Source: Pseudovibrio exalbescens
GTDB lineage: Bacteria; Pseudomonadota; Alphaproteobacteria; Rhizobiales; Stappiaceae
Direction: 5' to 3'
Length of the DNA: 64,000 nt
Assembly: GCF_028737195.1 (NCBI RefSeq)
Contig: NZ_JAQZAJ010000001.1
Span: 868,001-932,000 of the forward strand
The notes below the pieces were generated by a model. The model searched no databases. It saw nothing but the letters and a program-made list of their open reading frames with translations, and was not told the origin of the DNA. Of the stretch, positions 1 through 64,000 are shown piece by piece. A program made the position numbers and the translations under genes. Each line of letters begins with the position of its first letter. Within the stretch, counting starts at the first letter, position 1.

Positions 1-420
1 AAGCCGCAGGATGCCCACAAGTACCCCCACGAGTTTTCTGGCGGGCAGCGGCAACGCATTGCCATTGCCCGGGCGCTGGTGACCGAACCACAGCTGATTG
101 TGGCTGATGAGCCGGTATCCGCTCTGGACGTTTCCATTCGCGCTCAAATTCTTGATTTACTTGCAGATTTAAGGGACAGGCTGGGCGTTGCCTATCTGTT
201 TATCAGTCACGATTTGTCCGTTGTGCAGGCCATTACCGACCGGGTGATCGTGATGAATGGCGGCCGAATTGTCGAAGAAGGAAGCACCGAGCAGGTGTTC
301 CGCCACCCAAAGCACCCCTACACCCGCATGTTGGTGGCCGCCGCGCCCGACCTCAACGCGTCATTGAAGCGGCGCCACAAAGCCGAGATCAAGGCCAGAA
401 CGGCACGGCAAAAAAGCTAA
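1..420 (+). CDS. Oligopeptide/dipeptide ABC transporter ATP-binding protein, C-terminal part
   Basis: The gene enters the window from the left, in frame from base 1, and stops at 420; 139 residues are visible. They hold the ABC signature ([15 protein letters not shown], about residues 12-26), the Walker B stretch ending [12 protein letters not shown], and the switch histidine in [10 protein letters not shown]. The end, with [12 protein letters not shown], is typical of the OppF/DppF family, where this tail follows the nucleotide-binding domain. The protein would energise uptake of a peptide or similar solute at the inner membrane. Its Walker A lies upstream of the window. The ROK kinase and M20 deacetylase that follow on the same strand may handle the imported compound, but the 205-bp gap leaves co-transcription open. 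The substrate cannot be told. Confidence 0.93.
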
Positions 421-625
421 GGCCCGCGCCTTGGCCGTTGAAGGGGGATAACTTTGCGCTGATCTTGCGTTGGTTTGAATGAAACGCGGAGTTTCTGCAC
501 CAGCGCGAAAACAGCCCCCCCCTACAGGGCGTGAATACCCAACTATGTGATTGCGCGGGCTGGTGAAATATGAGGGAGTTCTCATAGACTACGCCAAGCA
601 AATCAAATGGGAGGATGTTCAGGCC

Positions 626-1528
626 ATGAGACTTGGACTTGATTGGGGTGGCACTAAGATCGAAATCATCGCACTGTCTGATCAGGGCGAAGAGATGTTT
701 CGCAAGCGCGTGGACACGCCGCGCGATGACTACAATGGCTGTATTGATGCGGTTGTCGGTCTGGTTTCAGCCGCTGAAGAAGCGACCGGCCAACGGGGCT
801 CTGTCGGCATTGGTATTCCGGGTTCAATCTCCCCTTCTTCAGGTTTGGTGAAAAATGCTAATTCAACCTGGATGAACGGCAAGCCATTGGACAAGGATCT
901 GGAACAGGCGTTGGGCCGCCCGATCCGCATTCAAAACGATGCCAACTGCCTTGCGGTTTCCGAGGCAACGGATGGTGCCGGGGCAGGCTTTGCGGTGGTG
1001 CACGCCATCATCATCGGCACGGGTTGCGGCTCCGGCATTGCCATCAACGGCAAGCCGCTGCGCGGTGCCAACGGGATTGGAGGCGAATGGGGCAGCACAT
1101 CGGTGCCGTGGCTCCGGCCTGAAGAGCACCCCGGCCCGACAAACTGGACCGGGCAGCACAGCCCGATTGACCTTTTATGCTCCGGCACCGGCTTTCAGTG
1201 GGACTATGAAAACGCCACTGGCACGAAGCTGAAGGGGAAGGAAATCGTGGCGCTGATGCGCAACGGGGACGCCCAGGCGCGCGGCACCTATGAGCGCTAT
1301 GTCAGCCGGCTTGCCCGCGCCATGGCCATGGTCGCCAACCTGCTGGACCCGGATTGTTTCGTGCTTGGTGGAGGAATGTCTAACCTGGAAGAACTCTACG
1401 AGGACTTGCCAAGTGCGATGCGTCCCTACATCTTCTCTGATGGGTATGAAGTTCCAATCCGCAAAGCCTTGCATGGAGATAGCTCTGGCGTGCGCGGTGC
1501 TGCGTGGCTCTGGAACGATGCCATTTGA
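626..1528 (+). CDS. ROK-family sugar kinase (fructokinase/N-acetylhexosamine kinase-like)
   Basis: A 300-residue protein of the ROK family, cytoplasmic ATP-dependent hexose kinases. The N-terminus carries the phosphate-binding motif DWGGTK; IQNDANCLAVSEA holds the catalytic-site Asn-Asp pair; GTGCGSGIAINGK is the second phosphate loop; GGEWGS is the ROK signature; CFVLGGGMSNLEEL is the adenosine loop. The start at 626 is chosen because homology begins there and GGGAGG precedes it; an in-frame ATG at 551 would add 25 unlikely residues. The zinc site usual after the signature (CxCGxxGC) is not visible; the matching stretch reads HSPIDLLCSGTGF with one cysteine. Substrate is not determinable from sequence. 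Confidence 0.9.
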   Translation: MRLGLDWGGTKIEIIALSDQGEEMFRKRVDTPRDDYNGCIDAVVGLVSAAEEATGQRGSVGIGIPGSISPSSGLVKNANSTWMNGKPLDKDLEQALGRPIRIQNDANCLAVSEATDGAGAGFAVVHAIIIGTGCGSGIAINGKPLRGANGIGGEWGSTSVPWLRPEEHPGPTNWTGQHSPIDLLCSGTGFQWDYENATGTKLKGKEIVALMRNGDAQARGTYERYVSRLARAMAMVANLLDPDCFVLGGGMSNLEELYEDLPSAMRPYIFSDGYEVPIRKALHGDSSGVRGAAWLWNDAI

Positions 1529-1601
1529 GAAGGCGGGTCCTTCCCCTGCTGCAACAAGTTCCCCGTGAGAGGACACCTCTCGCGGGTTTGAAAAATGAGA
1601 A

Positions 1602-2756
1602 ATGAGTGGAATGAACAGTACAGAAATCCTTAGCAAACTGGTTGGCTTTGATACCGCGAGCGCCAACTCAAACCTGCCACTCATTGACTGGGTTGAAGAC
1701 TACCTCAAGGAATTTGGGCTGGAGCCTTACCGGGTCTATGACCACACTGGTGAAAAGGCGAACCTGTTTGTGACCATCGGCCCTGACGACGCGGCTGGCT
1801 ACATTCTCTCCGGACATACGGATGTGGTTCCTGTTACCGGGCAAGACTGGTCGCAGGACCCGTTCACCTTGACCGAGAAAGACGGCAAGCTTTATGGCCG
1901 TGGCTCCTGCGACATGAAAGGCTTTCTGGCCTGCTGTCTTGCCAAGGTGCCAAAGATGGTGGAAGCGCGTTTGAAAAAGCCGCTGCACCTGGCGTTTTCC
2001 TATGACGAGGAAGTGGGCTGCATTGGTGTGCGCGGTCTTCTGGAGGACCTGAAGACCAGGGGTCTTGACGTTGAAGCCTGCTTTGTGGGTGAGCCAACGG
2101 ACATGCAGGTGGTGTTGGCGCACAAATCCAAGGCATCCTATAGCGTTGTGTTTACAGGACTATCCTGCCACTCCTCGCTGGCGCCGCACGGGGTGAACGC
2201 GGTTCACTACGCCGCTCGCTTCGTGAACAAGATTGAGCAGATGGCAAAGGAGCTGGCCGCTGGCCCACGGGATGACTTGTTTGATCTGCCGTTTTCTACG
2301 GCGCACACAGGCGTCATTCGCGGCGGGACGGCGCTGAACATCGTGCCGGAACAGTGTGAGCTGATGTTTGAGTTCCGCGTGTTGCCGCGTGAGAGCCTTT
2401 CTGCCTGTGTTGCGGAAATCAAGCGCTATGCCATGGAAGAACTGCTGCCGGAGATGCGGGAGGTCTATCCTGAGGCCAATATCGAGTTCATCCCGTCCTC
2501 CGAAATTCCGGGGCTGGATACGGAAGCGGAGGAACCGGTGACCATTCTGGCCAAGCGCCTTGCCGGGCGGAACGATCATGCCAAGGTGGCCTATGGCACG
2601 GAAGGTGGCCTGTTCCAGCAAATGCTGGGCATTCCAACCGTGGTGGTTGGCCCGGGCTCCATCGAACAGGCGCACAAACCGGACGAGTTCATCAAGATCT
2701 CCGAGATGCAGAAATGCGAGCGCTTCCTGGATCATCTGATTGAAACGGCTTCCTAG
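1602..2756 (+). CDS. argE: Acetylornithine deacetylase, M20 metallopeptidase family
   Basis: A 384-residue M20 protein of usual length for proteobacterial ArgE, which hydrolyses N-acetylornithine to ornithine and acetate. Metal-site motifs are all present: SGHTDVVPV, GRGSCDMKG, DEEVGCIG with the general-base Glu, VGEPTD, and the C-terminal histidine in IEQAHKPDEF. The dimerisation domain lies around residues 180-290. The first ATG is at 1602; a second at 1611 is equally possible. Many members of this subfamily act on other N-acyl amino acids, and the placement after a peptide-type ABC ATPase and a ROK kinase would also fit a catabolic deacetylase. The family is sure, the exact substrate less so. 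Confidence 0.88.
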   Translation: MSGMNSTEILSKLVGFDTASANSNLPLIDWVEDYLKEFGLEPYRVYDHTGEKANLFVTIGPDDAAGYILSGHTDVVPVTGQDWSQDPFTLTEKDGKLYGRGSCDMKGFLACCLAKVPKMVEARLKKPLHLAFSYDEEVGCIGVRGLLEDLKTRGLDVEACFVGEPTDMQVVLAHKSKASYSVVFTGLSCHSSLAPHGVNAVHYAARFVNKIEQMAKELAAGPRDDLFDLPFSTAHTGVIRGGTALNIVPEQCELMFEFRVLPRESLSACVAEIKRYAMEELLPEMREVYPEANIEFIPSSEIPGLDTEAEEPVTILAKRLAGRNDHAKVAYGTEGGLFQQMLGIPTVVVGPGSIEQAHKPDEFIKISEMQKCERFLDHLIETAS

Positions 2757-3657
2757 CGGTGCAAGCCCCTGCCTTGTGGCTGATGGCTTATGGCTTGTGG
2801 CTCTGGATGCCGGACCGGCGCTGCGCTGGTCCGGCATGACATCCAAGGGGATGGTGCTCGGGCGTTTTTCATTACCCAGCAACCCCGTGCTTGATTACTA
2901 ACTGTCATCCCGCACTTGATGCGGGATCCAGCCGGGCAAGCGCACCACCCGCCGTGCCCTGTGGCTCTGGATACCGGATCAGCGGCTCGCTGCGCTCTCC
3001 TTGTCCGGCATGACGCTGGTGGGGTGGATGGGGTTGAGGATCGCACTGGCGCTGAAAGGGCCAAGCGCCAGCAATTCAGGCGCTCGCTGTCTCTATGAAA
3101 CAAGATCTCTTGAAGGCTGGCAGCATTGCCTCAGACCACCATGGTCCTCCCGCACTTGATGCGGGATCCAGTCGGGTGACTGCCCCACCCGCCGCGCTCT
3201 GTGGCTCTGGATACCGGATCGGCGGTTCGCTCCGCTCCCCTTGTCCGGCATGACGCCGGTGGGGAGGATGGGGTTGAGGATCGCACTGGTGCTGAAAGGG
3301 CCAAGCGCCAGCAATTCAGGCGCTCGCTGTCTCTATGAAACAAGATCTCTTGAAGGCTGGCAGCATTGCCTCAGACCACCATGGTCCTCCCGCACTTGAT
3401 GCGGGATCCAGTCGGGTGACTGCCCCACCCGCAGTGCCTTGTGGCTCTGGATACCGGATCGGCGGCTCGCTGCGCTCTCCTTGTCCGGCATGACGCCAGT
3501 GGGGGATGATAGGGATCGACAAACATGAAAGAACTGGAGAAGCTAAGGCTATAACTAGGCTGAAAAATTATTGTCTTGCGGGTAGTTACTTGCAAGACCG
3601 ACTTGATGCTGGATTGGTGCTGTGCTGATGTGGGGCGGAGGGCGCGGGTGTTGCCGG
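2757..3657. other. Gene-free interval between argE and the membrane protein gene
   Basis: About 900 bp between two converging genes. Apart from the 240-bp repeat and the related element at 2800-2842 I see no supported coding sequence or RNA gene. The stretch 3510-3657 shows no recognisable structure. Confidence 0.7.
2908..3509. repeat. 240-bp tandem repeat, two full copies and half of a third
   Basis: Copies begin at 2908, 3148 and 3388, an exact 240-bp period; the third copy decays near 3509. Each starts with the palindrome TCCCGCACTTGATGCGGGA, followed by a second imperfect inverted repeat (CCGGAT...GTCCGGCATGAC). The right-hand part of copies 1 and 2 (3051-3147 and 3291-3387) is identical over about 97 bp, while the left parts differ at roughly 16 positions. 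A related single element lies at about 2800-2842. Open frames on both strands look like by-products of the repeat. Confidence 0.9.
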
Positions 3658-4305
3658 TTAGTCTGAGAGGGCCTTGCGGTCTAACCTTCGGCGTCTTGAG
3701 AGGGGCTTCACCACCCAATGGAGGGCCAGAGCGCCTGTGGTTGTGGCGAGCACTGCCACGCACAGCACCCATTTGGAGACCTCCTCCATGGCGCCCTGGA
3801 TCATCACGGCATGGATGACGGTGGAGATGACCACCACGAGTGCAAGGCCATTGTGAACAAGCTGCCAAGTGGAGAAGCGCAGCCGCAACCGGCGGCGGCA
3901 AACCACAAGCACTGCCGTGATGACAACGCCCCACATGGCGATGACGCCATAGATGGAAAAAGCGGTGGGAGAGACCAGCAGCAGCGCATCCACTGTGTCC
4001 GCCGGGCTGGTGATATAGAGCCCGCCCACATGAAGCAGCACGGCCACCACAATGCTGGCACCGACCCAGCGGTGCCACAAACGGCTGTGCGCCTTGTTCA
4101 CCCCCGGCAGCGCGCCAAGGGCAAGCAAGGGCTGCAGCAAGAACAGGGCAAGCGCCACTATGCCAGCGAAGCCGCCGATGATGTAGGCCATGCTGCGGTA
4201 GCCAAGATAGGGGCTTGTGGTGGCCAGAACGACCGGCACCGCCACCAGAAGCGCGATGCCTGTCCAGATGCCAAAACTGACGAGGTTCTTGTGCTGTTTG
4301 GCCAT
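3658..4305 (-). CDS. Ferric-reductase-like transmembrane (cytochrome b-type) protein
   Basis: A 215-residue integral membrane protein with about six hydrophobic segments. Histidines lie where haem ligands are expected: LHVGG in one helix and a pair 14 residues apart in the segment starting WQLVHNGL and ending IHAVM. This matches the ferric-reductase-like transmembrane domain; no FAD/NAD-binding part follows, so it would need a partner for electron supply. The start at 4305 is preceded by AAAGGA; the frame is open further upstream to 4344. The next gene upstream, 19 bp away on the same strand, encodes a Tat-exported protein, so the two may form a periplasmic redox pair. Electron donor and acceptor are unknown. 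Confidence 0.8.
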   Translation of the reverse strand: MAKQHKNLVSFGIWTGIALLVAVPVVLATTSPYLGYRSMAYIIGGFAGIVALALFLLQPLLALGALPGVNKAHSRLWHRWVGASIVVAVLLHVGGLYITSPADTVDALLLVSPTAFSIYGVIAMWGVVITAVLVVCRRRLRLRFSTWQLVHNGLALVVVISTVIHAVMIQGAMEEVSKWVLCVAVLATTTGALALHWVVKPLSRRRRLDRKALSD

Positions 4306-4324
4306 GTTCCTTTCGAAAATCCCG

Positions 4325-4819
4325 TCAGGCCGGAGCCAACACAAAATCAGCGTTTACCGAGGTGTCGCGGGCACTTGGCATGACCGGGCGCAAGAACACG
4401 GTTTTGAAAGCGCCATCATCATAGGCAAGGTGGGCGTGCGGCTCACCGAAGTTTGGAACAATCTGCTCTGTCTCCAGCCGGAAGGTGCCATCGGCGGCGG
4501 TCAGCACGCTGCCGTGATTTCGCGGCTCTCGCTCTCCGCCGATTGTGGTTGCGGCCCAGATCTGAATGCGCACGCCGGAAAGCGGTGCGCCATCCCCTGC
4601 CCGGCGAACGGTGCCGGTGACCCAGAACCCGGAGCCCAAACGGTCAACAAGGGGCGCATTGGGGCGATAGTTGTTGGCCCCGCCGCGCATGGTGGGCGTT
4701 GGGGCAAGGCCCTTGGCCTGTGCCGGAAGCGTGAGCGCAAGGGGGCTTTGGGTCAGCACCAGCCCGGCAGCCCCTGCGGCTACGAGAAACCTGCGGCGGT
4801 TCATTTCATTTGATCTCAT
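4325..4819 (-). CDS. Tat-exported intradiol-dioxygenase-like protein
   Basis: A 164-residue protein with a twin-arginine signal (NRRRFLVAAGAAG, then a hydrophobic stretch and cleavage near AQA, about residue 36). The mature part has the intradiol ring-cleavage dioxygenase pattern: GTVRRAGDGAPLSGVRIQIWAA, a TAADGTFRLET strand, and GEPHAHLAYDD supplying two candidate iron-ligand histidines; a tyrosine sits in NNYRP. It is shorter than protocatechuate or catechol dioxygenases (200 residues or more), so true ring cleavage is doubtful; a Tat-exported cofactor protein serving the adjacent haem membrane protein is another reading. It precedes that gene by 19 bp and is probably co-transcribed with it. 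Confidence 0.7.
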   Translation of the reverse strand: MRSNEMNRRRFLVAAGAAGLVLTQSPLALTLPAQAKGLAPTPTMRGGANNYRPNAPLVDRLGSGFWVTGTVRRAGDGAPLSGVRIQIWAATTIGGEREPRNHGSVLTAADGTFRLETEQIVPNFGEPHAHLAYDDGAFKTVFLRPVMPSARDTSVNADFVLAPA

Positions 4820-5040
4820 TGGGATCTCGCTTCTTCGTTAGATGCTGATGCGGCGCTTGGCATGGGCAAAAGCCGACAGACCTAACCTAGCGGAAACTAC
4901 TTAAACCACACAACAAGGGGCAGGCGCACATTTGCGTGAGGTGGCCCCCATGGCAGGACCACGCCCCCGTAGCGATGGCCTGCGAGCAAAGCAGGCCCAA
5001 CATAGCTGTTCAGCAGGCGGGGGCCTGACAGATTAGGGCG

Positions 5041-5069
5041 TTGCCTCTTTCTGTGCTCTGTTGTAAGCA
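5041..5069 (+). promoter_or_regulatory. Candidate promoter of the tryptophan leader
   Basis: TTGCCT (5041-5046) and TAAGCA (5064-5069) are 17 bp apart. Seven bases separate the second hexamer from the A of the leader ATG at 5077, so transcription may begin on the start codon itself. The -35 is fair and the -10 poor; the spacing is the main support. Confidence 0.4.
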
Positions 5070-5076
5070 GTTTGCC

Positions 5077-5124
5077 ATGATTATTTTGTCGCATCAGATT
5101 CTGCAGGGTTGGTGGCGCGCTTAA
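5077..5124 (+). CDS. trpL: Tryptophan operon leader peptide
   Basis: A 15-codon frame, MIILSHQILQGWWRA, with tandem Trp codons at positions 12 and 13, directly upstream of a hairpin pair and 140 bp before trpE(G). This is the pattern of leader peptides controlling trp genes by ribosome stalling; the Sinorhizobium trpL product likewise has consecutive tryptophans near its end. No Shine-Dalgarno sequence precedes the ATG, which fits translation of a leaderless transcript. It is too short for a normal gene search. Confidence 0.8.
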   Translation: MIILSHQILQGWWRA

Positions 5125-5199
5125 CGGCGGCCCCTGACAACGCATGTCCTGAGTTGACAAGTTGAACAGAAACCGCCGCGCTCCTTCGCAGGCGGTTTT
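5125..5199 (+). terminator. Trp attenuator with terminator and antiterminator hairpins
   Basis: The terminator stem is AACCGCC (5171-5177) with GGCGGTT (5191-5197), extended inside by GCG/CGC, followed by a short T-rich stretch. CGGCGG at 5125-5130, just after the leader stop, can pair with CCGCCG at 5173-5178 as the antiterminator. CAGGG (5104-5108) can pair with CCCTG (5132-5136), which would sequester that segment when the Trp codons are read quickly. Confidence 0.8.
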
Positions 5200-5263
5200 G
5201 TTGTATCTGGCGCCTGTTTTTCGCATGTTTTGCAGGGCGCGGCCAACCAGTTGGAGTTGAGAA

Positions 5264-7438
5264 ATGCCAGACTTGGCGGCACAGACTTACCTGACCAAAG
5301 GCGGCATCACCATTCGCCGCAAGACACGCCCAGCGAACTACGAAGCAGGCACGTCTGAGTGGATGGATCGGCTGGATCGGCAGCGCGGTGCTGTTCTTTC
5401 GTCCTCCTATGAGTATCCGGGCCGCTACACCCGCTGGGATATGGCGCTGGCGAACCCGCCGCTTCTGCTGGAGAGCAACGACCGGGCGGTGATGATCCGC
5501 GCGCTCAACCAGCGCGGTGAAGTCTTGATGCCGGTTGTTCAAAGGGCATTGCAAGATCACCCTGACATTGCCAGCTTCACAGCCGAAGGCAGCCGCATCG
5601 ATCTGACCATCAAGGTCCCTGATCGTGCCTTCACGGAGGAGGAACGCTCCCGTCAGCCCTCCACGTTCTCGGTTGTGCGCACGCTCATCGAGCTGTTTGG
5701 CTGCGACGATGACCAGCTCGGGCTCTATGGGGCGTTTGGCTATGACCTGACATTCCAGTTCGAGCCGATCAACCTGAAGCTGGACCGTCCGGGCGACCAG
5801 CGTGACATGGTGCTGTTCCTGCCTGACGAAATCCTGATCGTGGACCACTATGGCCGCAAAGCCCATGTGCTGGAATATGAGTTTGAGGTTGACGGCCAGT
5901 CCACGGAAGGCCTTGCACGGACCGGGGAAGAAACCCCCTATGTTCCAGCAGGTGAAACACCGGGACGCGGGGATCACGAACCGGGCGAATATGCACAGCT
6001 GGTGCATAAGGCCGTGGAGTATTTCCGCCGGGGTGACTTGTTTGAGACGGTGCCAGGCCAGACCTTTTATGAGGTCTGTGAAAACCCGCCTTCTGCGGTT
6101 TCCCGCCGCCTGCAGCAGATCAACCCATCCCCCTATTCCTTCTTCATCAATCTGGGGGAGAGCGAATATCTGGTGGGTGCCTCTCCCGAAATGTATGTGC
6201 GCGTCACGGGTGGCCGCCGGGTGGAAACCTGCCCGATTTCCGGCACCATTCGCCGGGGCCGAAACGCCATTGAAGACGAAGCGCAAATTCGAAAGCTGCT
6301 GAACTCCGCCAAGGACGAAGCCGAGCTGACCATGTGCTCCGACGTGGACCGTAACGACAAGAGCCGCATCTGCGTGCCGGAGTCCGTGCGGGTCATCGGC
6401 CGTCGGCAGATCGAGATGTACTCCCGGCTGATCCACACCGTGGACCATATCGAGGGCACCTTGTTGCCTGATAAAGACGCGCTGGATGCATTCCTCTCAC
6501 ACACCTGGGCAGTGACTGTGACCGGCGCGCCGAAGCGCTGGGCCATGCAGTTCATCGAGGACCATGAGAAAAGCCCGCGGGCGTGGTATGGCGGTGCCAT
6601 TGGCGCTGTGCTGTTCAACGGCGACATGAACACCGGGCTGACCCTGCGCACCGTGCGCATCAAGGACGGCGTGGCGCAGATCCGCGCCGGGGCAACGCTG
6701 CTTTATGACAGCATCCCGGAGGATGAAGAGGCCGAGACAGAGCTGAAGGCTTCTGCCATGCGCGCTGCCGTGCGCGAGGCCGGATTGGCGCTTGCGCCGG
6801 AAGCAAAGGCTGAAGCCGCAAAGCCGGGAGCAGGCTTGAAAATCCTTCTGGTGGACCACGAGGACAGTTTCGTCCATACGCTGGCCAACTACTTCCGGCA
6901 GACGGGCGCAACAGTGGTGACATACCGCACGCCGGTTGCGGAAGAAGTGTTTGATGAGGTGAAACCGGATCTGGTGGTACTCTCCCCCGGCCCCGGATCT
7001 CCAAAAGACTTCGACTGCGCGGCAACCATTGCCAAGGCGCGCGCACGTGAGCTGCCAATCTTCGGCGTTTGCCTCGGTCTTCAGGCGCTCACGGAAAGCT
7101 TCAGCGGCACGTTGGGGCAGCTTGATGTGCCGATGCACGGCAAACCGTCTGCGGTCACGTTCACCGAAGGCTCCAAGGTGTTTGCCGGCCTTGCGTCACC
7201 TGTAACGGTGGGCCGCTACCACTCCCTGTTTGCCAAACGGGACACGCTGCCGGCTGAGCTGAAAGTGACCGCTGAGACCGAAGACGGAGTGGTGATGGCC
7301 ATTGAACACGAGAGCCTGCCGATCAGCGCGGTTCAGTTCCATCCAGAATCAATCATGTCTCTGGATCAGGATGCAGGCCATGCAATCATCCGTAACGTGA
7401 TCAACCAGGCGATTATCTACAGAAAAACACGGATGTAG
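5264..7438 (+). CDS. trpE(G): Anthranilate synthase, fused TrpE-TrpG
   Basis: A 724-residue fusion making anthranilate from chorismate and glutamine, the first step of tryptophan synthesis. Residues 1 to about 510 are the chorismate-binding component, with the feedback-site motif LLESN (68-72), [16 protein letters not shown] and [11 protein letters not shown]. Residues about 525-720 are the glutamine amidotransferase, with VLSPGPGSP, nucleophile Cys603 in FGVCLGLQ, and HPES near 692. The linker is a short Ala/Lys-rich stretch around 510-524. This one-gene arrangement is known from Rhizobium, Brucella and relatives. Tryptophan should control it twice: by attenuation in the leader and by feedback on the enzyme. 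Confidence 0.97.
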
Positions 7439-7450
7439 CCTACATGCACT

Positions 7451-7478
7451 CAGTGGCGGAAATCCGCCACTGATTTTC
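7451..7478 (+). terminator. Terminator after trpE(G)
   Basis: A perfect 10-bp stem, CAGTGGCGGA (7451-7460) with TCCGCCACTG (7463-7472), followed by ATTTTCC. It begins 12 bp after the stop codon. Confidence 0.75.
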
Positions 7479-7582
7479 CCTAGTATTGTTCCGAGGCCCA
7501 GTTAACCATCTTTAGTGAGTTTTCATTAACTCCTGTGGGCTCAGGCTGGGACGTGCCAAGGGAAATGAGGGGGGCATCTCTC

Positions 7583-7765
7583 GTGAAAAACAAGGAAGCA
7601 CTCGCGCTTTGTGGCATGGCAGCGGGCGCGTTCATCACTGTTGGACTGCTATTTGCGATGCAATTCACCGGCCCGGCGGAGTACCTCATGGGTGCTGCCA
7701 TTGGGGCGCTGGTTGCAGATCGCGCATTCAGCTTCTCTTGGTTTCAAAAAGAGAAGCTGTACTGA
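7583..7765 (+). CDS. Small membrane protein of unknown function
   Basis: About 60 residues. A hydrophobic segment covers ALCGMAAGAFITVGLLFAM and a second, weaker one GAAIGALVADRAF, so a two-pass inner-membrane protein is likely. I chose the GTG at 7583 because of the GAGGGGGG run ending 10 bases upstream; ATGs at 7565 and 7535 are alternatives that add polar residues. It is monocistronic, followed by a strong terminator. I do not recognise the family. Confidence 0.6.
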   Translation: MKNKEALALCGMAAGAFITVGLLFAMQFTGPAEYLMGAAIGALVADRAFSFSWFQKEKLY

Positions 7766-7772
7766 CACAACA

Positions 7773-7804
7773 AAAAAGCCGGGGATGGGAGTTCCCGGCT
7801 TTTT
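7773..7804. terminator. Bidirectional terminator between the small gene and ilvD
   Basis: AAAAAGCCGGG pairs with CCCGGCTTTTT around a 10-base loop. It has T-runs in both directions, so it can end both the rightward small gene and the leftward ilvD. Confidence 0.88.
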
Positions 7805-7830
7805 GCTTTTTCAAGGTCTCAAGCGGATGC

Positions 7831-9678
7831 TCAATCCACCTTGCGCACGGCACCCATAGCCGCGCTGGTTGTCATCTTGGCATAGGCCTTCAGCGCCGTG
7901 GAGACTTTGCGCTTGCGCTTTTCAAGCGGCTTCCAAGCGGCATCGCCCTTGGCTTCCATCGCTGCGCGGCGCTCGGCCAGCACCTCGTCGGAAACCTCCA
8001 TGCGAATGATGCGGTTCGGGATATCGATGTAGATCATATCCCCCTCTTCCACGAGGCCGATGTTGCCGCCTTCAGCCGCCTCTGGGGAGACGTGTCCGAT
8101 GGACAGACCGGAGGTGCCACCAGAGAAGCGACCATCGGTGATGAGCGCACAGGAAGCCCCCAGACCCTTGGACTTCAGATAGCTGGTTGGGTAGAGCATT
8201 TCCTGCATGCCCGGCCCACCGCGCGGCCCCTCGTAGCGGATGATGACAACATCGCCCGCTTTGACCTTGCCGGTGAGAATGTCGCTGACAGCCTTTTCCT
8301 GACTTTCAAAGATGCGCGCCGGACCGGTGAACTTGAGGATGCTTTCATCCACCCCTGCTGTCTTCACGATACAGCCGTCGATGGCCAGATTGCCATAAAG
8401 CACGGCCAGACCGCCGTCCTGCGAGAACGCATGTTCCTTGGAGCGGACAACGCCGTTTTCGCGGTCGTCATCAACGCCTTCGGCATAGCGAGAATTCTGC
8501 GAGAACGCCTGAGTGGTGCGTACGCCGCCCGGCGCTGCTGTGTAGAACTCACGCACACTGTCCGACGGGTTGCGCATGATGTCCCAACGATCCAGCGCAT
8601 CCTTCATGGTGGCAGAGTGGACGGTAGGAACGTCCGTGTGCAGAAGGCCTGCGCGGTCCAGCTCGCCGAGAATACCCATGATTCCACCAGCGCGGTGGAT
8701 GTCTTCCATATGGACGTTCTCAATGCTTGGCGCGACCTTGCAGAGCACGGGAACGGAACGTGACAGACGGTCGATATCATCCATGGTGAAATCGATCTCG
8801 CCTTCCTGCGCGGCCGCGAGCAGGTGCAAGATGGTGTTGGTGGACCCGCCCATGGCGATGTCCATGGTCATGGCATTTTCGAAGGCGCGGAAACTGGCAA
8901 TGTTGCGCGGCAATACACTTTCGTCGCCCTGCTCGTAGTAGCGCTTGGTCAAATCCACGATGAGGTGACCGGCTTCAATGAAAAGGCGCTTGCGGTCGGC
9001 ATGGGTTGCCAGCGTTGAGCCGTTGCCCGGCAAAGACAGGCCCAGCGCTTCGGTCAAGCAGTTCATGGAGTTCGCCGTGAACATGCCAGAACAAGAGCCA
9101 CAGGTTGGGCAGGCTTCGCTTTCGATGGACTTCACGTCCTCATCGGACATGGAGTCGCTGGCCGCGGCCACCATGGCGTCAACCAGATCGAGCTTGCGGG
9201 CTTCGCCGTTGGCCAGAGTGACCTTGCCGGCCTCCATGGGGCCGCCGGAAACAAAGACGGCAGGAATGTTGAGGCGCATGGCGGCCATGAACATGCCTGG
9301 CGTGATCTTGTCACAGTTGGAAATGCAGACCATGGCATCCGCGCAGTGCGCGTTGATCATGTATTCCGCCGCATCGGCAATTAGCTCGCGAGACGGCAAT
9401 GAGTAGAGCATGCCATCGTGCCCCATGGCGATGCCATCATCCACCGCAATGGTGTTGAACTCCTTGGCGACACCGCCCGCCTTCTCCACTTCACGGGCAA
9501 CGAGCTGGCCAAGATCCTTCAAGTGTACGTGACCTGGCACGAACTGGGTGAAGGAGTTCACAATCGCGATGATTGGTTTGCCGAAGTCGTCATCCTTCAT
9601 GCCGGTGGCGCGCCACAGGCCGCGAGCCCCGGCCATGTTCCGGCCGTGGGTGGAGGTACGCGAGCGATAGTTGGGCAT
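7831..9678 (-). CDS. ilvD: Dihydroxy-acid dehydratase
   Basis: A 615-residue IlvD/Edd-family dehydratase, the usual length for the long bacterial form. It converts 2,3-dihydroxy-isovalerate and its methyl homologue to the 2-keto acids of valine and isoleucine. Iron-sulfur cysteines are seen in SNCDKITPG and in [17 protein letters not shown]; the signature [21 protein letters not shown] lies near the C-terminus. AGAGGA precedes the ATG. It stands alone between two terminators; the 280-bp upstream region shows no Leu/Ile/Val-rich leader peptide, so no attenuation is evident. Confidence 0.97.
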
Positions 9679-9894
9679 TGGCTTCCTCTAGAGTTGATTT
9701 CCAACCAGCAGCTTGCGCAGCATTGTTAGAAATTCAAGATTATTTCCGCAATTTTCGAAACCCTACACCATTTCAAAGCAAAGGTGTACCCGCCAGTACG
9801 GCTTATTCCCCATCGATCGATTGAACTAATCTCTTTAAAGGAACGGTCCAATCTCAATTTTCGAACCATCCCGACGGGGCAAGCCGATACAAAG

Positions 9895-9923
9895 AAGGCC
9901 CGGCAGGATGACCGCCGAGCCTT
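9895..9923 (-). terminator. Terminator after the lipoprotein gene
   Basis: On the minus strand a 10-bp stem AAGGCTCGGC/GCCGGGCCTT with one T-G pair and a 9-base loop, followed by CTTTGT. The wobble becomes a C-A mismatch on the plus strand, so it works best for the leftward gene ending at 9957. Confidence 0.7.
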
Positions 9924-9956
9924 TTGTTCATGCATTTTGGCGCCGTCGGCGCGGTT

Positions 9957-10706
9957 CTAGCTGCGCTTGAGTGCGACGATGTAATCCTCTTTGGGGAAGC
10001 TGGTGTCGTAGTCAAAACGATAGCCGGTCGCTCCCTCAGGATCCTTGCGGAACCTGAAAACGTTCACGTTGTACAGCACCGGTGCGTTGCTGTTTTCCCA
10101 AAGATCCACGCTCTCGCCAATGACATTGAGCTTGAAGGTGGTATCCCCAAGGGTGACCTCGACCCCGTTTTTCTCGCCCTTTGTTCCTGCAACACTGAAG
10201 GTCGCTTTCTTTGCATTCACGATGCCCGACAGCAGCACATAGCGATAACGCTGGGAGTTTGCACCGCGGATTTGCGCTTCTTCAATGCGCCAAGCCGCCA
10301 TTTCCGGGCTGTTCATGACATATCGAGGGTCAACAAACCGGACCGTCTCCACATCATTAAGCTCAATGACCGTTTCCCTTGCGGCCCGCGTTTCCAGCTT
10401 TGCCTGCAGATCCGGCGTGAGTTGCACCCCGCTGATTTCTGCATCCACCCCATTGACCGCCTTGGAATAGCGCCTGCCCACTGTTCCGGAGTTGCTGGTA
10501 TCAAAGTCACCAGCTTGAATATCCAGAACGTGGGTCAAAGACTCCGCTTCCGTGTCCCAGATGAACACCTGCCCATGGGAATACACCTTGGTGTTGACAT
10601 AGCCCATCGCAGTTTCTGCATTGTCGAAATTCAGTTTCAGTTGTGGAGCACATCCGGCAAGTGCCGCTATGCCCGCAACAACAATAATCCTTGAAAAACC
10701 CAGCAT
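9957..10706 (-). CDS. Putative lipoprotein of unknown function
   Basis: A 249-residue protein with a lipoprotein signal: a hydrophobic start (FSRIIVVAGIAALAGC) and a lipobox with Cys about residue 19. The mature part is mixed alpha/beta with no motif I recognise; it includes DTEAESLTHVLDIQAGDFD and a C-terminal strand-rich segment ending VALKRS. It has its own terminator and no close co-directional partner, so context gives no clue. Export and lipid anchoring are supported by the signal; function is not. Confidence 0.75.
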   Translation of the reverse strand: MLGFSRIIVVAGIAALAGCAPQLKLNFDNAETAMGYVNTKVYSHGQVFIWDTEAESLTHVLDIQAGDFDTSNSGTVGRRYSKAVNGVDAEISGVQLTPDLQAKLETRAARETVIELNDVETVRFVDPRYVMNSPEMAAWRIEEAQIRGANSQRYRYVLLSGIVNAKKATFSVAGTKGEKNGVEVTLGDTTFKLNVIGESVDLWENSNAPVLYNVNVFRFRKDPEGATGYRFDYDTSFPKEDYIVALKRS

Positions 10707-10841
10707 TTAAAACCTCAACCCCCAGTAGAATCACCCAATCAATTTTCAATTGTAATGAATTACGTAGCGACACAAACGGTCAGATACTGATTTTCTACTG
10801 GTAATTAGGGAATTTCTTTTAAAGACGTGCCTTTTCCTCCT

Positions 10842-12182
10842 CTAGAGGAAAGGGCCCAGTTCTATTTTTGAACCATCATGGAAACGGTTGAAGCGGAAGC
10901 GGGTCATGTCATGACCTGCCGGATTGCCTTCCATGAGATCGCTCATGATGCGCCCTGCCGCCGGGCCAATGCCAAAGCCGTGCCCTGAAAAGCCGGTGGC
11001 GATGAACAGCCCCTTATGATCTGGCGCTTCATCCATGATCGGAATGAAGTCGGGCATCGCATCAATCATCCCGGCCCAGATTTCCACCAGCCGGGTGCCT
11101 GCCAGTTGCGGAAAGCGATCTGCCAACCGGGCCAGCATGGTGGCTTTTGCAGAAGGTGCTGGTTGCGGGTTCATGACCCGCACATTCTCAAAGGGGGTGA
11201 CGTCGTTCCCGGTCCATGACCGTTTGTGCCCCCATGAATCCGGATGCCCCTTGGGCCCTTTAAGCCCCAGAGAAACACCTTTGAAGGACACCTTGTAGGA
11301 CGGCAACCACTTGAACAGGTGCTTGAAAGAGCTAGGCCCGATGAAGTGGTTATGCAGATCGGACAGGGCCAACGAGTAGCCGCCATCCACGCGCCGCCGG
11401 AAGGCGAAGTTGCTGTCTGCGGCGTTGCCGTTGAACACATTTTCTACCGGAGCAGTTGCGGCCACAGTGGCGCGCACGGCAAGTTGGGGCATCTTCACGC
11501 CCATATTGTCTGCAAACAAGGCGGACCAAGCGCCACCCGCCAGAAGGACACGCCCTGCCTTGATGCGGCCCTGCTCAGTGACCGCTCCTGTGAGCTGGCC
11601 GCCTTCAAAGTCCAGCGTGCGCACGGCACAGTCTTCTACGATGGTAACCCCGAGGCGTTCGGCAATGCGGGCGATTGCAGGCACGGCCTGCCACGGCTCT
11701 GCACGGGCATCGCTGGGCGTTACCATGCCGCCGCGCCACCTGCCGGGACGCCCCTGAATCTGCTCCAGAACCTGTTTCTCGGTGAGGATCTGGGTATCAA
11801 GACCATGCTCCTTGGCGAGCTTCATGAATGCTTCGTAGGAAGCCAGGTCCTTTTCGCTTTCGGCCAGATAGTAAACGCCCTGCTGAGTGAAACCGAGGTC
11901 TTCGTTGGTCTCGGTGACGAGCTGCTGCCAGATGCGGTTGGATTCCATGGTGATGGGCAATTCGGCATGGTCGCGCCCCTGCTGACGGATCCAACCCCAG
12001 TTGCGGCTGGATTGCTCCCCGGCCACGCGGCCCTTTTCGCAGACCACCACCTTCACGCCCTTCTTGGCCAGATGATAGGCGGTACTGATGCCGATCACGC
12101 CCCCGCCGATGATGAGCACATCTGTTGCTTCAGGCAGAACGCCAGCAAACTGCCTTGGGGTTTGATCGGAATACGTGACCAT
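10842..12182 (-). CDS. FAD-dependent oxidoreductase, DAO (D-amino acid/sarcosine oxidase) family
   Basis: A 446-residue flavoprotein. The dinucleotide-binding fold is at the N-terminus (LIIGGGVIGISTAYHL, then the acidic end VVCEKG), followed by SSRNWGWIRQQGRD, a motif of a DAO subgroup acting on amino acids or amines. The C-terminal FAD segment is GLFIATGFSGHGFGIGPAAG. The start at 12182 follows GGAG; the frame is open to 12284 but that part overlaps the SDR gene ahead. The 73-bp gap suggests one operon with the SDR. The substrate is probably a secondary or D-amino acid, not determined. Confidence 0.88.
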   Translation of the reverse strand: MVTYSDQTPRQFAGVLPEATDVLIIGGGVIGISTAYHLAKKGVKVVVCEKGRVAGEQSSRNWGWIRQQGRDHAELPITMESNRIWQQLVTETNEDLGFTQQGVYYLAESEKDLASYEAFMKLAKEHGLDTQILTEKQVLEQIQGRPGRWRGGMVTPSDARAEPWQAVPAIARIAERLGVTIVEDCAVRTLDFEGGQLTGAVTEQGRIKAGRVLLAGGAWSALFADNMGVKMPQLAVRATVAATAPVENVFNGNAADSNFAFRRRVDGGYSLALSDLHNHFIGPSSFKHLFKWLPSYKVSFKGVSLGLKGPKGHPDSWGHKRSWTGNDVTPFENVRVMNPQPAPSAKATMLARLADRFPQLAGTRLVEIWAGMIDAMPDFIPIMDEAPDHKGLFIATGFSGHGFGIGPAAGRIMSDLMEGNPAGHDMTRFRFNRFHDGSKIELGPFL

Positions 12183-12255
12183 GGCCATCTCCACCGGACC
12201 GAGCGAAAAAACAAGAGGGCAGCGGGCCGCCCTCCTTAATCTCCCCTGCGCTGGC

Positions 12256-13023
12256 TTAGCGCGGTGCCAAGCGGATGGCGCCATCCAGACGGATGACTTC
12301 GCCGTTCAGCATGGTGTTTTCGCAGATGCTCTCAACGAGTTTGGCGTAGTCTTCACCCGTTCCCAGACGGGATGGGAACGGCACCTGAGCTGCCAGAGAG
12401 TCCTGCACTTCCTGCGGCATGCCCCCGAGCATCGGGGTCTCAAAGATACCCGGTGCAATGGTCATGATGCGCACACCAGACTTTGCCAGATCACGTGCGA
12501 TTGGAAGCGTCATGCCGACAACGCCACCCTTGGAGGCTGAGTAGGCAGCCTGACCGACCTGACCATCGTAAGCGGCAACGGACGCCGTGCAGATGATGAG
12601 GCCACGCTCGCCATCGTCAGTGATTGGCTCCTGCTGAACCATGGAAGTGGCAGCGTGGGTGAGGCAGCGGAAGGAACCGACCAGATTGATGTCGATGACC
12701 TTCTGGAAGCTTTCCAGCGGGTGATGCTCACCGCGGGAGGTTGTCTTCATGCCGATGGCGATGCCAGCGCAGTTGACCAGAATACGCGTGGGGCCATGGG
12801 CCTGTTCCGCGGCTTTCAGACCTGCGGTCACGCTTTCTTCGCTGGTGACATCAACCTTGATGAACAGGCCGGAGATTTCCTCCGCAATTGCCTGACCGGC
12901 TTCTTCGTTCAAGTCAAATAGCGTTACCTTGACGCCTCTGCTGGCGAGCTTGCGTGCCGTAGCTGCGCCAAGACCAGATGCGCCTCCCGTTACGACGGCA
13001 GAAACAGTATTATCGAGTTTCAT
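12256..13023 (-). CDS. SDR-family 3-hydroxyacyl-CoA dehydrogenase type (HSD10-like)
   Basis: A 255-residue short-chain dehydrogenase. It has the NAD-binding motif TGGASGLGAAT, acidic residue in LFDLNEE (favouring NAD over NADP), NCAGIAIG, catalytic Ser in CTASVAAYDGQ, and YSASKGG with Tyr and Lys. The end, IRLDGAIRLAPR, and the short N-terminus resemble type 2 3-hydroxyacyl-CoA dehydrogenases, which oxidise 3-hydroxyacyl-CoAs in beta-oxidation or branched amino acid breakdown. It lies upstream of the FAD oxidoreductase on the same strand, hinting at a shared catabolic route. Family sure, substrate by resemblance only. Confidence 0.9.
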   Translation of the reverse strand: MKLDNTVSAVVTGGASGLGAATARKLASRGVKVTLFDLNEEAGQAIAEEISGLFIKVDVTSEESVTAGLKAAEQAHGPTRILVNCAGIAIGMKTTSRGEHHPLESFQKVIDINLVGSFRCLTHAATSMVQQEPITDDGERGLIICTASVAAYDGQVGQAAYSASKGGVVGMTLPIARDLAKSGVRIMTIAPGIFETPMLGGMPQEVQDSLAAQVPFPSRLGTGEDYAKLVESICENTMLNGEVIRLDGAIRLAPR

Positions 13024-13102
13024 AGACCCTAAAATCCCATTGTTCTCTAATCGGCCCTCCCAAAAACGACGGCCATCTTCGTATTGACCCTAATTCGGAC
13101 AA

Positions 13103-14530
13103 TTACGCAAGAACAACAAGCTCTACTGTTCCATTGATTCCTGCAACCTCACCTGACCTAAAGTTCAATTCCGCTACGGAAAATCCTTGTTTTACAGCGG
13201 CATCATAGGTTGTTCGGTCAGTGAGCACCGTAGACCCCACGGCCTTGTTGGCGTCCTCCAATTTCGCTGCGCGGTTGACCGCATCTCCTATGACGGTGAA
13301 CTCAAGCCGATCGTCGACTCCAACAACTCCAACCGTCACTTCGCCAGATGCCACGCCAACGCCGATGCGGAAATCCAATGGCCAGCCCGCCTCCCGAAAC
13401 TGGGGAGCCGCTGCCGTGAGAACCCGGTTCAACTCTACAGCTGCGGCCAGGGCCTTGGCCTCATTGGCCTCGGTTTCTTCAACCGCGCCAAAGGTGGCCA
13501 GAATGCCATCACCCAGAAACTTGTCGATCTGCCCACCGGCCTCGGTGATGATCTTGCCTGCAAGCTGCTGATAAAGCGCCAGAACACGCATGGTGGCCTG
13601 GGGTGTCAGGGTTGCTGCTGTTGAGGTGAAGCTGCGGATGTCGACCATGAGGATGGCGCTGTCGCGGATCATGCCCTGCCCGGCTTTCACCTTTTCATCC
13701 GCCGACACAATGGAGTTGGCGACTTGAGGATCAAAGAAACGGCTGAGATCCTCCACCGCCAGATGCTCTCTGACCGCCGCAAACAGCATGCGCCGGCCGC
13801 GTAACAACGCCAAGGACAGCAGGCCCGTGACAGAGATGATGATGATCAGCTTGTCGAGCTCTGCACCAATGAGAATGGCGTTGCTGGTGAGATAGTCCAC
13901 GTAGTTGCGGGTGATCTTCATGGCGCCCATCTCCGACATGAGGGCGTAAGACACCAACCCCAGCCAACCAACGGTCGCCACAGCGCCTGTCCAGAGCACG
14001 AACCGGGGGTCAAACCGCAAGGCCCGCAGCGCAATGAAAAGAAAAACATACATGAGCGTGGGCGTCTTGAGATAGAACGCCGGGTGCTGCCCATACTGGA
14101 TGTGGAAGGAAAAGATGATGGCCACCAAAAGCGCCACGTCCACACAAACGGAGATGATCAAGTACCAATCCGGCAGCACGGCGCGAAACGAAAGATAAAT
14201 GCGCACGATCGTGAACAGGAAGTAGCCGGTTATGGCATAGGGCACGAAATTGAACCCTTCAGAGCCCTCGGCGCGCGGTGCGATGGCATAAAGCACCGCA
14301 AAAAACACGATGACACCAAGCTGGATGATGCCGATCAACCGCTCGGCAGCCACTTCCTGACGGGCAATTTCCTGACGGACACGGGAGGGAAGAACGCCCT
14401 CTGTCACACGAGGGCCAAGGATGCTCTCCCACACAATGCGCATGCGCCGTTTGGGAGCGACTGCGGGCTCTGGGATAGATTTTTCTTCTGGAAGGCGCTC
14501 GGAGATTTGCTCTCCGGTGGTCTGATGCAT
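13103..14530 (-). CDS. Membrane-bound class III adenylate/guanylate cyclase
   Basis: A 475-residue protein with about six hydrophobic segments (about 65-245) and a C-terminal cyclase catalytic domain (about 275-450). Metal-binding aspartates are in LMVDIRSFT and FLGDGILATFG; the base-selecting Lys is in IDKFLGD, matching adenylate cyclases. In TVIGDAVNRAAKLE the position usually filled by the transition-state Arg is Lys; I recall similar VNLAAKLE forms in other alphaproteobacterial cyclases. The ATG at 14530 follows GGGAG; a TTG at 14545 is possible. It is last in the leftward operon with an MBL hydrolase, a cyclic-nucleotide-binding protein and a degenerate ABC protein. It likely makes cAMP in response to a membrane signal. 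Confidence 0.88.
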   Translation of the reverse strand: MHQTTGEQISERLPEEKSIPEPAVAPKRRMRIVWESILGPRVTEGVLPSRVRQEIARQEVAAERLIGIIQLGVIVFFAVLYAIAPRAEGSEGFNFVPYAITGYFLFTIVRIYLSFRAVLPDWYLIISVCVDVALLVAIIFSFHIQYGQHPAFYLKTPTLMYVFLFIALRALRFDPRFVLWTGAVATVGWLGLVSYALMSEMGAMKITRNYVDYLTSNAILIGAELDKLIIIISVTGLLSLALLRGRRMLFAAVREHLAVEDLSRFFDPQVANSIVSADEKVKAGQGMIRDSAILMVDIRSFTSTAATLTPQATMRVLALYQQLAGKIITEAGGQIDKFLGDGILATFGAVEETEANEAKALAAAVELNRVLTAAAPQFREAGWPLDFRIGVGVASGEVTVGVVGVDDRLEFTVIGDAVNRAAKLEDANKAVGSTVLTDRTTYDAAVKQGFSVAELNFRSGEVAGINGTVELVVLA

Positions 14531-14633
14531 GCAGATGGCTCCCAACTCACACTGGCTCTAACCTTTACGGCCACGCCCTGCGCGCAGAGCACATCTGACG
14601 CCAACAGACTGAGAGTGTGACAAAACCGGAAGC

Positions 14634-15458
14634 CTAGGGGCGGAACACCATTCCTTCCGAGGCGATGAGAGCGCCCGGGTGCCGTTCCTTCGCTGCGATG
14701 CCAATTTCGTCCAGTTCGTCATCCGTTCGCGTCGGGTCGTGGTGGAAGATCACCGGCGTCTTGACGTTTGCCTTGACGCACTGCTCAACCACATGCTCCC
14801 AAGTGGAATGGCCATAGCCTTTGTATTTTTCGTAGTCTACGCTGGTGTACATGCCATCGTAGATCACAACTTCGGCATCACGAATAAACTCCACGACAGC
14901 AACATCAATTTCCGCATCGCCCATTTCATGGTCGGTGATGATGCACATGGACTTGCCATCATAGATAAACTTGTAGCCGCATGCGCCTCCCGGATGGTTG
15001 AGCGGAATGGTGCATATGCGCAGGCCTGAGTCCCGGTCCATGCAGCTACCTGCAATGAACTCACCAAACTCGATGCCCTTCAGGTTCGACGCCGTGATCG
15101 GAAACACAGGCGGAGACATCACGCGGCAGATCACATCCTTCAGTTCGCGGTGCGGGTTGAAACACCCTGCCCAAACCTTGATGTGAAAGCGCGGGTCATA
15201 AGCTGGCTTGAAGAACGGAAGGCCGCATATGTGATCGAGATGAGTGTGCGAAAAGAACAGGTCCACCGGACGCCCTGGCCCTTTGACCAGTTCATAACCG
15301 AGGTTGCGCGCGCCAGAGCCGCAATCGACAACAATAAGGTCATCACCCGCTCTGATTTCAAAGCAGGTCGTTTCGCCGCCATAGCGCAGGGTCCCCGTCC
15401 CCGGCGTTGGGGTTGAGCCGCGCACCCCCCAAATTTTTAGCGAAAACTCGTGCACCAA
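14634..15458 (-). CDS. MBL-fold metallo-hydrolase, candidate cyclic-nucleotide phosphodiesterase
   Basis: A 274-residue metallo-beta-lactamase-fold protein. It opens with IWGVRGSTPTPG and GGETTCFEI, carries the zinc motif SHTHLDHICGLPFF (about residues 70-83), and has further metal ligands in IPLNHPGG, ITDHEMGD and the C-terminal IFHHDP. HTHLDH plus the following residues partly match class II cAMP phosphodiesterases, but RNase Z-like and PhnP-like hydrolases share the core. Its place between a cyclic-nucleotide-binding gene (35 bp ahead) and an adenylate cyclase (103 bp behind) makes a role in removing or processing a cyclic nucleotide attractive. That is inference. Confidence 0.85.
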   Translation of the reverse strand: MVHEFSLKIWGVRGSTPTPGTGTLRYGGETTCFEIRAGDDLIVVDCGSGARNLGYELVKGPGRPVDLFFSHTHLDHICGLPFFKPAYDPRFHIKVWAGCFNPHRELKDVICRVMSPPVFPITASNLKGIEFGEFIAGSCMDRDSGLRICTIPLNHPGGACGYKFIYDGKSMCIITDHEMGDAEIDVAVVEFIRDAEVVIYDGMYTSVDYEKYKGYGHSTWEHVVEQCVKANVKTPVIFHHDPTRTDDELDEIGIAAKERHPGALIASEGMVFRP

Positions 15459-15493
15459 ACTACCTTCCCGATCCTTTCGTCCAGCCTTTTGCC

Positions 15494-15946
15494 TCAGGAG
15501 TGAGCCTTGGCGTCGGCCAGATCTCTTGTCGTTTTTTCGAGACGCTGCGCCAGTACCCTCATAACCTCCAGCGACATCTCCGGAAACTCCTTCAAGAGTT
15601 TAAGAAAATTGTCTTTGGATACGGTCAGCACGTCTGTTGTCCCAACTGCTCTCAATGTAGCGGTTCTTGGGACATCACACAGGATCGCAATTTCACCGAC
15701 AATGGCATGATGACCCACAGTTGCCACGTGTTCTCCGTCCACCACCACCGCGGCTTCACCGGACAGGATGATGAAAGCGCTGTCGCCCACATCTCCTTGA
15801 ACACACATGTCCTCTCCGTCCTGAAACTCCATGCGCTCGCTGATGAACGCCAGCAAGCGGAGTTTGGTCTGGTCGATACCTGAGAACAGCGGCACCTTTC
15901 TCAATGCTGCAACTTCTGTATCGATACTCACTTCATTTTCCTCCAC
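15494..15946 (-). CDS. Stand-alone cyclic-nucleotide-binding domain protein
   Basis: A 150-residue protein consisting of one CAP-type cyclic-nucleotide-binding domain with no DNA-binding helix-turn-helix. The phosphate-binding cassette GEIAILCDVPRTATLRA is complete: Glu for the ribose hydroxyl and Arg-Thr for the cyclic phosphate. The segment VRVLAQRLEKTTRDLADAK forms a C-terminal helix. It lies 66 bp after the ABC gene and 35 bp before the hydrolase gene. Without an output domain it presumably acts by binding a partner, most simply the ABC-like protein. Confidence 0.88.
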   Translation of the reverse strand: MEENEVSIDTEVAALRKVPLFSGIDQTKLRLLAFISERMEFQDGEDMCVQGDVGDSAFIILSGEAAVVVDGEHVATVGHHAIVGEIAILCDVPRTATLRAVGTTDVLTVSKDNFLKLLKEFPEMSLEVMRVLAQRLEKTTRDLADAKAHS

Positions 15947-16012
15947 CCAAACGGAAAGATTTCAATCGGCCACACGGTTCGGACTCACTCACTGCTTCAA
16001 CCCTACAACTTT

Positions 16013-18595
16013 TTAGGAGAAAGACGAAACCCTTCCGTTTTCCAAGAGGATATACGCATCAAATTCATCCTTTACCGGAACGTTGGTGGATCCGAAAATG
16101 AGCGTTCTTCCTTCCAGCAGTTTGCGAATGCCATTGCGCAATTCACGGTCCGTTTCCGTGACACCGGCAATGGTGTCGTCCAAGATCGTGATGGGTGCCG
16201 ACTTCATGAGCGCCCGCGCCACACAGATCATGCGGCGCTGGTGCGCAGACAAGCGCGACCCGGCCACGCCCACGTGGTAGTCCAACCCGGCGCGGCGCAC
16301 GGGCTGGCGCAAGCCCAACTCCATCACAAGCTCGCGCACCACTTCATCAATGCGCTGACGTGCATCACGACGGTCGAGACGCGGACGACCAAACAGCAGG
16401 TTGTCCTCAATGGTGAGCGTTGGCATGTACGTGTCGTTGTCGAAGAAGGTGATGACGTCGTTTTCCGCCCCTACGCGGTCGCGGAACTCCTTGCGGCGCT
16501 TGACGAATTCTTCCTGCAACGCATCATCCATGACACCGAGACGGTGTTTGGACGGCACCAGTTTGAAGGCCAGGTTGATCATGCGGTTGCGGTCCGCGAT
16601 TCTGGTCTTCTTCGGCAGCTTGCCCGCTTTCATCTGGCGCAGAATGCGCTCAAACTCAGGCAAATCTTCCTGCTTAATAAAGGAATATGTGTCAAGAAGT
16701 TCACTGTCGCCACTCACGTCGGAGAACAGCTCGATCATGATTTCAGCGATCTGCTTACCGATCTCGACGAGGCGCTCATCAAGTCCGGTGTCTTCGAGGA
16801 ACTTGACGGCCCGTTTGTTCTTCAACACGTCCTCAAGCTGCAGTGAGCTGTCTTTCGGAACCGCGAAAAACAGGTTCTCCGCAAGGCTTGCAGAGGCGTT
16901 GAAGGTGTCTATGTCCCACAGCTCAACGAGATTGCGCAGTTTCGGATCGGTCTGAACCTTTCCGGCAAGCACGTGCCGGGCATCCAGAATGCGCTGTACC
17001 AGCTCGGCGTCGTGTTCTGGATCGATGACGGATTGAAGGCCGAGGCGATAAAGATCCTTCGACAGACCCAGTACCTCGATGATCTCCAGAACCCGGTTAT
17101 CAAGCTCTTCCGTGTCTTTTGCGCCAGCACGGTCATAGTCCAGCCAGTTCACATCCAGACTGTACTCCGGATTGGCAGTGGCGCGCGCCTCTTCCATCCA
17201 GCGGCGATATTCCGAGGATGAAGCATGCTCTTTGGATGGCTCATCCAGCGGACGGTTGCGCAGACCATAGTAAAGGTTGTCGCGAATTGTGCCGGTCCAA
17301 ACGTGAACCGAACCGCCCACATAAGCGATCTGACGGCCCAACGTGGCCTCACAGAGCCCTTCCAGATTGTGGGTGCCAATCTCGACACGGCCAGCCGTGG
17401 GGCTTAAAAGACCAGCCGCCATCTGGAGCACTTCCGTCCGGCCGGAGCCGTCGACGCCAATCACCGCGAAAGTCTTGCCGCTTTTGGCCGTGAGGTTGAT
17501 ACCGAAGACCTCCTGCCCTGAAGAGCCTCCGGCGAATGTGGCATTGGTCATGACCAGATCGCCATCCAGATTGAAGCTCTCTTCGCCCTTGATGCGCTCC
17601 AGTGGGTAGATGTCCTGCGGATCGAAGTTTTCGACCACAGTCTGATACTTGACGTTCACATCAGCGGTCATCTGGTAGTAAGCCAGAAGCTCTTTCCACG
17701 GAGCTGCCAGATCCTTGTAGGCCGCGATGACTGCGATCAGAGCACCAATGCTGAGCTCGCCCTTGATGACCAGATAGCCGCCGATCAGATAAAAGAAGAA
17801 CGGCGTCAGTTGGTTCATGAAGTTATTCACGAACTTGATGAAGTACTTCCGGTTGTAAATATCGAAGCGAATGCGGAAGTTTTTATAGAGGCGATCAGAC
17901 AGATCCGCCGAGTGCCATGCGGAGGCGTCATTGGCGTGGATCTCCGTGACACCGCCAATGCTCTCCCCGATCTTGTCGGAGATGACACGCACATTGCGTA
18001 CACGCTCGCGAGACAGCAGAACCACTTTTTTCTGCAGTTTCGGGATAATGTAGGCCTGAATTGGATAGGAGCTGATGGCTGCCAGCCCGAGAAGCGGGTC
18101 TTGCAAGAAGATGAAGCCCAGCTGCACCACCAGCATGCCGCCCTGATAAGCTGGCAGAGCGATGGCCTCGCCAATGAAGCCGCCCACATCCTCAACTTCC
18201 GCAGTGATCATCGGGATGATTTCACCGGAGCTGACTTTCCTGAAGTGGGGCAACCGGAAACGCAGAACACGCTGGTAGAGGTCGAACCGCAAGCGGCGCA
18301 ACATGCGCTCGCCGAGGCGGCCCTTGTAGACATTCAGGAACAGCTTGATGCCATTGCTGACCACAACCAGAAACAGGAAAAGAAAACACAGAAAGGCCAG
18401 ATACTCGATCTGGTCCAGTTCAACGCCCATCACTTCACGCGGAAAGGCAGTTCCCTGAATGGCGTCGTTGGTAATCTGCTTTGGAAGATCCAGCAGCATG
18501 AAGCTGACTGGATAGGACAGACAGGTAATCAGCAAAATCGTGATCTGATACCTGGCTGAGTTCTTCCAGATAAACCGAAAGAGGCTTTTCTCCAT
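16013..18595 (-). CDS. ABC-exporter-like membrane protein with a degenerate, expanded nucleotide-binding domain
   Basis: An 860-residue protein. Residues 1 to about 310 are a type I exporter membrane domain. The ATPase part is odd. The Walker A-like loop GVDGSGRT (380-387) has Arg for Lys; the Q-loop position reads IAYVGGSV with no Gln; the signature is LSAHQ (782-786); Walker B is ITILDD (802-807) with Asp for the catalytic Glu; the H-loop region (LIFGSTN) lacks the His. About 340 residues separate the Q-loop from the signature, and the segment that normally follows the Q-loop appears three times (TIRDNLYYG 436-444, ASLAENLFF 569-577, TIEDNLLFG 728-736). It is probably a poor ATPase or none, perhaps regulatory. 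First gene of the leftward operon. Confidence 0.85.
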   Translation of the reverse strand: MEKSLFRFIWKNSARYQITILLITCLSYPVSFMLLDLPKQITNDAIQGTAFPREVMGVELDQIEYLAFLCFLFLFLVVVSNGIKLFLNVYKGRLGERMLRRLRFDLYQRVLRFRLPHFRKVSSGEIIPMITAEVEDVGGFIGEAIALPAYQGGMLVVQLGFIFLQDPLLGLAAISSYPIQAYIIPKLQKKVVLLSRERVRNVRVISDKIGESIGGVTEIHANDASAWHSADLSDRLYKNFRIRFDIYNRKYFIKFVNNFMNQLTPFFFYLIGGYLVIKGELSIGALIAVIAAYKDLAAPWKELLAYYQMTADVNVKYQTVVENFDPQDIYPLERIKGEESFNLDGDLVMTNATFAGGSSGQEVFGINLTAKSGKTFAVIGVDGSGRTEVLQMAAGLLSPTAGRVEIGTHNLEGLCEATLGRQIAYVGGSVHVWTGTIRDNLYYGLRNRPLDEPSKEHASSSEYRRWMEEARATANPEYSLDVNWLDYDRAGAKDTEELDNRVLEIIEVLGLSKDLYRLGLQSVIDPEHDAELVQRILDARHVLAGKVQTDPKLRNLVELWDIDTFNASASLAENLFFAVPKDSSLQLEDVLKNKRAVKFLEDTGLDERLVEIGKQIAEIMIELFSDVSGDSELLDTYSFIKQEDLPEFERILRQMKAGKLPKKTRIADRNRMINLAFKLVPSKHRLGVMDDALQEEFVKRRKEFRDRVGAENDVITFFDNDTYMPTLTIEDNLLFGRPRLDRRDARQRIDEVVRELVMELGLRQPVRRAGLDYHVGVAGSRLSAHQRRMICVARALMKSAPITILDDTIAGVTETDRELRNGIRKLLEGRTLIFGSTNVPVKDEFDAYILLENGRVSSFS

Positions 18596-18867
18596 TAGGA
18601 ACCTGGTCCACTCATTCTCATTGGCAGGGCGCTGGCATACGGGGTGCCGCGCTGATCTTCGGGCACAGCGCTGGCCGCACCCGACCTTCGGCCTGTGCTA
18701 CAACCTGCGCTACAGTAGAGATTCAACTATTAACAATCCAGAAGAGACTCAATCCATTTTGACAATCTAAGTCATTGCGGATCAGCCACTATGCTTTTAG
18801 TGTCGCAGCAAAAGCGCCGAGTGTACTGGTTGGCGTAAGGGTATCCTCCTATAATTATGATGAGTGC
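18596..18867. other. Divergent intergenic region between ABC-like and glycosyltransferase operons
   Basis: This 272-bp gap must hold the promoters of both operons. The right half is AT-rich, with a run around 18717-18770. I could not assign hexamers or an operator with confidence. An in-frame ATG at 18775 exists for the rightward gene, but homology starts at 18868. Confidence 0.5.
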
Positions 18868-20109
18868 ATGACTTCCAACGCCCTCAAGGTTCTGATTTAC
18901 AGCCACGATACATTCGGCTTGGGCCACTTGCGCCGCTGCCGTGCGATTGCACAGTCTCTGGTGGGCACATTCTCGGAAATGTCCGTGCTCATCCTCTCCG
19001 GATCACCGATCATAGGCAGCTATGAGTTCAAGTCTCGGGTGGACTTTGTCCGTATCCCCGGCGTCATCAAGCTGCGCAGCGGGGATTACACATCGCTGTC
19101 GTTGCACTTGAACATCGATCACACGCTTGCCATTCGTTCGTCCATAATCGAGCACACGGCTAAGGTTTTTAATCCGGACATATTTATTGTTGATAAGGAA
19201 CCCTTGGGATTGCGCGGGGAAGTGCTGCCGACGCTGCAATACCTTGCCGACACGCCGACTCAGCTGGTGCTGGGTCTGCGCGATGTGATGGATGATCCGG
19301 AAGTTTTGCGCGAAGAATGGGACCGCAAGAACGTGGACCCGGCGCTGATCGACCTTTACGACGAAATCTGGGTCTACGGCCCGTCTTTCATGAACAATCC
19401 GCTGGACGGCATGGGCCTGCCGCAGTCCGTTCATGACAAGACGCTTTTCACTGGTTACCTGCAGCGCTCGTTGCCAAAGGTTTCTGCCAACTTTACGCCG
19501 CCGTTCGATGGCGCGCCGTACATTCTGGTTACCCCTGGCGGGGGTGGTGATGGCATTGAACTGGTGGACTGGGTGATGCGCGCCTATGAATCTCGTGAGC
19601 GCCCCCTCTTCCCAGCCCTGATTGTGCTGGGCCCCTTCATGCCCTCAGAGAAGGTGGAGAACTTTGCCGCACGCGCCGAGGAGCTGCGCGATGTGGAAGT
19701 GATCCGCTTTACACCGGAAATGGAGCCCTACATTGACCGGGCGACGGCCGTTGTGGGCATGGGTGGCTACAACACGTTCTGTGAGATCCTGTCGTTTGAC
19801 AAGCCGACCTTGCTGGTGCCGCGGGTTGTGCCGCGCCGCGAGCAAGCGATCCGCGCCGAGCAAGCCAAACGCCTTGGCCTTGTGCGCGTGCTGCCGATCG
19901 ACGCCTATCCTGACATCGACCTGATGCTGGATGCGCTTTCCGAGTTGCCGGGGGCACCGGCACCTTCGCAGGCGCAGTCCAGAACCGTTCTCGGCGGTCT
20001 TGAGGTTATCAATGCGCGGGTTGATGAAATCTACCGTGCACGCGATATAACCCCAGTCTACAAAGAGGACACCCCCGTGCTGCAATTGGCCGCTCATCGG
20101 CCTTCCTAG
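18868..20109 (+). CDS. GT-B glycosyltransferase, MurG/GT28-like
   Basis: A 413-residue cytoplasmic glycosyltransferase. The N-terminus has the glycine motif GLGHLRRCRAIA of GT28/MurG-like enzymes, and the C-terminal domain has the donor-site pattern TPGGGGDG and GMGGYNTFCEILSFDKPTLLVPR, as in enzymes using UDP-HexNAc or similar donors. The ATG at 18868 is taken because the domain begins at once after it. It is first of five tightly packed rightward genes, 13 bp before the next. The related gene at 22474 shares its layout, so the operon holds two paralogous pairs of transferases. Donor and acceptor are unknown. Confidence 0.85.
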   Translation: MTSNALKVLIYSHDTFGLGHLRRCRAIAQSLVGTFSEMSVLILSGSPIIGSYEFKSRVDFVRIPGVIKLRSGDYTSLSLHLNIDHTLAIRSSIIEHTAKVFNPDIFIVDKEPLGLRGEVLPTLQYLADTPTQLVLGLRDVMDDPEVLREEWDRKNVDPALIDLYDEIWVYGPSFMNNPLDGMGLPQSVHDKTLFTGYLQRSLPKVSANFTPPFDGAPYILVTPGGGGDGIELVDWVMRAYESRERPLFPALIVLGPFMPSEKVENFAARAEELRDVEVIRFTPEMEPYIDRATAVVGMGGYNTFCEILSFDKPTLLVPRVVPRREQAIRAEQAKRLGLVRVLPIDAYPDIDLMLDALSELPGAPAPSQAQSRTVLGGLEVINARVDEIYRARDITPVYKEDTPVLQLAAHRPS

Positions 20110-20122
20110 GTTCAATAATTAC

Positions 20123-21346
20123 ATGTCACGTATCGCTGTAGTGGTGAAAGGCTACCCACGCCTTTCTGAGACGTTCATTGCCCAAGAGATTCTGGGGCTG
20201 CAGAACAGGGGCATTGGCCAGCTCATCGTTGCGCTGCGCAAACCCTATGATCCTTACATTCACGAGCTGCACCGCCAGATCAAAAGCGACGTGCTGTACT
20301 TGCCCGAGTACATCAAGGATGACCCCAAACGGGTAGCCAAGGCCATTTCCTGGGCAAAGAAACAGCCGACCTATGACAAGGCACGGGCGCTGTTTGAGGC
20401 TGACCTTGCCAATGAAAACAACAACAACCGCAAGCGGCGCTGGGGGCAAGCCTGTGTGTTTGCCCATGAGCTGCCGGAGGATGTGACCTGGATTCACACC
20501 CACTACCTGCACACGCCGTGTTCGGTTTCGCGCTATGCTGCGCACCTGTCCGGCCGCAAGTGGTCGTTCTCTGCCCATGCAAAGGACATTTGGACCTCTC
20601 CTGAGTGGGACCTGAAGGTGAAGCTGGCAGACGCGGCATGGGGAGTGACCTGCACCCAGGTGAACGTGGACTATCTGCAAAGCCTGATGGATGCACCGGA
20701 GAAAATAGAACTGGTCTACCATGGCTTGGATTTCAGCTCATTTCCGGTAAAGGATGGCGCGCGGCAACCGCTGACGGGGGCTCAAGAGACCCCGGTTACA
20801 CTGCTTTCCGTGGGCCGGGCCGTTGAGAAAAAGGGCTACGACACCCTGCTTCAGGCTTTGAAAAAGCTGCCGCAGGACCTGAATTGGCGCTTCGTTCACA
20901 TCGGCGGCGGCGAGCTTGCGGACAAGCTGAAAACACTTGGTGAGAAGCTCGGCATTGCAGACCGGATTGAGTGGCGCGGAGCCCAGCCGCGCGAGGAAGT
21001 CATCAAAGCCTGTATGCAGGCAGACCTGTTCGCTCTGCCCTGCAAGATTGCCAAGACCGGCGACCGGGACGGCCTGCCAAATGTTTTGATGGAAGCGCAG
21101 GCCATGGGCCTTTGCTGCGTTTCTACGCAGGTTTCTGCCATTCCTGAGCTGATTGAAGATGGCAAGACCGGCCGTCTTGTGGCACCGGAAGCGCCAAAGG
21201 AATTGGCAGATGTGCTTCTAGAGCTTATCAAGGATCCGCAGCAGCGTGACAGGCTGGGCCAGGCAGGCTCGGCGCATGTGCGCAGCAGCTTTGAAACCGC
21301 ACCGGGACTGGACAGGCTGAAAGCCAAGTTCGACACCGTTTTATGA
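20123..21346 (+). CDS. Glycosyltransferase family 4, WcaL/colanic-acid-type
   Basis: A 407-residue GT4 enzyme. The opening VVKGYPRLSETFIAQEI is characteristic of WcaL-like transferases of exopolysaccharide clusters. HTHYLHTPCSVSRYAA is the acceptor-side segment; the donor-side motifs are LSVGRAVEKKGYDTLL and the E-x7-E-type segment in DGLPNVLMEAQAMGLCCVST. It follows the previous gene by 13 bp and precedes the next by 8 bp. It likely adds a sugar to a lipid-linked or nascent surface glycan at the inner face of the membrane. Confidence 0.9.
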   Translation: MSRIAVVVKGYPRLSETFIAQEILGLQNRGIGQLIVALRKPYDPYIHELHRQIKSDVLYLPEYIKDDPKRVAKAISWAKKQPTYDKARALFEADLANENNNNRKRRWGQACVFAHELPEDVTWIHTHYLHTPCSVSRYAAHLSGRKWSFSAHAKDIWTSPEWDLKVKLADAAWGVTCTQVNVDYLQSLMDAPEKIELVYHGLDFSSFPVKDGARQPLTGAQETPVTLLSVGRAVEKKGYDTLLQALKKLPQDLNWRFVHIGGGELADKLKTLGEKLGIADRIEWRGAQPREEVIKACMQADLFALPCKIAKTGDRDGLPNVLMEAQAMGLCCVSTQVSAIPELIEDGKTGRLVAPEAPKELADVLLELIKDPQQRDRLGQAGSAHVRSSFETAPGLDRLKAKFDTVL

Positions 21347-21354
21347 GATAGAGC

Positions 21355-22473
21355 ATGAAGCTGGCCTTCACGGCACCCATGAAGCCTTTGGATGATCCGA
21401 CGCCCTCGGGAGACCGGACGCTGGCACGGCTCATTGTCAGGGCGTTGGAGCAAGGCGGGCATGAGGTGGAGGTGCCGACCCGGTTCCGAAGCTGGCGCAA
21501 GAACGGGGGCGTTGCCATGCAACAGGCCCTCAAAGACGAAGCGCTTTGTGAAGCCGAAGCCATTGCCGCCAGATGGCGCAGCACCGGGTACAAGCCGGAT
21601 GCGTTCTTGACCTATCATCTCTACCACAAGGCACCGGACTGGATTGGCCCGGCGCTTTCTGAGGAGTTCGGCTGTCCCTACCTCGTGATTGAGGCCAGCC
21701 GCGCGCCCAAACAAGCCACTGGCGAGTGGTCTTTCGGTTTTGCCGAGGCAGACAAGGCCCTTTCCGCGGCGGATCAGGTGGTGGCCCTGCACCGCGCAGA
21801 TGCACAGTGCTTGCGCGACGTTGTTTGCGACAAACTCACCATCATTCCGCCCTTCATTGATGCAGACCCGTTTTTGGGAGCGCCTCCCGTTGCCCTTCGA
21901 GAAAACGGCAAGCTCAAGCTTCTGGCAGTGGGCATGATGCGGCCGGGCGCGAAGGTGCAGTCTTATGCCGTGCTGGCGCAAGCCTTGAGGCTCCTGCGCG
22001 CTGAAAACTGGAGCCTGACCATCGTTGGCGATGGACCGGAATTCCATGAGGTACGCGAGATGTTCAGCGGCCTGCCGGTTACTTTTCTGGGACCAAAGGT
22101 GGGCGATGACATTCCACAGGTCTACGCCGACCACGACGTGCTGGTGTGGCCGGCCATTCGTGAGGCCTTTGGCTTCGTGTTCCTTGAAGCGCAGGCCTCG
22201 GGCCGACCGGTGATTGGCGGGGACACGTTTGGTGTGCCCGACATCGTGGAGGATGGGAAAACCGGTTTTCTATCTCCTGAAGGGGATGTGAGCGCAATGG
22301 CGGCCAACATTGAGCGCATCCTTGAACGCCCAGAGCTGGCACCCCAAATGGGCAGTGCCGCGCGGGCGCACATTCTGAACCGGCACAGCCTTGCCGCTGG
22401 CACACAGAACCTGAACATGCTGCTGGCGCGGGCCCGCGAAATTTTCAAAGAAAAGAACACCCGGAAAACATAG
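21355..22473 (+). CDS. Glycosyltransferase family 4
   Basis: A 372-residue GT-B transferase. The N-terminal domain contains PLDDPTPSGDRTLARLIVRAL, seen in GT4 enzymes that bind the acceptor; the C-terminal domain has LAVGMMRPGAKVQSYAVLA, VGDGPEFHEV and the donor motif IREAFGFVFLEAQASGRPVIGG. It abuts the next gene with no gap, a sign of translational coupling. Specificity cannot be assigned. Confidence 0.88.
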   Translation: MKLAFTAPMKPLDDPTPSGDRTLARLIVRALEQGGHEVEVPTRFRSWRKNGGVAMQQALKDEALCEAEAIAARWRSTGYKPDAFLTYHLYHKAPDWIGPALSEEFGCPYLVIEASRAPKQATGEWSFGFAEADKALSAADQVVALHRADAQCLRDVVCDKLTIIPPFIDADPFLGAPPVALRENGKLKLLAVGMMRPGAKVQSYAVLAQALRLLRAENWSLTIVGDGPEFHEVREMFSGLPVTFLGPKVGDDIPQVYADHDVLVWPAIREAFGFVFLEAQASGRPVIGGDTFGVPDIVEDGKTGFLSPEGDVSAMAANIERILERPELAPQMGSAARAHILNRHSLAAGTQNLNMLLARAREIFKEKNTRKT

Positions 22474-23625
22474 ATGAAAGCCTTTATCCACGTTCAGCAC
22501 CTTTTGGGAACCGGACATGTGGTGCGTGCAGCGGCAATTGGCCGTGCTCTTGCCGCCCGCGGTGTGGAAGTGACCCTTGCCTCGGGCAACACGGTGCCTC
22601 CCACGCTGAACACCCATGGTTTGAACGTGGTCGAATTGCCGCCCGTTCGCAGCCCGGATGCGGTCTTCGACAAGCTGGTGACCCCAGACGGCACACCAAT
22701 TGACGACAGCTGGTTCGAGCGGCGCACGCAAACAACCCTTGAGGCTTTTCAGGCCGACGACTTCGACATTCTGCTGACCGAAACCTACCCATTCGGACGC
22801 CGTCAATTCGAGCAGGAATTGTCTCCGTTGCTGCGCTTTGCCAAGGCACAGGAACGGCCGCCACTGATTGCCTCCTCCATTCGCGACATTCTGGTGCGCA
22901 AGCAGCAGCTTTGGAAGGAGGAATGGATGGCCAAGCAGGCGGCGCGATACTACGACTGTGTTCTGGTGCATTCCGACCCGGAGTTCGTGCGGCTTTCCGA
23001 CAGTTTTCCTTTTGCACAGCAGGTGGAGCACCTCCTGCGCTATACGGGGTATGTGGACGCCCAGCGCGACACAATCGCCCCCTCCTCTGATGGTCATGAC
23101 GAGGTGATCGTGTCATGCGGTGGCGGCGCTGTAGGGGCGCAGTTGCTTGAAAGTGCGCTGATTGCACGGTCCTTGAGCCGCAGGGCCGGTGACACCACGT
23201 GGCGCGTGCTCGTGGGCCATGACATCAATGAGGAGACGTTTGCCGCGCTGCAACTGAAAGCCCATGAGGGCTGCATCGTCGAGCGCGCCCGGCCGGACTT
23301 CCCCGAGCTTTTGACCCGGGCTCGGCTTTCCGTTTCGCAGGCTGGATACAACACCGTTCTCGACGTCCTTGTTGCGGGCGTTGCCGCTGTGTTCGTGCCG
23401 TTTGCTCAGGTGCGTGAGACCGAGCAGGCCCAGCGGGCCGAAGCTTTGGTGCAAAGACAGCGTGCGGTCAGCATTCCGGAGGACACGTTGACACCAGAGG
23501 GCCTTGCCGCTGCCGTGGATGATGCGCTTTCCCTGCCCCGCTCCGACATGACCGTGCTGCTTGGCGGTGCCGAGCGCAGCGCCGATATTCTGATTGCCGA
23601 GCGTGAAAGACAGGTGATTTCATGA
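22474..23625 (+). CDS. GT-B glycosyltransferase, MurG/GT28-like (second copy type)
   Basis: A 383-residue protein. GTGHVVRAAAIGRALAARG at the N-terminus parallels the GLGHLRRCRAIA of the first gene of the operon; VSCGGGAVG and SQAGYNTVLDVLVAGVAAVFVPF form the donor site. The ATG comes directly after the preceding stop codon and the end overlaps the next gene by four bases (ATGA). It probably transfers a nucleotide-activated hexosamine or related sugar. Confidence 0.87.
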   Translation: MKAFIHVQHLLGTGHVVRAAAIGRALAARGVEVTLASGNTVPPTLNTHGLNVVELPPVRSPDAVFDKLVTPDGTPIDDSWFERRTQTTLEAFQADDFDILLTETYPFGRRQFEQELSPLLRFAKAQERPPLIASSIRDILVRKQQLWKEEWMAKQAARYYDCVLVHSDPEFVRLSDSFPFAQQVEHLLRYTGYVDAQRDTIAPSSDGHDEVIVSCGGGAVGAQLLESALIARSLSRRAGDTTWRVLVGHDINEETFAALQLKAHEGCIVERARPDFPELLTRARLSVSQAGYNTVLDVLVAGVAAVFVPFAQVRETEQAQRAEALVQRQRAVSIPEDTLTPEGLAAAVDDALSLPRSDMTVLLGGAERSADILIAERERQVIS

Positions 23626-24425
23626 CCGCCGCTGATGCACTGGCCCTTGACGCCTTTCGCAGCTCTCTGCGCGACCATCTGGACTGGTTTGCTGCGCGCG
23701 GCCAGAAGGTGAGATTCTGGTGGCGAGATGACGATGCCATCGAGCCAACGGACGATCTGGAACGCCTGCTTGACATCGCCAAGCGCTATTCAGTGCCCGT
23801 AGCTCTGGCGGTGATCCCCAAACACGCCAAGGAAACTTTGGCCGCACGTCTTGAAACCAGTGATGAGGCGTGGGTTCTCCAGCATGGCTGGCAACACAAG
23901 AACTTTCAGCGCAAGGACTTGGGTGAGAAGGCAGCCGAGCTGGGCAGTCGCCGGGACCTTGATGAGATCACGACGCAACTCGAAGAAGGCTTCGCTCGCC
24001 TTTCAGAGCTGTTTCCCGACCGCTTCATTCCTGCTGTGGTGCCGCCGTGGAACCGGATTGATCCGGGTGTGGTGCGCCGTCTGGAAGGCATTGGGCTTAA
24101 AAGTCTTTCCACCTTCACATGGATGCACCCCTACTCCCTCGCGCAGGTGCAGTCGCATGTGGACATTATCAAGTGGAAGAAGAACAACCGCTTTATCGGC
24201 TGGAAGAGTGCCATGGACCGGTTTGATCTGCAGTTCATGCGCCGTCGCACCAACCCGCAGGAGCCGCTTGGCATTCTGACCCACCATCTGGCTCATGAGG
24301 AAGGCTGCTACACCTTCCTTGAGGAGTTCCTCAGCATTGCCGCCAATCACCCCGGCGCTGCGTGGCCTGCGCTTCCCGAGCTGTTTGCCGAGGAAGTGGC
24401 CCGCGCCAAGGCAATTCGAACCTGA
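23622..24425 (+). CDS. Polysaccharide deacetylase-like protein
   Basis: A 267-residue protein of the carbohydrate esterase 4-like fold. The catalytic motifs are recognisable though diverged: WWRDDDA (Asp for base and metal), QHGWQHKNF with the spaced histidines, PPWNRID, and ILTHHLAHE near the end. No signal peptide is visible, so it would act in the cytoplasm, unlike secreted chitin or peptidoglycan deacetylases. It is last in the operon, overlapping the preceding gene by four bases, and could remove an acetyl group from a sugar added by the neighbouring transferases. Metal binding is not certain. Confidence 0.82.
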   Translation: MTAADALALDAFRSSLRDHLDWFAARGQKVRFWWRDDDAIEPTDDLERLLDIAKRYSVPVALAVIPKHAKETLAARLETSDEAWVLQHGWQHKNFQRKDLGEKAAELGSRRDLDEITTQLEEGFARLSELFPDRFIPAVVPPWNRIDPGVVRRLEGIGLKSLSTFTWMHPYSLAQVQSHVDIIKWKKNNRFIGWKSAMDRFDLQFMRRRTNPQEPLGILTHHLAHEEGCYTFLEEFLSIAANHPGAAWPALPELFAEEVARAKAIRT

Positions 24426-24462
24426 CGCCCAAGAGCGCTGACGTTTCTGCTGCACACTCCTT

Positions 24463-24817
24463 CTGGATCCCGGCTCGGGGGCCGGGATGACGGCAGAGGG
24501 TTGAGGGGCCGGATGGCGGCAGAGGGTAAGGCGCTGGATCATGGTGGTGGTCATGCGAGGTGGCGAACGCGACCCAAGCGCCGAGAGATCAGCTCGCGGA
24601 CCGTGAAAATCTGTATGGCATCATGACCGTCAAGACAACGTGGCCGTGAGACCTTCTACACCATACCAAAACAATCACTGTCATACCGGACAAGCGCAGC
24701 GCTGATCCGGTATCCAGAGCCCAAAGCACCGAGGTGCGAAGGAGACGCCCTAACTGGATCCCGGCTCGGGGGCCGGGATGACGCCAGAGGGTTGAGGGGC
24801 CGGATGGCGGCAGAGGG
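24463..24817. repeat. Two copies of a 64-bp palindromic intergenic repeat
   Basis: The copies at 24463-24526 and 24754-24817 differ at one base. Each begins CTGGATCCCGG and can fold (CCCGGCTCGGGGGCCGGGATGAC). Between them, about 24671-24715, is a related inverted element ending in a CCGGTATCCAG-type sequence like those in the 240-bp repeat at 2908. Confidence 0.8.
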
Positions 24818-24885
24818 ATGGGGCGTTGGGATAACGGCGGGAGAAATGGGTGTGTGGTGGCACAATAAGTCGGCAGAGGAGGCAT

Positions 24886-24910
24886 GAAAAAGGCGCCACC
24901 CGGGCGCCTT
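24886..24910 (-). terminator. Terminator after the methyltransferase gene
   Basis: On the minus strand the stem is AAGGCGCC/GGCGCCTT with a 5-base loop, followed by five T. It lies 26 bp past the stop codon. Confidence 0.85.
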
Positions 24911-24935
24911 GTGTCATTCTGAATGCAAATGCGGC

Positions 24936-25526
24936 TTAGCGGACTGGCTTTACCAACCGCATGCGCCATGTGACGTTCTTCTTGTCAGAGCGCAGTGCGT
25001 AGTCGTCCAGCACTTCCCACTTGCTTTCATCATCCGTTGCTTCCCAAAGCTTTGCGATGAGCTTGTTGGCACCGGACTCAGGCCGCTTTGGCGAATACAT
25101 GGAAAGGGCGATGACACCATCTTCCTTGAGGTATGGCACGTAGCGGGCCACAACCGCGCCCGGGTCCTCGGCAAAGTGCAGCACTTCATTGAAGATGATT
25201 GCGCTGAAAGTCTCCCCTTCGTTTGGCTCGAAGGTATGCATGTCCCCTGCCCGCAAAGACGCGATGGATGGGTCGACATCAGCAATCTCAAGAGCTGCAG
25301 GGGCAAGGTCCATGCCCACATAACGCTTCACGCCCATTGGTGCGAGGCGCTCATAGAGCAGACCTTCGCCGCAGCCGATGTCCAAAATCTCTTCATTGGA
25401 ATTGGTCAGTGCCAACCACATGCCAATAATACCGTAGCGCCCGCTTTCCGGTAGTGAGCGCAGGAATGCCCAACGGCCCTGACGATATTCCTCATCCCAG
25501 CCATCAGCGGTACTGGCGTTTTTCAT
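24936..25526 (-). CDS. Class I SAM-dependent methyltransferase
   Basis: A 196-residue Rossmann-fold methyltransferase. The SAM-binding motif I is LDIGCGEGLLYERL, the acidic end of strand 2 is YVGMDLAP, and motif IV is FSAIIFNEVLHF. The fold occupies residues 40-150 and the substrate part is small. It faces the glycosyltransferase operon from the other strand and could methylate a sugar of the same product, but nothing in the sequence shows this. Monocistronic with its own terminator. Confidence 0.85.
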   Translation of the reverse strand: MKNASTADGWDEEYRQGRWAFLRSLPESGRYGIIGMWLALTNSNEEILDIGCGEGLLYERLAPMGVKRYVGMDLAPAALEIADVDPSIASLRAGDMHTFEPNEGETFSAIIFNEVLHFAEDPGAVVARYVPYLKEDGVIALSMYSPKRPESGANKLIAKLWEATDDESKWEVLDDYALRSDKKNVTWRMRLVKPVR

Positions 25527-25591
25527 GGATTAGTCCCCATTGTTGGTGGCGCGGGCCAGAGCCGAAAAAGACTCAATGGCCCGAAAGTGCC

Positions 25592-26767
25592 TTATTTATA
25601 AGGGTCGGCGGCGTCACGTAAACCGTCGCCAAGGAAATTGAATGCAAGAACCACGATAATGATTGGGATCACCGGAGCCATGAGCCACGGGTACAACGTC
25701 ACAACCGAAATGTTCTGAGCCTCATTTAGGAGCACCCCCCACGATACGGAAGGCCTGCGCAGCCCCAAATTCAGGAAGGACAGCGCGGTCTCCCCCAGGA
25801 TCATGGCCGGGATCGACAGACTGGCCGAAGCGATGAGGTGTGAGGTGAAGCCCGGCAGCAAGTGCTTGAAGATGATGCGGCGCGGGCGAGCGCCCATCAT
25901 CACGGCGGCCTTGGCATACTCCTCCTCGCGCAGAGAAAGCAGCTTTGAGCGCACAGCACGTGCAAGCCCCGGCCAATCAAGCAGCCCCAAAATGATGGTG
26001 AGGCCAAAATAAATCCAGACCGGTGACCACGTTACGGGCAGCGCAGCCGAAAGCGCCATCCAGAGCGGCAACTCCGGCAAGGAGCGCATGATCTCGATGA
26101 CACGCTGGATCAGGCTGTCGATGATGCCGCCGAAATAGCCAGCCAGCCCCCCAAGCAGGATGCCGAGGAACATGGAGATGGTGATGCCGACGATGCCCAC
26201 GGTGAGCGACAGGCGCGCGCCGTAGATCAGCCCGGAGAGCTGGTCACGGCCCAAACGGTCTGTGCCTGCAAGGAACATGGTGCCATCCTGCGCAGGACAG
26301 ACGAACCGGAAATCCATATCCCACAGGCCCCAGAACCGGTAGGTGCTACCAGAGCAAAAGAACCGCAAGGGCTGCACCTGGCTGGTATCTTCTTCATAGA
26401 CCCAGCGCAGGGTCTCCAGATCCACATCCGCCTTGTAGCCATAGACAAACGGCCCGACAAAAGAGCCTTCATGGAAGAGGTGCAAGGCTTGCGGCGGGGC
26501 GTAGAGGAAGTCGTTGTTGCGCTCGTTCGGTGTGTATGGCGCAATCAGCTCGGCAAATGGCACGCACAGGTAAAACAGAATGAGGATGATGCCAGACCAG
26601 ACCGCCAGCTTGTGGCGGCGGAACTTCCACCACATGATCTTCCACTGCGACGCCTGATAGTAGCGCTCCTGCTCGGGCGTCAGCACGTCGGTTGAGGTGG
26701 GGTCAAACGGTTCCGGGTTGACGTAATGCGGTTCTTCGCGCGGTGTCTGACGGATACGGTTGGTCAT
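25592..26767 (-). CDS. Oligopeptide-type ABC transporter permease (OppC-like, long form)
   Basis: A 391-residue inner-membrane permease. The first membrane segment (LAVWSGIILILFYLCVPFAEL) is followed by about 110 periplasmic residues (with FVGPFVYGY and FLAGTDRLGRDQLSG) before the remaining helices; ordinary OppC proteins have a much shorter loop there. The ATPase-contacting EAA-like loop is in EYAKAAVMMGARPRRIIFKHLLPG. It overlaps the OppB-like gene ahead by four bases. It forms the transport channel with that protein, fed by the binding protein at 27836 and driven by the double ATPase at 29725. Confidence 0.93.
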   Translation of the reverse strand: MTNRIRQTPREEPHYVNPEPFDPTSTDVLTPEQERYYQASQWKIMWWKFRRHKLAVWSGIILILFYLCVPFAELIAPYTPNERNNDFLYAPPQALHLFHEGSFVGPFVYGYKADVDLETLRWVYEEDTSQVQPLRFFCSGSTYRFWGLWDMDFRFVCPAQDGTMFLAGTDRLGRDQLSGLIYGARLSLTVGIVGITISMFLGILLGGLAGYFGGIIDSLIQRVIEIMRSLPELPLWMALSAALPVTWSPVWIYFGLTIILGLLDWPGLARAVRSKLLSLREEEYAKAAVMMGARPRRIIFKHLLPGFTSHLIASASLSIPAMILGETALSFLNLGLRRPSVSWGVLLNEAQNISVVTLYPWLMAPVIPIIIVVLAFNFLGDGLRDAADPYK

Positions 26768-27789
26768 GAGCCGCTCCCTCCCCCAAGACGGATGCGCGGA
26801 TCAAGCACCGCGAGCAACAAATCCGATACCAGCATGCCAACCAAGGTGAGCACGGAAACGAACAGCAAAATGAATGCTGCAAGGAACTGATCCTGCGACT
26901 GCAGAGCATTGAGAAGCACTGGGCCTACCGTTGGCAGGTTGAGAACCACGGAAACAATCACGGAGCCGGAGACCAACGAAGGGATCAGGTTGCCGATGTC
27001 TGCAATAAACGGGTTAAGGGCCATGCGCAGCGGATACTTTACCAAAAGCGCGCCCTCTTTCATGCCCTTGGCCCGCGCGGTGGTGACGTATTGCTTGTGC
27101 AGCTCGTCCAAAAGGTTTGCGCGCAGACGCCGGATCATGGCAGCGGTTCCGGAAGTGCCGATCACGATGGTCGGGACAATCAAGTGCGAGAGCACAGAGA
27201 GCGCCTTGTCCACCGACCACGGCTCCCCAATGTATTTGGGATCCATCAAACCACCTATGGCAAGGTCGAACCATGCGTTGGCAAGATACATGAGAACAAG
27301 GCCAAGCAGGAAGTTGGGCGTGGCAAGGCCGATGTAGCCCAGAAAGGTGAAACCATAATCGCCCCACGAATATTGCCGAGTGGCGGAATAGATGCCGATG
27401 GGAAATGACACCAGATAAACGAACAGGATGGTGGCCGCATTCAAGACAATAGTCAGTGGCAAGGTTGGCCCCACCACCTCGTAGACCGGCTTGTCATACT
27501 CAAACGACCAGCCCCAGTTTCCCTGAATGAGACCGTCAAACCCATGCGGTCCCGGCCAGAGGCCAACCCAGATGGCGAACCGCTCAAAAAACGACCGGTC
27601 CAGCGCAAACTCCTGACGCAAGAACTCCAACTTGGCTATGGAGGCGGATTCACCTGAGGCTTTCAGAACCGCAATCTGGTTCGAAATGTAATCCCCCTCC
27701 GGGAGCTCAATGATGAAGAACGTGAGCAGACTGATCACCAGAAGCGTCGGGATCATGGTCAGTAGTCTGCGGAGGATGTAATAAAGCAT
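26764..27789 (-). CDS. Oligopeptide-type ABC transporter permease (OppB-like)
   Basis: A 341-residue permease with about six membrane helices, starting with the typical MLYYILRRLLTMIPTLLVIS. The cytoplasmic coupling loop is TARAKGMKEGALLVKYPLRMAL. The usual HLGLD-type short N-terminal periplasmic part is expanded. It is translated together with the OppC-like gene (ATGA overlap) and follows the binding-protein gene by 46 bp. Confidence 0.94.
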   Translation of the reverse strand: MLYYILRRLLTMIPTLLVISLLTFFIIELPEGDYISNQIAVLKASGESASIAKLEFLRQEFALDRSFFERFAIWVGLWPGPHGFDGLIQGNWGWSFEYDKPVYEVVGPTLPLTIVLNAATILFVYLVSFPIGIYSATRQYSWGDYGFTFLGYIGLATPNFLLGLVLMYLANAWFDLAIGGLMDPKYIGEPWSVDKALSVLSHLIVPTIVIGTSGTAAMIRRLRANLLDELHKQYVTTARAKGMKEGALLVKYPLRMALNPFIADIGNLIPSLVSGSVIVSVVLNLPTVGPVLLNALQSQDQFLAAFILLFVSVLTLVGMLVSDLLLAVLDPRIRLGGGSGS

Positions 27790-27835
27790 TGGGTTTAACG
27801 CTCAGGCTTGAAGAAGTGGGAGGGCACGAATGCCC

Positions 27836-29728
27836 TCACTTCAGATCCGTAAAGTAGAAGGCGTCCATGCGATGAATGCCGAAGTGTGACCCCGGATCCC
27901 ATCCGTAAATTGCCTTTTCCGGCACATTGGACAGCCCCTTGACCACAACAGGCTGGCGCACTTCGTTGACAAGACCAATATGAATGGTCTCATCCGCATG
28001 GATCTGCAGCATCTCATGCCAGATATTGCTGCGCTCCTCGTTTGAAGAACTGGAGAGCCACGCCTCGTAAAGTTCGTTGAGGCGAATTGCAGGTGCCCAG
28101 TCAGGCTTTTCGCCAGACTTGCCTTCCGTCTCGTAGTAGTCACCCCAAGTGGCCCAGGAGAGGAAGTCACCACGGGTTGGCGCATAGTCCAGAGGGGGCA
28201 TTTCGGCGGTTGGAACGCCATTTTCAAAGCCGGACCAGACTGACATGACAAGATCGCCGGAGATGGCGCGGTTACGGATGGTATCGCGCTGGCTCGGCTT
28301 CAAGAACGCGCGAATGCCAAGCTCGCGCCACGTCTCGGAAACCAGCTCGATCGCATCATCCTGTGCGCGGCTTTCACCGGTGCTTTCAATGATGATTTCG
28401 AGCGGCCGACCGTCTGGCAGCAGGCGGACACCGTCTTCACGGCGCTCTACCAAGCCAATCTCATCCAAAAGGGCGTTGGCCTTGTCCGGATCAAACTCGG
28501 CCCATTTGGTGGCGTATTCTTCCCTGAACAGCGGTGACATGCTCAGCACCGTGTCGTTGCCCGGATGTGCCAGACCGAAGTACAGCACCTTGTTGATCAT
28601 GCTTCGGTCAATGCCAAGGGACAGCGCACGGCGGAAACGTACATCCTGATTGAGCTTGCGCCAGACCGGGTCTTTGACCGCCAGATTTGGCAGCAAGGAC
28701 ACTTCCGAGCCCTTGGTCGAGAGCCAAAGCTGCGTCTTGTACCCCTCGCCTTTTTCCCCGCGCTTCAAAACAGAAATGTCAGAGAAATTCAGGTTGCGGG
28801 CTTGCAAGTGGCTTTCGCCAGCCTGTGTCTTGGCCGGAATCAGCTTGCCGTCGGCGACGGTCATCACAACGCGGTCAATGTAAGGCAGTTGCTGGCCCGT
28901 GCTGTCGAACCGGTGGAAGTACGGGTTGCGCGAGAAAACGATGCGGCGGTCGTCCCCTTCATCGACCCTGACCCAGGGTTGCAAGGAAGGCAGATCGACG
29001 TTGCGGCCGTTGTACATGTCATCCAGCTTGTTGAACAAGGGTGCCCAGCTGCGCACCTTAAACTGGGCCGCCATCTTAGCAATTTCCGCAGGATCGCCAT
29101 AGGCTTCGTGGAACTGCTTGAGGTAATGGGCCGGCCGGTAGATGAACGGCGGGCGCGACTTGGCCAACTCGGGAAGGAACAGCGGGTTGGGGCTGTTCCA
29201 GGTAAAACGAACAGTGGTTTCGTCGATCACCTCAAAGGTGGGTGCTTCGCCGCCAGCCATCATGAACGGTGGCATGCCCCATGGGTTGAGGTCTTCGTTG
29301 TTGAGAATGTCCTCGAACCAGAACCGGAAATCTTCAGAGGTGAAGGGGTGACCATCAGACCATTTGTGGCCTTCGCGCAATTTCAATGTGAAAATGCGGT
29401 CGTCTTCGTTCTCAACTGATTTGAGGATGTCGGCTTGAAGGCTCAGCTCTTCATCATAGCCCATCAGTCGGGCATAGCCCCAAACATTGATGAGACGCGC
29501 ATCTTTGGTGCGCCCTACGAGAGTGTGCATTTCTCCGCCCTGCTTGCCTGTGGTGCGGCCAATGCTCTCCATTTCTGTGATCATCGGCTCGACAGGCGCG
29601 CGCTCAGCGATCGGCGGCAGCCCCTCCTGCAAACCAGATGTTTCCTGCATGGTGAAGGCCCCAACGGACCCTGCCCACGTCATAAAAAGAGCCGCTGCAA
29701 CGCCTCTTAATGCAATGCTCTTGTTCAA
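27836..29728 (-). CDS. Periplasmic solute-binding protein, family 5 (oligopeptide type)
   Basis: A 630-residue extracellular binding protein. Residues 1-24 form a Sec signal peptide ending near GAF. The family 5 motif region SLQADILKSVENEDDRIFTLKLREGHKWSDGHPFT is clear, as is the C-terminal lobe with EIIIESTGESRAQDDA. It is longer than classic OppA (about 540), like YejA and related proteins. It captures a peptide, opine or oligosaccharide; the substrate is not predictable. Its start overlaps the ATPase stop by four bases. Confidence 0.93.
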   Translation of the reverse strand: MNKSIALRGVAAALFMTWAGSVGAFTMQETSGLQEGLPPIAERAPVEPMITEMESIGRTTGKQGGEMHTLVGRTKDARLINVWGYARLMGYDEELSLQADILKSVENEDDRIFTLKLREGHKWSDGHPFTSEDFRFWFEDILNNEDLNPWGMPPFMMAGGEAPTFEVIDETTVRFTWNSPNPLFLPELAKSRPPFIYRPAHYLKQFHEAYGDPAEIAKMAAQFKVRSWAPLFNKLDDMYNGRNVDLPSLQPWVRVDEGDDRRIVFSRNPYFHRFDSTGQQLPYIDRVVMTVADGKLIPAKTQAGESHLQARNLNFSDISVLKRGEKGEGYKTQLWLSTKGSEVSLLPNLAVKDPVWRKLNQDVRFRRALSLGIDRSMINKVLYFGLAHPGNDTVLSMSPLFREEYATKWAEFDPDKANALLDEIGLVERREDGVRLLPDGRPLEIIIESTGESRAQDDAIELVSETWRELGIRAFLKPSQRDTIRNRAISGDLVMSVWSGFENGVPTAEMPPLDYAPTRGDFLSWATWGDYYETEGKSGEKPDWAPAIRLNELYEAWLSSSSNEERSNIWHEMLQIHADETIHIGLVNEVRQPVVVKGLSNVPEKAIYGWDPGSHFGIHRMDAFYFTDLK

Positions 29729-31620
29729 GACACCCTCTCAACCAACATCTCTATAGTCTCTCTTGTCTTCATCCCCGGTGCGCAGACCATGTGGTCTGGC
29801 GCGACCTCGACCAATTCCGGAGCTACCCCTTGCTCCAGACGGAATGGTTCCGGCCAAAGTTCTGGTTCGGACGCGCGCATGGCGTCCAAATGTTCAAAGT
29901 CGAGCAGAGCATCAAGGCTCGGCTCGGGCACCGCACTCAGAAGCGCCTTTGTGTATGGATGTATCGGCGCCTCGACGATGGACTGCGTCGGGCCAATTTC
30001 TACCAGCCGCCCCCGGCACATGACCGCAATGCGGTCTGCGATGTAGTCAACAACAGCGAGGTTGTGACTGACAAACAGGTAGGTGAGGCCCAACTCCTTC
30101 TTCAGATCCTGCAAGAGATTGAGGATCTGCGCCTGGACGGACACATCGAGCGCCGAAGTCGGCTCATCGCACAATATCATTTCCGGGTTGAGCGCAAGGG
30201 CACGGGCGATCCCGATACGCTGGCGCTGACCGCCGGAGAACGAATGCGGATATCGGCGCAGGTACTTGGCATTGAGGCCAACAAGGTCCATCAGTTCGCG
30301 GGCCCGTTGCTGACGCTCCTGATGGGTGCCAATGCCGTGGATGATCAAGGGCTCCATGAGGATGTCGTTGACCGTCATGCGCGGATTGAGTGAGGAAAAC
30401 GGGTCCTGAAAAATCAACTGCACACGGCGGCGATAGTCCAGCATCTGCGCACGGTTGAAGGTCGATATGTCGACCGGCCCGGTTCCCTTGTCGAAGGTGA
30501 TGGTGCCCTGCTCGACCGGAAACGAGCGCAACATGGCAAGCGCGGCGGTTGTCTTGCCAGAGCCGGATTCTCCTACAACGCCGAGGCATTCGCCCCGTTT
30601 GACACTGAGGCTCACCTGATCCAGTGCGGTGAAAACCCGAGGACTGGCCCGAAGCAGTCCGCCCTTGCGGGAGGTGAACTGCTTGGTGACGCCGGACATC
30701 TGCAGGATGTTCCCGGTCTTGCTGCCACATGCCTCGGCACGGTTTTTCAAGAAGCTGCCCAGATTTGCCTTGATGGAACGGATGGGAACAAGGCGCTGTC
30801 CCTCTTTCATTCCAAAGCTTGGAACGGCGTTGAGAAGGGCTTTCAGATAGTCGTGCTTGGGCTCGCGAAACAGATCTTCCGCACTGCCCTTTTCCATGAC
30901 CTTGCCGTGATAGATGACCACAACATCATCGGCCATATTGGCAACCACGCCGAAATCGTGGGTGATCATGAGCAAGGACATGTTCAGCTCATGTTGAATT
31001 TCCCGGATCAGCTTCAGCGTTTCAGCCTGAATGGTCACATCCAGCGCAGTGGTCGGCTCATCGGCAACCAGAAGGGCTGGTTTGCAAATCAGGGCCATGG
31101 CGATCATGGCGCGCTGGCGCAAACCGCCAGACAACTCGAAAGGATAGGCATCAATGCCCCGGTTCGGGTCCGGAAACTGAACGAGCGAGAGCATTGTGCG
31201 GGTAAGCTCACGGGCTTCGGGCGCGGATACACCCTGATGCAGCTGTGCAGCCTCACCGATCTGATCGCCAATGGTATGGAGCGGCGACAGGGATGTCATT
31301 GGCTCCTGAAAGATCATGGCGATGCGGTTGCCGCGAATGGCGCGCATCTGTGGCCCATCCGGGGCGAGCTTTGCAATGTCCAGATCCACGTCCGGGTTGA
31401 GCGGATCGTGCAGGAGGATTTGCCCCGAAGAGATGGAGGCACGGGAGGGCAACAGGCCCATGATCGCCTGTGAAATGACGGTCTTGCCGGAGCCAGACTC
31501 CCCCACAAGCGCCACTGAGCGGTTCATCGGAATGCGGAATGACACATCGTCGACGGCCCTGATCCTGCCCTCGGCTGTATTAAAGTCAACCGTCAGTCGC
31601 TCGAGTGACAATAAATTCAA
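29725..31620 (-). CDS. Double-domain oligopeptide ABC transporter ATPase (YejF/GsiA type)
   Basis: A 631-residue fusion of two nucleotide-binding domains. Domain 1 (about 1-260) has GESGSGKT, signature [22 protein letters not shown] and MITHDFG. Domain 2 (about 310-600) has [34 protein letters not shown] and FVSHNLA. Both carry the OppD/F tail with HPYT or related sequence. All catalytic residues are intact. The start codon is TTG at 31620 behind a strong AGGAGG eight bases away. It is the first gene of a four-gene operon, the reverse of the more common order, and powers the permeases at 25592 and 26764. Confidence 0.95.
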
Positions 31621-31703
31621 GGGGTTGCCTCCTGCCCACGTTTTCCGTGGGTCGTTCCCTCCAAATGGTACCTCTGATGCCTAAGTTCCTGCTGTTTTTT
31701 ACG

Positions 31704-31723
31704 CAACGTTCACGTGGACGTTG
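31704..31723. promoter_or_regulatory. 20-bp inverted repeat upstream of the oligopeptide transporter operon
   Basis: CAACGTTCACGTGGACGTTG matches its own reverse complement at 18 of 20 positions and lies 84-103 bp before the TTG start. Its size and symmetry suit a dimeric regulator. No promoter hexamers were assigned, and no matching regulator gene is in the window. Confidence 0.45.
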
Positions 31724-31864
31724 AGGTTTTTATCAGGAACATCTTACATTACTGTGTTTTCTTTAAAACAAAAATCACAGATTGCAGGCAGGGGCAGGCC
31801 TGAAACATTGCAGAACTACGCGATGTAAAACGGAAAACCTAGAATTTTGGCCAAATCCGCGAGG

Positions 31865-33697
31865 TTACTCTTCTTCGTAGGCCCAAATTTCTACTGGTGC
31901 ATCGCGGCCACGGATCTGGCGTTGACCATGGTTTTGAAGGCCTTCCTTGTGCGAAAGTTGTTCTACGGTCTCACCACTCGCCAGAATCACAGCATGAGCC
32001 CCCGGCGCAACGCCCTTTCCCAACCCCTGCAAGCGGTTGGCCACGTTTACCGCATCGCCGATCACGGTGTAGTTCCAGCGGTCCTGCCCGCCAACATTGC
32101 CCACGATAACAGCACCGCTGTGAACGCCGATGCGGATCTTGAGCGCAGCCTCCGGATTGGCCCGGTTGTGTTCTGCAATGTCTTTGGCAATACGCCGTGC
32201 GGCCCGCATGGCCGCTTCCGCGTGGTCGGGACGCTCATCCGGCGCGCCCCAAAAGGCCAGCAAGCCGTCGCCGAGGAACTTGTCAACGGTGCCGCCCTCA
32301 TCCTCAATGGCTTTCACGAGAATGGCGAAGTGATCGTTGAGAAGCTCCGCCACTTCGGTGGCACTGTGGGTCTCCGAAATTGTGGTGAACTCGGCAATAT
32401 CGGTGAAGAGAATGGTGAGCTGTGCCTCGCGCGGCTTGGTTGCGTTGTCGAGCCCCTTGTTCAGCAGCTTGGAGAACAAGGTGCGCGGTACATACATACT
32501 CATGGCCTTCAGAGCCTGAGTGCTGTGGTTCATGACCGTTGCAACCTTATCAAGCTCAAGGATCATGCTGCGATCCATGGGCTTGATGTTCTCAAACTCC
32601 AAACGGCCGATATGTTCGGCCCGGTCTGCAATCTGGCCCAATGGCCCGGCAACGCGGCGACCAACGATGATGGCCAAAATGGCGGAGATGATCAGAATAA
32701 AACCACCAGCCAACGCTGAGCGAGCGAGACGCTGGATCTCCCCTTCAACCGTGCTTTCCTCGAAGTACTGGCCGACGATCCAATCGCTGTAGCCAAAGCC
32801 CTGCATTTCGCGAAGGAGGATGATATAGTCCACATCGTCCACGGTGACTTGAAGGACCCTCAGGCCGAGTTCATTCACCGCTTTTGGGCGGGTAAAATCG
32901 GCTGCATTAGGAAGCTGCGCCAAAACAGGGTCGCCATATTCCTTTATAGGCGAAAGCAGTGGCCCTTTTTCGACCTCGGAAAACAGGCCATTGCCCGAGT
33001 ACGCAATCACGTCTCCTCTGTTGCTCAGAACAAAGGTGGTCAGCATGTGATCCACACCGAACTGGGAGAGCGAGCTGCTGAGCTGCTCCATTGAGACACC
33101 GGCTGTGACGTGGCCAATAAGGATCTCACGATAATGCACGGGCACGGAGACGTTGGCGAAGATCCGGCCATCAGCCTTAAGCAACCGCCCCCACTGCGGC
33201 TCGCCGGAAAGACCATTTACCGAGAAGAAGTTTTGCAGTTGCAGTTCCGAAGGGGCCTGTCCTTCAAATCGGATCAGTTCACCTTCCTTGGTGCGGCCAA
33301 TGCCCCACGCCCGGCCTGCAAGATCAGTAAAGGCGGCCATGTCGATATTGCGGTTGCCCAAAAGCACGCCGCTCAGAACCTGAGCCAGTTGATCTTCATC
33401 TGAGATGTAGATGTCACCGCCTTCAACAAAGTCTCTCAGTTCCTGAATGGAGCTGGAGATCGGGTCAAAAGACGACTTGATCACGCTTTCGATGGAATAC
33501 AGGGAGAGGTCTGCGGTTTGTTCCAGAAGGTCGCGGGTGTTCTTCAGATTGGCCGAAACGGAAAGGATGAGCACCAGTCCGCCACAGACGGCAACCAAGG
33601 TGCCAAACCCGACCCCGACAATGGCCGTAAGCGAAACACGGCGCAGTTTTCGTCTCAGTTGCCACGGCCGCAAAGCCAGTGTCCTGAATAATCGCAC
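31865..33697 (-). CDS. Adenylate cyclase with periplasmic sensor and HAMP domain
   Basis: A 610-residue membrane receptor cyclase. A first membrane helix (AIVGVGFGTLVAVCGGLVLILS, about residues 25-47) is followed by a periplasmic domain of about 270 residues that resembles dCache sensors, a second helix near 325-350, a HAMP segment (RRVAGPLGQIADRAEHI), and the cyclase domain (about 420-570). The cyclase motifs are complete: LFTDIAEFTT, VDKFLGDGLLAFWG, TVIGDAVNVANRLQ with Asn and Arg. The GTG at 33697 follows GGGGGG; a TTG at 33736 is an alternative. It is single and differs from the cyclase at 13103. It should make cAMP in response to an extracellular ligand. Confidence 0.9.
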   Translation of the reverse strand: MRLFRTLALRPWQLRRKLRRVSLTAIVGVGFGTLVAVCGGLVLILSVSANLKNTRDLLEQTADLSLYSIESVIKSSFDPISSSIQELRDFVEGGDIYISDEDQLAQVLSGVLLGNRNIDMAAFTDLAGRAWGIGRTKEGELIRFEGQAPSELQLQNFFSVNGLSGEPQWGRLLKADGRIFANVSVPVHYREILIGHVTAGVSMEQLSSSLSQFGVDHMLTTFVLSNRGDVIAYSGNGLFSEVEKGPLLSPIKEYGDPVLAQLPNAADFTRPKAVNELGLRVLQVTVDDVDYIILLREMQGFGYSDWIVGQYFEESTVEGEIQRLARSALAGGFILIISAILAIIVGRRVAGPLGQIADRAEHIGRLEFENIKPMDRSMILELDKVATVMNHSTQALKAMSMYVPRTLFSKLLNKGLDNATKPREAQLTILFTDIAEFTTISETHSATEVAELLNDHFAILVKAIEDEGGTVDKFLGDGLLAFWGAPDERPDHAEAAMRAARRIAKDIAEHNRANPEAALKIRIGVHSGAVIVGNVGGQDRWNYTVIGDAVNVANRLQGLGKGVAPGAHAVILASGETVEQLSHKEGLQNHGQRQIRGRDAPVEIWAYEEE

Positions 33698-33870
33698 AAG
33701 ACCCCCCGCCCCGCTACACAGCAGGGTTCGTTTCAATCCTCGGACTAGCTCTAATCGAGAGGTACAGTAGGGTCAAACATTGTATCACCACAACACGTCG
33801 GTCCGGCGTTTTGCGGCTTATTCAACCTTTGCGCTACGGTTATTTGGGATTATTCCGGCACCTGTGATGC

Positions 33871-35022
33871 CTATTTGCCGCGCTCCTTGTTGTGCTCGCC
33901 GCACTTGGGTGCAGGTCTGGTCAGATTCAGATTCGCATTCCTGAAGGAAATGGGGGTGCGCACATATTTTTGAGAGGTCTGCCCAAGGGACGCGCCTTCC
34001 AGTTCCACCACAAGGCCACGATGCTCTACCTGCGGGTCTTCCAGAGCCTCGGCAACGGAGTTGATCGGCCCTGCAGGAACAGAGCGGGCCTCCAGCCTTG
34101 CCAGCAGTTCATCGCGCTGCCACTCCTTCAACAACGCCTCAAGTGCGGGGATCAGCTCGTCGCGGTTTTCAACGCGGGCCGGATTGGTGGCAAAACGCGG
34201 CTCCTCGGCAAGCCCGGGTACACCAAGAACCTCGCAGAATGCTTTGAACTGGCCGTCATTGCCAACGGCGATAATGAGGTGTCCATCGGCCACGGCGAAC
34301 ACCTGGTAAGGTACGATGTTCGGATGGGCATTTCCCATGCGGCGCGGTGCATTGCCGCTTGCAAGGTAGTTCATGGCCTGGTTGGCAAGCACCCCGACCT
34401 GCGTGTCCATGAGGGCCATATCAATCCACTCGCCCTCACCTGTGCGCTGCCGGCGCAAGAGCGCCGCCTGAATGCCGATCACACCATAAAGACCTGTGAA
34501 GATATCAGCATAGGCCACACCGACCTTTTGCGGTTCGCCATGGGGATCACCGGTAAGGTCCATAATTCCGCCCATGCCCTGGATCATGAAATCATACCCA
34601 GCGCGGTGCGCATAGGGACCGTCCTGACCAAACCCGGTAACGGAACAGTAAATGAGGCGAGGATTAAATTTGCTCAGGGTTTCATAGTCGAGGCCATACT
34701 TCTTCAAGCCGCCGACCTTGAAGTTCTCGATCAGCACATCGGCGTCTGCGACCAGATCCAAAACGAACTGACGCCCCTCCTTTGTACTGAAGTCGGCGGT
34801 GACCGATCTCTTGCCGCGGTTGCAGGCATGGAAATAGGCCGCGCTTTTGCCGCCTTCATCATCCTCGATGAACGGGGGTCCCCATGTGCGCGTGTCATCG
34901 CCGTTGGGGCTTTCCACCTTGATGACGTCAGCGCCAAGATCCGCCAGTGTTTGCCCAATCCAGGGGCCGGCCAAAATCCGAGCCAGTTCGATGACTTTAA
35001 CGTTCTCAAGGGGTGCGCTCAC
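33871..35022 (-). CDS. Class III CoA-transferase, CaiB/BaiF family
   Basis: A 383-residue protein of the formyl-CoA/carnitine-CoA transferase family. The beginning VIELARILAGPWIGQTLADLGADVIKVE is diagnostic; the catalytic Asp is expected in VGVAYADIFTGLYG, and YDFMIQGMGGIMDLTG is also conserved. It moves CoA between carboxylic acids, and the many paralogues have different substrates. It is alone on this strand; no dehydrogenase or hydratase partner is adjacent, so the acid is unknown. Confidence 0.93.
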   Translation of the reverse strand: MSAPLENVKVIELARILAGPWIGQTLADLGADVIKVESPNGDDTRTWGPPFIEDDEGGKSAAYFHACNRGKRSVTADFSTKEGRQFVLDLVADADVLIENFKVGGLKKYGLDYETLSKFNPRLIYCSVTGFGQDGPYAHRAGYDFMIQGMGGIMDLTGDPHGEPQKVGVAYADIFTGLYGVIGIQAALLRRQRTGEGEWIDMALMDTQVGVLANQAMNYLASGNAPRRMGNAHPNIVPYQVFAVADGHLIIAVGNDGQFKAFCEVLGVPGLAEEPRFATNPARVENRDELIPALEALLKEWQRDELLARLEARSVPAGPINSVAEALEDPQVEHRGLVVELEGASLGQTSQKYVRTPISFRNANLNLTRPAPKCGEHNKERGK

Positions 35023-35266
35023 GGTGTCCTCTCGCCTTTTGCTGCCCGCACGGTGCTAGCGTGTTTCGCCGCAGATGTCGCCGGAGGAACTGTCATGATG
35101 TTCCTACCAGCGCTCAAGATGCAGGTCAGCCATGGTTTCGCTATGTTTTGCATTTCAAATGCAAATTCGTGTTTTCAAATCCTCAGCCACCGCTTAGAAC
35201 GGGTGCCTACAGACACGCGCCGACGCCCCAACGTCGGCTTTCTTAATTGGAATTCAGGAGTACCTC

Positions 35267-37906
35267 ATGCGGTCGGACAACGCTGCTCCCATCTTGCTGA
35301 AAGACTACCGCCAGACGCCCTACATCATCGACAACGTTGAGCTGGATTTCAGGCTTCACCCCACAAGCACCACTGTCCGTACCAAGCTGCACATGCGCCG
35401 CCGCGACGGCACTGCGGCTGGAACGCCGCTGGAGCTGGATGGCGATGACCTGAAACTGGCAAGCGTTGCCATGGACGACATTCCTCTCGACGATGAGGCC
35501 TATGAGGCAACGCCAGAAAAGCTGGTGATCCATAGCCCTGAGGCTGAGCCCTTCACGCTGACCATCGACACGGAAATCAACCCTTCGACCAACACACAGT
35601 TGATGGGGCTCTATGTGTCCAGCGGCACGTTCTGTACCCAATGTGAGGCAGAGGGCTTCAGACGCATTACTTATTTTTATGATCGCCCGGACGTGCTGGC
35701 CACCTACACCACGCGCATTACAGCCAGCAAGAAGGCCTATCCGGTCCTTCTCGGTAACGGCAATCTGGTTGAAAGCGGCGATGTGCCCAGCACCGACCAG
35801 CATTATGCCGTGTGGCATGACCCACACCCGAAGCCATCCTACCTGTTTGCGCTGGTGGCGGGTAATCTGGCCCATATCGATGCGGACTATACCACCGCTT
35901 CTGGCAAGGCGGTGAAGCTGAGTATTTTCGTTGAACATGGCAATGAAACCCAAGCCGACTGGGCCATGGACAGCCTGATCCGCTCCATGCGTTGGGATGA
36001 GAAGGTTTTTGGCCGCGAATACGATCTGGATGTGTTCAACATCGTTGCCATTTCCGACTTCAACATGGGGGCCATGGAAAACAAGGGCCTCAACATCTTC
36101 AACGACAAGTACATCCTTGCGGATCCTGACACAGCTTCTGACGGCGACTATGCGGGCATTGAAACCGTGGTGGCGCACGAGTACTTCCACAACTGGACCG
36201 GCAACCGCATCACCTGTCGCGACTGGTTCCAGCTGTGCCTGAAGGAAGGCCTGACCGTTTTCCGCGATCAGGAGTTCTCTGCCGATGAGCGCTCCCGCGC
36301 GGTGAAGCGCATTGCCGATGTGCAACGCCTCAAGGCTGCTCAGTTTCCTGAAGACAGCGGCCCGCTGGCCCACCCTGTCCGTCCGGAACAGTATAAGGAA
36401 ATCAACAACTTCTATACTGCGACCATTTACGAGAAGGGCGCAGAGCTTGTTCGCATGATCAAGATCCTGCTTGGAGAAAGCGGCTTCCGAAAGGGAATGG
36501 ATCTTTACTTCAAGCGACATGATGGCGACGCCGCCACCATTGAAGACTTCCTGAAGTCATTTGAAGACGCAACGGGTAAGGATCTCAGTGGCTTCTCCGT
36601 CTGGTACGCTCAGGCTGGCACGCCAACCCTGACGGCGCAAACCAGCCATGACCCAAGTGTGCAGACCTTCACAATCAACCTGACGCAGGTAACGCCACCA
36701 ACTCCGGGCCAGCAGGACAAAAAACCGGTTGTCATGCCGGTGCGCTTTGGTCTTGTGGGCCCCAAGGGCAAGGACATGGCGTTCAGCAAGGTGGAAGGCG
36801 CGACCGTCGAGGGAGATGTGATCATCCTTGATCGGGCGGAGCAAACTGTTGTTTTCCATGGAATTTCCGAAAAGCCGGTTGCCTCTTTGTTACGCGGCTT
36901 TTCCGCCCCTGTGAACCTGCGCAGCGACTTGACGCTTGAGGAACAGCTGTTCCTGATGCGTCACGACATCGACTCCTTCAATCGCTGGCAGTCCGCCCAG
37001 ACCGTTGCAACACGATTACTGGTCGCCCGCAGCCAAGGCGAAAGCTTGCCGCAAGAAGACGCGTTTATAGATGCAATGGGCGTGATTGCTTCGGATCAAA
37101 CGCTGGACAATGCCTTCCGGGCGTTGGCTCTTCAGCTGCCATCTGAAGCTGATCTTGCACGCGAGATTGCGGAGAATGTGGACCCTGAAGCACTGGCTCT
37201 GGCTCATGAAGCGCTGCGTACAGCGATTGGTCAGCGGCTTTATGGCTGCTTCCGGGAGCTCTACACAGCGCTGACACCTGAAGATGCTAGCTTCAGTCCA
37301 AGTGCACAGGCGGCAGGCACGCGCGCGCTGCGCAACCGCCTCTTGGGGTACCTTGCAGCTTCTGGTGAAGCCGAGGGCATCCACCTGGTGAAGGCGCACT
37401 TCGATGCTGCCAACAACATGAGCGATCGGCTGGCCGCACTTACCCTATTTGTCCACCTAGATCTTCCTGGCAAAAATGAGGCACTGGACGCATTTGAGGC
37501 GCGCCACAAGAGCAATCACCTTGCCATGGACAAGTGGTTCACAGTGCAAGCAACCTCCCCTGCAGCCAGCACGTTGGAGCGTGTCAAGCAGCTGACCGAG
37601 CACGCAGGCTTCTCCTGGACCAATCCGAATCGTGTGCGCTCTCTGGTGGGTGCGTTCTGCGCAGGCAACCAACGGCGTTTCAACGAATCTGATGGCTCCG
37701 GATATGACTACCTTGCTGAAGTTACTTTGAAGATCGATCCGAAGAACCCTCAGCTAGCAGCCAGAATTCTCAATGCTTTCCGCTCTTGGCGCGCGCTTGA
37801 ACCGGAACGCCAGATGAAAGCTAAAGCTGCACTGAACAGCATTCTCGCGTCTGAGCAGTCGCTCTCTACAGACACGAAAGATATTGCGGAAAGGTGTCTG
37901 CAGTAG
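35267..37906 (+). CDS. pepN: Aminopeptidase N (M1 family)
   Basis: An 879-residue zinc aminopeptidase of the length of bacterial PepN, removing N-terminal residues from peptides in the cytoplasm. GAMENKGLNIF is the substrate-anchoring exopeptidase motif; HEYFHNWTGNRITCRDWFQ with the downstream Glu in LKEGLTVFRDQEFS gives the HExxH-x18-E zinc site. The Tyr near YEKGAEL is the transition-state residue. The C-terminal helical domain fills residues 450-879. The coding region appears complete, with a terminator just behind it. Confidence 0.97.
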   Translation: MRSDNAAPILLKDYRQTPYIIDNVELDFRLHPTSTTVRTKLHMRRRDGTAAGTPLELDGDDLKLASVAMDDIPLDDEAYEATPEKLVIHSPEAEPFTLTIDTEINPSTNTQLMGLYVSSGTFCTQCEAEGFRRITYFYDRPDVLATYTTRITASKKAYPVLLGNGNLVESGDVPSTDQHYAVWHDPHPKPSYLFALVAGNLAHIDADYTTASGKAVKLSIFVEHGNETQADWAMDSLIRSMRWDEKVFGREYDLDVFNIVAISDFNMGAMENKGLNIFNDKYILADPDTASDGDYAGIETVVAHEYFHNWTGNRITCRDWFQLCLKEGLTVFRDQEFSADERSRAVKRIADVQRLKAAQFPEDSGPLAHPVRPEQYKEINNFYTATIYEKGAELVRMIKILLGESGFRKGMDLYFKRHDGDAATIEDFLKSFEDATGKDLSGFSVWYAQAGTPTLTAQTSHDPSVQTFTINLTQVTPPTPGQQDKKPVVMPVRFGLVGPKGKDMAFSKVEGATVEGDVIILDRAEQTVVFHGISEKPVASLLRGFSAPVNLRSDLTLEEQLFLMRHDIDSFNRWQSAQTVATRLLVARSQGESLPQEDAFIDAMGVIASDQTLDNAFRALALQLPSEADLAREIAENVDPEALALAHEALRTAIGQRLYGCFRELYTALTPEDASFSPSAQAAGTRALRNRLLGYLAASGEAEGIHLVKAHFDAANNMSDRLAALTLFVHLDLPGKNEALDAFEARHKSNHLAMDKWFTVQATSPAASTLERVKQLTEHAGFSWTNPNRVRSLVGAFCAGNQRRFNESDGSGYDYLAEVTLKIDPKNPQLAARILNAFRSWRALEPERQMKAKAALNSILASEQSLSTDTKDIAERCLQ

Positions 37907-37938
37907 AGACTTTACCCACTATCTAGATTTGTCCCTTG

Positions 37939-37966
37939 AACGGCGGTGCGAAGCATCGCCGTTTTT
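37939..37966 (+). terminator. Terminator after pepN
   Basis: AACGGCGGTGC (37939-37949) pairs with GCATCGCCGTT (37953-37963) around GAA, with one mismatch-like G-T pair, followed by a T-run. It lies 33 bp after the stop. Confidence 0.85.
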
Positions 37967-38085
37967 CGTTGTTTTTCCAATTGAGCCCTAGACAAGACGA
38001 ATCGTTTAGATTCAAATGGAGGTGATTCGGGCGACGGCAACACCCCGATCACTTGCGGCGGAACTTTACATTTTGGGGGCATTCT

Positions 38086-40434
38086 ATGGCACGGGCCTTT
38101 ACACAGGGCGCGGCCGCTCGGCGATTCATGCGCTTCCCGAAGCGCATCTCCGGGGCGGAAGCTTTGACGGGACACATCAAGCTACTCGCGGAACCCGCGT
38201 ATCAAAGGCTTATTACCACCGAACCATTTCTTCGGAAACTGATTCCTGCCCTCTGCATTGTATTTATTGTGTGCATGGCAACCTTTCGTGGTATCGAGCT
38301 CACCTACGATTACGACCAGATTGCCCAAAAAGCCGAGGACGACCTGACGCTGATTGCCACGGCCCTGACCGTGAAAATGGACAGCTATGAAGGCACTCTG
38401 CCCGAGGTGGGCTATCACACAGCTCTTCAAAACGCCCTCGCTGACTCGCTGCCGCCGCGCGCCACCAGTCAGGGTCGTCAAATCTTGCTTGCTGACCAGA
38501 GCGGGAAGATTGTTGCAACTGCCCCTACCCGCCCTGAGATCGAAGGCCTGAGCCTGACCGACATTGTGGGCGCCACCCAGCCAATGACCTTCTTTGGCAA
38601 GCGGGCTGGCGTGCTGACCATCAACGAAGGTCAGGACAATGCGTCGCTCGCCACCATCCACCACCTCGCTGGCCGCCTCGGCATGGTGTCTGTGGTGCAA
38701 CCGGAGGCCGCCGTGTTTGCGAGCTGGCGCTCTGAGGTTTCCGCGAACGTTACAATTTTCGTTGGAACGGCCAGCGTGCTTCTGGTGCTGATCTACGCCT
38801 TCTTCGCCCAGGCAACCCGTGCGCAGCAAGCCGACAGCATATACGCTGCAACCCGGTTCCGCATCGACACCGCGCTCACCCGTGGCCGATGTGGCCTGTT
38901 CGACTGGGATCTGGCCCGCGGCCGTATCTTCTGGTCCGCCTCGCTCTATGAGATGCTGGGACTGGAGCCGCGCAACGACATCATGGGCTTTTCCGAGATC
39001 AGCAAGCTGACCCACCCCGAAGACATCGACCTATATCAGCTCGCGCAGGGGCTGCTTGAAACCGGTCAGACCACAGTAGACCAGCAGTTTCGCATGCGCC
39101 ACGCCGATGGCTCGTGGATCTGGCTGCGTGCCCGCGCTGAAGTTCAAACCGACGAAGGCACCGCTGAACCGCATCTGATCGGCATCTGCATTGATGTGAC
39201 CGAGCAAAAGGAACTGGCGGAACAGAGCCGTACTGCTGATCTGCGCCTGCGTGATGCCATTGAGACCATTTCCGAGGCGTTCGTTCTGTGGGATACCGAG
39301 AACCGTCTGGTGATGTGCAACTCCAACTATCGTGCGCTTCACAACCTGCCGGACCATGTGGTTCAGGCTGGAACGCCCTATGCGACGGTCATGGCTGCTG
39401 CCCGTCAGCGCATCCTGAACACCTCAGAGCCAACCCAAAGCGACGAAATCGATCTGGCGGACACCTATGAGGCTGAGCTGGAAGATGGCCGTTGGTTGCA
39501 GGTTTCTGAGCGCCGTACCAAGGACGGTGGTTTCGTCTCCGTCGGCACTGACATTACCCCGCTAAAGCGCCACGAAGAGCAGCTTCTCAACTCCGAGCGC
39601 CAGCTGATGGCGACAGTCGCTGACCTGCGTCAGTCCCGCCAGAAACTGGAAACGCAGGCCCAGCAGCTTGTGGAGCTGGCCGAAAAGTATGCGGAAGAAA
39701 AGACCCGCGCGGAAGATGCCAACCAGGCGAAGTCCGAATTCCTGGCTAACATTTCTCACGAGCTGCGCACGCCACTGAACGCAATTATCGGGTTCTCCGA
39801 GATCATGAACCAGAAAATGTTCGGCACTCTGGGCAGCAACAAGTATGAGGAATACTGCAAGGACATTCACTCCTCAGGCACCTACCTGCTGAACGTGATC
39901 AACGACATCCTCGACATGTCCAAGATCGAAGCCGGTCGTCTGGAACTGGCTGTCGAGAACGTGCAGATCGACCACATCGTTGAAGATTCCACCCGCATCA
40001 TCTCCGCAACCGCTGCCGAGAAGAACATCAAGGTATCCAGTGTGAAGGTTCCTGCGATTGGCATCGACGCCGACCGCCGCGCCGTCAAGCAGATCCTCCT
40101 CAACCTGTTGGCCAACGCCGTTAAGTTCACCCCGGACAACGGCAAGGTGACCGTGAGCGGCAACCAGACCAAGGACTTTGTGGCTCTTACCATCGCCGAC
40201 AACGGCATTGGCATTGCCAAGAAGGACATTGACCGGCTCGCCAAGCCGTTCGTTCAAGTGGAGAACCAGTTCACCAAGACCCATAAAGGCTCCGGCCTTG
40301 GGCTTGCGATTGCCCGGTCTCTTTGTGAGCTGCATGGCGGGCGCATGGAGCTGAAGTCCGAGGTTGGCAAGGGAACCGAAGTGACCATCTATCTGCCAAT
40401 CAAGACGATGGCTAAGAGGGCCGAAGCCGCCTGA
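38086..40434 (+). CDS. Membrane sensor histidine kinase with PAS domains, PleC-like
   Basis: A 782-residue kinase. After an N-terminal cytoplasmic part come a membrane helix (about 53-75), a periplasmic region, a second helix (about 220-240), a PAS domain (LFDWDLARGRIFW onward) with PAC tail HADGSWIWLRARAE, a second PAS (AFVLWDTENRLVMCN), and the kinase core with the phospho-His box NISHELRTPLNAIIGFSE. The ATP domain has NLLANAVKFTP, IADNGIGIA and GSGLGLAIAR. This layout and the H-box fit PleC/DivJ kinases that control DivK and the alphaproteobacterial cell cycle, but I cannot exclude another PAS kinase. The ATG at 38086 follows GGGGGC. Confidence 0.88.
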   Translation: MARAFTQGAAARRFMRFPKRISGAEALTGHIKLLAEPAYQRLITTEPFLRKLIPALCIVFIVCMATFRGIELTYDYDQIAQKAEDDLTLIATALTVKMDSYEGTLPEVGYHTALQNALADSLPPRATSQGRQILLADQSGKIVATAPTRPEIEGLSLTDIVGATQPMTFFGKRAGVLTINEGQDNASLATIHHLAGRLGMVSVVQPEAAVFASWRSEVSANVTIFVGTASVLLVLIYAFFAQATRAQQADSIYAATRFRIDTALTRGRCGLFDWDLARGRIFWSASLYEMLGLEPRNDIMGFSEISKLTHPEDIDLYQLAQGLLETGQTTVDQQFRMRHADGSWIWLRARAEVQTDEGTAEPHLIGICIDVTEQKELAEQSRTADLRLRDAIETISEAFVLWDTENRLVMCNSNYRALHNLPDHVVQAGTPYATVMAAARQRILNTSEPTQSDEIDLADTYEAELEDGRWLQVSERRTKDGGFVSVGTDITPLKRHEEQLLNSERQLMATVADLRQSRQKLETQAQQLVELAEKYAEEKTRAEDANQAKSEFLANISHELRTPLNAIIGFSEIMNQKMFGTLGSNKYEEYCKDIHSSGTYLLNVINDILDMSKIEAGRLELAVENVQIDHIVEDSTRIISATAAEKNIKVSSVKVPAIGIDADRRAVKQILLNLLANAVKFTPDNGKVTVSGNQTKDFVALTIADNGIGIAKKDIDRLAKPFVQVENQFTKTHKGSGLGLAIARSLCELHGGRMELKSEVGKGTEVTIYLPIKTMAKRAEAA

Positions 40435-40455
40435 TTGGCTTCCCAATAAAGATCA

Positions 40456-40488
40456 ACAAAAGGCCAGTTTTCGAGCTGGCCTTTTTGT
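40456..40488. terminator. Bidirectional terminator between the kinase gene and glnE
   Basis: ACAAAAGGCCAG pairs with CTGGCCTTTTTGT around a short loop. T-runs on both strands allow it to serve both converging genes. Confidence 0.88.
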
Positions 40489-40491
40489 TGT

Positions 40492-43488
40492 TTAACCGGC
40501 GGCCGCCAATGTGACGGGCCCAATGATATCTTCAAAGCACCGGCGCACTTCGACTTGCTGATCTTCCAGAAGGCGGGTCAGCCGCTCGAAGGTGGGCTCC
40601 CCGCCCGCCATGACCAGCAGGTCCAGCATGCCCCTTGGGGCTGTGTTCGGGTCGAACTTACCGGATAGAGTGAGCTTCAAGATTTGCGTCAGGGCCTCGT
40701 AGAGACGCAATTGCGGCACAAGCACATCCGCATGGCTTTGGTCCAAAACACCTGCCGAGACAGCGGCCTGCAACGCCTGCTCGGTTTTCTGCTTTAGGAC
40801 CTGCGGATGATCTTTGCCGTGCGCAAGCTGCAGGTACTGTGCGATGAACTCAATGTCTACCAGACCGCCAGAGACCTGCTTCAGATCCCAAGGGCACTTG
40901 GCAGGCTTTTCCTTCTGGATGCGCGCACGCATCTCACAGACATCCTTGCGCAGTTTCTCAAGGTCACGGGCACCGGACTTGATGTCCTCTATGCCGCGCT
41001 CGATCCGCATGGAAAAACTGTCTGAGTTTGACGCAATCACGCGGGCGCGGGTCAGCGCCATGTGTTCCCAGGTCCAGGCTTCCTTTTGCTGGTACTCCGT
41101 GAATGCGGAGAACCTTGTGGCAAGGGGGCCGGAGTTTCCAGAAGGACGCAGTCGAAAATCAACTTCGAACAGAACCCCTTCTGCCGTTGGTGCTGTGAGC
41201 GCGCTCACAAGCCGTTGCGTGAGACGGCCAAAATACTGACTTGGCGCAAGCGGTCGGCCTCCATCACTCTCGTAGACCTCCTCTGGCACCTCATAAAGCA
41301 GGATAAGATCGAGGTCGGAACTGCAGGTGATTTCGCGCCCACCCAGCTTGCCCATGGCAAGCAGGGCTACTTCGGCACCCGGAAGCTGGCCGTGGGTTTC
41401 TTCCAGTTCGGCCTGAACACGGGCAAGCATTTGCTGCAACACCGCCTGTGCCAGATAAGACAGGCATTCTCCCATCTGCAAAGGTGTGATGCTGTCCGTA
41501 AGGAGGCGCAGGCCGAGGAGAAACTGCTGCTCCTGAACGAAGATACGTGCCCGGTCCAAAGCTTCCTCGTAGAACCTTGCTTGCCCCAAGGTGGTTTCCA
41601 GGCCGGAGACGATCTGGGCCTGTGTGGGCACATCGCCAAAGAAGGCCGGATCAAGCACAGCGTCGAGCACGTGAACCCGGCGGGAGACGATCTCTGCCAT
41701 GCGCGGCGCCGAGCCCATGACGGTGGCGAGCAGGTTCAACAGATGGGGATTGGAACGCAGCAGGCCAAAAAGCTGAACACCAGCAGGCAACTTGGACAGG
41801 AACGCGTTGAAACTCAGTAGTGCGCTATCTGCGTTGTCCGTCTTTGCAAGGGCATCCAGAAGGACCGGGTGCAGTTCGGTAAGGCGCTCACGGGATTTGG
41901 CGGTCCGCATGGCTGGATAGCGGCCATAGTGCCATTCACGAATGATGCGAATGGCCTCTGATGGGCGCTTGAAGCCGAGCCGCTCCAGCGTTGCGACCGT
42001 ATCCGGATCATCGCTGTCCCCGGTGAAGACCAGATTGCCGAGACTGTCAGTCAACTCCGGTTCATTCTCAAACAGGGCTGAATAGTGGTCCTGAACGGTG
42101 TTGAATCGCTTCAGGAGCGCTTCTGTAAACTCTTCCAGGGTTGCCAAGCCCAATAGCTTGTAAACCCGCGCCAGCGCGTCTGGGTCCGTTGGCAGAATAT
42201 GTGTCTGCTCATCGTTCACCATCTGGATGCGATGTTCAACATTGCGCAGGAACGTGTAGGCCTCTGCAAGCTCTTCGCAGGCGCTTGGATCAATCCAGCC
42301 GTGCTCCACCAGCCCCTGAAGGGTCACCAACGTCTGACGCGTGCGCAGGTCCGGATTTCTGCCCCCGGCAATGAGCTGCTGGGTCTGGGCAAAGAACTCC
42401 ACTTCACGAATGCCACCACGGCCCAGTTTCACATTGTGGCCAGCCACGGTGATCTTTCCGAAGCCTTTGTGGGCATGGATCTGGCGCTTGATCGAATGGA
42501 CATCGGAGATTGCGGCGTAGTCCAGATACTTGCGCCAGATGAAGGGACGAATTTCCTTAAGGAAGATCTCGCCAGCGGCCACGTCGCCGGCGCAGGGGCG
42601 GGCCTTGATGAGGGCGGCACGCTCCCAGTTCTGACCCAGGCTCTCGTAGTAAACCAGCGCGGCGGGAACCGAGATCGCAAGCGGCGTAGCGCCCGGGTCG
42701 GGCCTTAGCCGAAGATCGGTGCGGAATACATAGCCATCCCCTGTGCGCTCGCTCATCATCTTCACGATGCGGCGGGTCATGCGCACATACTCAACAGGCG
42801 GCTCCGCATTGCCCTGCAAGCGACTGAGCTCTGGCTCATAGAAGACAATGAGGTCAATGTCTGAGGAGTAGTTCAGCTCCCCTGCACCGTGCTTGCCCAT
42901 GGCAAGAATGAAAAAGCCAGCGTCCTTTTCGGGGCGATCTGCATGGACAGGTTCAAACCTGCTGCGGGCCTGAAGATCGCGGTAACACAAGCGAATGCAG
43001 GCATTGAGTGAGACGTCGGCAAAATCGGACAACGCGCCCGTCACCATTTCAAGTGGCCAAACGCCGCCCAGGTCTGCCAAGGCGGTGGTCAATGCCAGCT
43101 CCTGCTTGGCAAGGCGCAGGACCCGCATGAGGTCGGCTTCACTCGTTGCATGGTCATAGGCATCATGCAGGCAGAGATCGGTAATTATCGCTTCGGGAGA
43201 AGAAGTGAGGATGCGCAAGAGACGCTCCACATCCCTCAAGGAAATCTCTTTCAAAAATGGAGAGTTGACGAATACGCCCGTGAGAAAGGACTTCAGCTTT
43301 GGATACTCGTCGCAAGCGCTCTGAAAAGCTTCGGCGATCCCGGCCTTTTCAAGGGCTAGCTCAACATCCTTCCAATGCGCTTCTGCCAGTCGCGTGTCAT
43401 CAGCGACGGGTATCACCTCAAGACGCTCAGCCAGACAGGATTGATCCTCAAGAGGGTGCGCTACTGAGTTCTCTTTGGCCACCGTCAT
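40492..43488 (-). CDS. glnE: Bifunctional glutamine synthetase adenylyltransferase/adenylyl-removing enzyme
   Basis: A 998-residue GlnE with two nucleotidyltransferase domains. The first has YSSDIDLIVFYE near residue 210; the second has CSSDLDLILLYE near residue 730. Each is followed by a helical domain; the second part ends with VDIEFIAQYLQL. GlnE adds or removes AMP on glutamine synthetase and so tunes nitrogen assimilation. It overlaps the upstream histidine kinase gene by about 40 bp; an earlier GTG at 43497 is possible. The overlap suggests co-transcription with the two-component genes. Confidence 0.96.
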   Translation of the reverse strand: MTVAKENSVAHPLEDQSCLAERLEVIPVADDTRLAEAHWKDVELALEKAGIAEAFQSACDEYPKLKSFLTGVFVNSPFLKEISLRDVERLLRILTSSPEAIITDLCLHDAYDHATSEADLMRVLRLAKQELALTTALADLGGVWPLEMVTGALSDFADVSLNACIRLCYRDLQARSRFEPVHADRPEKDAGFFILAMGKHGAGELNYSSDIDLIVFYEPELSRLQGNAEPPVEYVRMTRRIVKMMSERTGDGYVFRTDLRLRPDPGATPLAISVPAALVYYESLGQNWERAALIKARPCAGDVAAGEIFLKEIRPFIWRKYLDYAAISDVHSIKRQIHAHKGFGKITVAGHNVKLGRGGIREVEFFAQTQQLIAGGRNPDLRTRQTLVTLQGLVEHGWIDPSACEELAEAYTFLRNVEHRIQMVNDEQTHILPTDPDALARVYKLLGLATLEEFTEALLKRFNTVQDHYSALFENEPELTDSLGNLVFTGDSDDPDTVATLERLGFKRPSEAIRIIREWHYGRYPAMRTAKSRERLTELHPVLLDALAKTDNADSALLSFNAFLSKLPAGVQLFGLLRSNPHLLNLLATVMGSAPRMAEIVSRRVHVLDAVLDPAFFGDVPTQAQIVSGLETTLGQARFYEEALDRARIFVQEQQFLLGLRLLTDSITPLQMGECLSYLAQAVLQQMLARVQAELEETHGQLPGAEVALLAMGKLGGREITCSSDLDLILLYEVPEEVYESDGGRPLAPSQYFGRLTQRLVSALTAPTAEGVLFEVDFRLRPSGNSGPLATRFSAFTEYQQKEAWTWEHMALTRARVIASNSDSFSMRIERGIEDIKSGARDLEKLRKDVCEMRARIQKEKPAKCPWDLKQVSGGLVDIEFIAQYLQLAHGKDHPQVLKQKTEQALQAAVSAGVLDQSHADVLVPQLRLYEALTQILKLTLSGKFDPNTAPRGMLDLLVMAGGEPTFERLTRLLEDQQVEVRRCFEDIIGPVTLAAAG

Positions 43489-44923
43489 CTCCACCACTGG
43501 TACTCTCCCGGGCCAGTGGCAAGACCAAACGTGCGATCAGGCCCGGGTTACCACTGGCAAGCTCCAACTCGCCATGATGGACCCCAGCTACGGCTTTAAT
43601 CAAGGCCAGACCCAACCCTGACCCCGGCTCGGTGCGGCTATGGTCAAGCCGCACGAAGCGTTCGCAGACCCGCTCGCGCTCGTCTTCCGGAATGCCGGTC
43701 CCGTTGTCGGCCACCTCAAGCACCGCTGTTTGATCCCGTGAATACAGGCTTACGTTGACTTCAGATGGCTTGGCCTCGTCGATAGATCCGCCATACTTGA
43801 GGGCATTTTCAATAAGGTTGGCAACGGCCTGAGACAGCAGCTGGCGATCGCCAAGGACCACGGTACCCGTGTCGATTGAACTGTGGAAGACTACACCCTG
43901 ATCTTCGGCAACAGGCTCATAAAGCTCGCAAAGGTCTTCTGCCACACTCGAGAGCGGCAGGTTCTCCATTTTCACGCCTTCAGAACCCGCCTCTACTCGG
44001 GCGATTCTCAGCAGAGCATTGAACGTATTGATAAGCTCATCGGTCTCAACAAGTGTCTCTTCCAGCGCACCACGCAGGCCCGCTTCGTCCTTGTGATCAC
44101 GAAGCGCACCTTCCACGCGGCCACGCATGCGGGTGAGCGGCGTTTTCAGATCATGGGCAATGTTGTCGGAAACATCCTTAAGCCCCCGGAGCAGCTCTTC
44201 AATGCGTTCCAGCATCTGGTTGAGACTGATGGCGAGGCGGTCGAATTCGTCGCCGCTGCCTGTTACCTCGATGCGTCGGGACAGATTGCCCGCCATGATC
44301 TGCTGACTGCTCTTGGTGATGCCGTCCATTCGGGCAAGCATGCGGCGGCTGATGAAGAACCAGATGGCCGCAGCAAGCACGACCATGCCGACAAGCCAGA
44401 GCTTGAGCGCATCTCCCAAAAGGCCATGAAGCCGGTCCTGCTCTTCCAGATCTCGGCCGACGAGAAGACGGAAATTGCCCGGCAGCTTAAAGACCCGCAC
44501 GACAGCGTTGTAGCTCTTCTCCTGCCCACGGGCGCTCTCATCACTCCGCTCGTTGAGGCGCTGATAATTGACCACGTGGATTTCACCGTCGGCTTTGTCC
44601 AGTACGGCGGTGGGAAGGTGGGAAATGTTGCCGGAGATGAGGTTGCCCGCAAAGTCCACAAGAAGGTAGAGGTTTGCGTTGGGCTGACGCACGCGCCGTT
44701 CAATGGCTTGAGCAAGGCCGGTGATGCCGCCAAATGCATAGGGCTCGGTCAGCCCGTTGACGTCTGCATCCACCGTTTGAATAACCTGATCTCGCATCAG
44801 GTCATCTGTGTTCTTGGAGATGAACAGGAACATGGACAAGGACAGCCCGATGAACACCAGAATGGTGATCATGGACAGTTTGAATGCGGTGGTTTTTACC
44901 AGTCTACCGAGCGCCGTCACGGA
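43448..44923 (-). CDS. Two-component sensor histidine kinase
   Basis: A 491-residue membrane kinase. Helix 1 is SMITILVFIGLSLSMFLFI, a periplasmic domain of about 130 residues follows, then helix 2 (LWLVGMVVLAAAIWFF), a HAMP domain, the H-box IAHDLKTPLTRMRGRVEG, and the ATP domain with NLIENALKYGG, VADNGTGIP and GSGLGLAL. I took the GTG at 44923, in front of TALGRLVKTTAFKLS, over the ORF start at 45013, which gives 30 extra residues. It overlaps both its response regulator and glnE. Confidence 0.9.
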   Translation of the reverse strand, partial: SVTALGRLVKTTAFKLSMITILVFIGLSLSMFLFISKNTDDLMRDQVIQTVDADVNGLTEPYAFGGITGLAQAIERRVRQPNANLYLLVDFAGNLISGNISHLPTAVLDKADGEIHVVNYQRLNERSDESARGQEKSYNAVVRVFKLPGNFRLLVGRDLEEQDRLHGLLGDALKLWLVGMVVLAAAIWFFISRRMLARMDGITKSSQQIMAGNLSRRIEVTGSGDEFDRLAISLNQMLERIEELLRGLKDVSDNIAHDLKTPLTRMRGRVEGALRDHKDEAGLRGALEETLVETDELINTFNALLRIARVEAGSEGVKMENLPLSSVAEDLCELYEPVAEDQGVVFHSSIDTGTVVLGDRQLLSQAVANLIENALKYGGSIDEAKPSEVNVSLYSRDQTAVLEVADNGTGIPEDERERVCERFVRLDHSRTEPGSGLGLALIKAVAGVHHGELELASGNPGLIARLVLPLARESTSGGDDGGQRELSSAPS

Positions 44924-45584
44924 TGGAATACCCTGCCCCGCGTATTGTGTGAAGGAGCGGCACTTCGAAGCCCTTGTCGATCTTTGAACGCAGACGTGAG
45001 ATGTGAACGTCAATCACATTGGTCTGCGGATCGAAATGATAGTCCCAGACATTTTCCAAAAGCATGGTGCGGGTCACCACCTGTCCGGCGTGTTTCATCA
45101 GGTACTCGAGCAGGCGAAATTCGCGAGGTTGAAGGACGATGGGCTGACCGGCACGGGTGACGCTGTGGGCCAGTCTGTCGAGCACCAGATCGCCTACCTT
45201 GAGCTGCGTTTCCACCTGACCCGCACTCTGTCGGCGGCCAAGCGCTTCAACGCGCGCCAACAACTCGGAAAAGGCATAGGGCTTTGGCAAATAATCGTCA
45301 CCACCTGCCCGGAGGCCTTCTACCCTGTCATCCACCTGAGAAAGCGCTGAAAGAATGAGCACCGGCGTATGGTCACCAGAGGCGCGCAGCTCTTCAATGA
45401 TGGAAAGGCCATCGCGCTTTGGCAGCATGCGGTCTACCACCAGAACATCCCAGGTCTGGGCGAGCGCAAACTCAAGCCCGGCCTCCCCATCAGCGGCATG
45501 ATCGGGATTATGTCCTGCTTCCTTGAGCGCTTTTACGAGATATTGCGCGGCTTGTATGTCGTCTTCGATGATCAGGATTTTCAT
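44904..45584 (-). CDS. OmpR-family response regulator
   Basis: A 226-residue regulator. The receiver domain starts at once (ILIIEDDIQAAQYL), the phosphoacceptor Asp is in LVVDRMLPKRDGLS, and the conserved Lys is in DYLPKPYAFSEL. The DNA-binding winged helix has PREFRLLEYLMKH and VIDVHISRLRSKID. The ATG at 45584 is chosen over 45611 since the receiver starts there. With the kinase behind it, it probably senses an envelope condition; the next gene upstream is degP. Confidence 0.93.
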   Translation of the reverse strand: MKILIIEDDIQAAQYLVKALKEAGHNPDHAADGEAGLEFALAQTWDVLVVDRMLPKRDGLSIIEELRASGDHTPVLILSALSQVDDRVEGLRAGGDDYLPKPYAFSELLARVEALGRRQSAGQVETQLKVGDLVLDRLAHSVTRAGQPIVLQPREFRLLEYLMKHAGQVVTRTMLLENVWDYHFDPQTNVIDVHISRLRSKIDKGFEVPLLHTIRGAGYSIRDGAR

Positions 45585-45696
45585 AGGGCAAAGGTCCTTT
45601 GGGGGAGTCATAGCACCACACCTTTCTCGGGAAAACAGCTTGATTTTATTATTGAGTTGATAGACCCGGCAGATCTCTGCGCATCAGATAGGAAAG

Positions 45697-45730
45697 AGGA
45701 AAACACCTGAGTGGACGCAGGTGTTTTCCT
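45697..45730 (-). terminator. Terminator hairpin after degP
   Basis: A perfect 13-bp stem, AGGAAAACACCTG (45697-45709) with CAGGTGTTTTCCT (45718-45730), loop of eight. Read leftwards it ends in a T-rich tail, so it probably ends degP. Confidence 0.8.
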
Positions 45731-45735
45731 TGAGT

Positions 45736-45777
45736 GGGTCGGCTCTTCTTTTGTGTCGGGGCCTAAAGAGCCGACCC
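45736..45777. repeat. 12-bp perfect inverted repeat between degP and the terminator
   Basis: GGGTCGGCTCTT (45736-45747) and AAGAGCCGACCC (45766-45777), with 18 bases between. It sits 14 bp past the degP stop, immediately before the terminator stem. It lacks a T-tail of its own. Confidence 0.7.
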
Positions 45778-45790
45778 TGAGCAATGCTGA

Positions 45791-47302
45791 TCAGGCATCC
45801 TCAAAAGGGATTGCCACAAACAATGTGTTTTCATTGCTTGTCACACGCAGGAGAACGGCTTTACGGCCTTGTTCTCTGGCGGCCTCTACCTGCTCGGCAA
45901 CATCAGCAGGAGTAGAGACAGGATGACCAGCGACTGCGGTAATGATTGCGCCTTGGCGCAAACCCTTTTCGGCAGCAGGACTGTCAGGCTCAACGCGGGT
46001 GATGACAACACCCTCGCCTTCCAGACCGGCCTCTTTTGCCGTTGCAAGCTCAATGCCCAGACTATCGACAAGTGCCGTCTTGGTGTCCTTGCTGGTTTCG
46101 GCGGAAGCAACACTCTCATCTTGCGGGAAGATGCCAAGCTTGACGGTCTTCTCCTGAATCTCGCCATTGCGCCAGTATTCGATCACAACTTCGGACTCTG
46201 GACGGTACTCGGCAATGGTTCGGGCAAGCTCACGTGGGCCGTTCACTTCCTTGCCATCAACCTTCAAGATCACGTCGCCAGCTTCGAGGCCGGCAACCGC
46301 TGCGGGCGTATCCGGCTGGGTTTCGGCAACCAATGTGCCATCGGTGCTTTCAAGGCCAAGAGACTCAGCGATGTCTTCGGTTACCGGCTGGATTTGAACT
46401 CCGAGCCAACCGCGGGTCACTGACCCATCTTCCTTCAGATCCTGAATGATCTTGCTTGCGGTGGAGGCCGGAATTGCGAATGCAATGCCCACATTGCCGC
46501 CGCTTGGAGAGATGATGGCGGAGTTGACGCCAATCACTTCACCATTGATGTTGAAGGCCGGGCCACCTGAGTTGCCGCGGTTCACAGAAGCGTCGATCTG
46601 GATGAAGTCGTCGTAAAGACTTGCGCCGATGTCACGGCCACGTGCGGAGACGATGCCAGCGGTTACTGTGCCGCCAAGGCCGAATGGGTTACCCACGGCA
46701 ACAACCCACTCGCCAACCAGCGGCGGCGTGTCGGCAAACGCGACATAGGTGAACTCCTTGTCAGCATCAACCTTGAGAAGCGCAAGGTCCGAACGCTCAT
46801 CGGAGCCGACCAAGGTGGCTTCATATTCTTCACCGTCATCCGTTACCACGGTGAACTCGGTTCCATCGCCAACAACGTGTTCGTTGGTGACCAGAAAACC
46901 GTCTTCAGAGATGAAAAAGCCAGAGCCTTGAGACTGACCGTAGCGCGGGGCACGGCGTTGTTCCTGGTCCCCATCACGCCCCCCACCGAACTCGTCAAAG
47001 AAGTGGCGGAACGGATGGTTCTTCGGCAAGTCGCGGAACATGGGCGGAATGCCGCCACGAACAGAAGACTGCTGAATTTCAGTGCGCACGCGCACACTGA
47101 CAACAGCGGGCTGCACGGCTTCTACAACAGGCGAGAAGTTTGCAATTGCGGGAGCCTCAACGCGAACCGGGTCTGCAAACGCAGGCGCGCTGTTCACTGC
47201 GAGTGGCGCAGCAATCGCACCGGTAACAGCAAAAGCGACAGCACCGGTCAGGAGTTTGGAACGAAGGGAAGCTTTGGAATTTGCAAGTTTCATTGAATTC
47301 AC
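45791..47302 (-). CDS. degP: Periplasmic serine protease/chaperone DegP (HtrA family)
   Basis: A 503-residue HtrA protein. It has a signal peptide (KLLTGAVAFAVTGAIAAPLAVNSAPAFA), the trypsin-like domain with His in TNEHVVGDG, Asp in ERSDLALLKVD and Ser in NRGNSGGPAFN, and two PDZ domains (about 290-380 and 400-490). It degrades or refolds misfolded envelope proteins. The adjacent OmpR regulator and kinase suggest envelope-stress control, as with Cpx-degP in enterobacteria, though no operator is shown. Confidence 0.96.
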   Translation of the reverse strand: MNSMKLANSKASLRSKLLTGAVAFAVTGAIAAPLAVNSAPAFADPVRVEAPAIANFSPVVEAVQPAVVSVRVRTEIQQSSVRGGIPPMFRDLPKNHPFRHFFDEFGGGRDGDQEQRRAPRYGQSQGSGFFISEDGFLVTNEHVVGDGTEFTVVTDDGEEYEATLVGSDERSDLALLKVDADKEFTYVAFADTPPLVGEWVVAVGNPFGLGGTVTAGIVSARGRDIGASLYDDFIQIDASVNRGNSGGPAFNINGEVIGVNSAIISPSGGNVGIAFAIPASTASKIIQDLKEDGSVTRGWLGVQIQPVTEDIAESLGLESTDGTLVAETQPDTPAAVAGLEAGDVILKVDGKEVNGPRELARTIAEYRPESEVVIEYWRNGEIQEKTVKLGIFPQDESVASAETSKDTKTALVDSLGIELATAKEAGLEGEGVVITRVEPDSPAAEKGLRQGAIITAVAGHPVSTPADVAEQVEAAREQGRKAVLLRVTSNENTLFVAIPFEDA

Positions 47303-47451
47303 TTCTGTTGGTCAGTCACAATTGGGGGAAAGAGAGCGCCCTGGGGAGCGGAGCGAAGGCGTCTCTCTTCATCTTGATCAACAAAATGAACTCGCGAACC
47401 TTACAGAGACCTATCTGGCAGATTAAGCTTCTGTAATATTCCGCAGGACCA

Positions 47452-48696
47452 TTACGCAGATTGCGGTTCTGCGATCTTGGTAATCACCGCAGCGCTGCTT
47501 TCCAGTGTTCTGTGAACTGGGCATTTATCAGCGATTTCGAGCAGCTTTGTCTTTGTTTCTTCATCCAGCTCACCTTCCACATGAATGGTGCGCTCAAACC
47601 GGTCAATCTTGCCTGTTTTGCCTTCTGCGACCGCACCGCAGTCCCCGCAGTGGTCAGCAGGCAGCTTTTGATGAGCGACTTCAACGCGAACGCGACCCAG
47701 ATCAATTTTCTTGAAACCGGCATAAATTCGAAGGGTCATGGACGTGCAGCTTGCCAACGCCACGCTGACAAAGTCATAGGGAGATGGGCCACTGTCCAAC
47801 CCGCCAACGGATTCAGGTTCATCTGCAATCATGCGATGCGGCCCAACCTTCACCATGTTCTGGAACTTGCCGAGCCCCGTTTCCTCAACAACCGCATTCA
47901 CGGGTGCATCCGTCACAACCTTTTCGGTCGTGTCATCAATGTAACGGCAGGCCCAACCCGCAATCACCCGTGCCGCATAATCGGCATCTTCTGACTTGGT
48001 GAGCAAGTGGTCTGCATTATCAAGAGAGACGAAACTTTTCGGATGTTTGGCCGCCACGAAGATCTCACTGGCGTTATCGATGCCGACCGTTTCATCCAGA
48101 GGCGAATGGAGCACAAGAACGGCCTTCTTCAGCTCGCCAATGCGGCCGCGCACATCTTGTTGTTCCAGATCGTCTACAAACTGTTTTTTGATCTTGAATG
48201 GTCGTCCGGCCAGATCGACAGTCGCCTCGCCGTGCTCTCGGATGGTATCGAGCGCCACGTGGAAGTTATGCAGCACATGATCTGCCGTTGAGGGCGCCCC
48301 AATGGTCGCAACCGCTGTAACCTCCGGGATTTCCTTTGCAACGGCAAGAACTGCCGCGCCGCCAAGGGAATGACCGACAAGAAGCTTTGGAGCTTCGAAG
48401 TTCTGGCGCATGTAGTCTGCAGCCAGAAGAAGATCCTGAAGATTGCTGGAGAAGTTGGATGAGGCAAAATCACCGCCACTGCCGCCAAGCCCGGTAAAGT
48501 CAAAGCGCAGGACTGCGATGCCGTCATTGGTGAGCGCTTGCGCGATCCGGCGCGCAGCAGAGATATCCTTTGAGCAAGTAAAGCAGTGCGCAAACAGGGC
48601 ATAGGCGCGCACGGCACCCGCAGGCAAATCCAACCGAGCGGACAGCTCAGCGCCAGAGGATCCTTTAAAACTCAGCTTGATTGGCTTCACACCCAT
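47452..48696 (-). CDS. Alpha/beta hydrolase-OsmC family fusion protein
   Basis: A 414-residue fusion. Residues 1 to about 250 are an alpha/beta hydrolase with nucleophile Ser in VGHSLGGAAV, Asp in HSPLDETVG and His in NADHLLT. Residues about 270-414 are an OsmC-like domain with SPYDFVSVALASCTSMTL and KCPVHRTLE, whose two cysteines are the peroxidatic pair of this family. Stand-alone OsmC/Ohr proteins reduce organic hydroperoxides, so the fusion may release and reduce peroxidised acyl compounds. Such fusions occur in other Proteobacteria. Confidence 0.93.
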   Translation of the reverse strand: MGVKPIKLSFKGSSGAELSARLDLPAGAVRAYALFAHCFTCSKDISAARRIAQALTNDGIAVLRFDFTGLGGSGGDFASSNFSSNLQDLLLAADYMRQNFEAPKLLVGHSLGGAAVLAVAKEIPEVTAVATIGAPSTADHVLHNFHVALDTIREHGEATVDLAGRPFKIKKQFVDDLEQQDVRGRIGELKKAVLVLHSPLDETVGIDNASEIFVAAKHPKSFVSLDNADHLLTKSEDADYAARVIAGWACRYIDDTTEKVVTDAPVNAVVEETGLGKFQNMVKVGPHRMIADEPESVGGLDSGPSPYDFVSVALASCTSMTLRIYAGFKKIDLGRVRVEVAHQKLPADHCGDCGAVAEGKTGKIDRFERTIHVEGELDEETKTKLLEIADKCPVHRTLESSAAVITKIAEPQSA

Positions 48697-48792
48697 TGTT
48701 CTCTCCAGTTCTGATCCGAGCCTGCGGCTTAACAGTTAAGAGAGATACTCCAGATTGAAAGGGTGTAATCAACACGAAATCGCAGAAGCGGT

Positions 48793-49269
48793 TCACTCTT
48801 CCTTGAAAAGCGCTTCAAGCTCTTCCTTTTCCTTTTTGCTCAAGGGTGGCGGAACAATCTCTTTTTCCAGCAGCTTGCGCCGTTTGCGCAAGCTGAAAAA
48901 GATCACAGCACCGCCGACCAGAAGGATCAACGGGCCACCTGCCCACAAGAGCCATGTATGCGGGGCAAAGCGCGGCTTCATGAGTACAAACTCGCCGTAG
49001 CGGTCCACCAGATAGTTCAGAACTTCCTCGTCGCTATCGCCTTCTTGAAGGCGCTCTCGAACCAACAAACGCAAGTCTTTCGCAAGCTGTGCGTTTGAAT
49101 CGTCGATGGACTGGTTCTGGCAGACCACACAACGGATCTCCGCGGAAAGGTCCCTCGCCCGCTGCTCCAATGCGGGGTCGTCCAGAACCTCATCCGGATT
49201 GACGGCCCAGCTTGGTGTTGCCAGTACCGCCAAAACAGCCAGAGTGCGCAGAAGTATCTTCATGGTCAC
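48793..49269 (-). CDS. ccmH: Cytochrome c maturation protein CcmH (CcmL-type)
   Basis: A 158-residue membrane-anchored thioredoxin-like reductase. It has an N-terminal signal ([17 protein letters not shown]), the redox motif [15 protein letters not shown] (CxxC), and a C-terminal helix ([20 protein letters not shown]). It keeps apocytochrome c cysteines reduced for haem attachment. The GTG at 49269 follows AGAGGA; ATG at 49263 is possible. It is last of four ccm genes in the order I, E, F, H. Confidence 0.94.
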
Positions 49270-49278
49270 TGGCTTCCT

Positions 49279-51273
49279 CTATTCGGCCGGGGTTGCTGCG
49301 ACAGGGCGCTTGACCGCTTTGCGGGCTGGCTGGGGCGCGCCCACATGGAGCTTGCGGTCAATTAGCGCGATAAAGCCACCCAGCGACATCACCAGTGTCC
49401 CGATCCAGATCAAGGTAATCAGCGGCTTGTAGTAGACACGGGTTACGAGTGAGCCGTCATCCATGTTGTCGCCAATGGAAATGTAGACCTGTGAGAAGCC
49501 AGAGGTGTAGAGCGCGGCTTCTGTCATGGGCTGCCCACTGACATTGTAAACACGCTTTGAGGGCATCATGGTTGCTGCCACATTGCCATCCTGGCGGAGC
49601 GTGAATTGTGCCACGCGCTCCACAAAGTTCGGCCCCCGCTGATCCCATGTTCGATCATAGGTCATGGAGTAGCCCGAGACTTGCTGGGTCTGGCCGGTTT
49701 GCATGGTGAGTACGGTCTCGGTCTCAAAGGCCGAAACAGTCACGATGCCAAGCGCCGTCAAACCGATGCCCAAGTGGCCAAGCGACGTTGCATAGACGGT
49801 CTTGGGAAGGCCAACGAAACGGCTCCAAGCCTTCTTGAGGCCCACCTTGCGCGGTTTTACGCGGTCCACGATCTCCCAAACAGAACCAAAGATCACCCAG
49901 AACGACACACCGAAGCCAAGGGCAGCCAGAATGCCTGTGCCACCCATGAACCAAGCCAGAAGACAGGTCGCAACAAGTGTTACGAAGAACGCCCCGGTCA
50001 GGCGCTGGGTTACCCCCCACGCGTCCCCGCGCTTCCAAGCCAAAAGCTGACCAAATGGCATCATGAGCAACACCGGGATCATCAAAGGCCCGAAGGTCAG
50101 GTTGAAGAACGGAGGTCCAACAGAAATTTTCTCGCCTGTGAAGGCTTCAAGTGCTAGCGGGTAGAGCGTGCCGAAGAACACGGCAGCCGTTGCCGTTGTC
50201 AGGAACAGGTTGTTGAGCACCAACGCCCCTTCACGGCTTACCGGTGCGAACAAGCCACCCGTCTTCAGGAGCGGGGCACGCCATGCAAACAACGTCAAAG
50301 ATCCACCGACGAACACCATCAGGATGCCAAGGATGAAGAGCCCGCGGGCGGGGTCTACGGCGAACGCGTGAACGGATGTGAGAACACCGGAGCGTACGAG
50401 GAAGGTGCCCAGAAGGGACAGCGAGAAGGTCAGCAGTGCCAGGAAAATGGTCCAGACCTTCAACGCATCACGCTTTTCCATGACGATGGCAGAGTGCAGC
50501 AGCGCCGTACCTGTGAGCCACGGCATGAAGGAGGCGTTCTCGACCGGGTCCCAGAACCACCAGCCGCCCCAGCCTAGCTCATAGTAGGCCCAGTAGGAGC
50601 CCATGGCGATGCCGAGGGTCAGAAAAATCCATGAGACGAGCACCCACGGGCGCACCCAACGGGCCCAAGCAGCATCGATACGGCCAATAAGCAGCGCAGC
50701 AATGGCGAAGGAAAAGACAATGGAAAAGCCCACATAGCCGACGTAAAGCAGCGGCGGGTGGATGGCGAGGCCAATGTCCTGCAACATTGGGTTGAGGTCG
50801 CGGCCTTCCATGGGGGCCGGAGCCACGCGCAAGAACGGGTTTGAGGTGAAAACCACGAAGATCAGGAAGGCAAAGCTGACCCAGCCTTGCGCCCCGAGTG
50901 TCGCTGCGCGCAGCTGTGTCGGCAGGTTTCGGCTGAATGCCGCCACCAGTGCACCAAACAGCACAAGGATCAGCACCCAGAGCAGGATCGAGCCTTCATG
51001 GTTGCCCCAAACCCCTGAGAACTTATAGATCAGCGGCTTGTCTGAGTGAGAGTTCTCGATCACGTTGAGCACCGAGAAATCCGAGGTCAGGTAAGCATGG
51101 GTAAGTGCTGCGAAGGAAATGAGAACCAAAACAAACTGGGCATTTGCCAGTGGCGGTGCCACTGCCATCATGCGCTGATCGTTCTTCAGTGCCCCCCAAA
51201 CCGGAAACACACTTTGAACCACTGAGGCGATGAGCGCCAAGATCAGAGCAAAGTGCCCAATTTCAATAATCAT
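49279..51273 (-). CDS. ccmF: Cytochrome c haem lyase subunit CcmF
   Basis: A 664-residue multi-pass membrane protein. The tryptophan-rich haem-handling motif GWGGWWFWDPVENASFMPW lies near residue 235, and conserved periplasmic and transmembrane histidines flank it (FSGVWGNHEGSILLW among others). It receives haem from CcmE and, with CcmH and CcmI, joins it to apocytochromes on the periplasmic side. The start is 60 bp after ccmE and the stop nine bp before ccmH. Confidence 0.97.
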   Translation of the reverse strand: MIIEIGHFALILALIASVVQSVFPVWGALKNDQRMMAVAPPLANAQFVLVLISFAALTHAYLTSDFSVLNVIENSHSDKPLIYKFSGVWGNHEGSILLWVLILVLFGALVAAFSRNLPTQLRAATLGAQGWVSFAFLIFVVFTSNPFLRVAPAPMEGRDLNPMLQDIGLAIHPPLLYVGYVGFSIVFSFAIAALLIGRIDAAWARWVRPWVLVSWIFLTLGIAMGSYWAYYELGWGGWWFWDPVENASFMPWLTGTALLHSAIVMEKRDALKVWTIFLALLTFSLSLLGTFLVRSGVLTSVHAFAVDPARGLFILGILMVFVGGSLTLFAWRAPLLKTGGLFAPVSREGALVLNNLFLTTATAAVFFGTLYPLALEAFTGEKISVGPPFFNLTFGPLMIPVLLMMPFGQLLAWKRGDAWGVTQRLTGAFFVTLVATCLLAWFMGGTGILAALGFGVSFWVIFGSVWEIVDRVKPRKVGLKKAWSRFVGLPKTVYATSLGHLGIGLTALGIVTVSAFETETVLTMQTGQTQQVSGYSMTYDRTWDQRGPNFVERVAQFTLRQDGNVAATMMPSKRVYNVSGQPMTEAALYTSGFSQVYISIGDNMDDGSLVTRVYYKPLITLIWIGTLVMSLGGFIALIDRKLHVGAPQPARKAVKRPVAATPAE

Positions 51274-51333
51274 CTCAATTCCTTGTCTTCACTCAGAACG
51301 GTCACGGCGGCCTTGTTGGGGCCAGAAAATGGC

Positions 51334-51816
51334 TTAGTAGGACTTGCTGCTGCCATAACTGGCTGCGCCTTGTTCCTCTTCCATCCAGTGTCCGCTATCT
51401 TCAAGGGCCTGCTTTACTTCTTTTGGAATGTAGTTCTCATCGTGCTTGGCAAGAACCTGATCGGCCTGAAACACGCCGTTCGGGTCAATGTACCCTTCAG
51501 CCACGATACCCTGCCCTTCGCGGAACAGATCCGGCAACAGGCCGGTATAGGACACGGCAACGGTCTCGACTTCATCTGTCACGATGAAAGACACTTGCGC
51601 GTTGTCGCCTTGCACGACGGAGCCGTCCTTGACGAGACCACCCAAGCGAATGCGCTCGCCTGCCGGGATCTGGTTCTCTGCAATATCAGAGGGGCTCTGG
51701 AAGAACACAATCTGATCGTTCAGCGCATAAAGCACCAACCCAGCCGCTGTGGCCAACACAACGCCCGCCAGACCAATCAGCGTTAACCGTCTTTGTTTTC
51801 TCGTCATCGCTCTCAA
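51334..51816 (-). CDS. ccmE: Haem chaperone CcmE
   Basis: A 160-residue periplasmic haem carrier anchored by an N-terminal helix (LTLIGLAGVVLATAAGLVLYAL). The haem-binding histidine is in AKHDENYIPKEV, followed by the expected tyrosine. It carries haem covalently from the CcmC complex to CcmF. No ccmABCD is in this window, so the other half of the system lies elsewhere. Confidence 0.96.
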   Translation of the reverse strand: MRAMTRKQRRLTLIGLAGVVLATAAGLVLYALNDQIVFFQSPSDIAENQIPAGERIRLGGLVKDGSVVQGDNAQVSFIVTDEVETVAVSYTGLLPDLFREGQGIVAEGYIDPNGVFQADQVLAKHDENYIPKEVKQALEDSGHWMEEEQGAASYGSSKSY

Positions 51817-51901
51817 TAAGTTAGGCTGCCTTTACACCCGCAGCCATGCCTCTCATGCCCGGTGCCCACACGGGGCCACACCAATCTATTTAGAACTATT
51901 C

Positions 51902-53068
51902 TTAGTTCAAGCCCAGTGTCTGAGCCAATGCGTCCAATTGCTCCAGCCCGCCCTGATCTGCTTTCAGGTCCTCACGTGCTGCCAGCAGCATTTCCTGAGC
52001 CTTGCCCTCTTCGCCAATAACGATGAGAGACCGCACCAGACGGCCCCACTCAGCGGCGGACCCTCCATCTTCAGTCAGGCGCAGTTCAAGCCCTTCTACC
52101 ATGCCACGGATCATGGCCTGACGGTCTTCAGCGGTCATTTCCTGAGCTGCGGCGATTTCTTCCGCGCTCGGTCCGGAAAGTGCTTCAGCGCCTTCCTGAG
52201 GTGCTGGCGCGGTTGCCAGTGCGGATGACTGCGGCTCGTTGGTTTGGCCGCGCAACTCGTTCAGCTGCGCCTGTGCTACAGGCACCCACGGCTCGTTTTC
52301 ATCCGCTTCTTCAAGCAACGCGGTCCAAGCGGCAATGGCCGCCTCGTTTTCCTGACGCTGGCCAAGCGCAAGCGCAAGGTAGAATTTCGGTTTGATCTGG
52401 TCTGGGGCGGCGGCGCTTGCACGCTGCATCATGGCTTCCGCTTCCGCGCTGATCTGGCCTTGCGCGGCAAAAATCATGTTTTCCGCCCGCGCCAATTCCA
52501 GTTCAGGATTAGGTCCAATGATGCGAATGGCCTCGCCATAAGCCGCCTGTGCCTTATCATAGGCGCCAATGCGGGAATAAACCGGTGCAAGTACAAGCCA
52601 GCCCTGCGCATCATCCGGGTTGGCGACCAGATGCTCTTCGGTTCGGGTAATCAACTGTTCCAGATTGGGTTCACGCTGGATCTGAGCAAGACGCTCCGCC
52701 AGCGGTTGGTCCGGCACGCCCGGAGCCCCCACGTAAAAGTAAAGTGCCAGTGCCGACAGCGGCAGAAAGACGATAATCGCAAGCCGCACCCAAATGGCAC
52801 TTGCCGGGCTGATGCTTTTCTTTGCGCGCTGTTCTGCCTGTCGGCTTGCAGCAAGCAAGCGGCGGGAGATCTCAGTGCGCGCCGCTTCGGCCATCTCCGG
52901 AGAGATCGCACCAGTTCGCGCATCGTCTTCGACTTCAGTCAGCTGCTGCCGGAAAACCAGAACATCATTGTCTTCGCGTTCCGGCTTGTTGCGAGAACGA
53001 GAAACGGCGACAAGCACGGACAGTGAGACTGCCGCAGTCATAAGGGCTAGTACGATCCAAAACATCAT
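51902..53068 (-). CDS. ccmI: Cytochrome c maturation protein CcmI (TPR chaperone)
   Basis: A 388-residue protein with two membrane helices (FWIVLALMTAAVSLSVLVAV and the segment near IWVRLAIIVFLPLSALALYFYV), a coiled-coil stretch between them, and C-terminal tetratricopeptide repeats (WLVLAPVYSRIGAYDKAQAAYGEAI). It holds apocytochrome c for the lyase complex. It is the first gene of the ccm operon and starts from MMFW after a short spacer. Confidence 0.93.
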   Translation of the reverse strand: MMFWIVLALMTAAVSLSVLVAVSRSRNKPEREDNDVLVFRQQLTEVEDDARTGAISPEMAEAARTEISRRLLAASRQAEQRAKKSISPASAIWVRLAIIVFLPLSALALYFYVGAPGVPDQPLAERLAQIQREPNLEQLITRTEEHLVANPDDAQGWLVLAPVYSRIGAYDKAQAAYGEAIRIIGPNPELELARAENMIFAAQGQISAEAEAMMQRASAAAPDQIKPKFYLALALGQRQENEAAIAAWTALLEEADENEPWVPVAQAQLNELRGQTNEPQSSALATAPAPQEGAEALSGPSAEEIAAAQEMTAEDRQAMIRGMVEGLELRLTEDGGSAAEWGRLVRSLIVIGEEGKAQEMLLAAREDLKADQGGLEQLDALAQTLGLN

Positions 53069-53207
53069 AGCGGTGCAATAGACAGACTCGTGAGCGTTTA
53101 GGCAACATGCCCAACACTGCGACCAGCGGTCGCAGGCTCAATATGGTACCTTAAGCAGAAGCACGCAATCCTTGCCGCACAGGTATTTTTACAGATTTTT
53201 CATTAGG

Positions 53208-54611
53208 TTATGCAGCAGCCTTTTGGGCTGCACGGCGCCGCTTCATCATCAGGCTACCGTATTCATTTCCAAAACAATTTTCTCCAAGGGCGACCAGACA
53301 GTCGAACGCGCGCACCTCTTTGTGATCATCTTGCAAGTTCTGAGACTGAATCTGTGACAGCAGCTTGTTGCTTCGGCCTTCAAAGTATTGCTCGATCTTG
53401 CGGCTCAGCGGCAATGAAGCCTCTGATAAGCCAAGAGTTTGTGCATAACCCGGCATAAGATCGCCCACCTTTAGAACACGGATCGCGTTGCGCAGAGATT
53501 TGCGCTCCCCGCTCCCTTTGGCGCGCGCCTCATCAAGTGCGGCATCCATGCTCCCAATGGTGTTTTCTATGTCCTCACGCACCATCTTGGTGATGAATGC
53601 TCTTGTCTGCTCAAACACGCGGGACCAGTGCTTGCTTTTTTGGAAATCCGTCAGAAGCAAGATGTCTTCCAGAGACTTCAGTGCTTCTCGGAGGGCTTCC
53701 GGATAGCCCAACTCGCAGAACGGAGCTGCCTTCCAGTTCTCAACACCTTGTATCTGGCGGGCAAACTCGCAAAGGGCGTGGGAGACAAGCGGCTTGAAAG
53801 TGCTTTCCTCAACCACCCGAATATCTCGGGAGCTGCACATGTCCATGGCCAGCTCGATCAATGCGGCAGCCTGCTGCCCCCGTCGGTTGATCAAGAGGCT
53901 GGCCACATAATTGATGTCGCCGGGGTGTTTTTGCAAATACTCCCTCAGGTAACGGATGGCCTTCATGCTGAAAAGGTCGTTCTCGTCCTTTTCGAGCGGC
54001 GGCAACTCGTCCATCAGAACCCGCAGGCGCTCTGAAGCCTCAAAGATCTTGAGTGCGTCCTCCAGCTCCTCCAGATACCGCTCCCCGCCCAGTCGGCGCC
54101 GCAGCTTGCGGTGCTCGCTCATGGACGCATCGGCAGCCTTGATCTGTTCTTTTGCCGCTTTGACCACTTGCTTGCGCAGCTCAGCCGCCAACGACTGGAG
54201 GAATGCATCTTCCTCCATGTCCAGCTCGTCATGCCAACCTTTCATGGCGTGCCGACATTGCTCGATTTCGCTTTTCAGAAGCTCATCTTCCAGATAGCGC
54301 CAAAACCCATCCAGAAAGCCGCGCTCAATCAGACCTTGAGTCTTGACCGGCATGTGCTCATTGATGAAAAACGGCTGCAACGGAGAGAAGACGGCGCGCT
54401 GTAGGGGCGAAGACCTGTAGCCCATGCGACGTGCGGAGGATGTTTTTCGGATCAACCCTTGGGCCATAGGCAGAACAAGGGCGCTATTGGTCAGCTGCGT
54501 GCCCTTGGCTTCGGAGGCCTCGATTGAGCGCACAAGCATGCGAAGGGCCTTGGGCGACAGTCCCCCAAGAAACTCCGAGAGCTTTTCCGACTTCAATTGT
54601 GCATTAGGCAT
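53208..54611 (-). CDS. Hypothetical protein, 467 residues, helical
   Basis: I do not recognise the family. The protein is mostly charged and helical, with no signal peptide or membrane segment. There is a segment rich in Glu/Lys (KQVVKAAKEQIKAADASM, then EHRKLRRRLGG), likely coiled coil, and a basic C-terminus (MMKRRRAAQKAAA). The ATG at 54611 has AGGA nine bases upstream; a GTG at 54617 is closer to it. It sits between ccmI and a lipoprotein gene with no obvious operon mates. It could be a cytoplasmic scaffold or regulator. Confidence 0.75.
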   Translation of the reverse strand: MPNAQLKSEKLSEFLGGLSPKALRMLVRSIEASEAKGTQLTNSALVLPMAQGLIRKTSSARRMGYRSSPLQRAVFSPLQPFFINEHMPVKTQGLIERGFLDGFWRYLEDELLKSEIEQCRHAMKGWHDELDMEEDAFLQSLAAELRKQVVKAAKEQIKAADASMSEHRKLRRRLGGERYLEELEDALKIFEASERLRVLMDELPPLEKDENDLFSMKAIRYLREYLQKHPGDINYVASLLINRRGQQAAALIELAMDMCSSRDIRVVEESTFKPLVSHALCEFARQIQGVENWKAAPFCELGYPEALREALKSLEDILLLTDFQKSKHWSRVFEQTRAFITKMVREDIENTIGSMDAALDEARAKGSGERKSLRNAIRVLKVGDLMPGYAQTLGLSEASLPLSRKIEQYFEGRSNKLLSQIQSQNLQDDHKEVRAFDCLVALGENCFGNEYGSLMMKRRRAAQKAAA

Positions 54612-54708
54612 ATACACTCATCCTGAAACTTGGATTGAGTATAATCTGATCGAATTACTTAAGGATTAAGAAAGGAAGATATCCCCGGGACGCACATGGC
54701 GCGCCCTC

Positions 54709-55134
54709 TTAATTCAACAGGGTCCAATTCTTACCCGTTTTACATGCAGCGCCATTAAACACCATCTTCTGCTGCTCGATGGTGATGGCGTGAGAGTAAT
54801 CACGGCATTGGGTTTCATTCACGAAATAAATCGGACCTGAACGCACCGAACCCTCCGCTTCCGAACGACGGCTGGTCCATTCAACAAGACCGCCAATATC
54901 GTTAGAATTCAGAGCAGCTGTCTGCGCCCTCTCCGCCATCGTCAAATCGCGTGAAGCAAGCAAGCTCTGCAGCTCTTCAGAGATGATACCGTTGATGGCC
55001 TCTTGTCCTTGCGTTTCAGCAGACTGTGACGCCCAGAAACCGACCATGCTGGTTTCCCCAGCATCATCCGATCCCGTGGTGCCACAACTTGCAAGAGCAA
55101 GACACATTGAAAGGCACAGGCCGATCCGAACCAT
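54709..55134 (-). CDS. Small outer-membrane lipoprotein, surface-antigen-like
   Basis: A 141-residue lipoprotein with a signal and lipobox (GLCLSMCLALASCG). The C-terminal part has FVNETQCRDYSHAITIEQQ and GAACKTGKNWTLLN, the spaced cysteine pattern of the 17-kDa surface antigen/RT0821-type domain in alphaproteobacteria. Its role in the envelope is unknown. It stands alone. Confidence 0.78.
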   Translation of the reverse strand: MVRIGLCLSMCLALASCGTTGSDDAGETSMVGFWASQSAETQGQEAINGIISEELQSLLASRDLTMAERAQTAALNSNDIGGLVEWTSRRSEAEGSVRSGPIYFVNETQCRDYSHAITIEQQKMVFNGAACKTGKNWTLLN

Positions 55135-55318
55135 GGTGCGCAGCCGAAGGCTCCCCTGTTACGCTCTACCAACCCTGAAAACGGTTTGGTTTGTTTTTCC
55201 GTTCAAGTCCCGAATTCATATTGAGGGGCATATGCCTATAAGTGCAACTAGGACGCAACCCAACAAAATCACTAGACGAATTTATCTTTATCGCTCCAGA
55301 TTAATCGCGCAAGCCCCC

Positions 55319-56713
55319 TCAGGATTTAAGGCCCGGCAGTGTAACGATCGCCTTAAGACCGCCCAATTTACTCTTCTCAAGCTCGAAGCTGCCGCCGTAA
55401 ACGCCTACAAGATCAACAATAATCGATAATCCGAGTCCCGATCCAGGAACGCTTTCATCCAGTCGCTTGCCCCTTCGCAGTGCTTCCTTACGTTGAATCT
55501 CAGTCAATCCGGGCCCATTGTCCTCCACAGTTAGGCGGATCATGTCCCGTGTTGAGCCCTGCATTTCAACAAATTCACAGCGAACTGCGACTTTCCCGTC
55601 ACACCATTTGCAGGCGTTGTCGATCAGATTCCCGGCAACTTCTTCCAGATCTGGTTGCTCCCCTCGGAATCTCAGCTCCTCAGGCAGGTGACTGTCGATC
55701 TCCAGATCCTTGTCCCGATAGATCTTCTCCATGGCCCGAGTGAGGCGTGAGAGCACCGGTGCCACTTCGCAGGACACACCAATCACCCGGCGTTGCGCAG
55801 CCATGCGCGCCCGCTCCAGATAGTGTGTCACCTGATCCTTCATAAGGTTGGCTTGCTCTTCCACCTTGTGAGCAAAGCGGCTGTCTTCGCTGCGCGCCTC
55901 ATTCAAGATCACAGAGAGCGGTGTTTTAAGCCCATGAGCCAGATTACCCACGTGGGTTCTGGAGCGTTCCACGATCTCCTGATTGGACTTGATAAGCGCA
56001 TTGAGTTCCTCTGCCAGCGGCTTGAGTTCCCGCGGCAGGTCTTCGTCGATGGCCTCTGCATCGCCGCGCCGCACTGCTGCCAGAGAGGCCTGCAGGTTCG
56101 TAACCGGCCACAAGCCATAGCGCACCTGAAGCACAATTGCAGCGACCAGTCCCAGCCCCAAAATGCCCAGAGTCGCAGCAGCAAGCTGCGCGAAAGATGT
56201 GGTGCGTTGATCCACTTCACTGGTGCTGCCTGCCACTGCGATCAGATAGCTTGACCCATCTGAAAACCCGATGGTGTCCCACTGCACCCTCAGCTGCTGC
56301 CCTGCGGGGCCCGTGGTGTAAAACTGCTTTTCAACCTGCTTTTCCGGCTCTTCGAACTCTAGCCTGTCACCAAACAGGGACACACTGTCGTAAATCACCA
56401 CACTGGGGTCAGCGGCATCGCGAATGGTCCAATACCAGCCGCTCAGAGGCAGGTCGAACCGGGCTTCGCCCAGCGCGGCTGGTCGTTCTGGCTTGTCCGG
56501 CATGTTTCTGGCAATGGAACCAATGATGGACGTCATATGCACGTCCAGCCGATCATCCAAAGCTTCAATGCTCGACTTTTGAAAGAGCGCGACCAGCACA
56601 CCGCCTGCAATGATGAGCGTGAAGAAAGACCACAGGGCCGCAACGAGAATAAGGCGTATGGACAGCGCCATACGCCTTTTCTTTTTCACCTCAGGGGCAT
56701 GTGTCTCAGCCAT
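55319..56713 (-). CDS. feuQ: FeuQ-like sensor histidine kinase
   Basis: A 464-residue PhoQ-like kinase. Helix 1 (LILVAALWSFFTLIIAGGVLVALF) and helix 2 (AAATLGILGLGLVAAIVLQV) enclose a periplasmic domain of about 130 residues. A HAMP follows, then the H-box GNLAHGLKTPLSVILNEA and ATP motifs NLIDNACKW, VEDNGPGL and GSGLGLSI. ATG at 56713 overlaps the feuP stop (ATGGCTGA). In Sinorhizobium meliloti FeuQ with FeuP controls cyclic glucan export and osmoadaptation; here the link rests on similarity and order. Confidence 0.85.
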   Translation of the reverse strand: MAETHAPEVKKKRRMALSIRLILVAALWSFFTLIIAGGVLVALFQKSSIEALDDRLDVHMTSIIGSIARNMPDKPERPAALGEARFDLPLSGWYWTIRDAADPSVVIYDSVSLFGDRLEFEEPEKQVEKQFYTTGPAGQQLRVQWDTIGFSDGSSYLIAVAGSTSEVDQRTTSFAQLAAATLGILGLGLVAAIVLQVRYGLWPVTNLQASLAAVRRGDAEAIDEDLPRELKPLAEELNALIKSNQEIVERSRTHVGNLAHGLKTPLSVILNEARSEDSRFAHKVEEQANLMKDQVTHYLERARMAAQRRVIGVSCEVAPVLSRLTRAMEKIYRDKDLEIDSHLPEELRFRGEQPDLEEVAGNLIDNACKWCDGKVAVRCEFVEMQGSTRDMIRLTVEDNGPGLTEIQRKEALRRGKRLDESVPGSGLGLSIIVDLVGVYGGSFELEKSKLGGLKAIVTLPGLKS

Positions 56714-57371
56714 TTTCATCCTGAATGCGATAGCCGAGCCCCCGGACAGTCTCGATGAAATCCGAGCCGAACTTCTTGCGCAGACGCCCCACAAACACCT
56801 CGATGGTGTTGGAGTCCCTGTCGAAATCCTGATCGTAGAGATGTTCCACAAGCTCCGTTCGCGATATCACCCGCCCCTTGTGCATCATCAGATAGGCGAT
56901 GAGGCGCAGCTCGTGGGAGGTCAGCTTGACGGCAGAGCCGCCTTTGGTCACCCGCCCCGCTTTCACATCAAGAACAACATCGCCAATGGACACCTCGTTG
57001 GAGGCATGGCCTGCGGCGCGGCGTACCAGAGCGCGTACACGGGCCAGAACTTCTTCCATGTGGAATGGCTTTGCCACGTAATCGTCGGCGCCGGCATCAA
57101 TGCCAGCCACCTTGTCACTCCAGCGGTCACGAGCGGTCAGGATGATCACCGGCATGGCTCTGCCATCCCGGCGCCAGCGTTCCAGAACACTCAGGCCATC
57201 CATTTGCGGCAGGCCAATGTCCAGCACCACCGCGTCATAGGGTTCGGTATCTCCGAGGAAATGGCCTTCTTCGCCATCGAACGCCTTGTCGACCACATAA
57301 CCAGCATCTTCAAATGCTTCAGAAAGCTGACGGTTCAGGTCCTGATCGTCTTCAACCACGAGCAATCGCAT
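56706..57371 (-). CDS. feuP: FeuP-like OmpR-family response regulator
   Basis: A 221-residue regulator. Phosphoacceptor Asp is in VVLDIGLPQMDGLS, Lys in DYVAKPFHMEEVL, and the winged-helix end has SNTIEVFVGRLRKKFG. Together with the kinase just downstream and the PepSY-like small exported protein just upstream, it matches the FeuN-FeuP-FeuQ arrangement of rhizobia. Confidence 0.88.
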   Translation of the reverse strand: MRLLVVEDDQDLNRQLSEAFEDAGYVVDKAFDGEEGHFLGDTEPYDAVVLDIGLPQMDGLSVLERWRRDGRAMPVIILTARDRWSDKVAGIDAGADDYVAKPFHMEEVLARVRALVRRAAGHASNEVSIGDVVLDVKAGRVTKGGSAVKLTSHELRLIAYLMMHKGRVISRTELVEHLYDQDFDRDSNTIEVFVGRLRKKFGSDFIETVRGLGYRIQDENG

Positions 57372-57397
57372 GAAATAACTCCAGCCACGCCGGTGGC

Positions 57398-57685
57398 TTA
57401 TCTTCCGGTTTTTGCATCAACGGTGATCTGCCGCACTTGCCCGTTCTGAAGAACGGAAAGCACGTAGACCAGACGCCCGCCTTGTTGGCACAGCTTGGCA
57501 TCCACGATCTTGCCACTTATGCCGAGGGATCCCAGCGCGCGCGCCTGCCCGCTGTTGACCGCAGACCGCGCCTCACCCGCAGACAGGCACTGCGCAGCCA
57601 CTGCTGAGGGCGCAAGTGGCACTGCCAGCATAACGCCCAGCGCGACCACCGCCAATTTGTGTTGTAAAAACCAGAGCTTCATCAT
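57398..57685 (-). CDS. Small periplasmic PepSY-like protein (possible FeuN counterpart)
   Basis: A 95-residue exported protein with a signal peptide (AVVALGVMLAVPLAPSAVAA) and a mature part of about 63 residues ending GGRLVYVLSVLQNGQVRQITVDAKTG, a PepSY-like strand pattern. It is 26 bp ahead of feuP and probably co-transcribed. In Sinorhizobium a small periplasmic protein, FeuN, from the same position restrains FeuQ. The same job is plausible here. ATGs at 57685 and 57682 are both possible. Confidence 0.75.
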   Translation of the reverse strand: MMKLWFLQHKLAVVALGVMLAVPLAPSAVAAQCLSAGEARSAVNSGQARALGSLGISGKIVDAKLCQQGGRLVYVLSVLQNGQVRQITVDAKTGR

Positions 57686-57747
57686 GAGCCCTGTTTTAAT
57701 GCAGGTTGGCTGAACATGAAATGAACACACCTTTCATGAAGGGCTGA

Positions 57748-60700
57748 TTACGGCATAATTTCGACAGCTTTGCTGGTTGCTTTTCCACTTCCCACAGTAT
57801 TTGAGAGCTGAGCAACTGTAATCACCAGCCACTCCCCCGCCGCAATCGAATCGTCTGCTTGCATGGCGGTTGTATAAGTCCATCGCGGCGCGGTCACCTC
57901 AACTTCTCGGCGAAGATCCCCGGATTGCGTCTCAACGCGCACCCGGTAGGCTTCTTGTACCTCGCCGACCGGCACTTGTGCCAAGGCCCAGTTGTCTCCG
58001 TTCAACCGCGTCCGGCGCACCCATGACACCTCGATATCACCAAGGCCGGATTGCTGGGCCTTCAAATGAACCGGTGAGAGCGGGCGCAATGCAATGCCTG
58101 TGCCTTCGTAGGATTTGTCCACTTTAAGGGCGCTGTTGAACGCTTCTCCCGCAGGCAGAATGCGATAGTAAAAAGCGCGTTGAAGGGCTTCCTCAGAAAA
58201 TGGCAGGCGCTCCACCGCTTCATTGAGGAGCAAAAAACCTGAGCCTTCTGGAGCACCCAGCTGAGCAAGGTGCTCCGTGCCTTGCTGGCCGCGCAGCAGG
58301 CCCGTCAGCTGGTAGGTATTGACTGCGATGAGCTCCGCCTCTTGAAACTGAAGAAGCTCCCACTCCCCGTGTTGAACCTCGACCGCGCACAGGTTTGCCC
58401 CGCTCAGCACGTCCATTGGGTCTGCGGATTGCAGTGCCCCTGTCAGCTCGGTGACAATAAGGCGTGATTGGGTGTCCCACCGCCAAACCGGACCGGCAGG
58501 CAAAGGCGCAGAAAGCCGCCCCATGGTGGCCGGTGTGGCGACCTCGGTTATAAAGTCGTAGGAGGCCCCGGAGCTGCTGCGATAAACCTGCGCAGGCCCG
58601 GGCCACGGATCCCCGTGGACCGCGATCACCGGATGGCCATCATCTGCCCCGTCCCGGAAGCGGGGCAAATCGGCAATCACAACGGTTGGGGGCCCCACCC
58701 GCGCACCGTTAAACGCAGTTCTCTTTTCGAGACCGGGCACACCGTTGGAAGTCGCTTTCGGCTCTTGGCTTACCTGCCGCGCATCCACTTCCAGCGCGTC
58801 GCCCCAGGTAAGCCGCTCCACCCGGTATCTCACCTGATCATGCGCGCCATCAACCAGATCAGCGCCAAGGCGCACCACGTCACCGGGTGTCACATGGGCG
58901 TGACGAGGAGACAGAATGAAACGCGCGGTTTCCTTTTCCTGCCACAGGCTCTGCATCTGCTTTTCGCAGAGCATTTGCAAGGTCTCGGCCCCCGCCGAGA
59001 TTTGAAGCGATTGGGTCAGCACACGTGCACCTGACGCTTCTCCATATCGGGTGGCGACAGAAACACGGGCATAGTCCTGATAGGGATCATAGCCACTGAG
59101 CCGAAGTTCTGCGGGCAAGTCGGCGCTGTTGGATCGTTGCAAGGTAAGAGGCGCTTCCCCTTCCCGCGTGACCACCAGGTCGCCAAGCCCCAGTGTCTCG
59201 GTGTCGGCCCCAGTCCCTGTCCCTGTCCCCGTCCCCGGCCCAGACCCGGACCATTTGCTGCGCAGCGCAAGCTGAACCCCCTCATCGGCCATCACCAGCC
59301 CCAGCACGCTCATCAACGGTTCAAGCACACTCCGGACAGAGGTAATGCCGGGCACAACCAGCCCGTCCAGTGTGGCGGCGGCCTCTTCCAGGCGCACTGC
59401 GTCCTCGGGTATCCCGAAGTCTTTCACCAGTTGCCGCAGCAGCCCTTTCGCAGAGACCCCGCCAAGGCGGCCATTCAGCCAGTGTCCGCGATACCAGTTG
59501 ATGCCATCGGACCATTCGCCGGTGTATTTTGGAAAGGCCGGGAATGGGCGCGCATCCCATGTCCAAAGAAAGATCCCGTCAGGATCCACCATTGGTCCGC
59601 CATACACGGCGGATGTGGGGTTCTCTCCCATCTCCAAGTCGGGATGGCCTGCACTGAACGTGCTCAGCACCGCCTCAAGCGCCCGGCGCTGTACCAGATC
59701 ATCACGGGCACCGCTGGAAAAGTGAGGCAGCGCGCTTTCCGAGGATTTCTCATCATAGAATACGTTGGGCTGGTTTGCGCTCAAGTCCACGGCCGGAAAG
59801 CCCAGCTCCGTCAGCCAAATTGGCTTGGATTGCGGCACCCACGGGGTTGGCGCGCTCAGCTCCACGCCATTTGCGCGCTCCACATGCGCCTCACTCCACC
59901 AGCTTTTCAGGTCCTTGGAGCGGTAGACCCACGGCTTGCCATAGGCACCGTCGGTGATGGTCGTTCTTTGCCTCGCAACGCGGTCCGCCGCGCTTTCATA
60001 GTACCAATCGTGGTACTCCCCGCTTGAAAGGCCCTCACGCAGCAGCGCCGGGTTATAGCGGGCTTCAGCACTCTCGCTCCCTCTCTGGTCAGTCAGGGGC
60101 ACATACCAGTCGATCCCCACCACATCGATTTCTGCATGGGCCCAAAGCGGGTCCAGAGGAAAGCGCAGCTCTCCATTTCGTGGAACGAAGCTGCCATATT
60201 CCGACCAATCGGCAGCGTAGGATAGAGTGGTATCGTCCCCGAGTTTCGCCCGCACTTCGCCCGCCAACGCCATCAGCGCCTCGACAAACGGAAACACGCC
60301 TGAGCTGGAATAGATACGCGTCAGGTTCTTCAGCTCCGTTCCGATGAGAAATGCATCCACGCCGCCAGCAGAGACGGCAAGGTCGGCGTGATGATGGATG
60401 AACCGGCGGTAACCTGCCTCATCAACCGTGCCGACAAACCGGTCCACTTCCGTTCGGGCGGCTTCACTTCCCTGCGGCGTTCCGGCCATATCGGCGGCAA
60501 GCGAAGTGGTCAGCCGTCCGCGCCATGGGTGCGCCGCCTGTTCACTACCACCATATGGGTCGGGCAAGCCGTTTCCCTCAGGGATATCCATCAGGATAAA
60601 CGGATAGAGCATCACCTTCAGGCCGCGCCTTTTCAGTTCTGCAATGGCCTCTCTTACCGAGGCATCCGAGGGTGTGCCGCCATAGGCCGGGCGGCCCTCC

Positions 60701-61653
60701 ACATCAGAAACTACTGGCGCTGTTGCACGCGTATATCCAGCCACTTGCCAGTCTTGCGGCCACGTATTTCGGTTCTTGTAGGTCACTTTCGGTTCCAGCT
60801 GGCATTCCCCGCAGCGCAGGTCATTTCCAAACCAGCTCACCACCAGAGCTACCGTTTCAAGGTTCGGGCAAAGCGCCTGCAGTTCGTCCAGAGACGCAGC
60901 AAGATCGCTCCCTGCACTCTTGCAGTGACGGTTCAAGGTGCGTGTCGCCCCCGGCCCGGTTTCGCTCAGCACTTCCGTTGTGGCGTAGATGAACTCGTCG
61001 GCTCCGGGGATCAGCGTGATGCCGCGCACCATGGGCTCCAACGGCTCTACCGCCCGGATCACTTCAAAGGAGATCTGCGGCAAACGGTTGCCATAGGCTT
61101 CCAGCGGCAAGCGTTCAAAAACCACATAGGCCAGTCCGCGATAGGCGGGCGCGGTTCCCTGTTTGGCTTCGACCAGCGGATCCGGCAGCTGGTCGGACGT
61201 GCCCTTGTAAATGCGCATATTCACGCTTTGCCGGTCCAGCAACTTGCCATCCACCCAGATGCGACGGACATCCGCTATCGGCCCTTCACACAGACCAATG
61301 GCAAAATTGGCGAAGTAGCTGTGGGTCGTCACTGTGGTAGAACTGCCGCCGCCGCCCTTTCCGCCGCCGTGCTTTTCCCGCGATACCACTTCTTCAAATC
61401 GGGTTGCCCAGATGACCTCGCCCGACACCCGTGCGCGGCCATAGACCCTTGGAATGCTCTGGCCTTGCGAGGAGGTTTGCAAATGCACATCGCCAATCCG
61501 GCCGCGCTCCACTTCCCGGCTTTCGCCAAACACAGCGTTGTCGATCACCGCGCCGCCCAGCGCGCCAATGGCTTGCCCGATGAGAGCGCCAAAAGGACCA
61601 GCCACAGCGCCGCCAATAGCAGAGCCAACGCCGGAAAGGATCATGGTTGCCAT
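57748..61653 (-). CDS. GTA host-specificity protein, tail tip (g15-like)
   Basis: A 1301-residue protein with the glycoside-hydrolase/TIM-barrel-like domain of GTA g15 (about 230-680) and tail-tip regions on both sides. The beginning is ATMILSGVGSAIGGAVAGPFGALIG and VFGESREVERGRIGDVHLQ, typical of these proteins and of phage hub/tip proteins. ATG at 61653 overlaps the peptidase stop. In gene transfer agents it forms the tail tip and contacts the recipient cell. A short Gly-Thr repeat (around residues 807-820) is encoded by hexanucleotide repeats at 59213-59236. Longest gene of the window. Confidence 0.93.
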   Translation of the reverse strand: MATMILSGVGSAIGGAVAGPFGALIGQAIGALGGAVIDNAVFGESREVERGRIGDVHLQTSSQGQSIPRVYGRARVSGEVIWATRFEEVVSREKHGGGKGGGGSSTTVTTHSYFANFAIGLCEGPIADVRRIWVDGKLLDRQSVNMRIYKGTSDQLPDPLVEAKQGTAPAYRGLAYVVFERLPLEAYGNRLPQISFEVIRAVEPLEPMVRGITLIPGADEFIYATTEVLSETGPGATRTLNRHCKSAGSDLAASLDELQALCPNLETVALVVSWFGNDLRCGECQLEPKVTYKNRNTWPQDWQVAGYTRATAPVVSDVEGRPAYGGTPSDASVREAIAELKRRGLKVMLYPFILMDIPEGNGLPDPYGGSEQAAHPWRGRLTTSLAADMAGTPQGSEAARTEVDRFVGTVDEAGYRRFIHHHADLAVSAGGVDAFLIGTELKNLTRIYSSSGVFPFVEALMALAGEVRAKLGDDTTLSYAADWSEYGSFVPRNGELRFPLDPLWAHAEIDVVGIDWYVPLTDQRGSESAEARYNPALLREGLSSGEYHDWYYESAADRVARQRTTITDGAYGKPWVYRSKDLKSWWSEAHVERANGVELSAPTPWVPQSKPIWLTELGFPAVDLSANQPNVFYDEKSSESALPHFSSGARDDLVQRRALEAVLSTFSAGHPDLEMGENPTSAVYGGPMVDPDGIFLWTWDARPFPAFPKYTGEWSDGINWYRGHWLNGRLGGVSAKGLLRQLVKDFGIPEDAVRLEEAAATLDGLVVPGITSVRSVLEPLMSVLGLVMADEGVQLALRSKWSGSGPGTGTGTGTGADTETLGLGDLVVTREGEAPLTLQRSNSADLPAELRLSGYDPYQDYARVSVATRYGEASGARVLTQSLQISAGAETLQMLCEKQMQSLWQEKETARFILSPRHAHVTPGDVVRLGADLVDGAHDQVRYRVERLTWGDALEVDARQVSQEPKATSNGVPGLEKRTAFNGARVGPPTVVIADLPRFRDGADDGHPVIAVHGDPWPGPAQVYRSSSGASYDFITEVATPATMGRLSAPLPAGPVWRWDTQSRLIVTELTGALQSADPMDVLSGANLCAVEVQHGEWELLQFQEAELIAVNTYQLTGLLRGQQGTEHLAQLGAPEGSGFLLLNEAVERLPFSEEALQRAFYYRILPAGEAFNSALKVDKSYEGTGIALRPLSPVHLKAQQSGLGDIEVSWVRRTRLNGDNWALAQVPVGEVQEAYRVRVETQSGDLRREVEVTAPRWTYTTAMQADDSIAAGEWLVITVAQLSNTVGSGKATSKAVEIMP
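59213..59236. repeat. Hexanucleotide repeat inside the g15-like gene
   Basis: Two GTCCCT and two GTCCCC units in a row, with a related GGCCCA after them, encode a Gly-Thr dipeptide run on the minus strand. Unit length of six keeps the frame if copies are gained or lost. Confidence 0.75.
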
Positions 61654-62120
61654 TCGCCAACCTCTCCTTGGTGTTTTTGTGTTTCGGGAAAAGCAAACCG
61701 CGCTGCGATGCGGTTCTTCCATGTGGGCACCAGCGCACTTTCCACTGTGCCCACCGCTTCATAGGCGTGAATGAACCGGTCTGGTCCAGACATGATGCCA
61801 ATGTGCTTGCAGGGGCATTCTGCCCGCCAGCGAAACAACAGGATATCGCCGTATTCCGGCTCGTTTCCGTAGCGTTCCACCAGGTAGTGGCGCGCTGCCG
61901 CAAGCAACGTGTCCCGGTCGCTCACCTCAGCCCATTCCGGCGCATAGAACGGCAGGCGCATGGGTTCGGCGCCATAAAAGATGCGATAGAGCCCGCGCAG
62001 CAGTCCCAGGCAATCACAGCCCACTCCTTTAAGTGAGCCGCGATGAATGTAGGGTGTGCCCAGCCACTCCCGTGCCTCGTTGGCAACCAGAACCGGCGGT
62101 ACGATACGTTCAGTGATCAC
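61641..62120 (-). CDS. GTA NlpC/P60-family peptidase (g14-like)
   Basis: A 159-residue cell-wall hydrolase of the NlpC/P60 family. Catalytic Cys is in VGCDCLGLLRGLYR and His in CPCKHIGIM. Its length fits the GTA g14 peptidase, which is thought to open the peptidoglycan of the recipient cell during DNA entry. It lies between g13- and g15-like genes and overlaps both by a few bases. Confidence 0.93.
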   Translation of the reverse strand: MITERIVPPVLVANEAREWLGTPYIHRGSLKGVGCDCLGLLRGLYRIFYGAEPMRLPFYAPEWAEVSDRDTLLAAARHYLVERYGNEPEYGDILLFRWRAECPCKHIGIMSGPDRFIHAYEAVGTVESALVPTWKNRIAARFAFPETQKHQGEVGEWQP

Positions 62121-63004
62121 AGCGCCCCTCCGGTGTTTTCACCCGTGTCGCGCTTTGGTCCCCACAGCACGAAGTCATTGCCGGGCATGTGAGGAAAGCC
62201 GCGAAAGTTCAGCGTGTTCTGAAACTTCTTCTGGCAGGTCTCGAAGGTCTTGTCGCAGCCTGCCTTAAGGGTCAGGCTTTCGCCCTGTTTCAAGTAGGTT
62301 TCCACGGGCCGGGTCAGCACCAACAGGTCTTTAGAGCCCTGCTTTTCATGGCGCAGAACCGTAAAACTCACCCCACCACCGACCGTTTCCTTGGTCAGCG
62401 CGCCGCCAGCGGCCCAACCTTCCTCAAAATCTTCGGCCCCGGAGACAAGCACCTCCATGCCGTCTGTCACCTCAAGCACCGAAACGGACCGTTTGTAGCG
62501 CGCCTCATCAAGGTTCACCGTGCAGGCATCATCCCCAACCTGTGCCGCGCAGCGCTCGGAATAGACCCGCCCTTTGTCCTCGGCAAAAAGATCCAGCAGG
62601 GTGCGCAGTTCGGCGCGAAACAGCAGCCCATCGCGGGTCACTTCCCCAATCCGGGCTTTCATCAGGACCGCGTGCTGGTCCTCTGGCGCTTGCCAGTTCA
62701 CCAGATACACCGTCACGGCGGCCCCGTCCCAAAGCCCTGCGGCAAGCTCTGCTTCATCCAGCGTGTCCGCTGAAAGCGCGCCTGTCACCTCCTGCGACCC
62801 CACGGCAAAGCCATCGGAAAGCTCCGTTGCACTTTCCAACAGACCAAGCCCGGGGTCATAAGTTTGCCCCCCAAACTGCAGCGGGCGGTCGTGACTGGTA
62901 AACCCCAGCCGCACACCATCCTTGCGCTCAAACAGCCAACTGGTGGCCAGTGTCCACTCATCCCCGGCAAGGTGCGCTTTCAGGGCCTCAGGTAGAACTC
63001 TCAT
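62117..63004 (-). CDS. GTA tail protein, DUF2163 family (g13-like)
   Basis: A 295-residue protein of the DUF2163 family. It begins with LPEALKAHLAGDEWTLATSWLFERKDG and ends with the cysteine-rich segment CDKTFETCQKKFQNTLNFRGFPHMPG, typical of GTA and phage hub proteins with iron-sulfur sites. It is thought to form part of the tail hub. ATGA overlap with the peptidase gene. Confidence 0.94.
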   Translation of the reverse strand: MRVLPEALKAHLAGDEWTLATSWLFERKDGVRLGFTSHDRPLQFGGQTYDPGLGLLESATELSDGFAVGSQEVTGALSADTLDEAELAAGLWDGAAVTVYLVNWQAPEDQHAVLMKARIGEVTRDGLLFRAELRTLLDLFAEDKGRVYSERCAAQVGDDACTVNLDEARYKRSVSVLEVTDGMEVLVSGAEDFEEGWAAGGALTKETVGGGVSFTVLRHEKQGSKDLLVLTRPVETYLKQGESLTLKAGCDKTFETCQKKFQNTLNFRGFPHMPGNDFVLWGPKRDTGENTGGAL

Positions 63005-63028
63005 GGTCGTTTCCTTGGAAGGGTCGGT

Positions 63029-63685
63029 TCATAGAAGCAGCTCAACAAGTGGAATGCTCGGTACCTGCCCGGCTTGAAAATGGGTCAAGCTCGCTTCCAG
63101 CTGGTCACTGTCAAAACGCACCGGCGTATCAAAAACAAAGCCTGCGGTGATTGTGCTGCCCCCTTGCGGGATGGCCTCCGCCGAAAAGGTGATCAGCCCC
63201 GTAGTGGCATCAAGGCTCACGGCGCTGCCCGGCGCGTCCCCGACCACAAGAGGCACCCCATCCACGGCCACGGCCAGTGTCTGCGCCACAGGCTTGGTGA
63301 TCTTTCGGGAATAGGCCGCCGCCCCGCTGCCATAAGTCTTGGCCAATTGAAACGTCGCTGTCGCGCCATCTCCCTGTCCCAGCACAACATCAAGAGCCGA
63401 GGGCGACCCAGTGCTCATGGCCGTTGAATGGTCAAACGGGTCCTTGAACCTGAAACCATGAAGCCGCCCCCGAGCCTCTTCAAACAGCTCCAGCACGAGG
63501 AAAAGGTCACCAAGCGAGCGAATGCCGGTTCCTGCATCGTACCTGCGGCGAGAACCGGCCCAGTTCGAAGCCCGCACTTCGCCGCCATTCCCGAATGTCA
63601 GCACCCGTGTGCGTCGTTCTGGCCCGCCACTCGCCCCAAAGGAAATCCCAGGCGGAAAGGACTTTTCCAAAAATGTCATGGGCAT
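63029..63685 (-). CDS. GTA tail protein, DUF2460 family (g12-like)
   Basis: A 218-residue DUF2460 protein, a distal tail component. LFLVLELFEEARGRLHGFRFKDPFDHSTA and the repeat-rich C-terminus are characteristic. It starts at 63685 (ATG, MPMTFLEKSFPP) and is followed by g13 after 24 bp. Confidence 0.94.
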   Translation of the reverse strand: MPMTFLEKSFPPGISFGASGGPERRTRVLTFGNGGEVRASNWAGSRRRYDAGTGIRSLGDLFLVLELFEEARGRLHGFRFKDPFDHSTAMSTGSPSALDVVLGQGDGATATFQLAKTYGSGAAAYSRKITKPVAQTLAVAVDGVPLVVGDAPGSAVSLDATTGLITFSAEAIPQGGSTITAGFVFDTPVRFDSDQLEASLTHFQAGQVPSIPLVELLL

Positions 63686-63811
63686 TCAGCCTTTCTTTTG
63701 ACCTGTCTCAAGGCAACCGCAGCGCAAATTGGGGAATGTCATCTCACCTGTTGGGATGGGATCGGAAGGCCGTGCGCTCTTGATATCAAAGAGAGTTGCG
63801 GCCGTTTTCAT
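63686..63811 (-). CDS. Possible short gene between g11 and g12
   Basis: A 41-codon frame beginning with an ATG after GAGGGG and ending with a TGA directly before the g12 ATG. The product contains NLRCGCLETGQKKG. I do not recognise it and the frame may be chance. It would explain why about 200 bp separate g11 and g12 in an otherwise tight cluster. Confidence 0.3.
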   Translation of the reverse strand: MKTAATLFDIKSARPSDPIPTGEMTFPNLRCGCLETGQKKG

Positions 63812-63895
63812 CCCCTCGGCAGAGCAGATTTTTCGGGCCCGTTGCCCCGAACCCAGATGCGTCGGTCCTTGAGTCCCTCCTCTTCAATGCCGACG

Positions 63896-64000
63896 TCATA
63901 GCCCGCGCTGTCCCCGTCCGACGGCGCGGGCAACAGCTGCTGCCACCTGGCCTTGCGAGCGCGTAAACCGTTCCACGTCCGGCGTTGAAATGTTGATGGT
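63896..64000 (-). CDS. GTA tail tape-measure protein (g11-like), C-terminal end
   Basis: The last 34 codons before the stop lie in the window. They read INISTPDVERFTRSQGQVAA and then a run with RAVGRGQRGL, which is the typical C-terminus of GTA tape-measure proteins that span the tail. The rest of the gene is outside the window. Confidence 0.7.
   Translation of the reverse strand, partial: TINISTPDVERFTRSQGQVAAAVARAVGRGQRGL

Follow-up and report, generated by a model that had tools for sequence, protein, structure and literature searches.

A conserved, mainly alphaproteobacterial gene cluster joining a glycan pathway to an exporter-type ABC protein and a cyclic-nucleotide-binding protein

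The window analysed here (64,000 nucleotides of Pseudovibrio exalbescens contig NZ_JAQZAJ010000001.1) carries a conserved gene cluster in which the genes of a glycan pathway occur together with those for a membrane ABC protein (ABC) and a cyclic-nucleotide-binding protein (CNB). The explanation we favour, with a probability of about one half, is that of a conserved, mainly alphaproteobacterial system in which an envelope glycan is made, exported and recaptured, its export being under cyclic-nucleotide control. Four glycosyltransferases (GTa to GTd) would build an oligosaccharide in the cytoplasm, a CE4-like enzyme (DAC) would deacetylate it, the exporter-type ABC protein would carry it over the inner membrane, and an Opp-type importer would take back the product or its fragments. 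Membrane cyclases would raise the nucleotide upon an envelope signal, CNB would serve as the regulatory subunit of ABC, with its nucleotide-bound form altering the state of ABC (a presumed gating, of presumed sign), and an MBL-fold enzyme (MBL) may terminate the signal. The product would be the counterpart of a proposed protective polysaccharide of Sinorhizobium meliloti.

Gene content and extent of the cluster

The first-pass annotation described nine genes, with a given order and spacing, diverging from a shared region of 272 bp. All nine ORFs are present, and both the 272-bp gap and the spacing of the rightward operon (13, 8, 0 and -4 bp) are recovered when GTa is taken to start at the ATG at 18868, the longest GTa ORF beginning at 18775. 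The nine-gene unit is real but incomplete, as the conserved unit reaches 33736 and also takes in a methyltransferase, the four genes of an Opp-type ABC importer, and another cyclase (CYC2). The features are as follows.

13103..14545, minus strand: CYC, membrane class III nucleotidyl cyclase, 480-aa ORF
14634..15458, minus strand: MBL, MBL-fold phosphodiesterase-like hydrolase, 274 aa
15494..15946, minus strand: CNB, free-standing cyclic-nucleotide-binding protein, 150 aa
15659..15697, minus strand: phosphate-binding cassette of CNB (residues 84-96)
16013..18595, minus strand: ABC, exporter-type membrane protein with degenerate and enlarged nucleotide-binding domain, 860 aa
16436..17260, minus strand: insertion in ABC between Q-loop and signature, extra X-loop/helical copies
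17435..17458, minus strand: Walker A of ABC, GVDGSGRT, Arg instead of Lys
18596..18867, no strand: divergent intergenic region, 272 bp
18868..20109, plus strand: GTa, glycosyltransferase with GT28 C-terminal domain (PF04101, 34.2 bits vs 22)
20123..21346, plus strand: GTb, group 1 glycosyltransferase (PF00534, 124.7 bits)
21355..22473, plus strand: GTc, group 1 glycosyltransferase (PF00534, 96.7 bits)
22474..23625, plus strand: GTd, MurG-like glycosyltransferase (PF04101, 46.8 bits)
23622..24425, plus strand: DAC, candidate CE4-like cytoplasmic deacetylase (Pfam below cut-off)
24936..25526, minus strand: SAM-dependent methyltransferase (PF08241, 50.8 bits)
25592..26767, minus strand: importer permease C (OppC_N and BPD_transp_1)
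26764..27789, minus strand: importer permease B (BPD_transp_1)
27836..29728, minus strand: importer solute-binding protein, 630 aa (SBP_bac_5, 187.8 bits)
29725..31620, minus strand: importer ATPase, two ABC domains (two ABC_tran stretches)
31865..33736, minus strand: CYC2, second membrane class III cyclase, 623 aa (Guanylate_cyc, 92.9 bits)

The gene types assigned earlier agree with Pfam, which lies above cut-off for the ABC membrane and ABC_tran domains, cNMP_binding, Lactamase_B_2, Guanylate_cyc, and the four glycosyltransferases. The deacetylase-like protein is less secure: its ORF is present, but its Pfam scores fall below cut-off (PF01522, the CE4 family, 20.5 vs 23.1 bits; DUF2334, 19.9 vs 26 bits), although the metal-type Asp/His/His residues are kept. 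Asp36-38, His88, His92, His179, Asp181 and His221-222 are retained in at least 98% of 81 aligned rows. The methyltransferase accompanies 37 of 80 DAC-anchored loci vs 1 of 50 ABC-anchored regions. The divergent region was also considered as a direct target of Clr, a reading that was rejected, the Clr consensus (PMC5498481) having no match there on either strand; its three matches elsewhere in the window are about as many as in shuffles.

Conservation and the pairing of ABC with CNB

In a sample of 385 alphaproteobacterial genomes, the ABC family was found in 132 and GTa in 127; 125 genomes have both, seven ABC only, two GTa only, and 251 neither. Within 50 ABC-anchored regions, at least three glycosyltransferases occur in 32 and at least three importer genes likewise in 32, with both in 31; 18 have fewer than three glycosyltransferases inside the stretch. 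Because of this co-occurrence and these neighbourhood counts, the neighbourhood is not attributable to chance, and the earlier view, of one conserved system that unites a glycan pathway with a membrane ABC protein and CNB, holds. Conservation of the neighbourhood in relatives, which the same annotation had put forward as a check, was found in large part: ABC, CNB, the four glycosyltransferases and the importer mostly stay together, but a minority of loci lack ABC and CNB or the glycosyltransferases. Five loci have glycosyltransferases and importer genes without ABC or CNB in the stretch, namely three gammaproteobacterial MAGs (L068, L073, L082), a proteobacterial MAG (L074), and Afifella marina (L071); three of the five are contigs shorter than 14.5 kb.

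CNB adjoins or is fused to ABC in 49 of the 50 regions (above threshold in 46, as a weaker fused domain in three, and absent from G370). Fusion to the ABC C-terminus was seen in 11 of 116 proteins checked, and Pfam detects the cNMP domain in all eight fused proteins submitted. Scattered genomes hinted at several independent fusions, which the tree does not support: the 11 fused proteins all fall on the same side of a single branch (FastTree, 115 rows, support 92), so that one fusion or fission event would be enough to account for them. It is improbable that the signalling genes are mere bystanders of an ordinary glycan cluster, CNB having some other partner and the cyclase and MBL genes just lying nearby. 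The variable presence of the latter two, and the glycosyltransferase clusters without ABC and CNB, would suit such an arrangement; the fusion, the near-constant pairing and the co-occurrence of ABC with GTa argue against it.

Within the 150 residues of CNB, cNMP_binding (60.5 bits) is the sole Pfam family matched, and Pfam found no DNA-binding or helix-turn-helix domain; a CRP/FNR-type transcription factor was accordingly set aside. The phosphate-binding cassette is intact, with G84, R94 and A96 in 107/107 rows, E85 in 106/107, and T95 in 100/107, and the protein probably binds a cyclic nucleotide.

ABC contains an exporter transmembrane domain (PF00664, ABC_membrane, 64.9 bits), and its predicted model (pLDDT 82.6) resembles in structure comparison the fold of MsbA, PCAT1, and the cyclic-glucan exporter (CGT). 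The description of this protein as a degenerate ABC was correct and extends to the whole family: the Walker A Lys followed by Ser/Thr is missing in 112 of 114 relatives and kept in two, the window protein reading GRT. The position after Walker B, where the catalytic Glu is expected, is Asp in the window protein (Asp in 53/114, Glu in 44/114), and no constant H-loop His was found among the 114 rows. The nucleotide-binding domain is enlarged, its Q-loop/helical segment being followed by two additional copies, which hhalign aligns with one another and with the first (copy2-copy3, E 2.5e-14; copy1-copy2, 1.2e-6; copy1-copy3, 1.5e-5), compared with E values of 0.67, 0.1 and 0.19 for control alignments of the copies to the membrane part. 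MsbA-type and cyclic-glucan exporters share the membrane domain and overall fold with ABC, but they differ in that ABC has lost ATP-site residues, has gained the two extra X-loop/helical copies, and is paired with or fused to CNB.

These features could also be read to mean that ABC is a membrane receptor or scaffold rather than a transporter, with CNB-bound nucleotide and the enlarged domain organising or switching the glycosyltransferases and another machine performing export. We regard this as unlikely, although the loss of the Walker A pair is consistent with it, as are the extra copies, which hold invariant residues and in which columns conserved at 90% or more are about as frequent (9/125, 10/149 and 3/70) as in the membrane part (23/330), and the lack of a canonical exporter partner among the ORFs listed by a motif test of the 50 regions. 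Mean conservation, however, is highest in the membrane half (0.59 vs 0.45-0.52 elsewhere), which fits a working membrane pathway. Moreover, some heterodimeric ABC exporters still transport with one degenerate site, a precedent that may apply here.

A motif test of ORFs of 450-1300 aa in the 50 regions listed no canonical exporter near ABC other than the importer ATPase, and a second, canonical half-transporter beside ABC was rejected on this ground. The degenerate ATP site, together with the lack of a partner exporter nearby, weighs against export by ABC and leaves its power source unexplained.

The bacteriocin-type export proteins of the NCBIfam families TIGR03896 and TIGR03797 likewise pair a cNMP-binding module with an ABC exporter. 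Their matches here are distant and sub-threshold (27.3/161 and 75.2/709 bits). In the present proteins CNB is C-terminal when fused, the linked genes would make a glycan, and Pfam found no peptidase domain.

Cyclases and the MBL-fold hydrolase

Both cyclases score above cut-off for PF00211 (CYC, Guanylate_cyc 46.3 bits vs 21.9) and possess two metal Asp residues and an adenine-type Lys/Thr pair. In CYC these are Asp302 and Asp346, and Lys342 and Thr417, accompanied by Asn424 and by Lys428 where Arg is usual, a substitution shared by eight of the ten region cyclases for which the motif was listed; CYC2 has Asp446, Lys486, Asp490, Thr557, Asn564 and Arg568. We assume the conventional roles, that is, metal binding for the Asp pair (Asp302/Asp346 in CYC), recognition of adenine for Lys/Thr, and transition-state contacts for Asn and Arg. 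In eukaryotic kinases, Thr at the position of CNB Thr95 favours cGMP, while both cyclases carry the adenylate-type Lys/Thr; the two features point to different nucleotides, and cAMP is a candidate.

MBL has invariant His71, His73, Asp75, His76, His155, Asp176 and His239 (34 rows), and its motif, HTHLDH, fits HxHLDH, the class II cNMP phosphodiesterase motif, the same His/Asp residues being typical of RNase Z as well. The early suggestion that MBL perhaps breaks cAMP was not borne out by sequence comparison: RNase Z gives the best NCBIfam and PDB sequence matches, no cNMP phosphodiesterase family is among its Pfam matches, and the phosphodiesterase model NF041851 scores 24 bits vs a cut-off of 400. 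In structure comparison, the predicted model (pLDDT 90.4) has YhfI as its top match, followed by RNase Z, PhnP-type enzymes and yeast PDE1, with Apyc1 lower. A phosphodiesterase role for MBL is putative.

The inclusion of cyclase and MBL genes in the system stands in part. They are enriched nearby, with 19 cyclases vs 5.21 expected and with MBL present at 60 of 63 DAC-anchored loci containing the core, but they are absent from most ABC-anchored regions (a cyclase gene in 17/50, MBL in 18/50), and are looser members of the cluster. That enrichment, and the proximity of the MBL fold to PhnP-type enzymes, PDE1 and Apyc1, would be expected of a full local loop, confined to the system, in which cAMP from the cluster cyclase is sensed by CNB and hydrolysed by MBL. 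We nevertheless consider such a loop doubtful in view of the resemblance of MBL to YhfI and RNase Z and of the absence of each of the two genes from most ABC-anchored regions; the genome has seven class III cyclases, which means that the nucleotide is not private and that the local control of the signal first envisaged is not upheld.

An anti-phage cyclic-nucleotide (Pycsar-like) system was rejected as extremely improbable. With PADLOC, Pycsar models for cyclases or effectors are matched by CNB and by both cyclases; CNB, however, has no TIR or other effector domain by Pfam, the other five proteins scanned with PADLOC (ABC, MBL, GTa, GTd and DAC) gave no match, and the linkage is with a glycan pathway.

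The S. meliloti counterpart and the importer

The first-pass annotation knew of no described system with this set of genes, but the S. meliloti counterpart, by gene order, is the 'PPP' (phazolicin-protecting polysaccharide) cluster, SMb21252-21271, published in 2023 (PMC10128002). On one pSymB stretch, GTa-d and DAC all have counterparts, as do MBL, ABC, CNB and the importer with its four genes, and a cyclase lies there too. The locus L151 holds all of them, those of GTc, DAC and MBL lying outside L088. By gene order, counting from anchors on the annotated order (SMb21247-21249; SMb21257, adenylate cyclase; SMb21272, LacI family), we infer that the stretch is SMb21252-21271; GTc, which matches its counterpart at 433 bits, would by position correspond to SMb21252. 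The S. meliloti cluster differs in gene order and in having an additional nucleotide-sugar dehydrogenase, DUF3095 protein, and FkbM methyltransferase.

Mutants in smb21252 and smb21265 are reported to be about 8-fold more sensitive to the peptide antibiotic phazolicin (MIC 0.18 vs 1.47 ug/mL); in the available text, protection is described for the plant symbiont S. meliloti only, and the identity of PPP as a surface polysaccharide is a proposal (PMC10128002). The cyaA gene depleted in the phazolicin screen (smc00339) lies on the chromosome and not in the cluster, and its mutation shifted the MIC only twofold (PMC10128002). The description of the cluster in that text is without the ABC-CNB link (PMC10128002), and among the papers and excerpts retrieved none ties CNB to the ABC protein. 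The S. meliloti MsbA2 operon (SMb21188-21191) similarly combines an ABC exporter with glycosyltransferases for a polysaccharide, but its gene numbers and its neighbours are not the same, the available portions of the papers mention no CNB (PMC3687685, PMC12239276), and it was rejected as a different locus. SMb20804-20813 also proved to be the wrong locus.

More tentatively, at somewhat less than even odds, ABC and CNB may constitute a new class of cyclic-nucleotide effector, that is, an exporter-type ABC protein without canonical ATP hydrolysis, with two added Q-loop/helical copies, that is switched by a cNMP-binding subunit or domain in the manner of cyclic-nucleotide-gated channels and controls an envelope glycan in many Alphaproteobacteria. 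Were the proposed system right, cAMP/cGMP in Alphaproteobacteria would gain a direct envelope target besides transcription, parts of the PPP pathway would acquire names, and ABC would offer a case where ATP hydrolysis may be uncoupled from the sensing of nucleotide and from transport. As the ABC family is present in about a third of the genomes sampled, experiments in a marine Roseibium or in S. meliloti would be informative for many species.

The importer is, on our preferred reading, the putative route of glycan recapture. The best solved relative of its solute-binding protein is annotated as oligopeptide-binding (5ipw, 282 bits), an observation that weighs against recapture of a glycan. Two other solved relatives are oligosaccharide binders, the pectin-oligosaccharide-binding SPH1118 (243 bits) and an alpha-galactoside-binding protein (94 bits). 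The relationship to SPH1118-type importers extends over the full length of the solute-binding protein, but those importers, in the available text, serve pectin assimilation (PMC9314435), whereas the present one sits in a biosynthetic cluster. Both ABC domains of its ATPase have canonical Walker A and signature motifs.

Gene content and extent of the cluster

The cluster at 13103-24425 is a real, widely conserved system that has already been touched by genetics in S. meliloti. An ORF check bore out the order and spacing of the nine genes of the first-pass annotation, and Pfam assigned the exporter domains of the large membrane protein (ABC), the cyclic-nucleotide-binding domain of CNB, the MBL-fold hydrolase (MBL), the class III cyclase (CYC) and the four glycosyltransferases (GTa to GTd). 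The deacetylase-like label of DAC held in part, as its Pfam score falls under threshold while the conserved Asp and His residues are retained. Within this genome (4.39 Mb, 26 contigs) the conserved unit extends past the nine genes originally recognized, with six more beyond DAC:

24936-25526, minus strand, SAM methyltransferase
between methyltransferase and ATPase, minus strand, permease C, then permease B, then the solute-binding protein (SBP) of 630 aa
ending at 31620, minus strand, two-domain importer ATPase
31865-33736, minus strand, second cyclase (CYC2)

The importer travels with the glycan genes in relatives, in the gene order ATPase, SBP, permease B, permease C. The methyltransferase, present in 37 of 80 loci anchored on DAC versus 1 of 50 regions anchored on ABC, is a feature of the local version of the cluster. 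Both flanks are ordinary, with a dihydroxy-acid dehydratase family protein, an FAD oxidoreductase and an SDR on the left (window 7831-13023), and a CoA-transferase III, aminopeptidase N, a PAS histidine kinase and GlnE on the right (33871-43497).

Conservation and the S. meliloti counterpart

Among 80 DAC-anchored loci, kept as the best of 495 relatives and so skewed to close kin with many Stappiaceae, ABC, CNB, all four glycosyltransferases and DAC occur together in 63 loci; 60 of these also carry MBL, and 28 of the 60 carry CYC. Ten of the 17 loci without the complete core are contigs shorter than 14.5 kb. ABC and CNB are not both present in full-length stretches from Afifella (L071), Ensifer (L080), a gammaproteobacterial MAG (L082) and Aurantimonas (L084), which argue against an obligatory link, although ABC may sit elsewhere in those genomes. 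The S. meliloti ABC gene is about 18 kb away from GTc, DAC and MBL.

The ABC profile matches 132 of 385 alphaproteobacterial genomes (E <= 1e-60) and 26 of 299 sampled genomes of the phylum, one of the 26 being a partial match outside the class. Fifty regions, none longer than 40 kb and drawn from 49 of these 132 genomes, were hand-picked for different families and long contigs. CNB is over threshold in 46, a weaker fused CNB occurs in three more, and one has none. At least three glycosyltransferases are found in 32 regions, at least three importer genes likewise in 32, and both in 31, with DAC in 26, MBL in 18 and a cyclase in 17. GTa occurs in 127 of the 385 genomes, 125 of them with ABC, leaving seven with ABC alone and two with GTa alone (Fisher P 8e-90, uncorrected for kinship). 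The 18 regions without three glycosyltransferases beside ABC come from 17 genomes, 16 of which have GTa by profile; in G266, which has fewer than three beside ABC, the search of the 385 genomes did not find GTa. Genomes G331 and G154 have two or three ABC paralogues of the same family with long open frames, and both copies examined in G331 are fused to a divergent CNB.

All core parts are present on one stretch of S. meliloti pSymB, where gene numbers were assigned by counting along the annotated order from anchors in published work, namely SMb21247-21249 (PMC5498481), SMb21257, named 'hypothetical adenylate cyclase, truncated protein' (PMC12542648), and SMb21272, of the LacI family (PMC11387232). 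Counted thus, GTc is SMb21252, DAC 21253, MBL 21254 and GTa 21265, with ABC at about SMb21269 and CNB at about SMb21270. According to the study of the phazolicin-protecting polysaccharide (PPP) cluster, insertions in cyaA were depleted, the MIC of a cyaA mutant fell just twofold, and cAMP regulation of genes potentially in PPP is noted from other work cited there (PMC10128002); cyaA is smc00339, located outside the PPP cluster. During Myxococcus predation, seven of the nine PPP-linked genes were reported to be up-regulated (PMC10315480). In S. meliloti the MBL gene and a nucleotide-sugar dehydrogenase gene of the cluster flank one for a DUF3095 protein (L151:25727-26929). The GTa and GTd frames seem split in the R14 record (L151:37226-38574, 39630-41011) and are single in strain 2011 (L088).

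The ABC protein and its probable cyclic-nucleotide-binding partner

The structure model of ABC (pLDDT 82.6, below 50 at residues 157-174 and 287-297) shows the membrane domain of an exporter, with structural matches to MsbA, PCAT1 and a cyclic-glucan exporter. Its nucleotide-binding domain, judged by alignment, is degenerate. Across 114 rows (63 DAC-anchored loci, 50 ABC-anchored regions and the window, many of them close relatives), Arg occupies the Walker A Lys position in 77 and Lys does so in 33, but a Lys with Ser/Thr next to it is limited to G277 and G267. The residue at the place of the catalytic Glu is Asp in 53 and Glu in 44, and no constant H-loop His was found. An insertion of about 270 residues between the first Q-loop and the signature contains further copies of the X-loop/helical segment; Asn 440, 574 and 732 of the three motifs are kept in 113, 114 and 114 rows. 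In profile comparisons the copies match one another (E 2.5e-14, 1.2e-6 and 1.5e-5; probabilities 98, 91 and 80%), with controls at E 0.1 to 0.67. We know of no architecture with such repeated segments.

CNB is fused to the C-terminus of ABC in 11 of 116 proteins checked, all on one side of one tree branch, and Pfam detects its domain in 8/8 of the fused proteins submitted. This fusion and the near-constant adjacency make a place as subunit or domain of ABC the most likely one for CNB. A literature search found no description of a link between a cyclic-nucleotide-binding protein and an ATPase-degenerate ABC protein. The phosphate-binding cassette of CNB is near-invariant in 107 rows, 100 of which have Thr directly after the cassette Arg, a residue that at this position favours cGMP in eukaryotic kinases; the best solved relatives are domains of cGMP- and cAMP-dependent kinases. 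The simplest use of CNB would be for a cyclic nucleotide to control the ABC step through it.

Proposed glycan route and putative cyclic-nucleotide enzymes

With its soluble glycosyltransferases, a candidate cytoplasmic deacetylase, ABC as an exporter-type protein and an importer with an SBP akin to oligosaccharide binders, the gene set suggests a glycan of modest size, sent out to the periplasm or cell surface and in part taken up again. One such relative of the SBP is SPH1118 (PMC9314435); the very best solved match is annotated as oligopeptide-binding. No polymerase or outer-membrane exporter is among the conserved families identified, a set outside which several unlabelled families remain. 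A family with histidine phosphatase, found by BLAST in all 32 glycosyltransferase-cluster regions (e.g. L141:14286-15095 in G160), would fit a common cluster version that uses a phosphorylated intermediate or primer. PF00300 was confirmed by Pfam in G160 and Azospirillum thermophilum, a member sits between GTc and GTd in two regions looked at, and no relative was found in the window. In G261 a small protein that has hydrophobic segments and matches no Pfam family is encoded between deacetylase and importer (L145:11445-12113); its family is represented in 27 of the 32 regions, G261 included.

For the MBL model (pLDDT 90.4) the nearest structures are YhfI and RNase Z, followed by a PhnP-type diphosphatase and yeast PDE1, with Apyc1 further down; MBL is thus predicted to be a phosphodiesterase-type enzyme. 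The 50 ABC-anchored regions contain 19 cyclase ORFs versus 5.21 expected (Poisson P 2.5e-6) from the genomes' own density of 589 matches in 211.7 Mb, an approximate ratio in that regions were counted with a home-made profile and the background with Pfam. Glycosyltransferase-cluster regions account for 14 (3.81 expected) and the remaining regions for 5 (1.41 expected). Both CYC and CYC2 have residues that we take to be adenylate-type, and CYC has Lys428 at the usual Arg position, as do 8/10 region cyclases with the motif printed.
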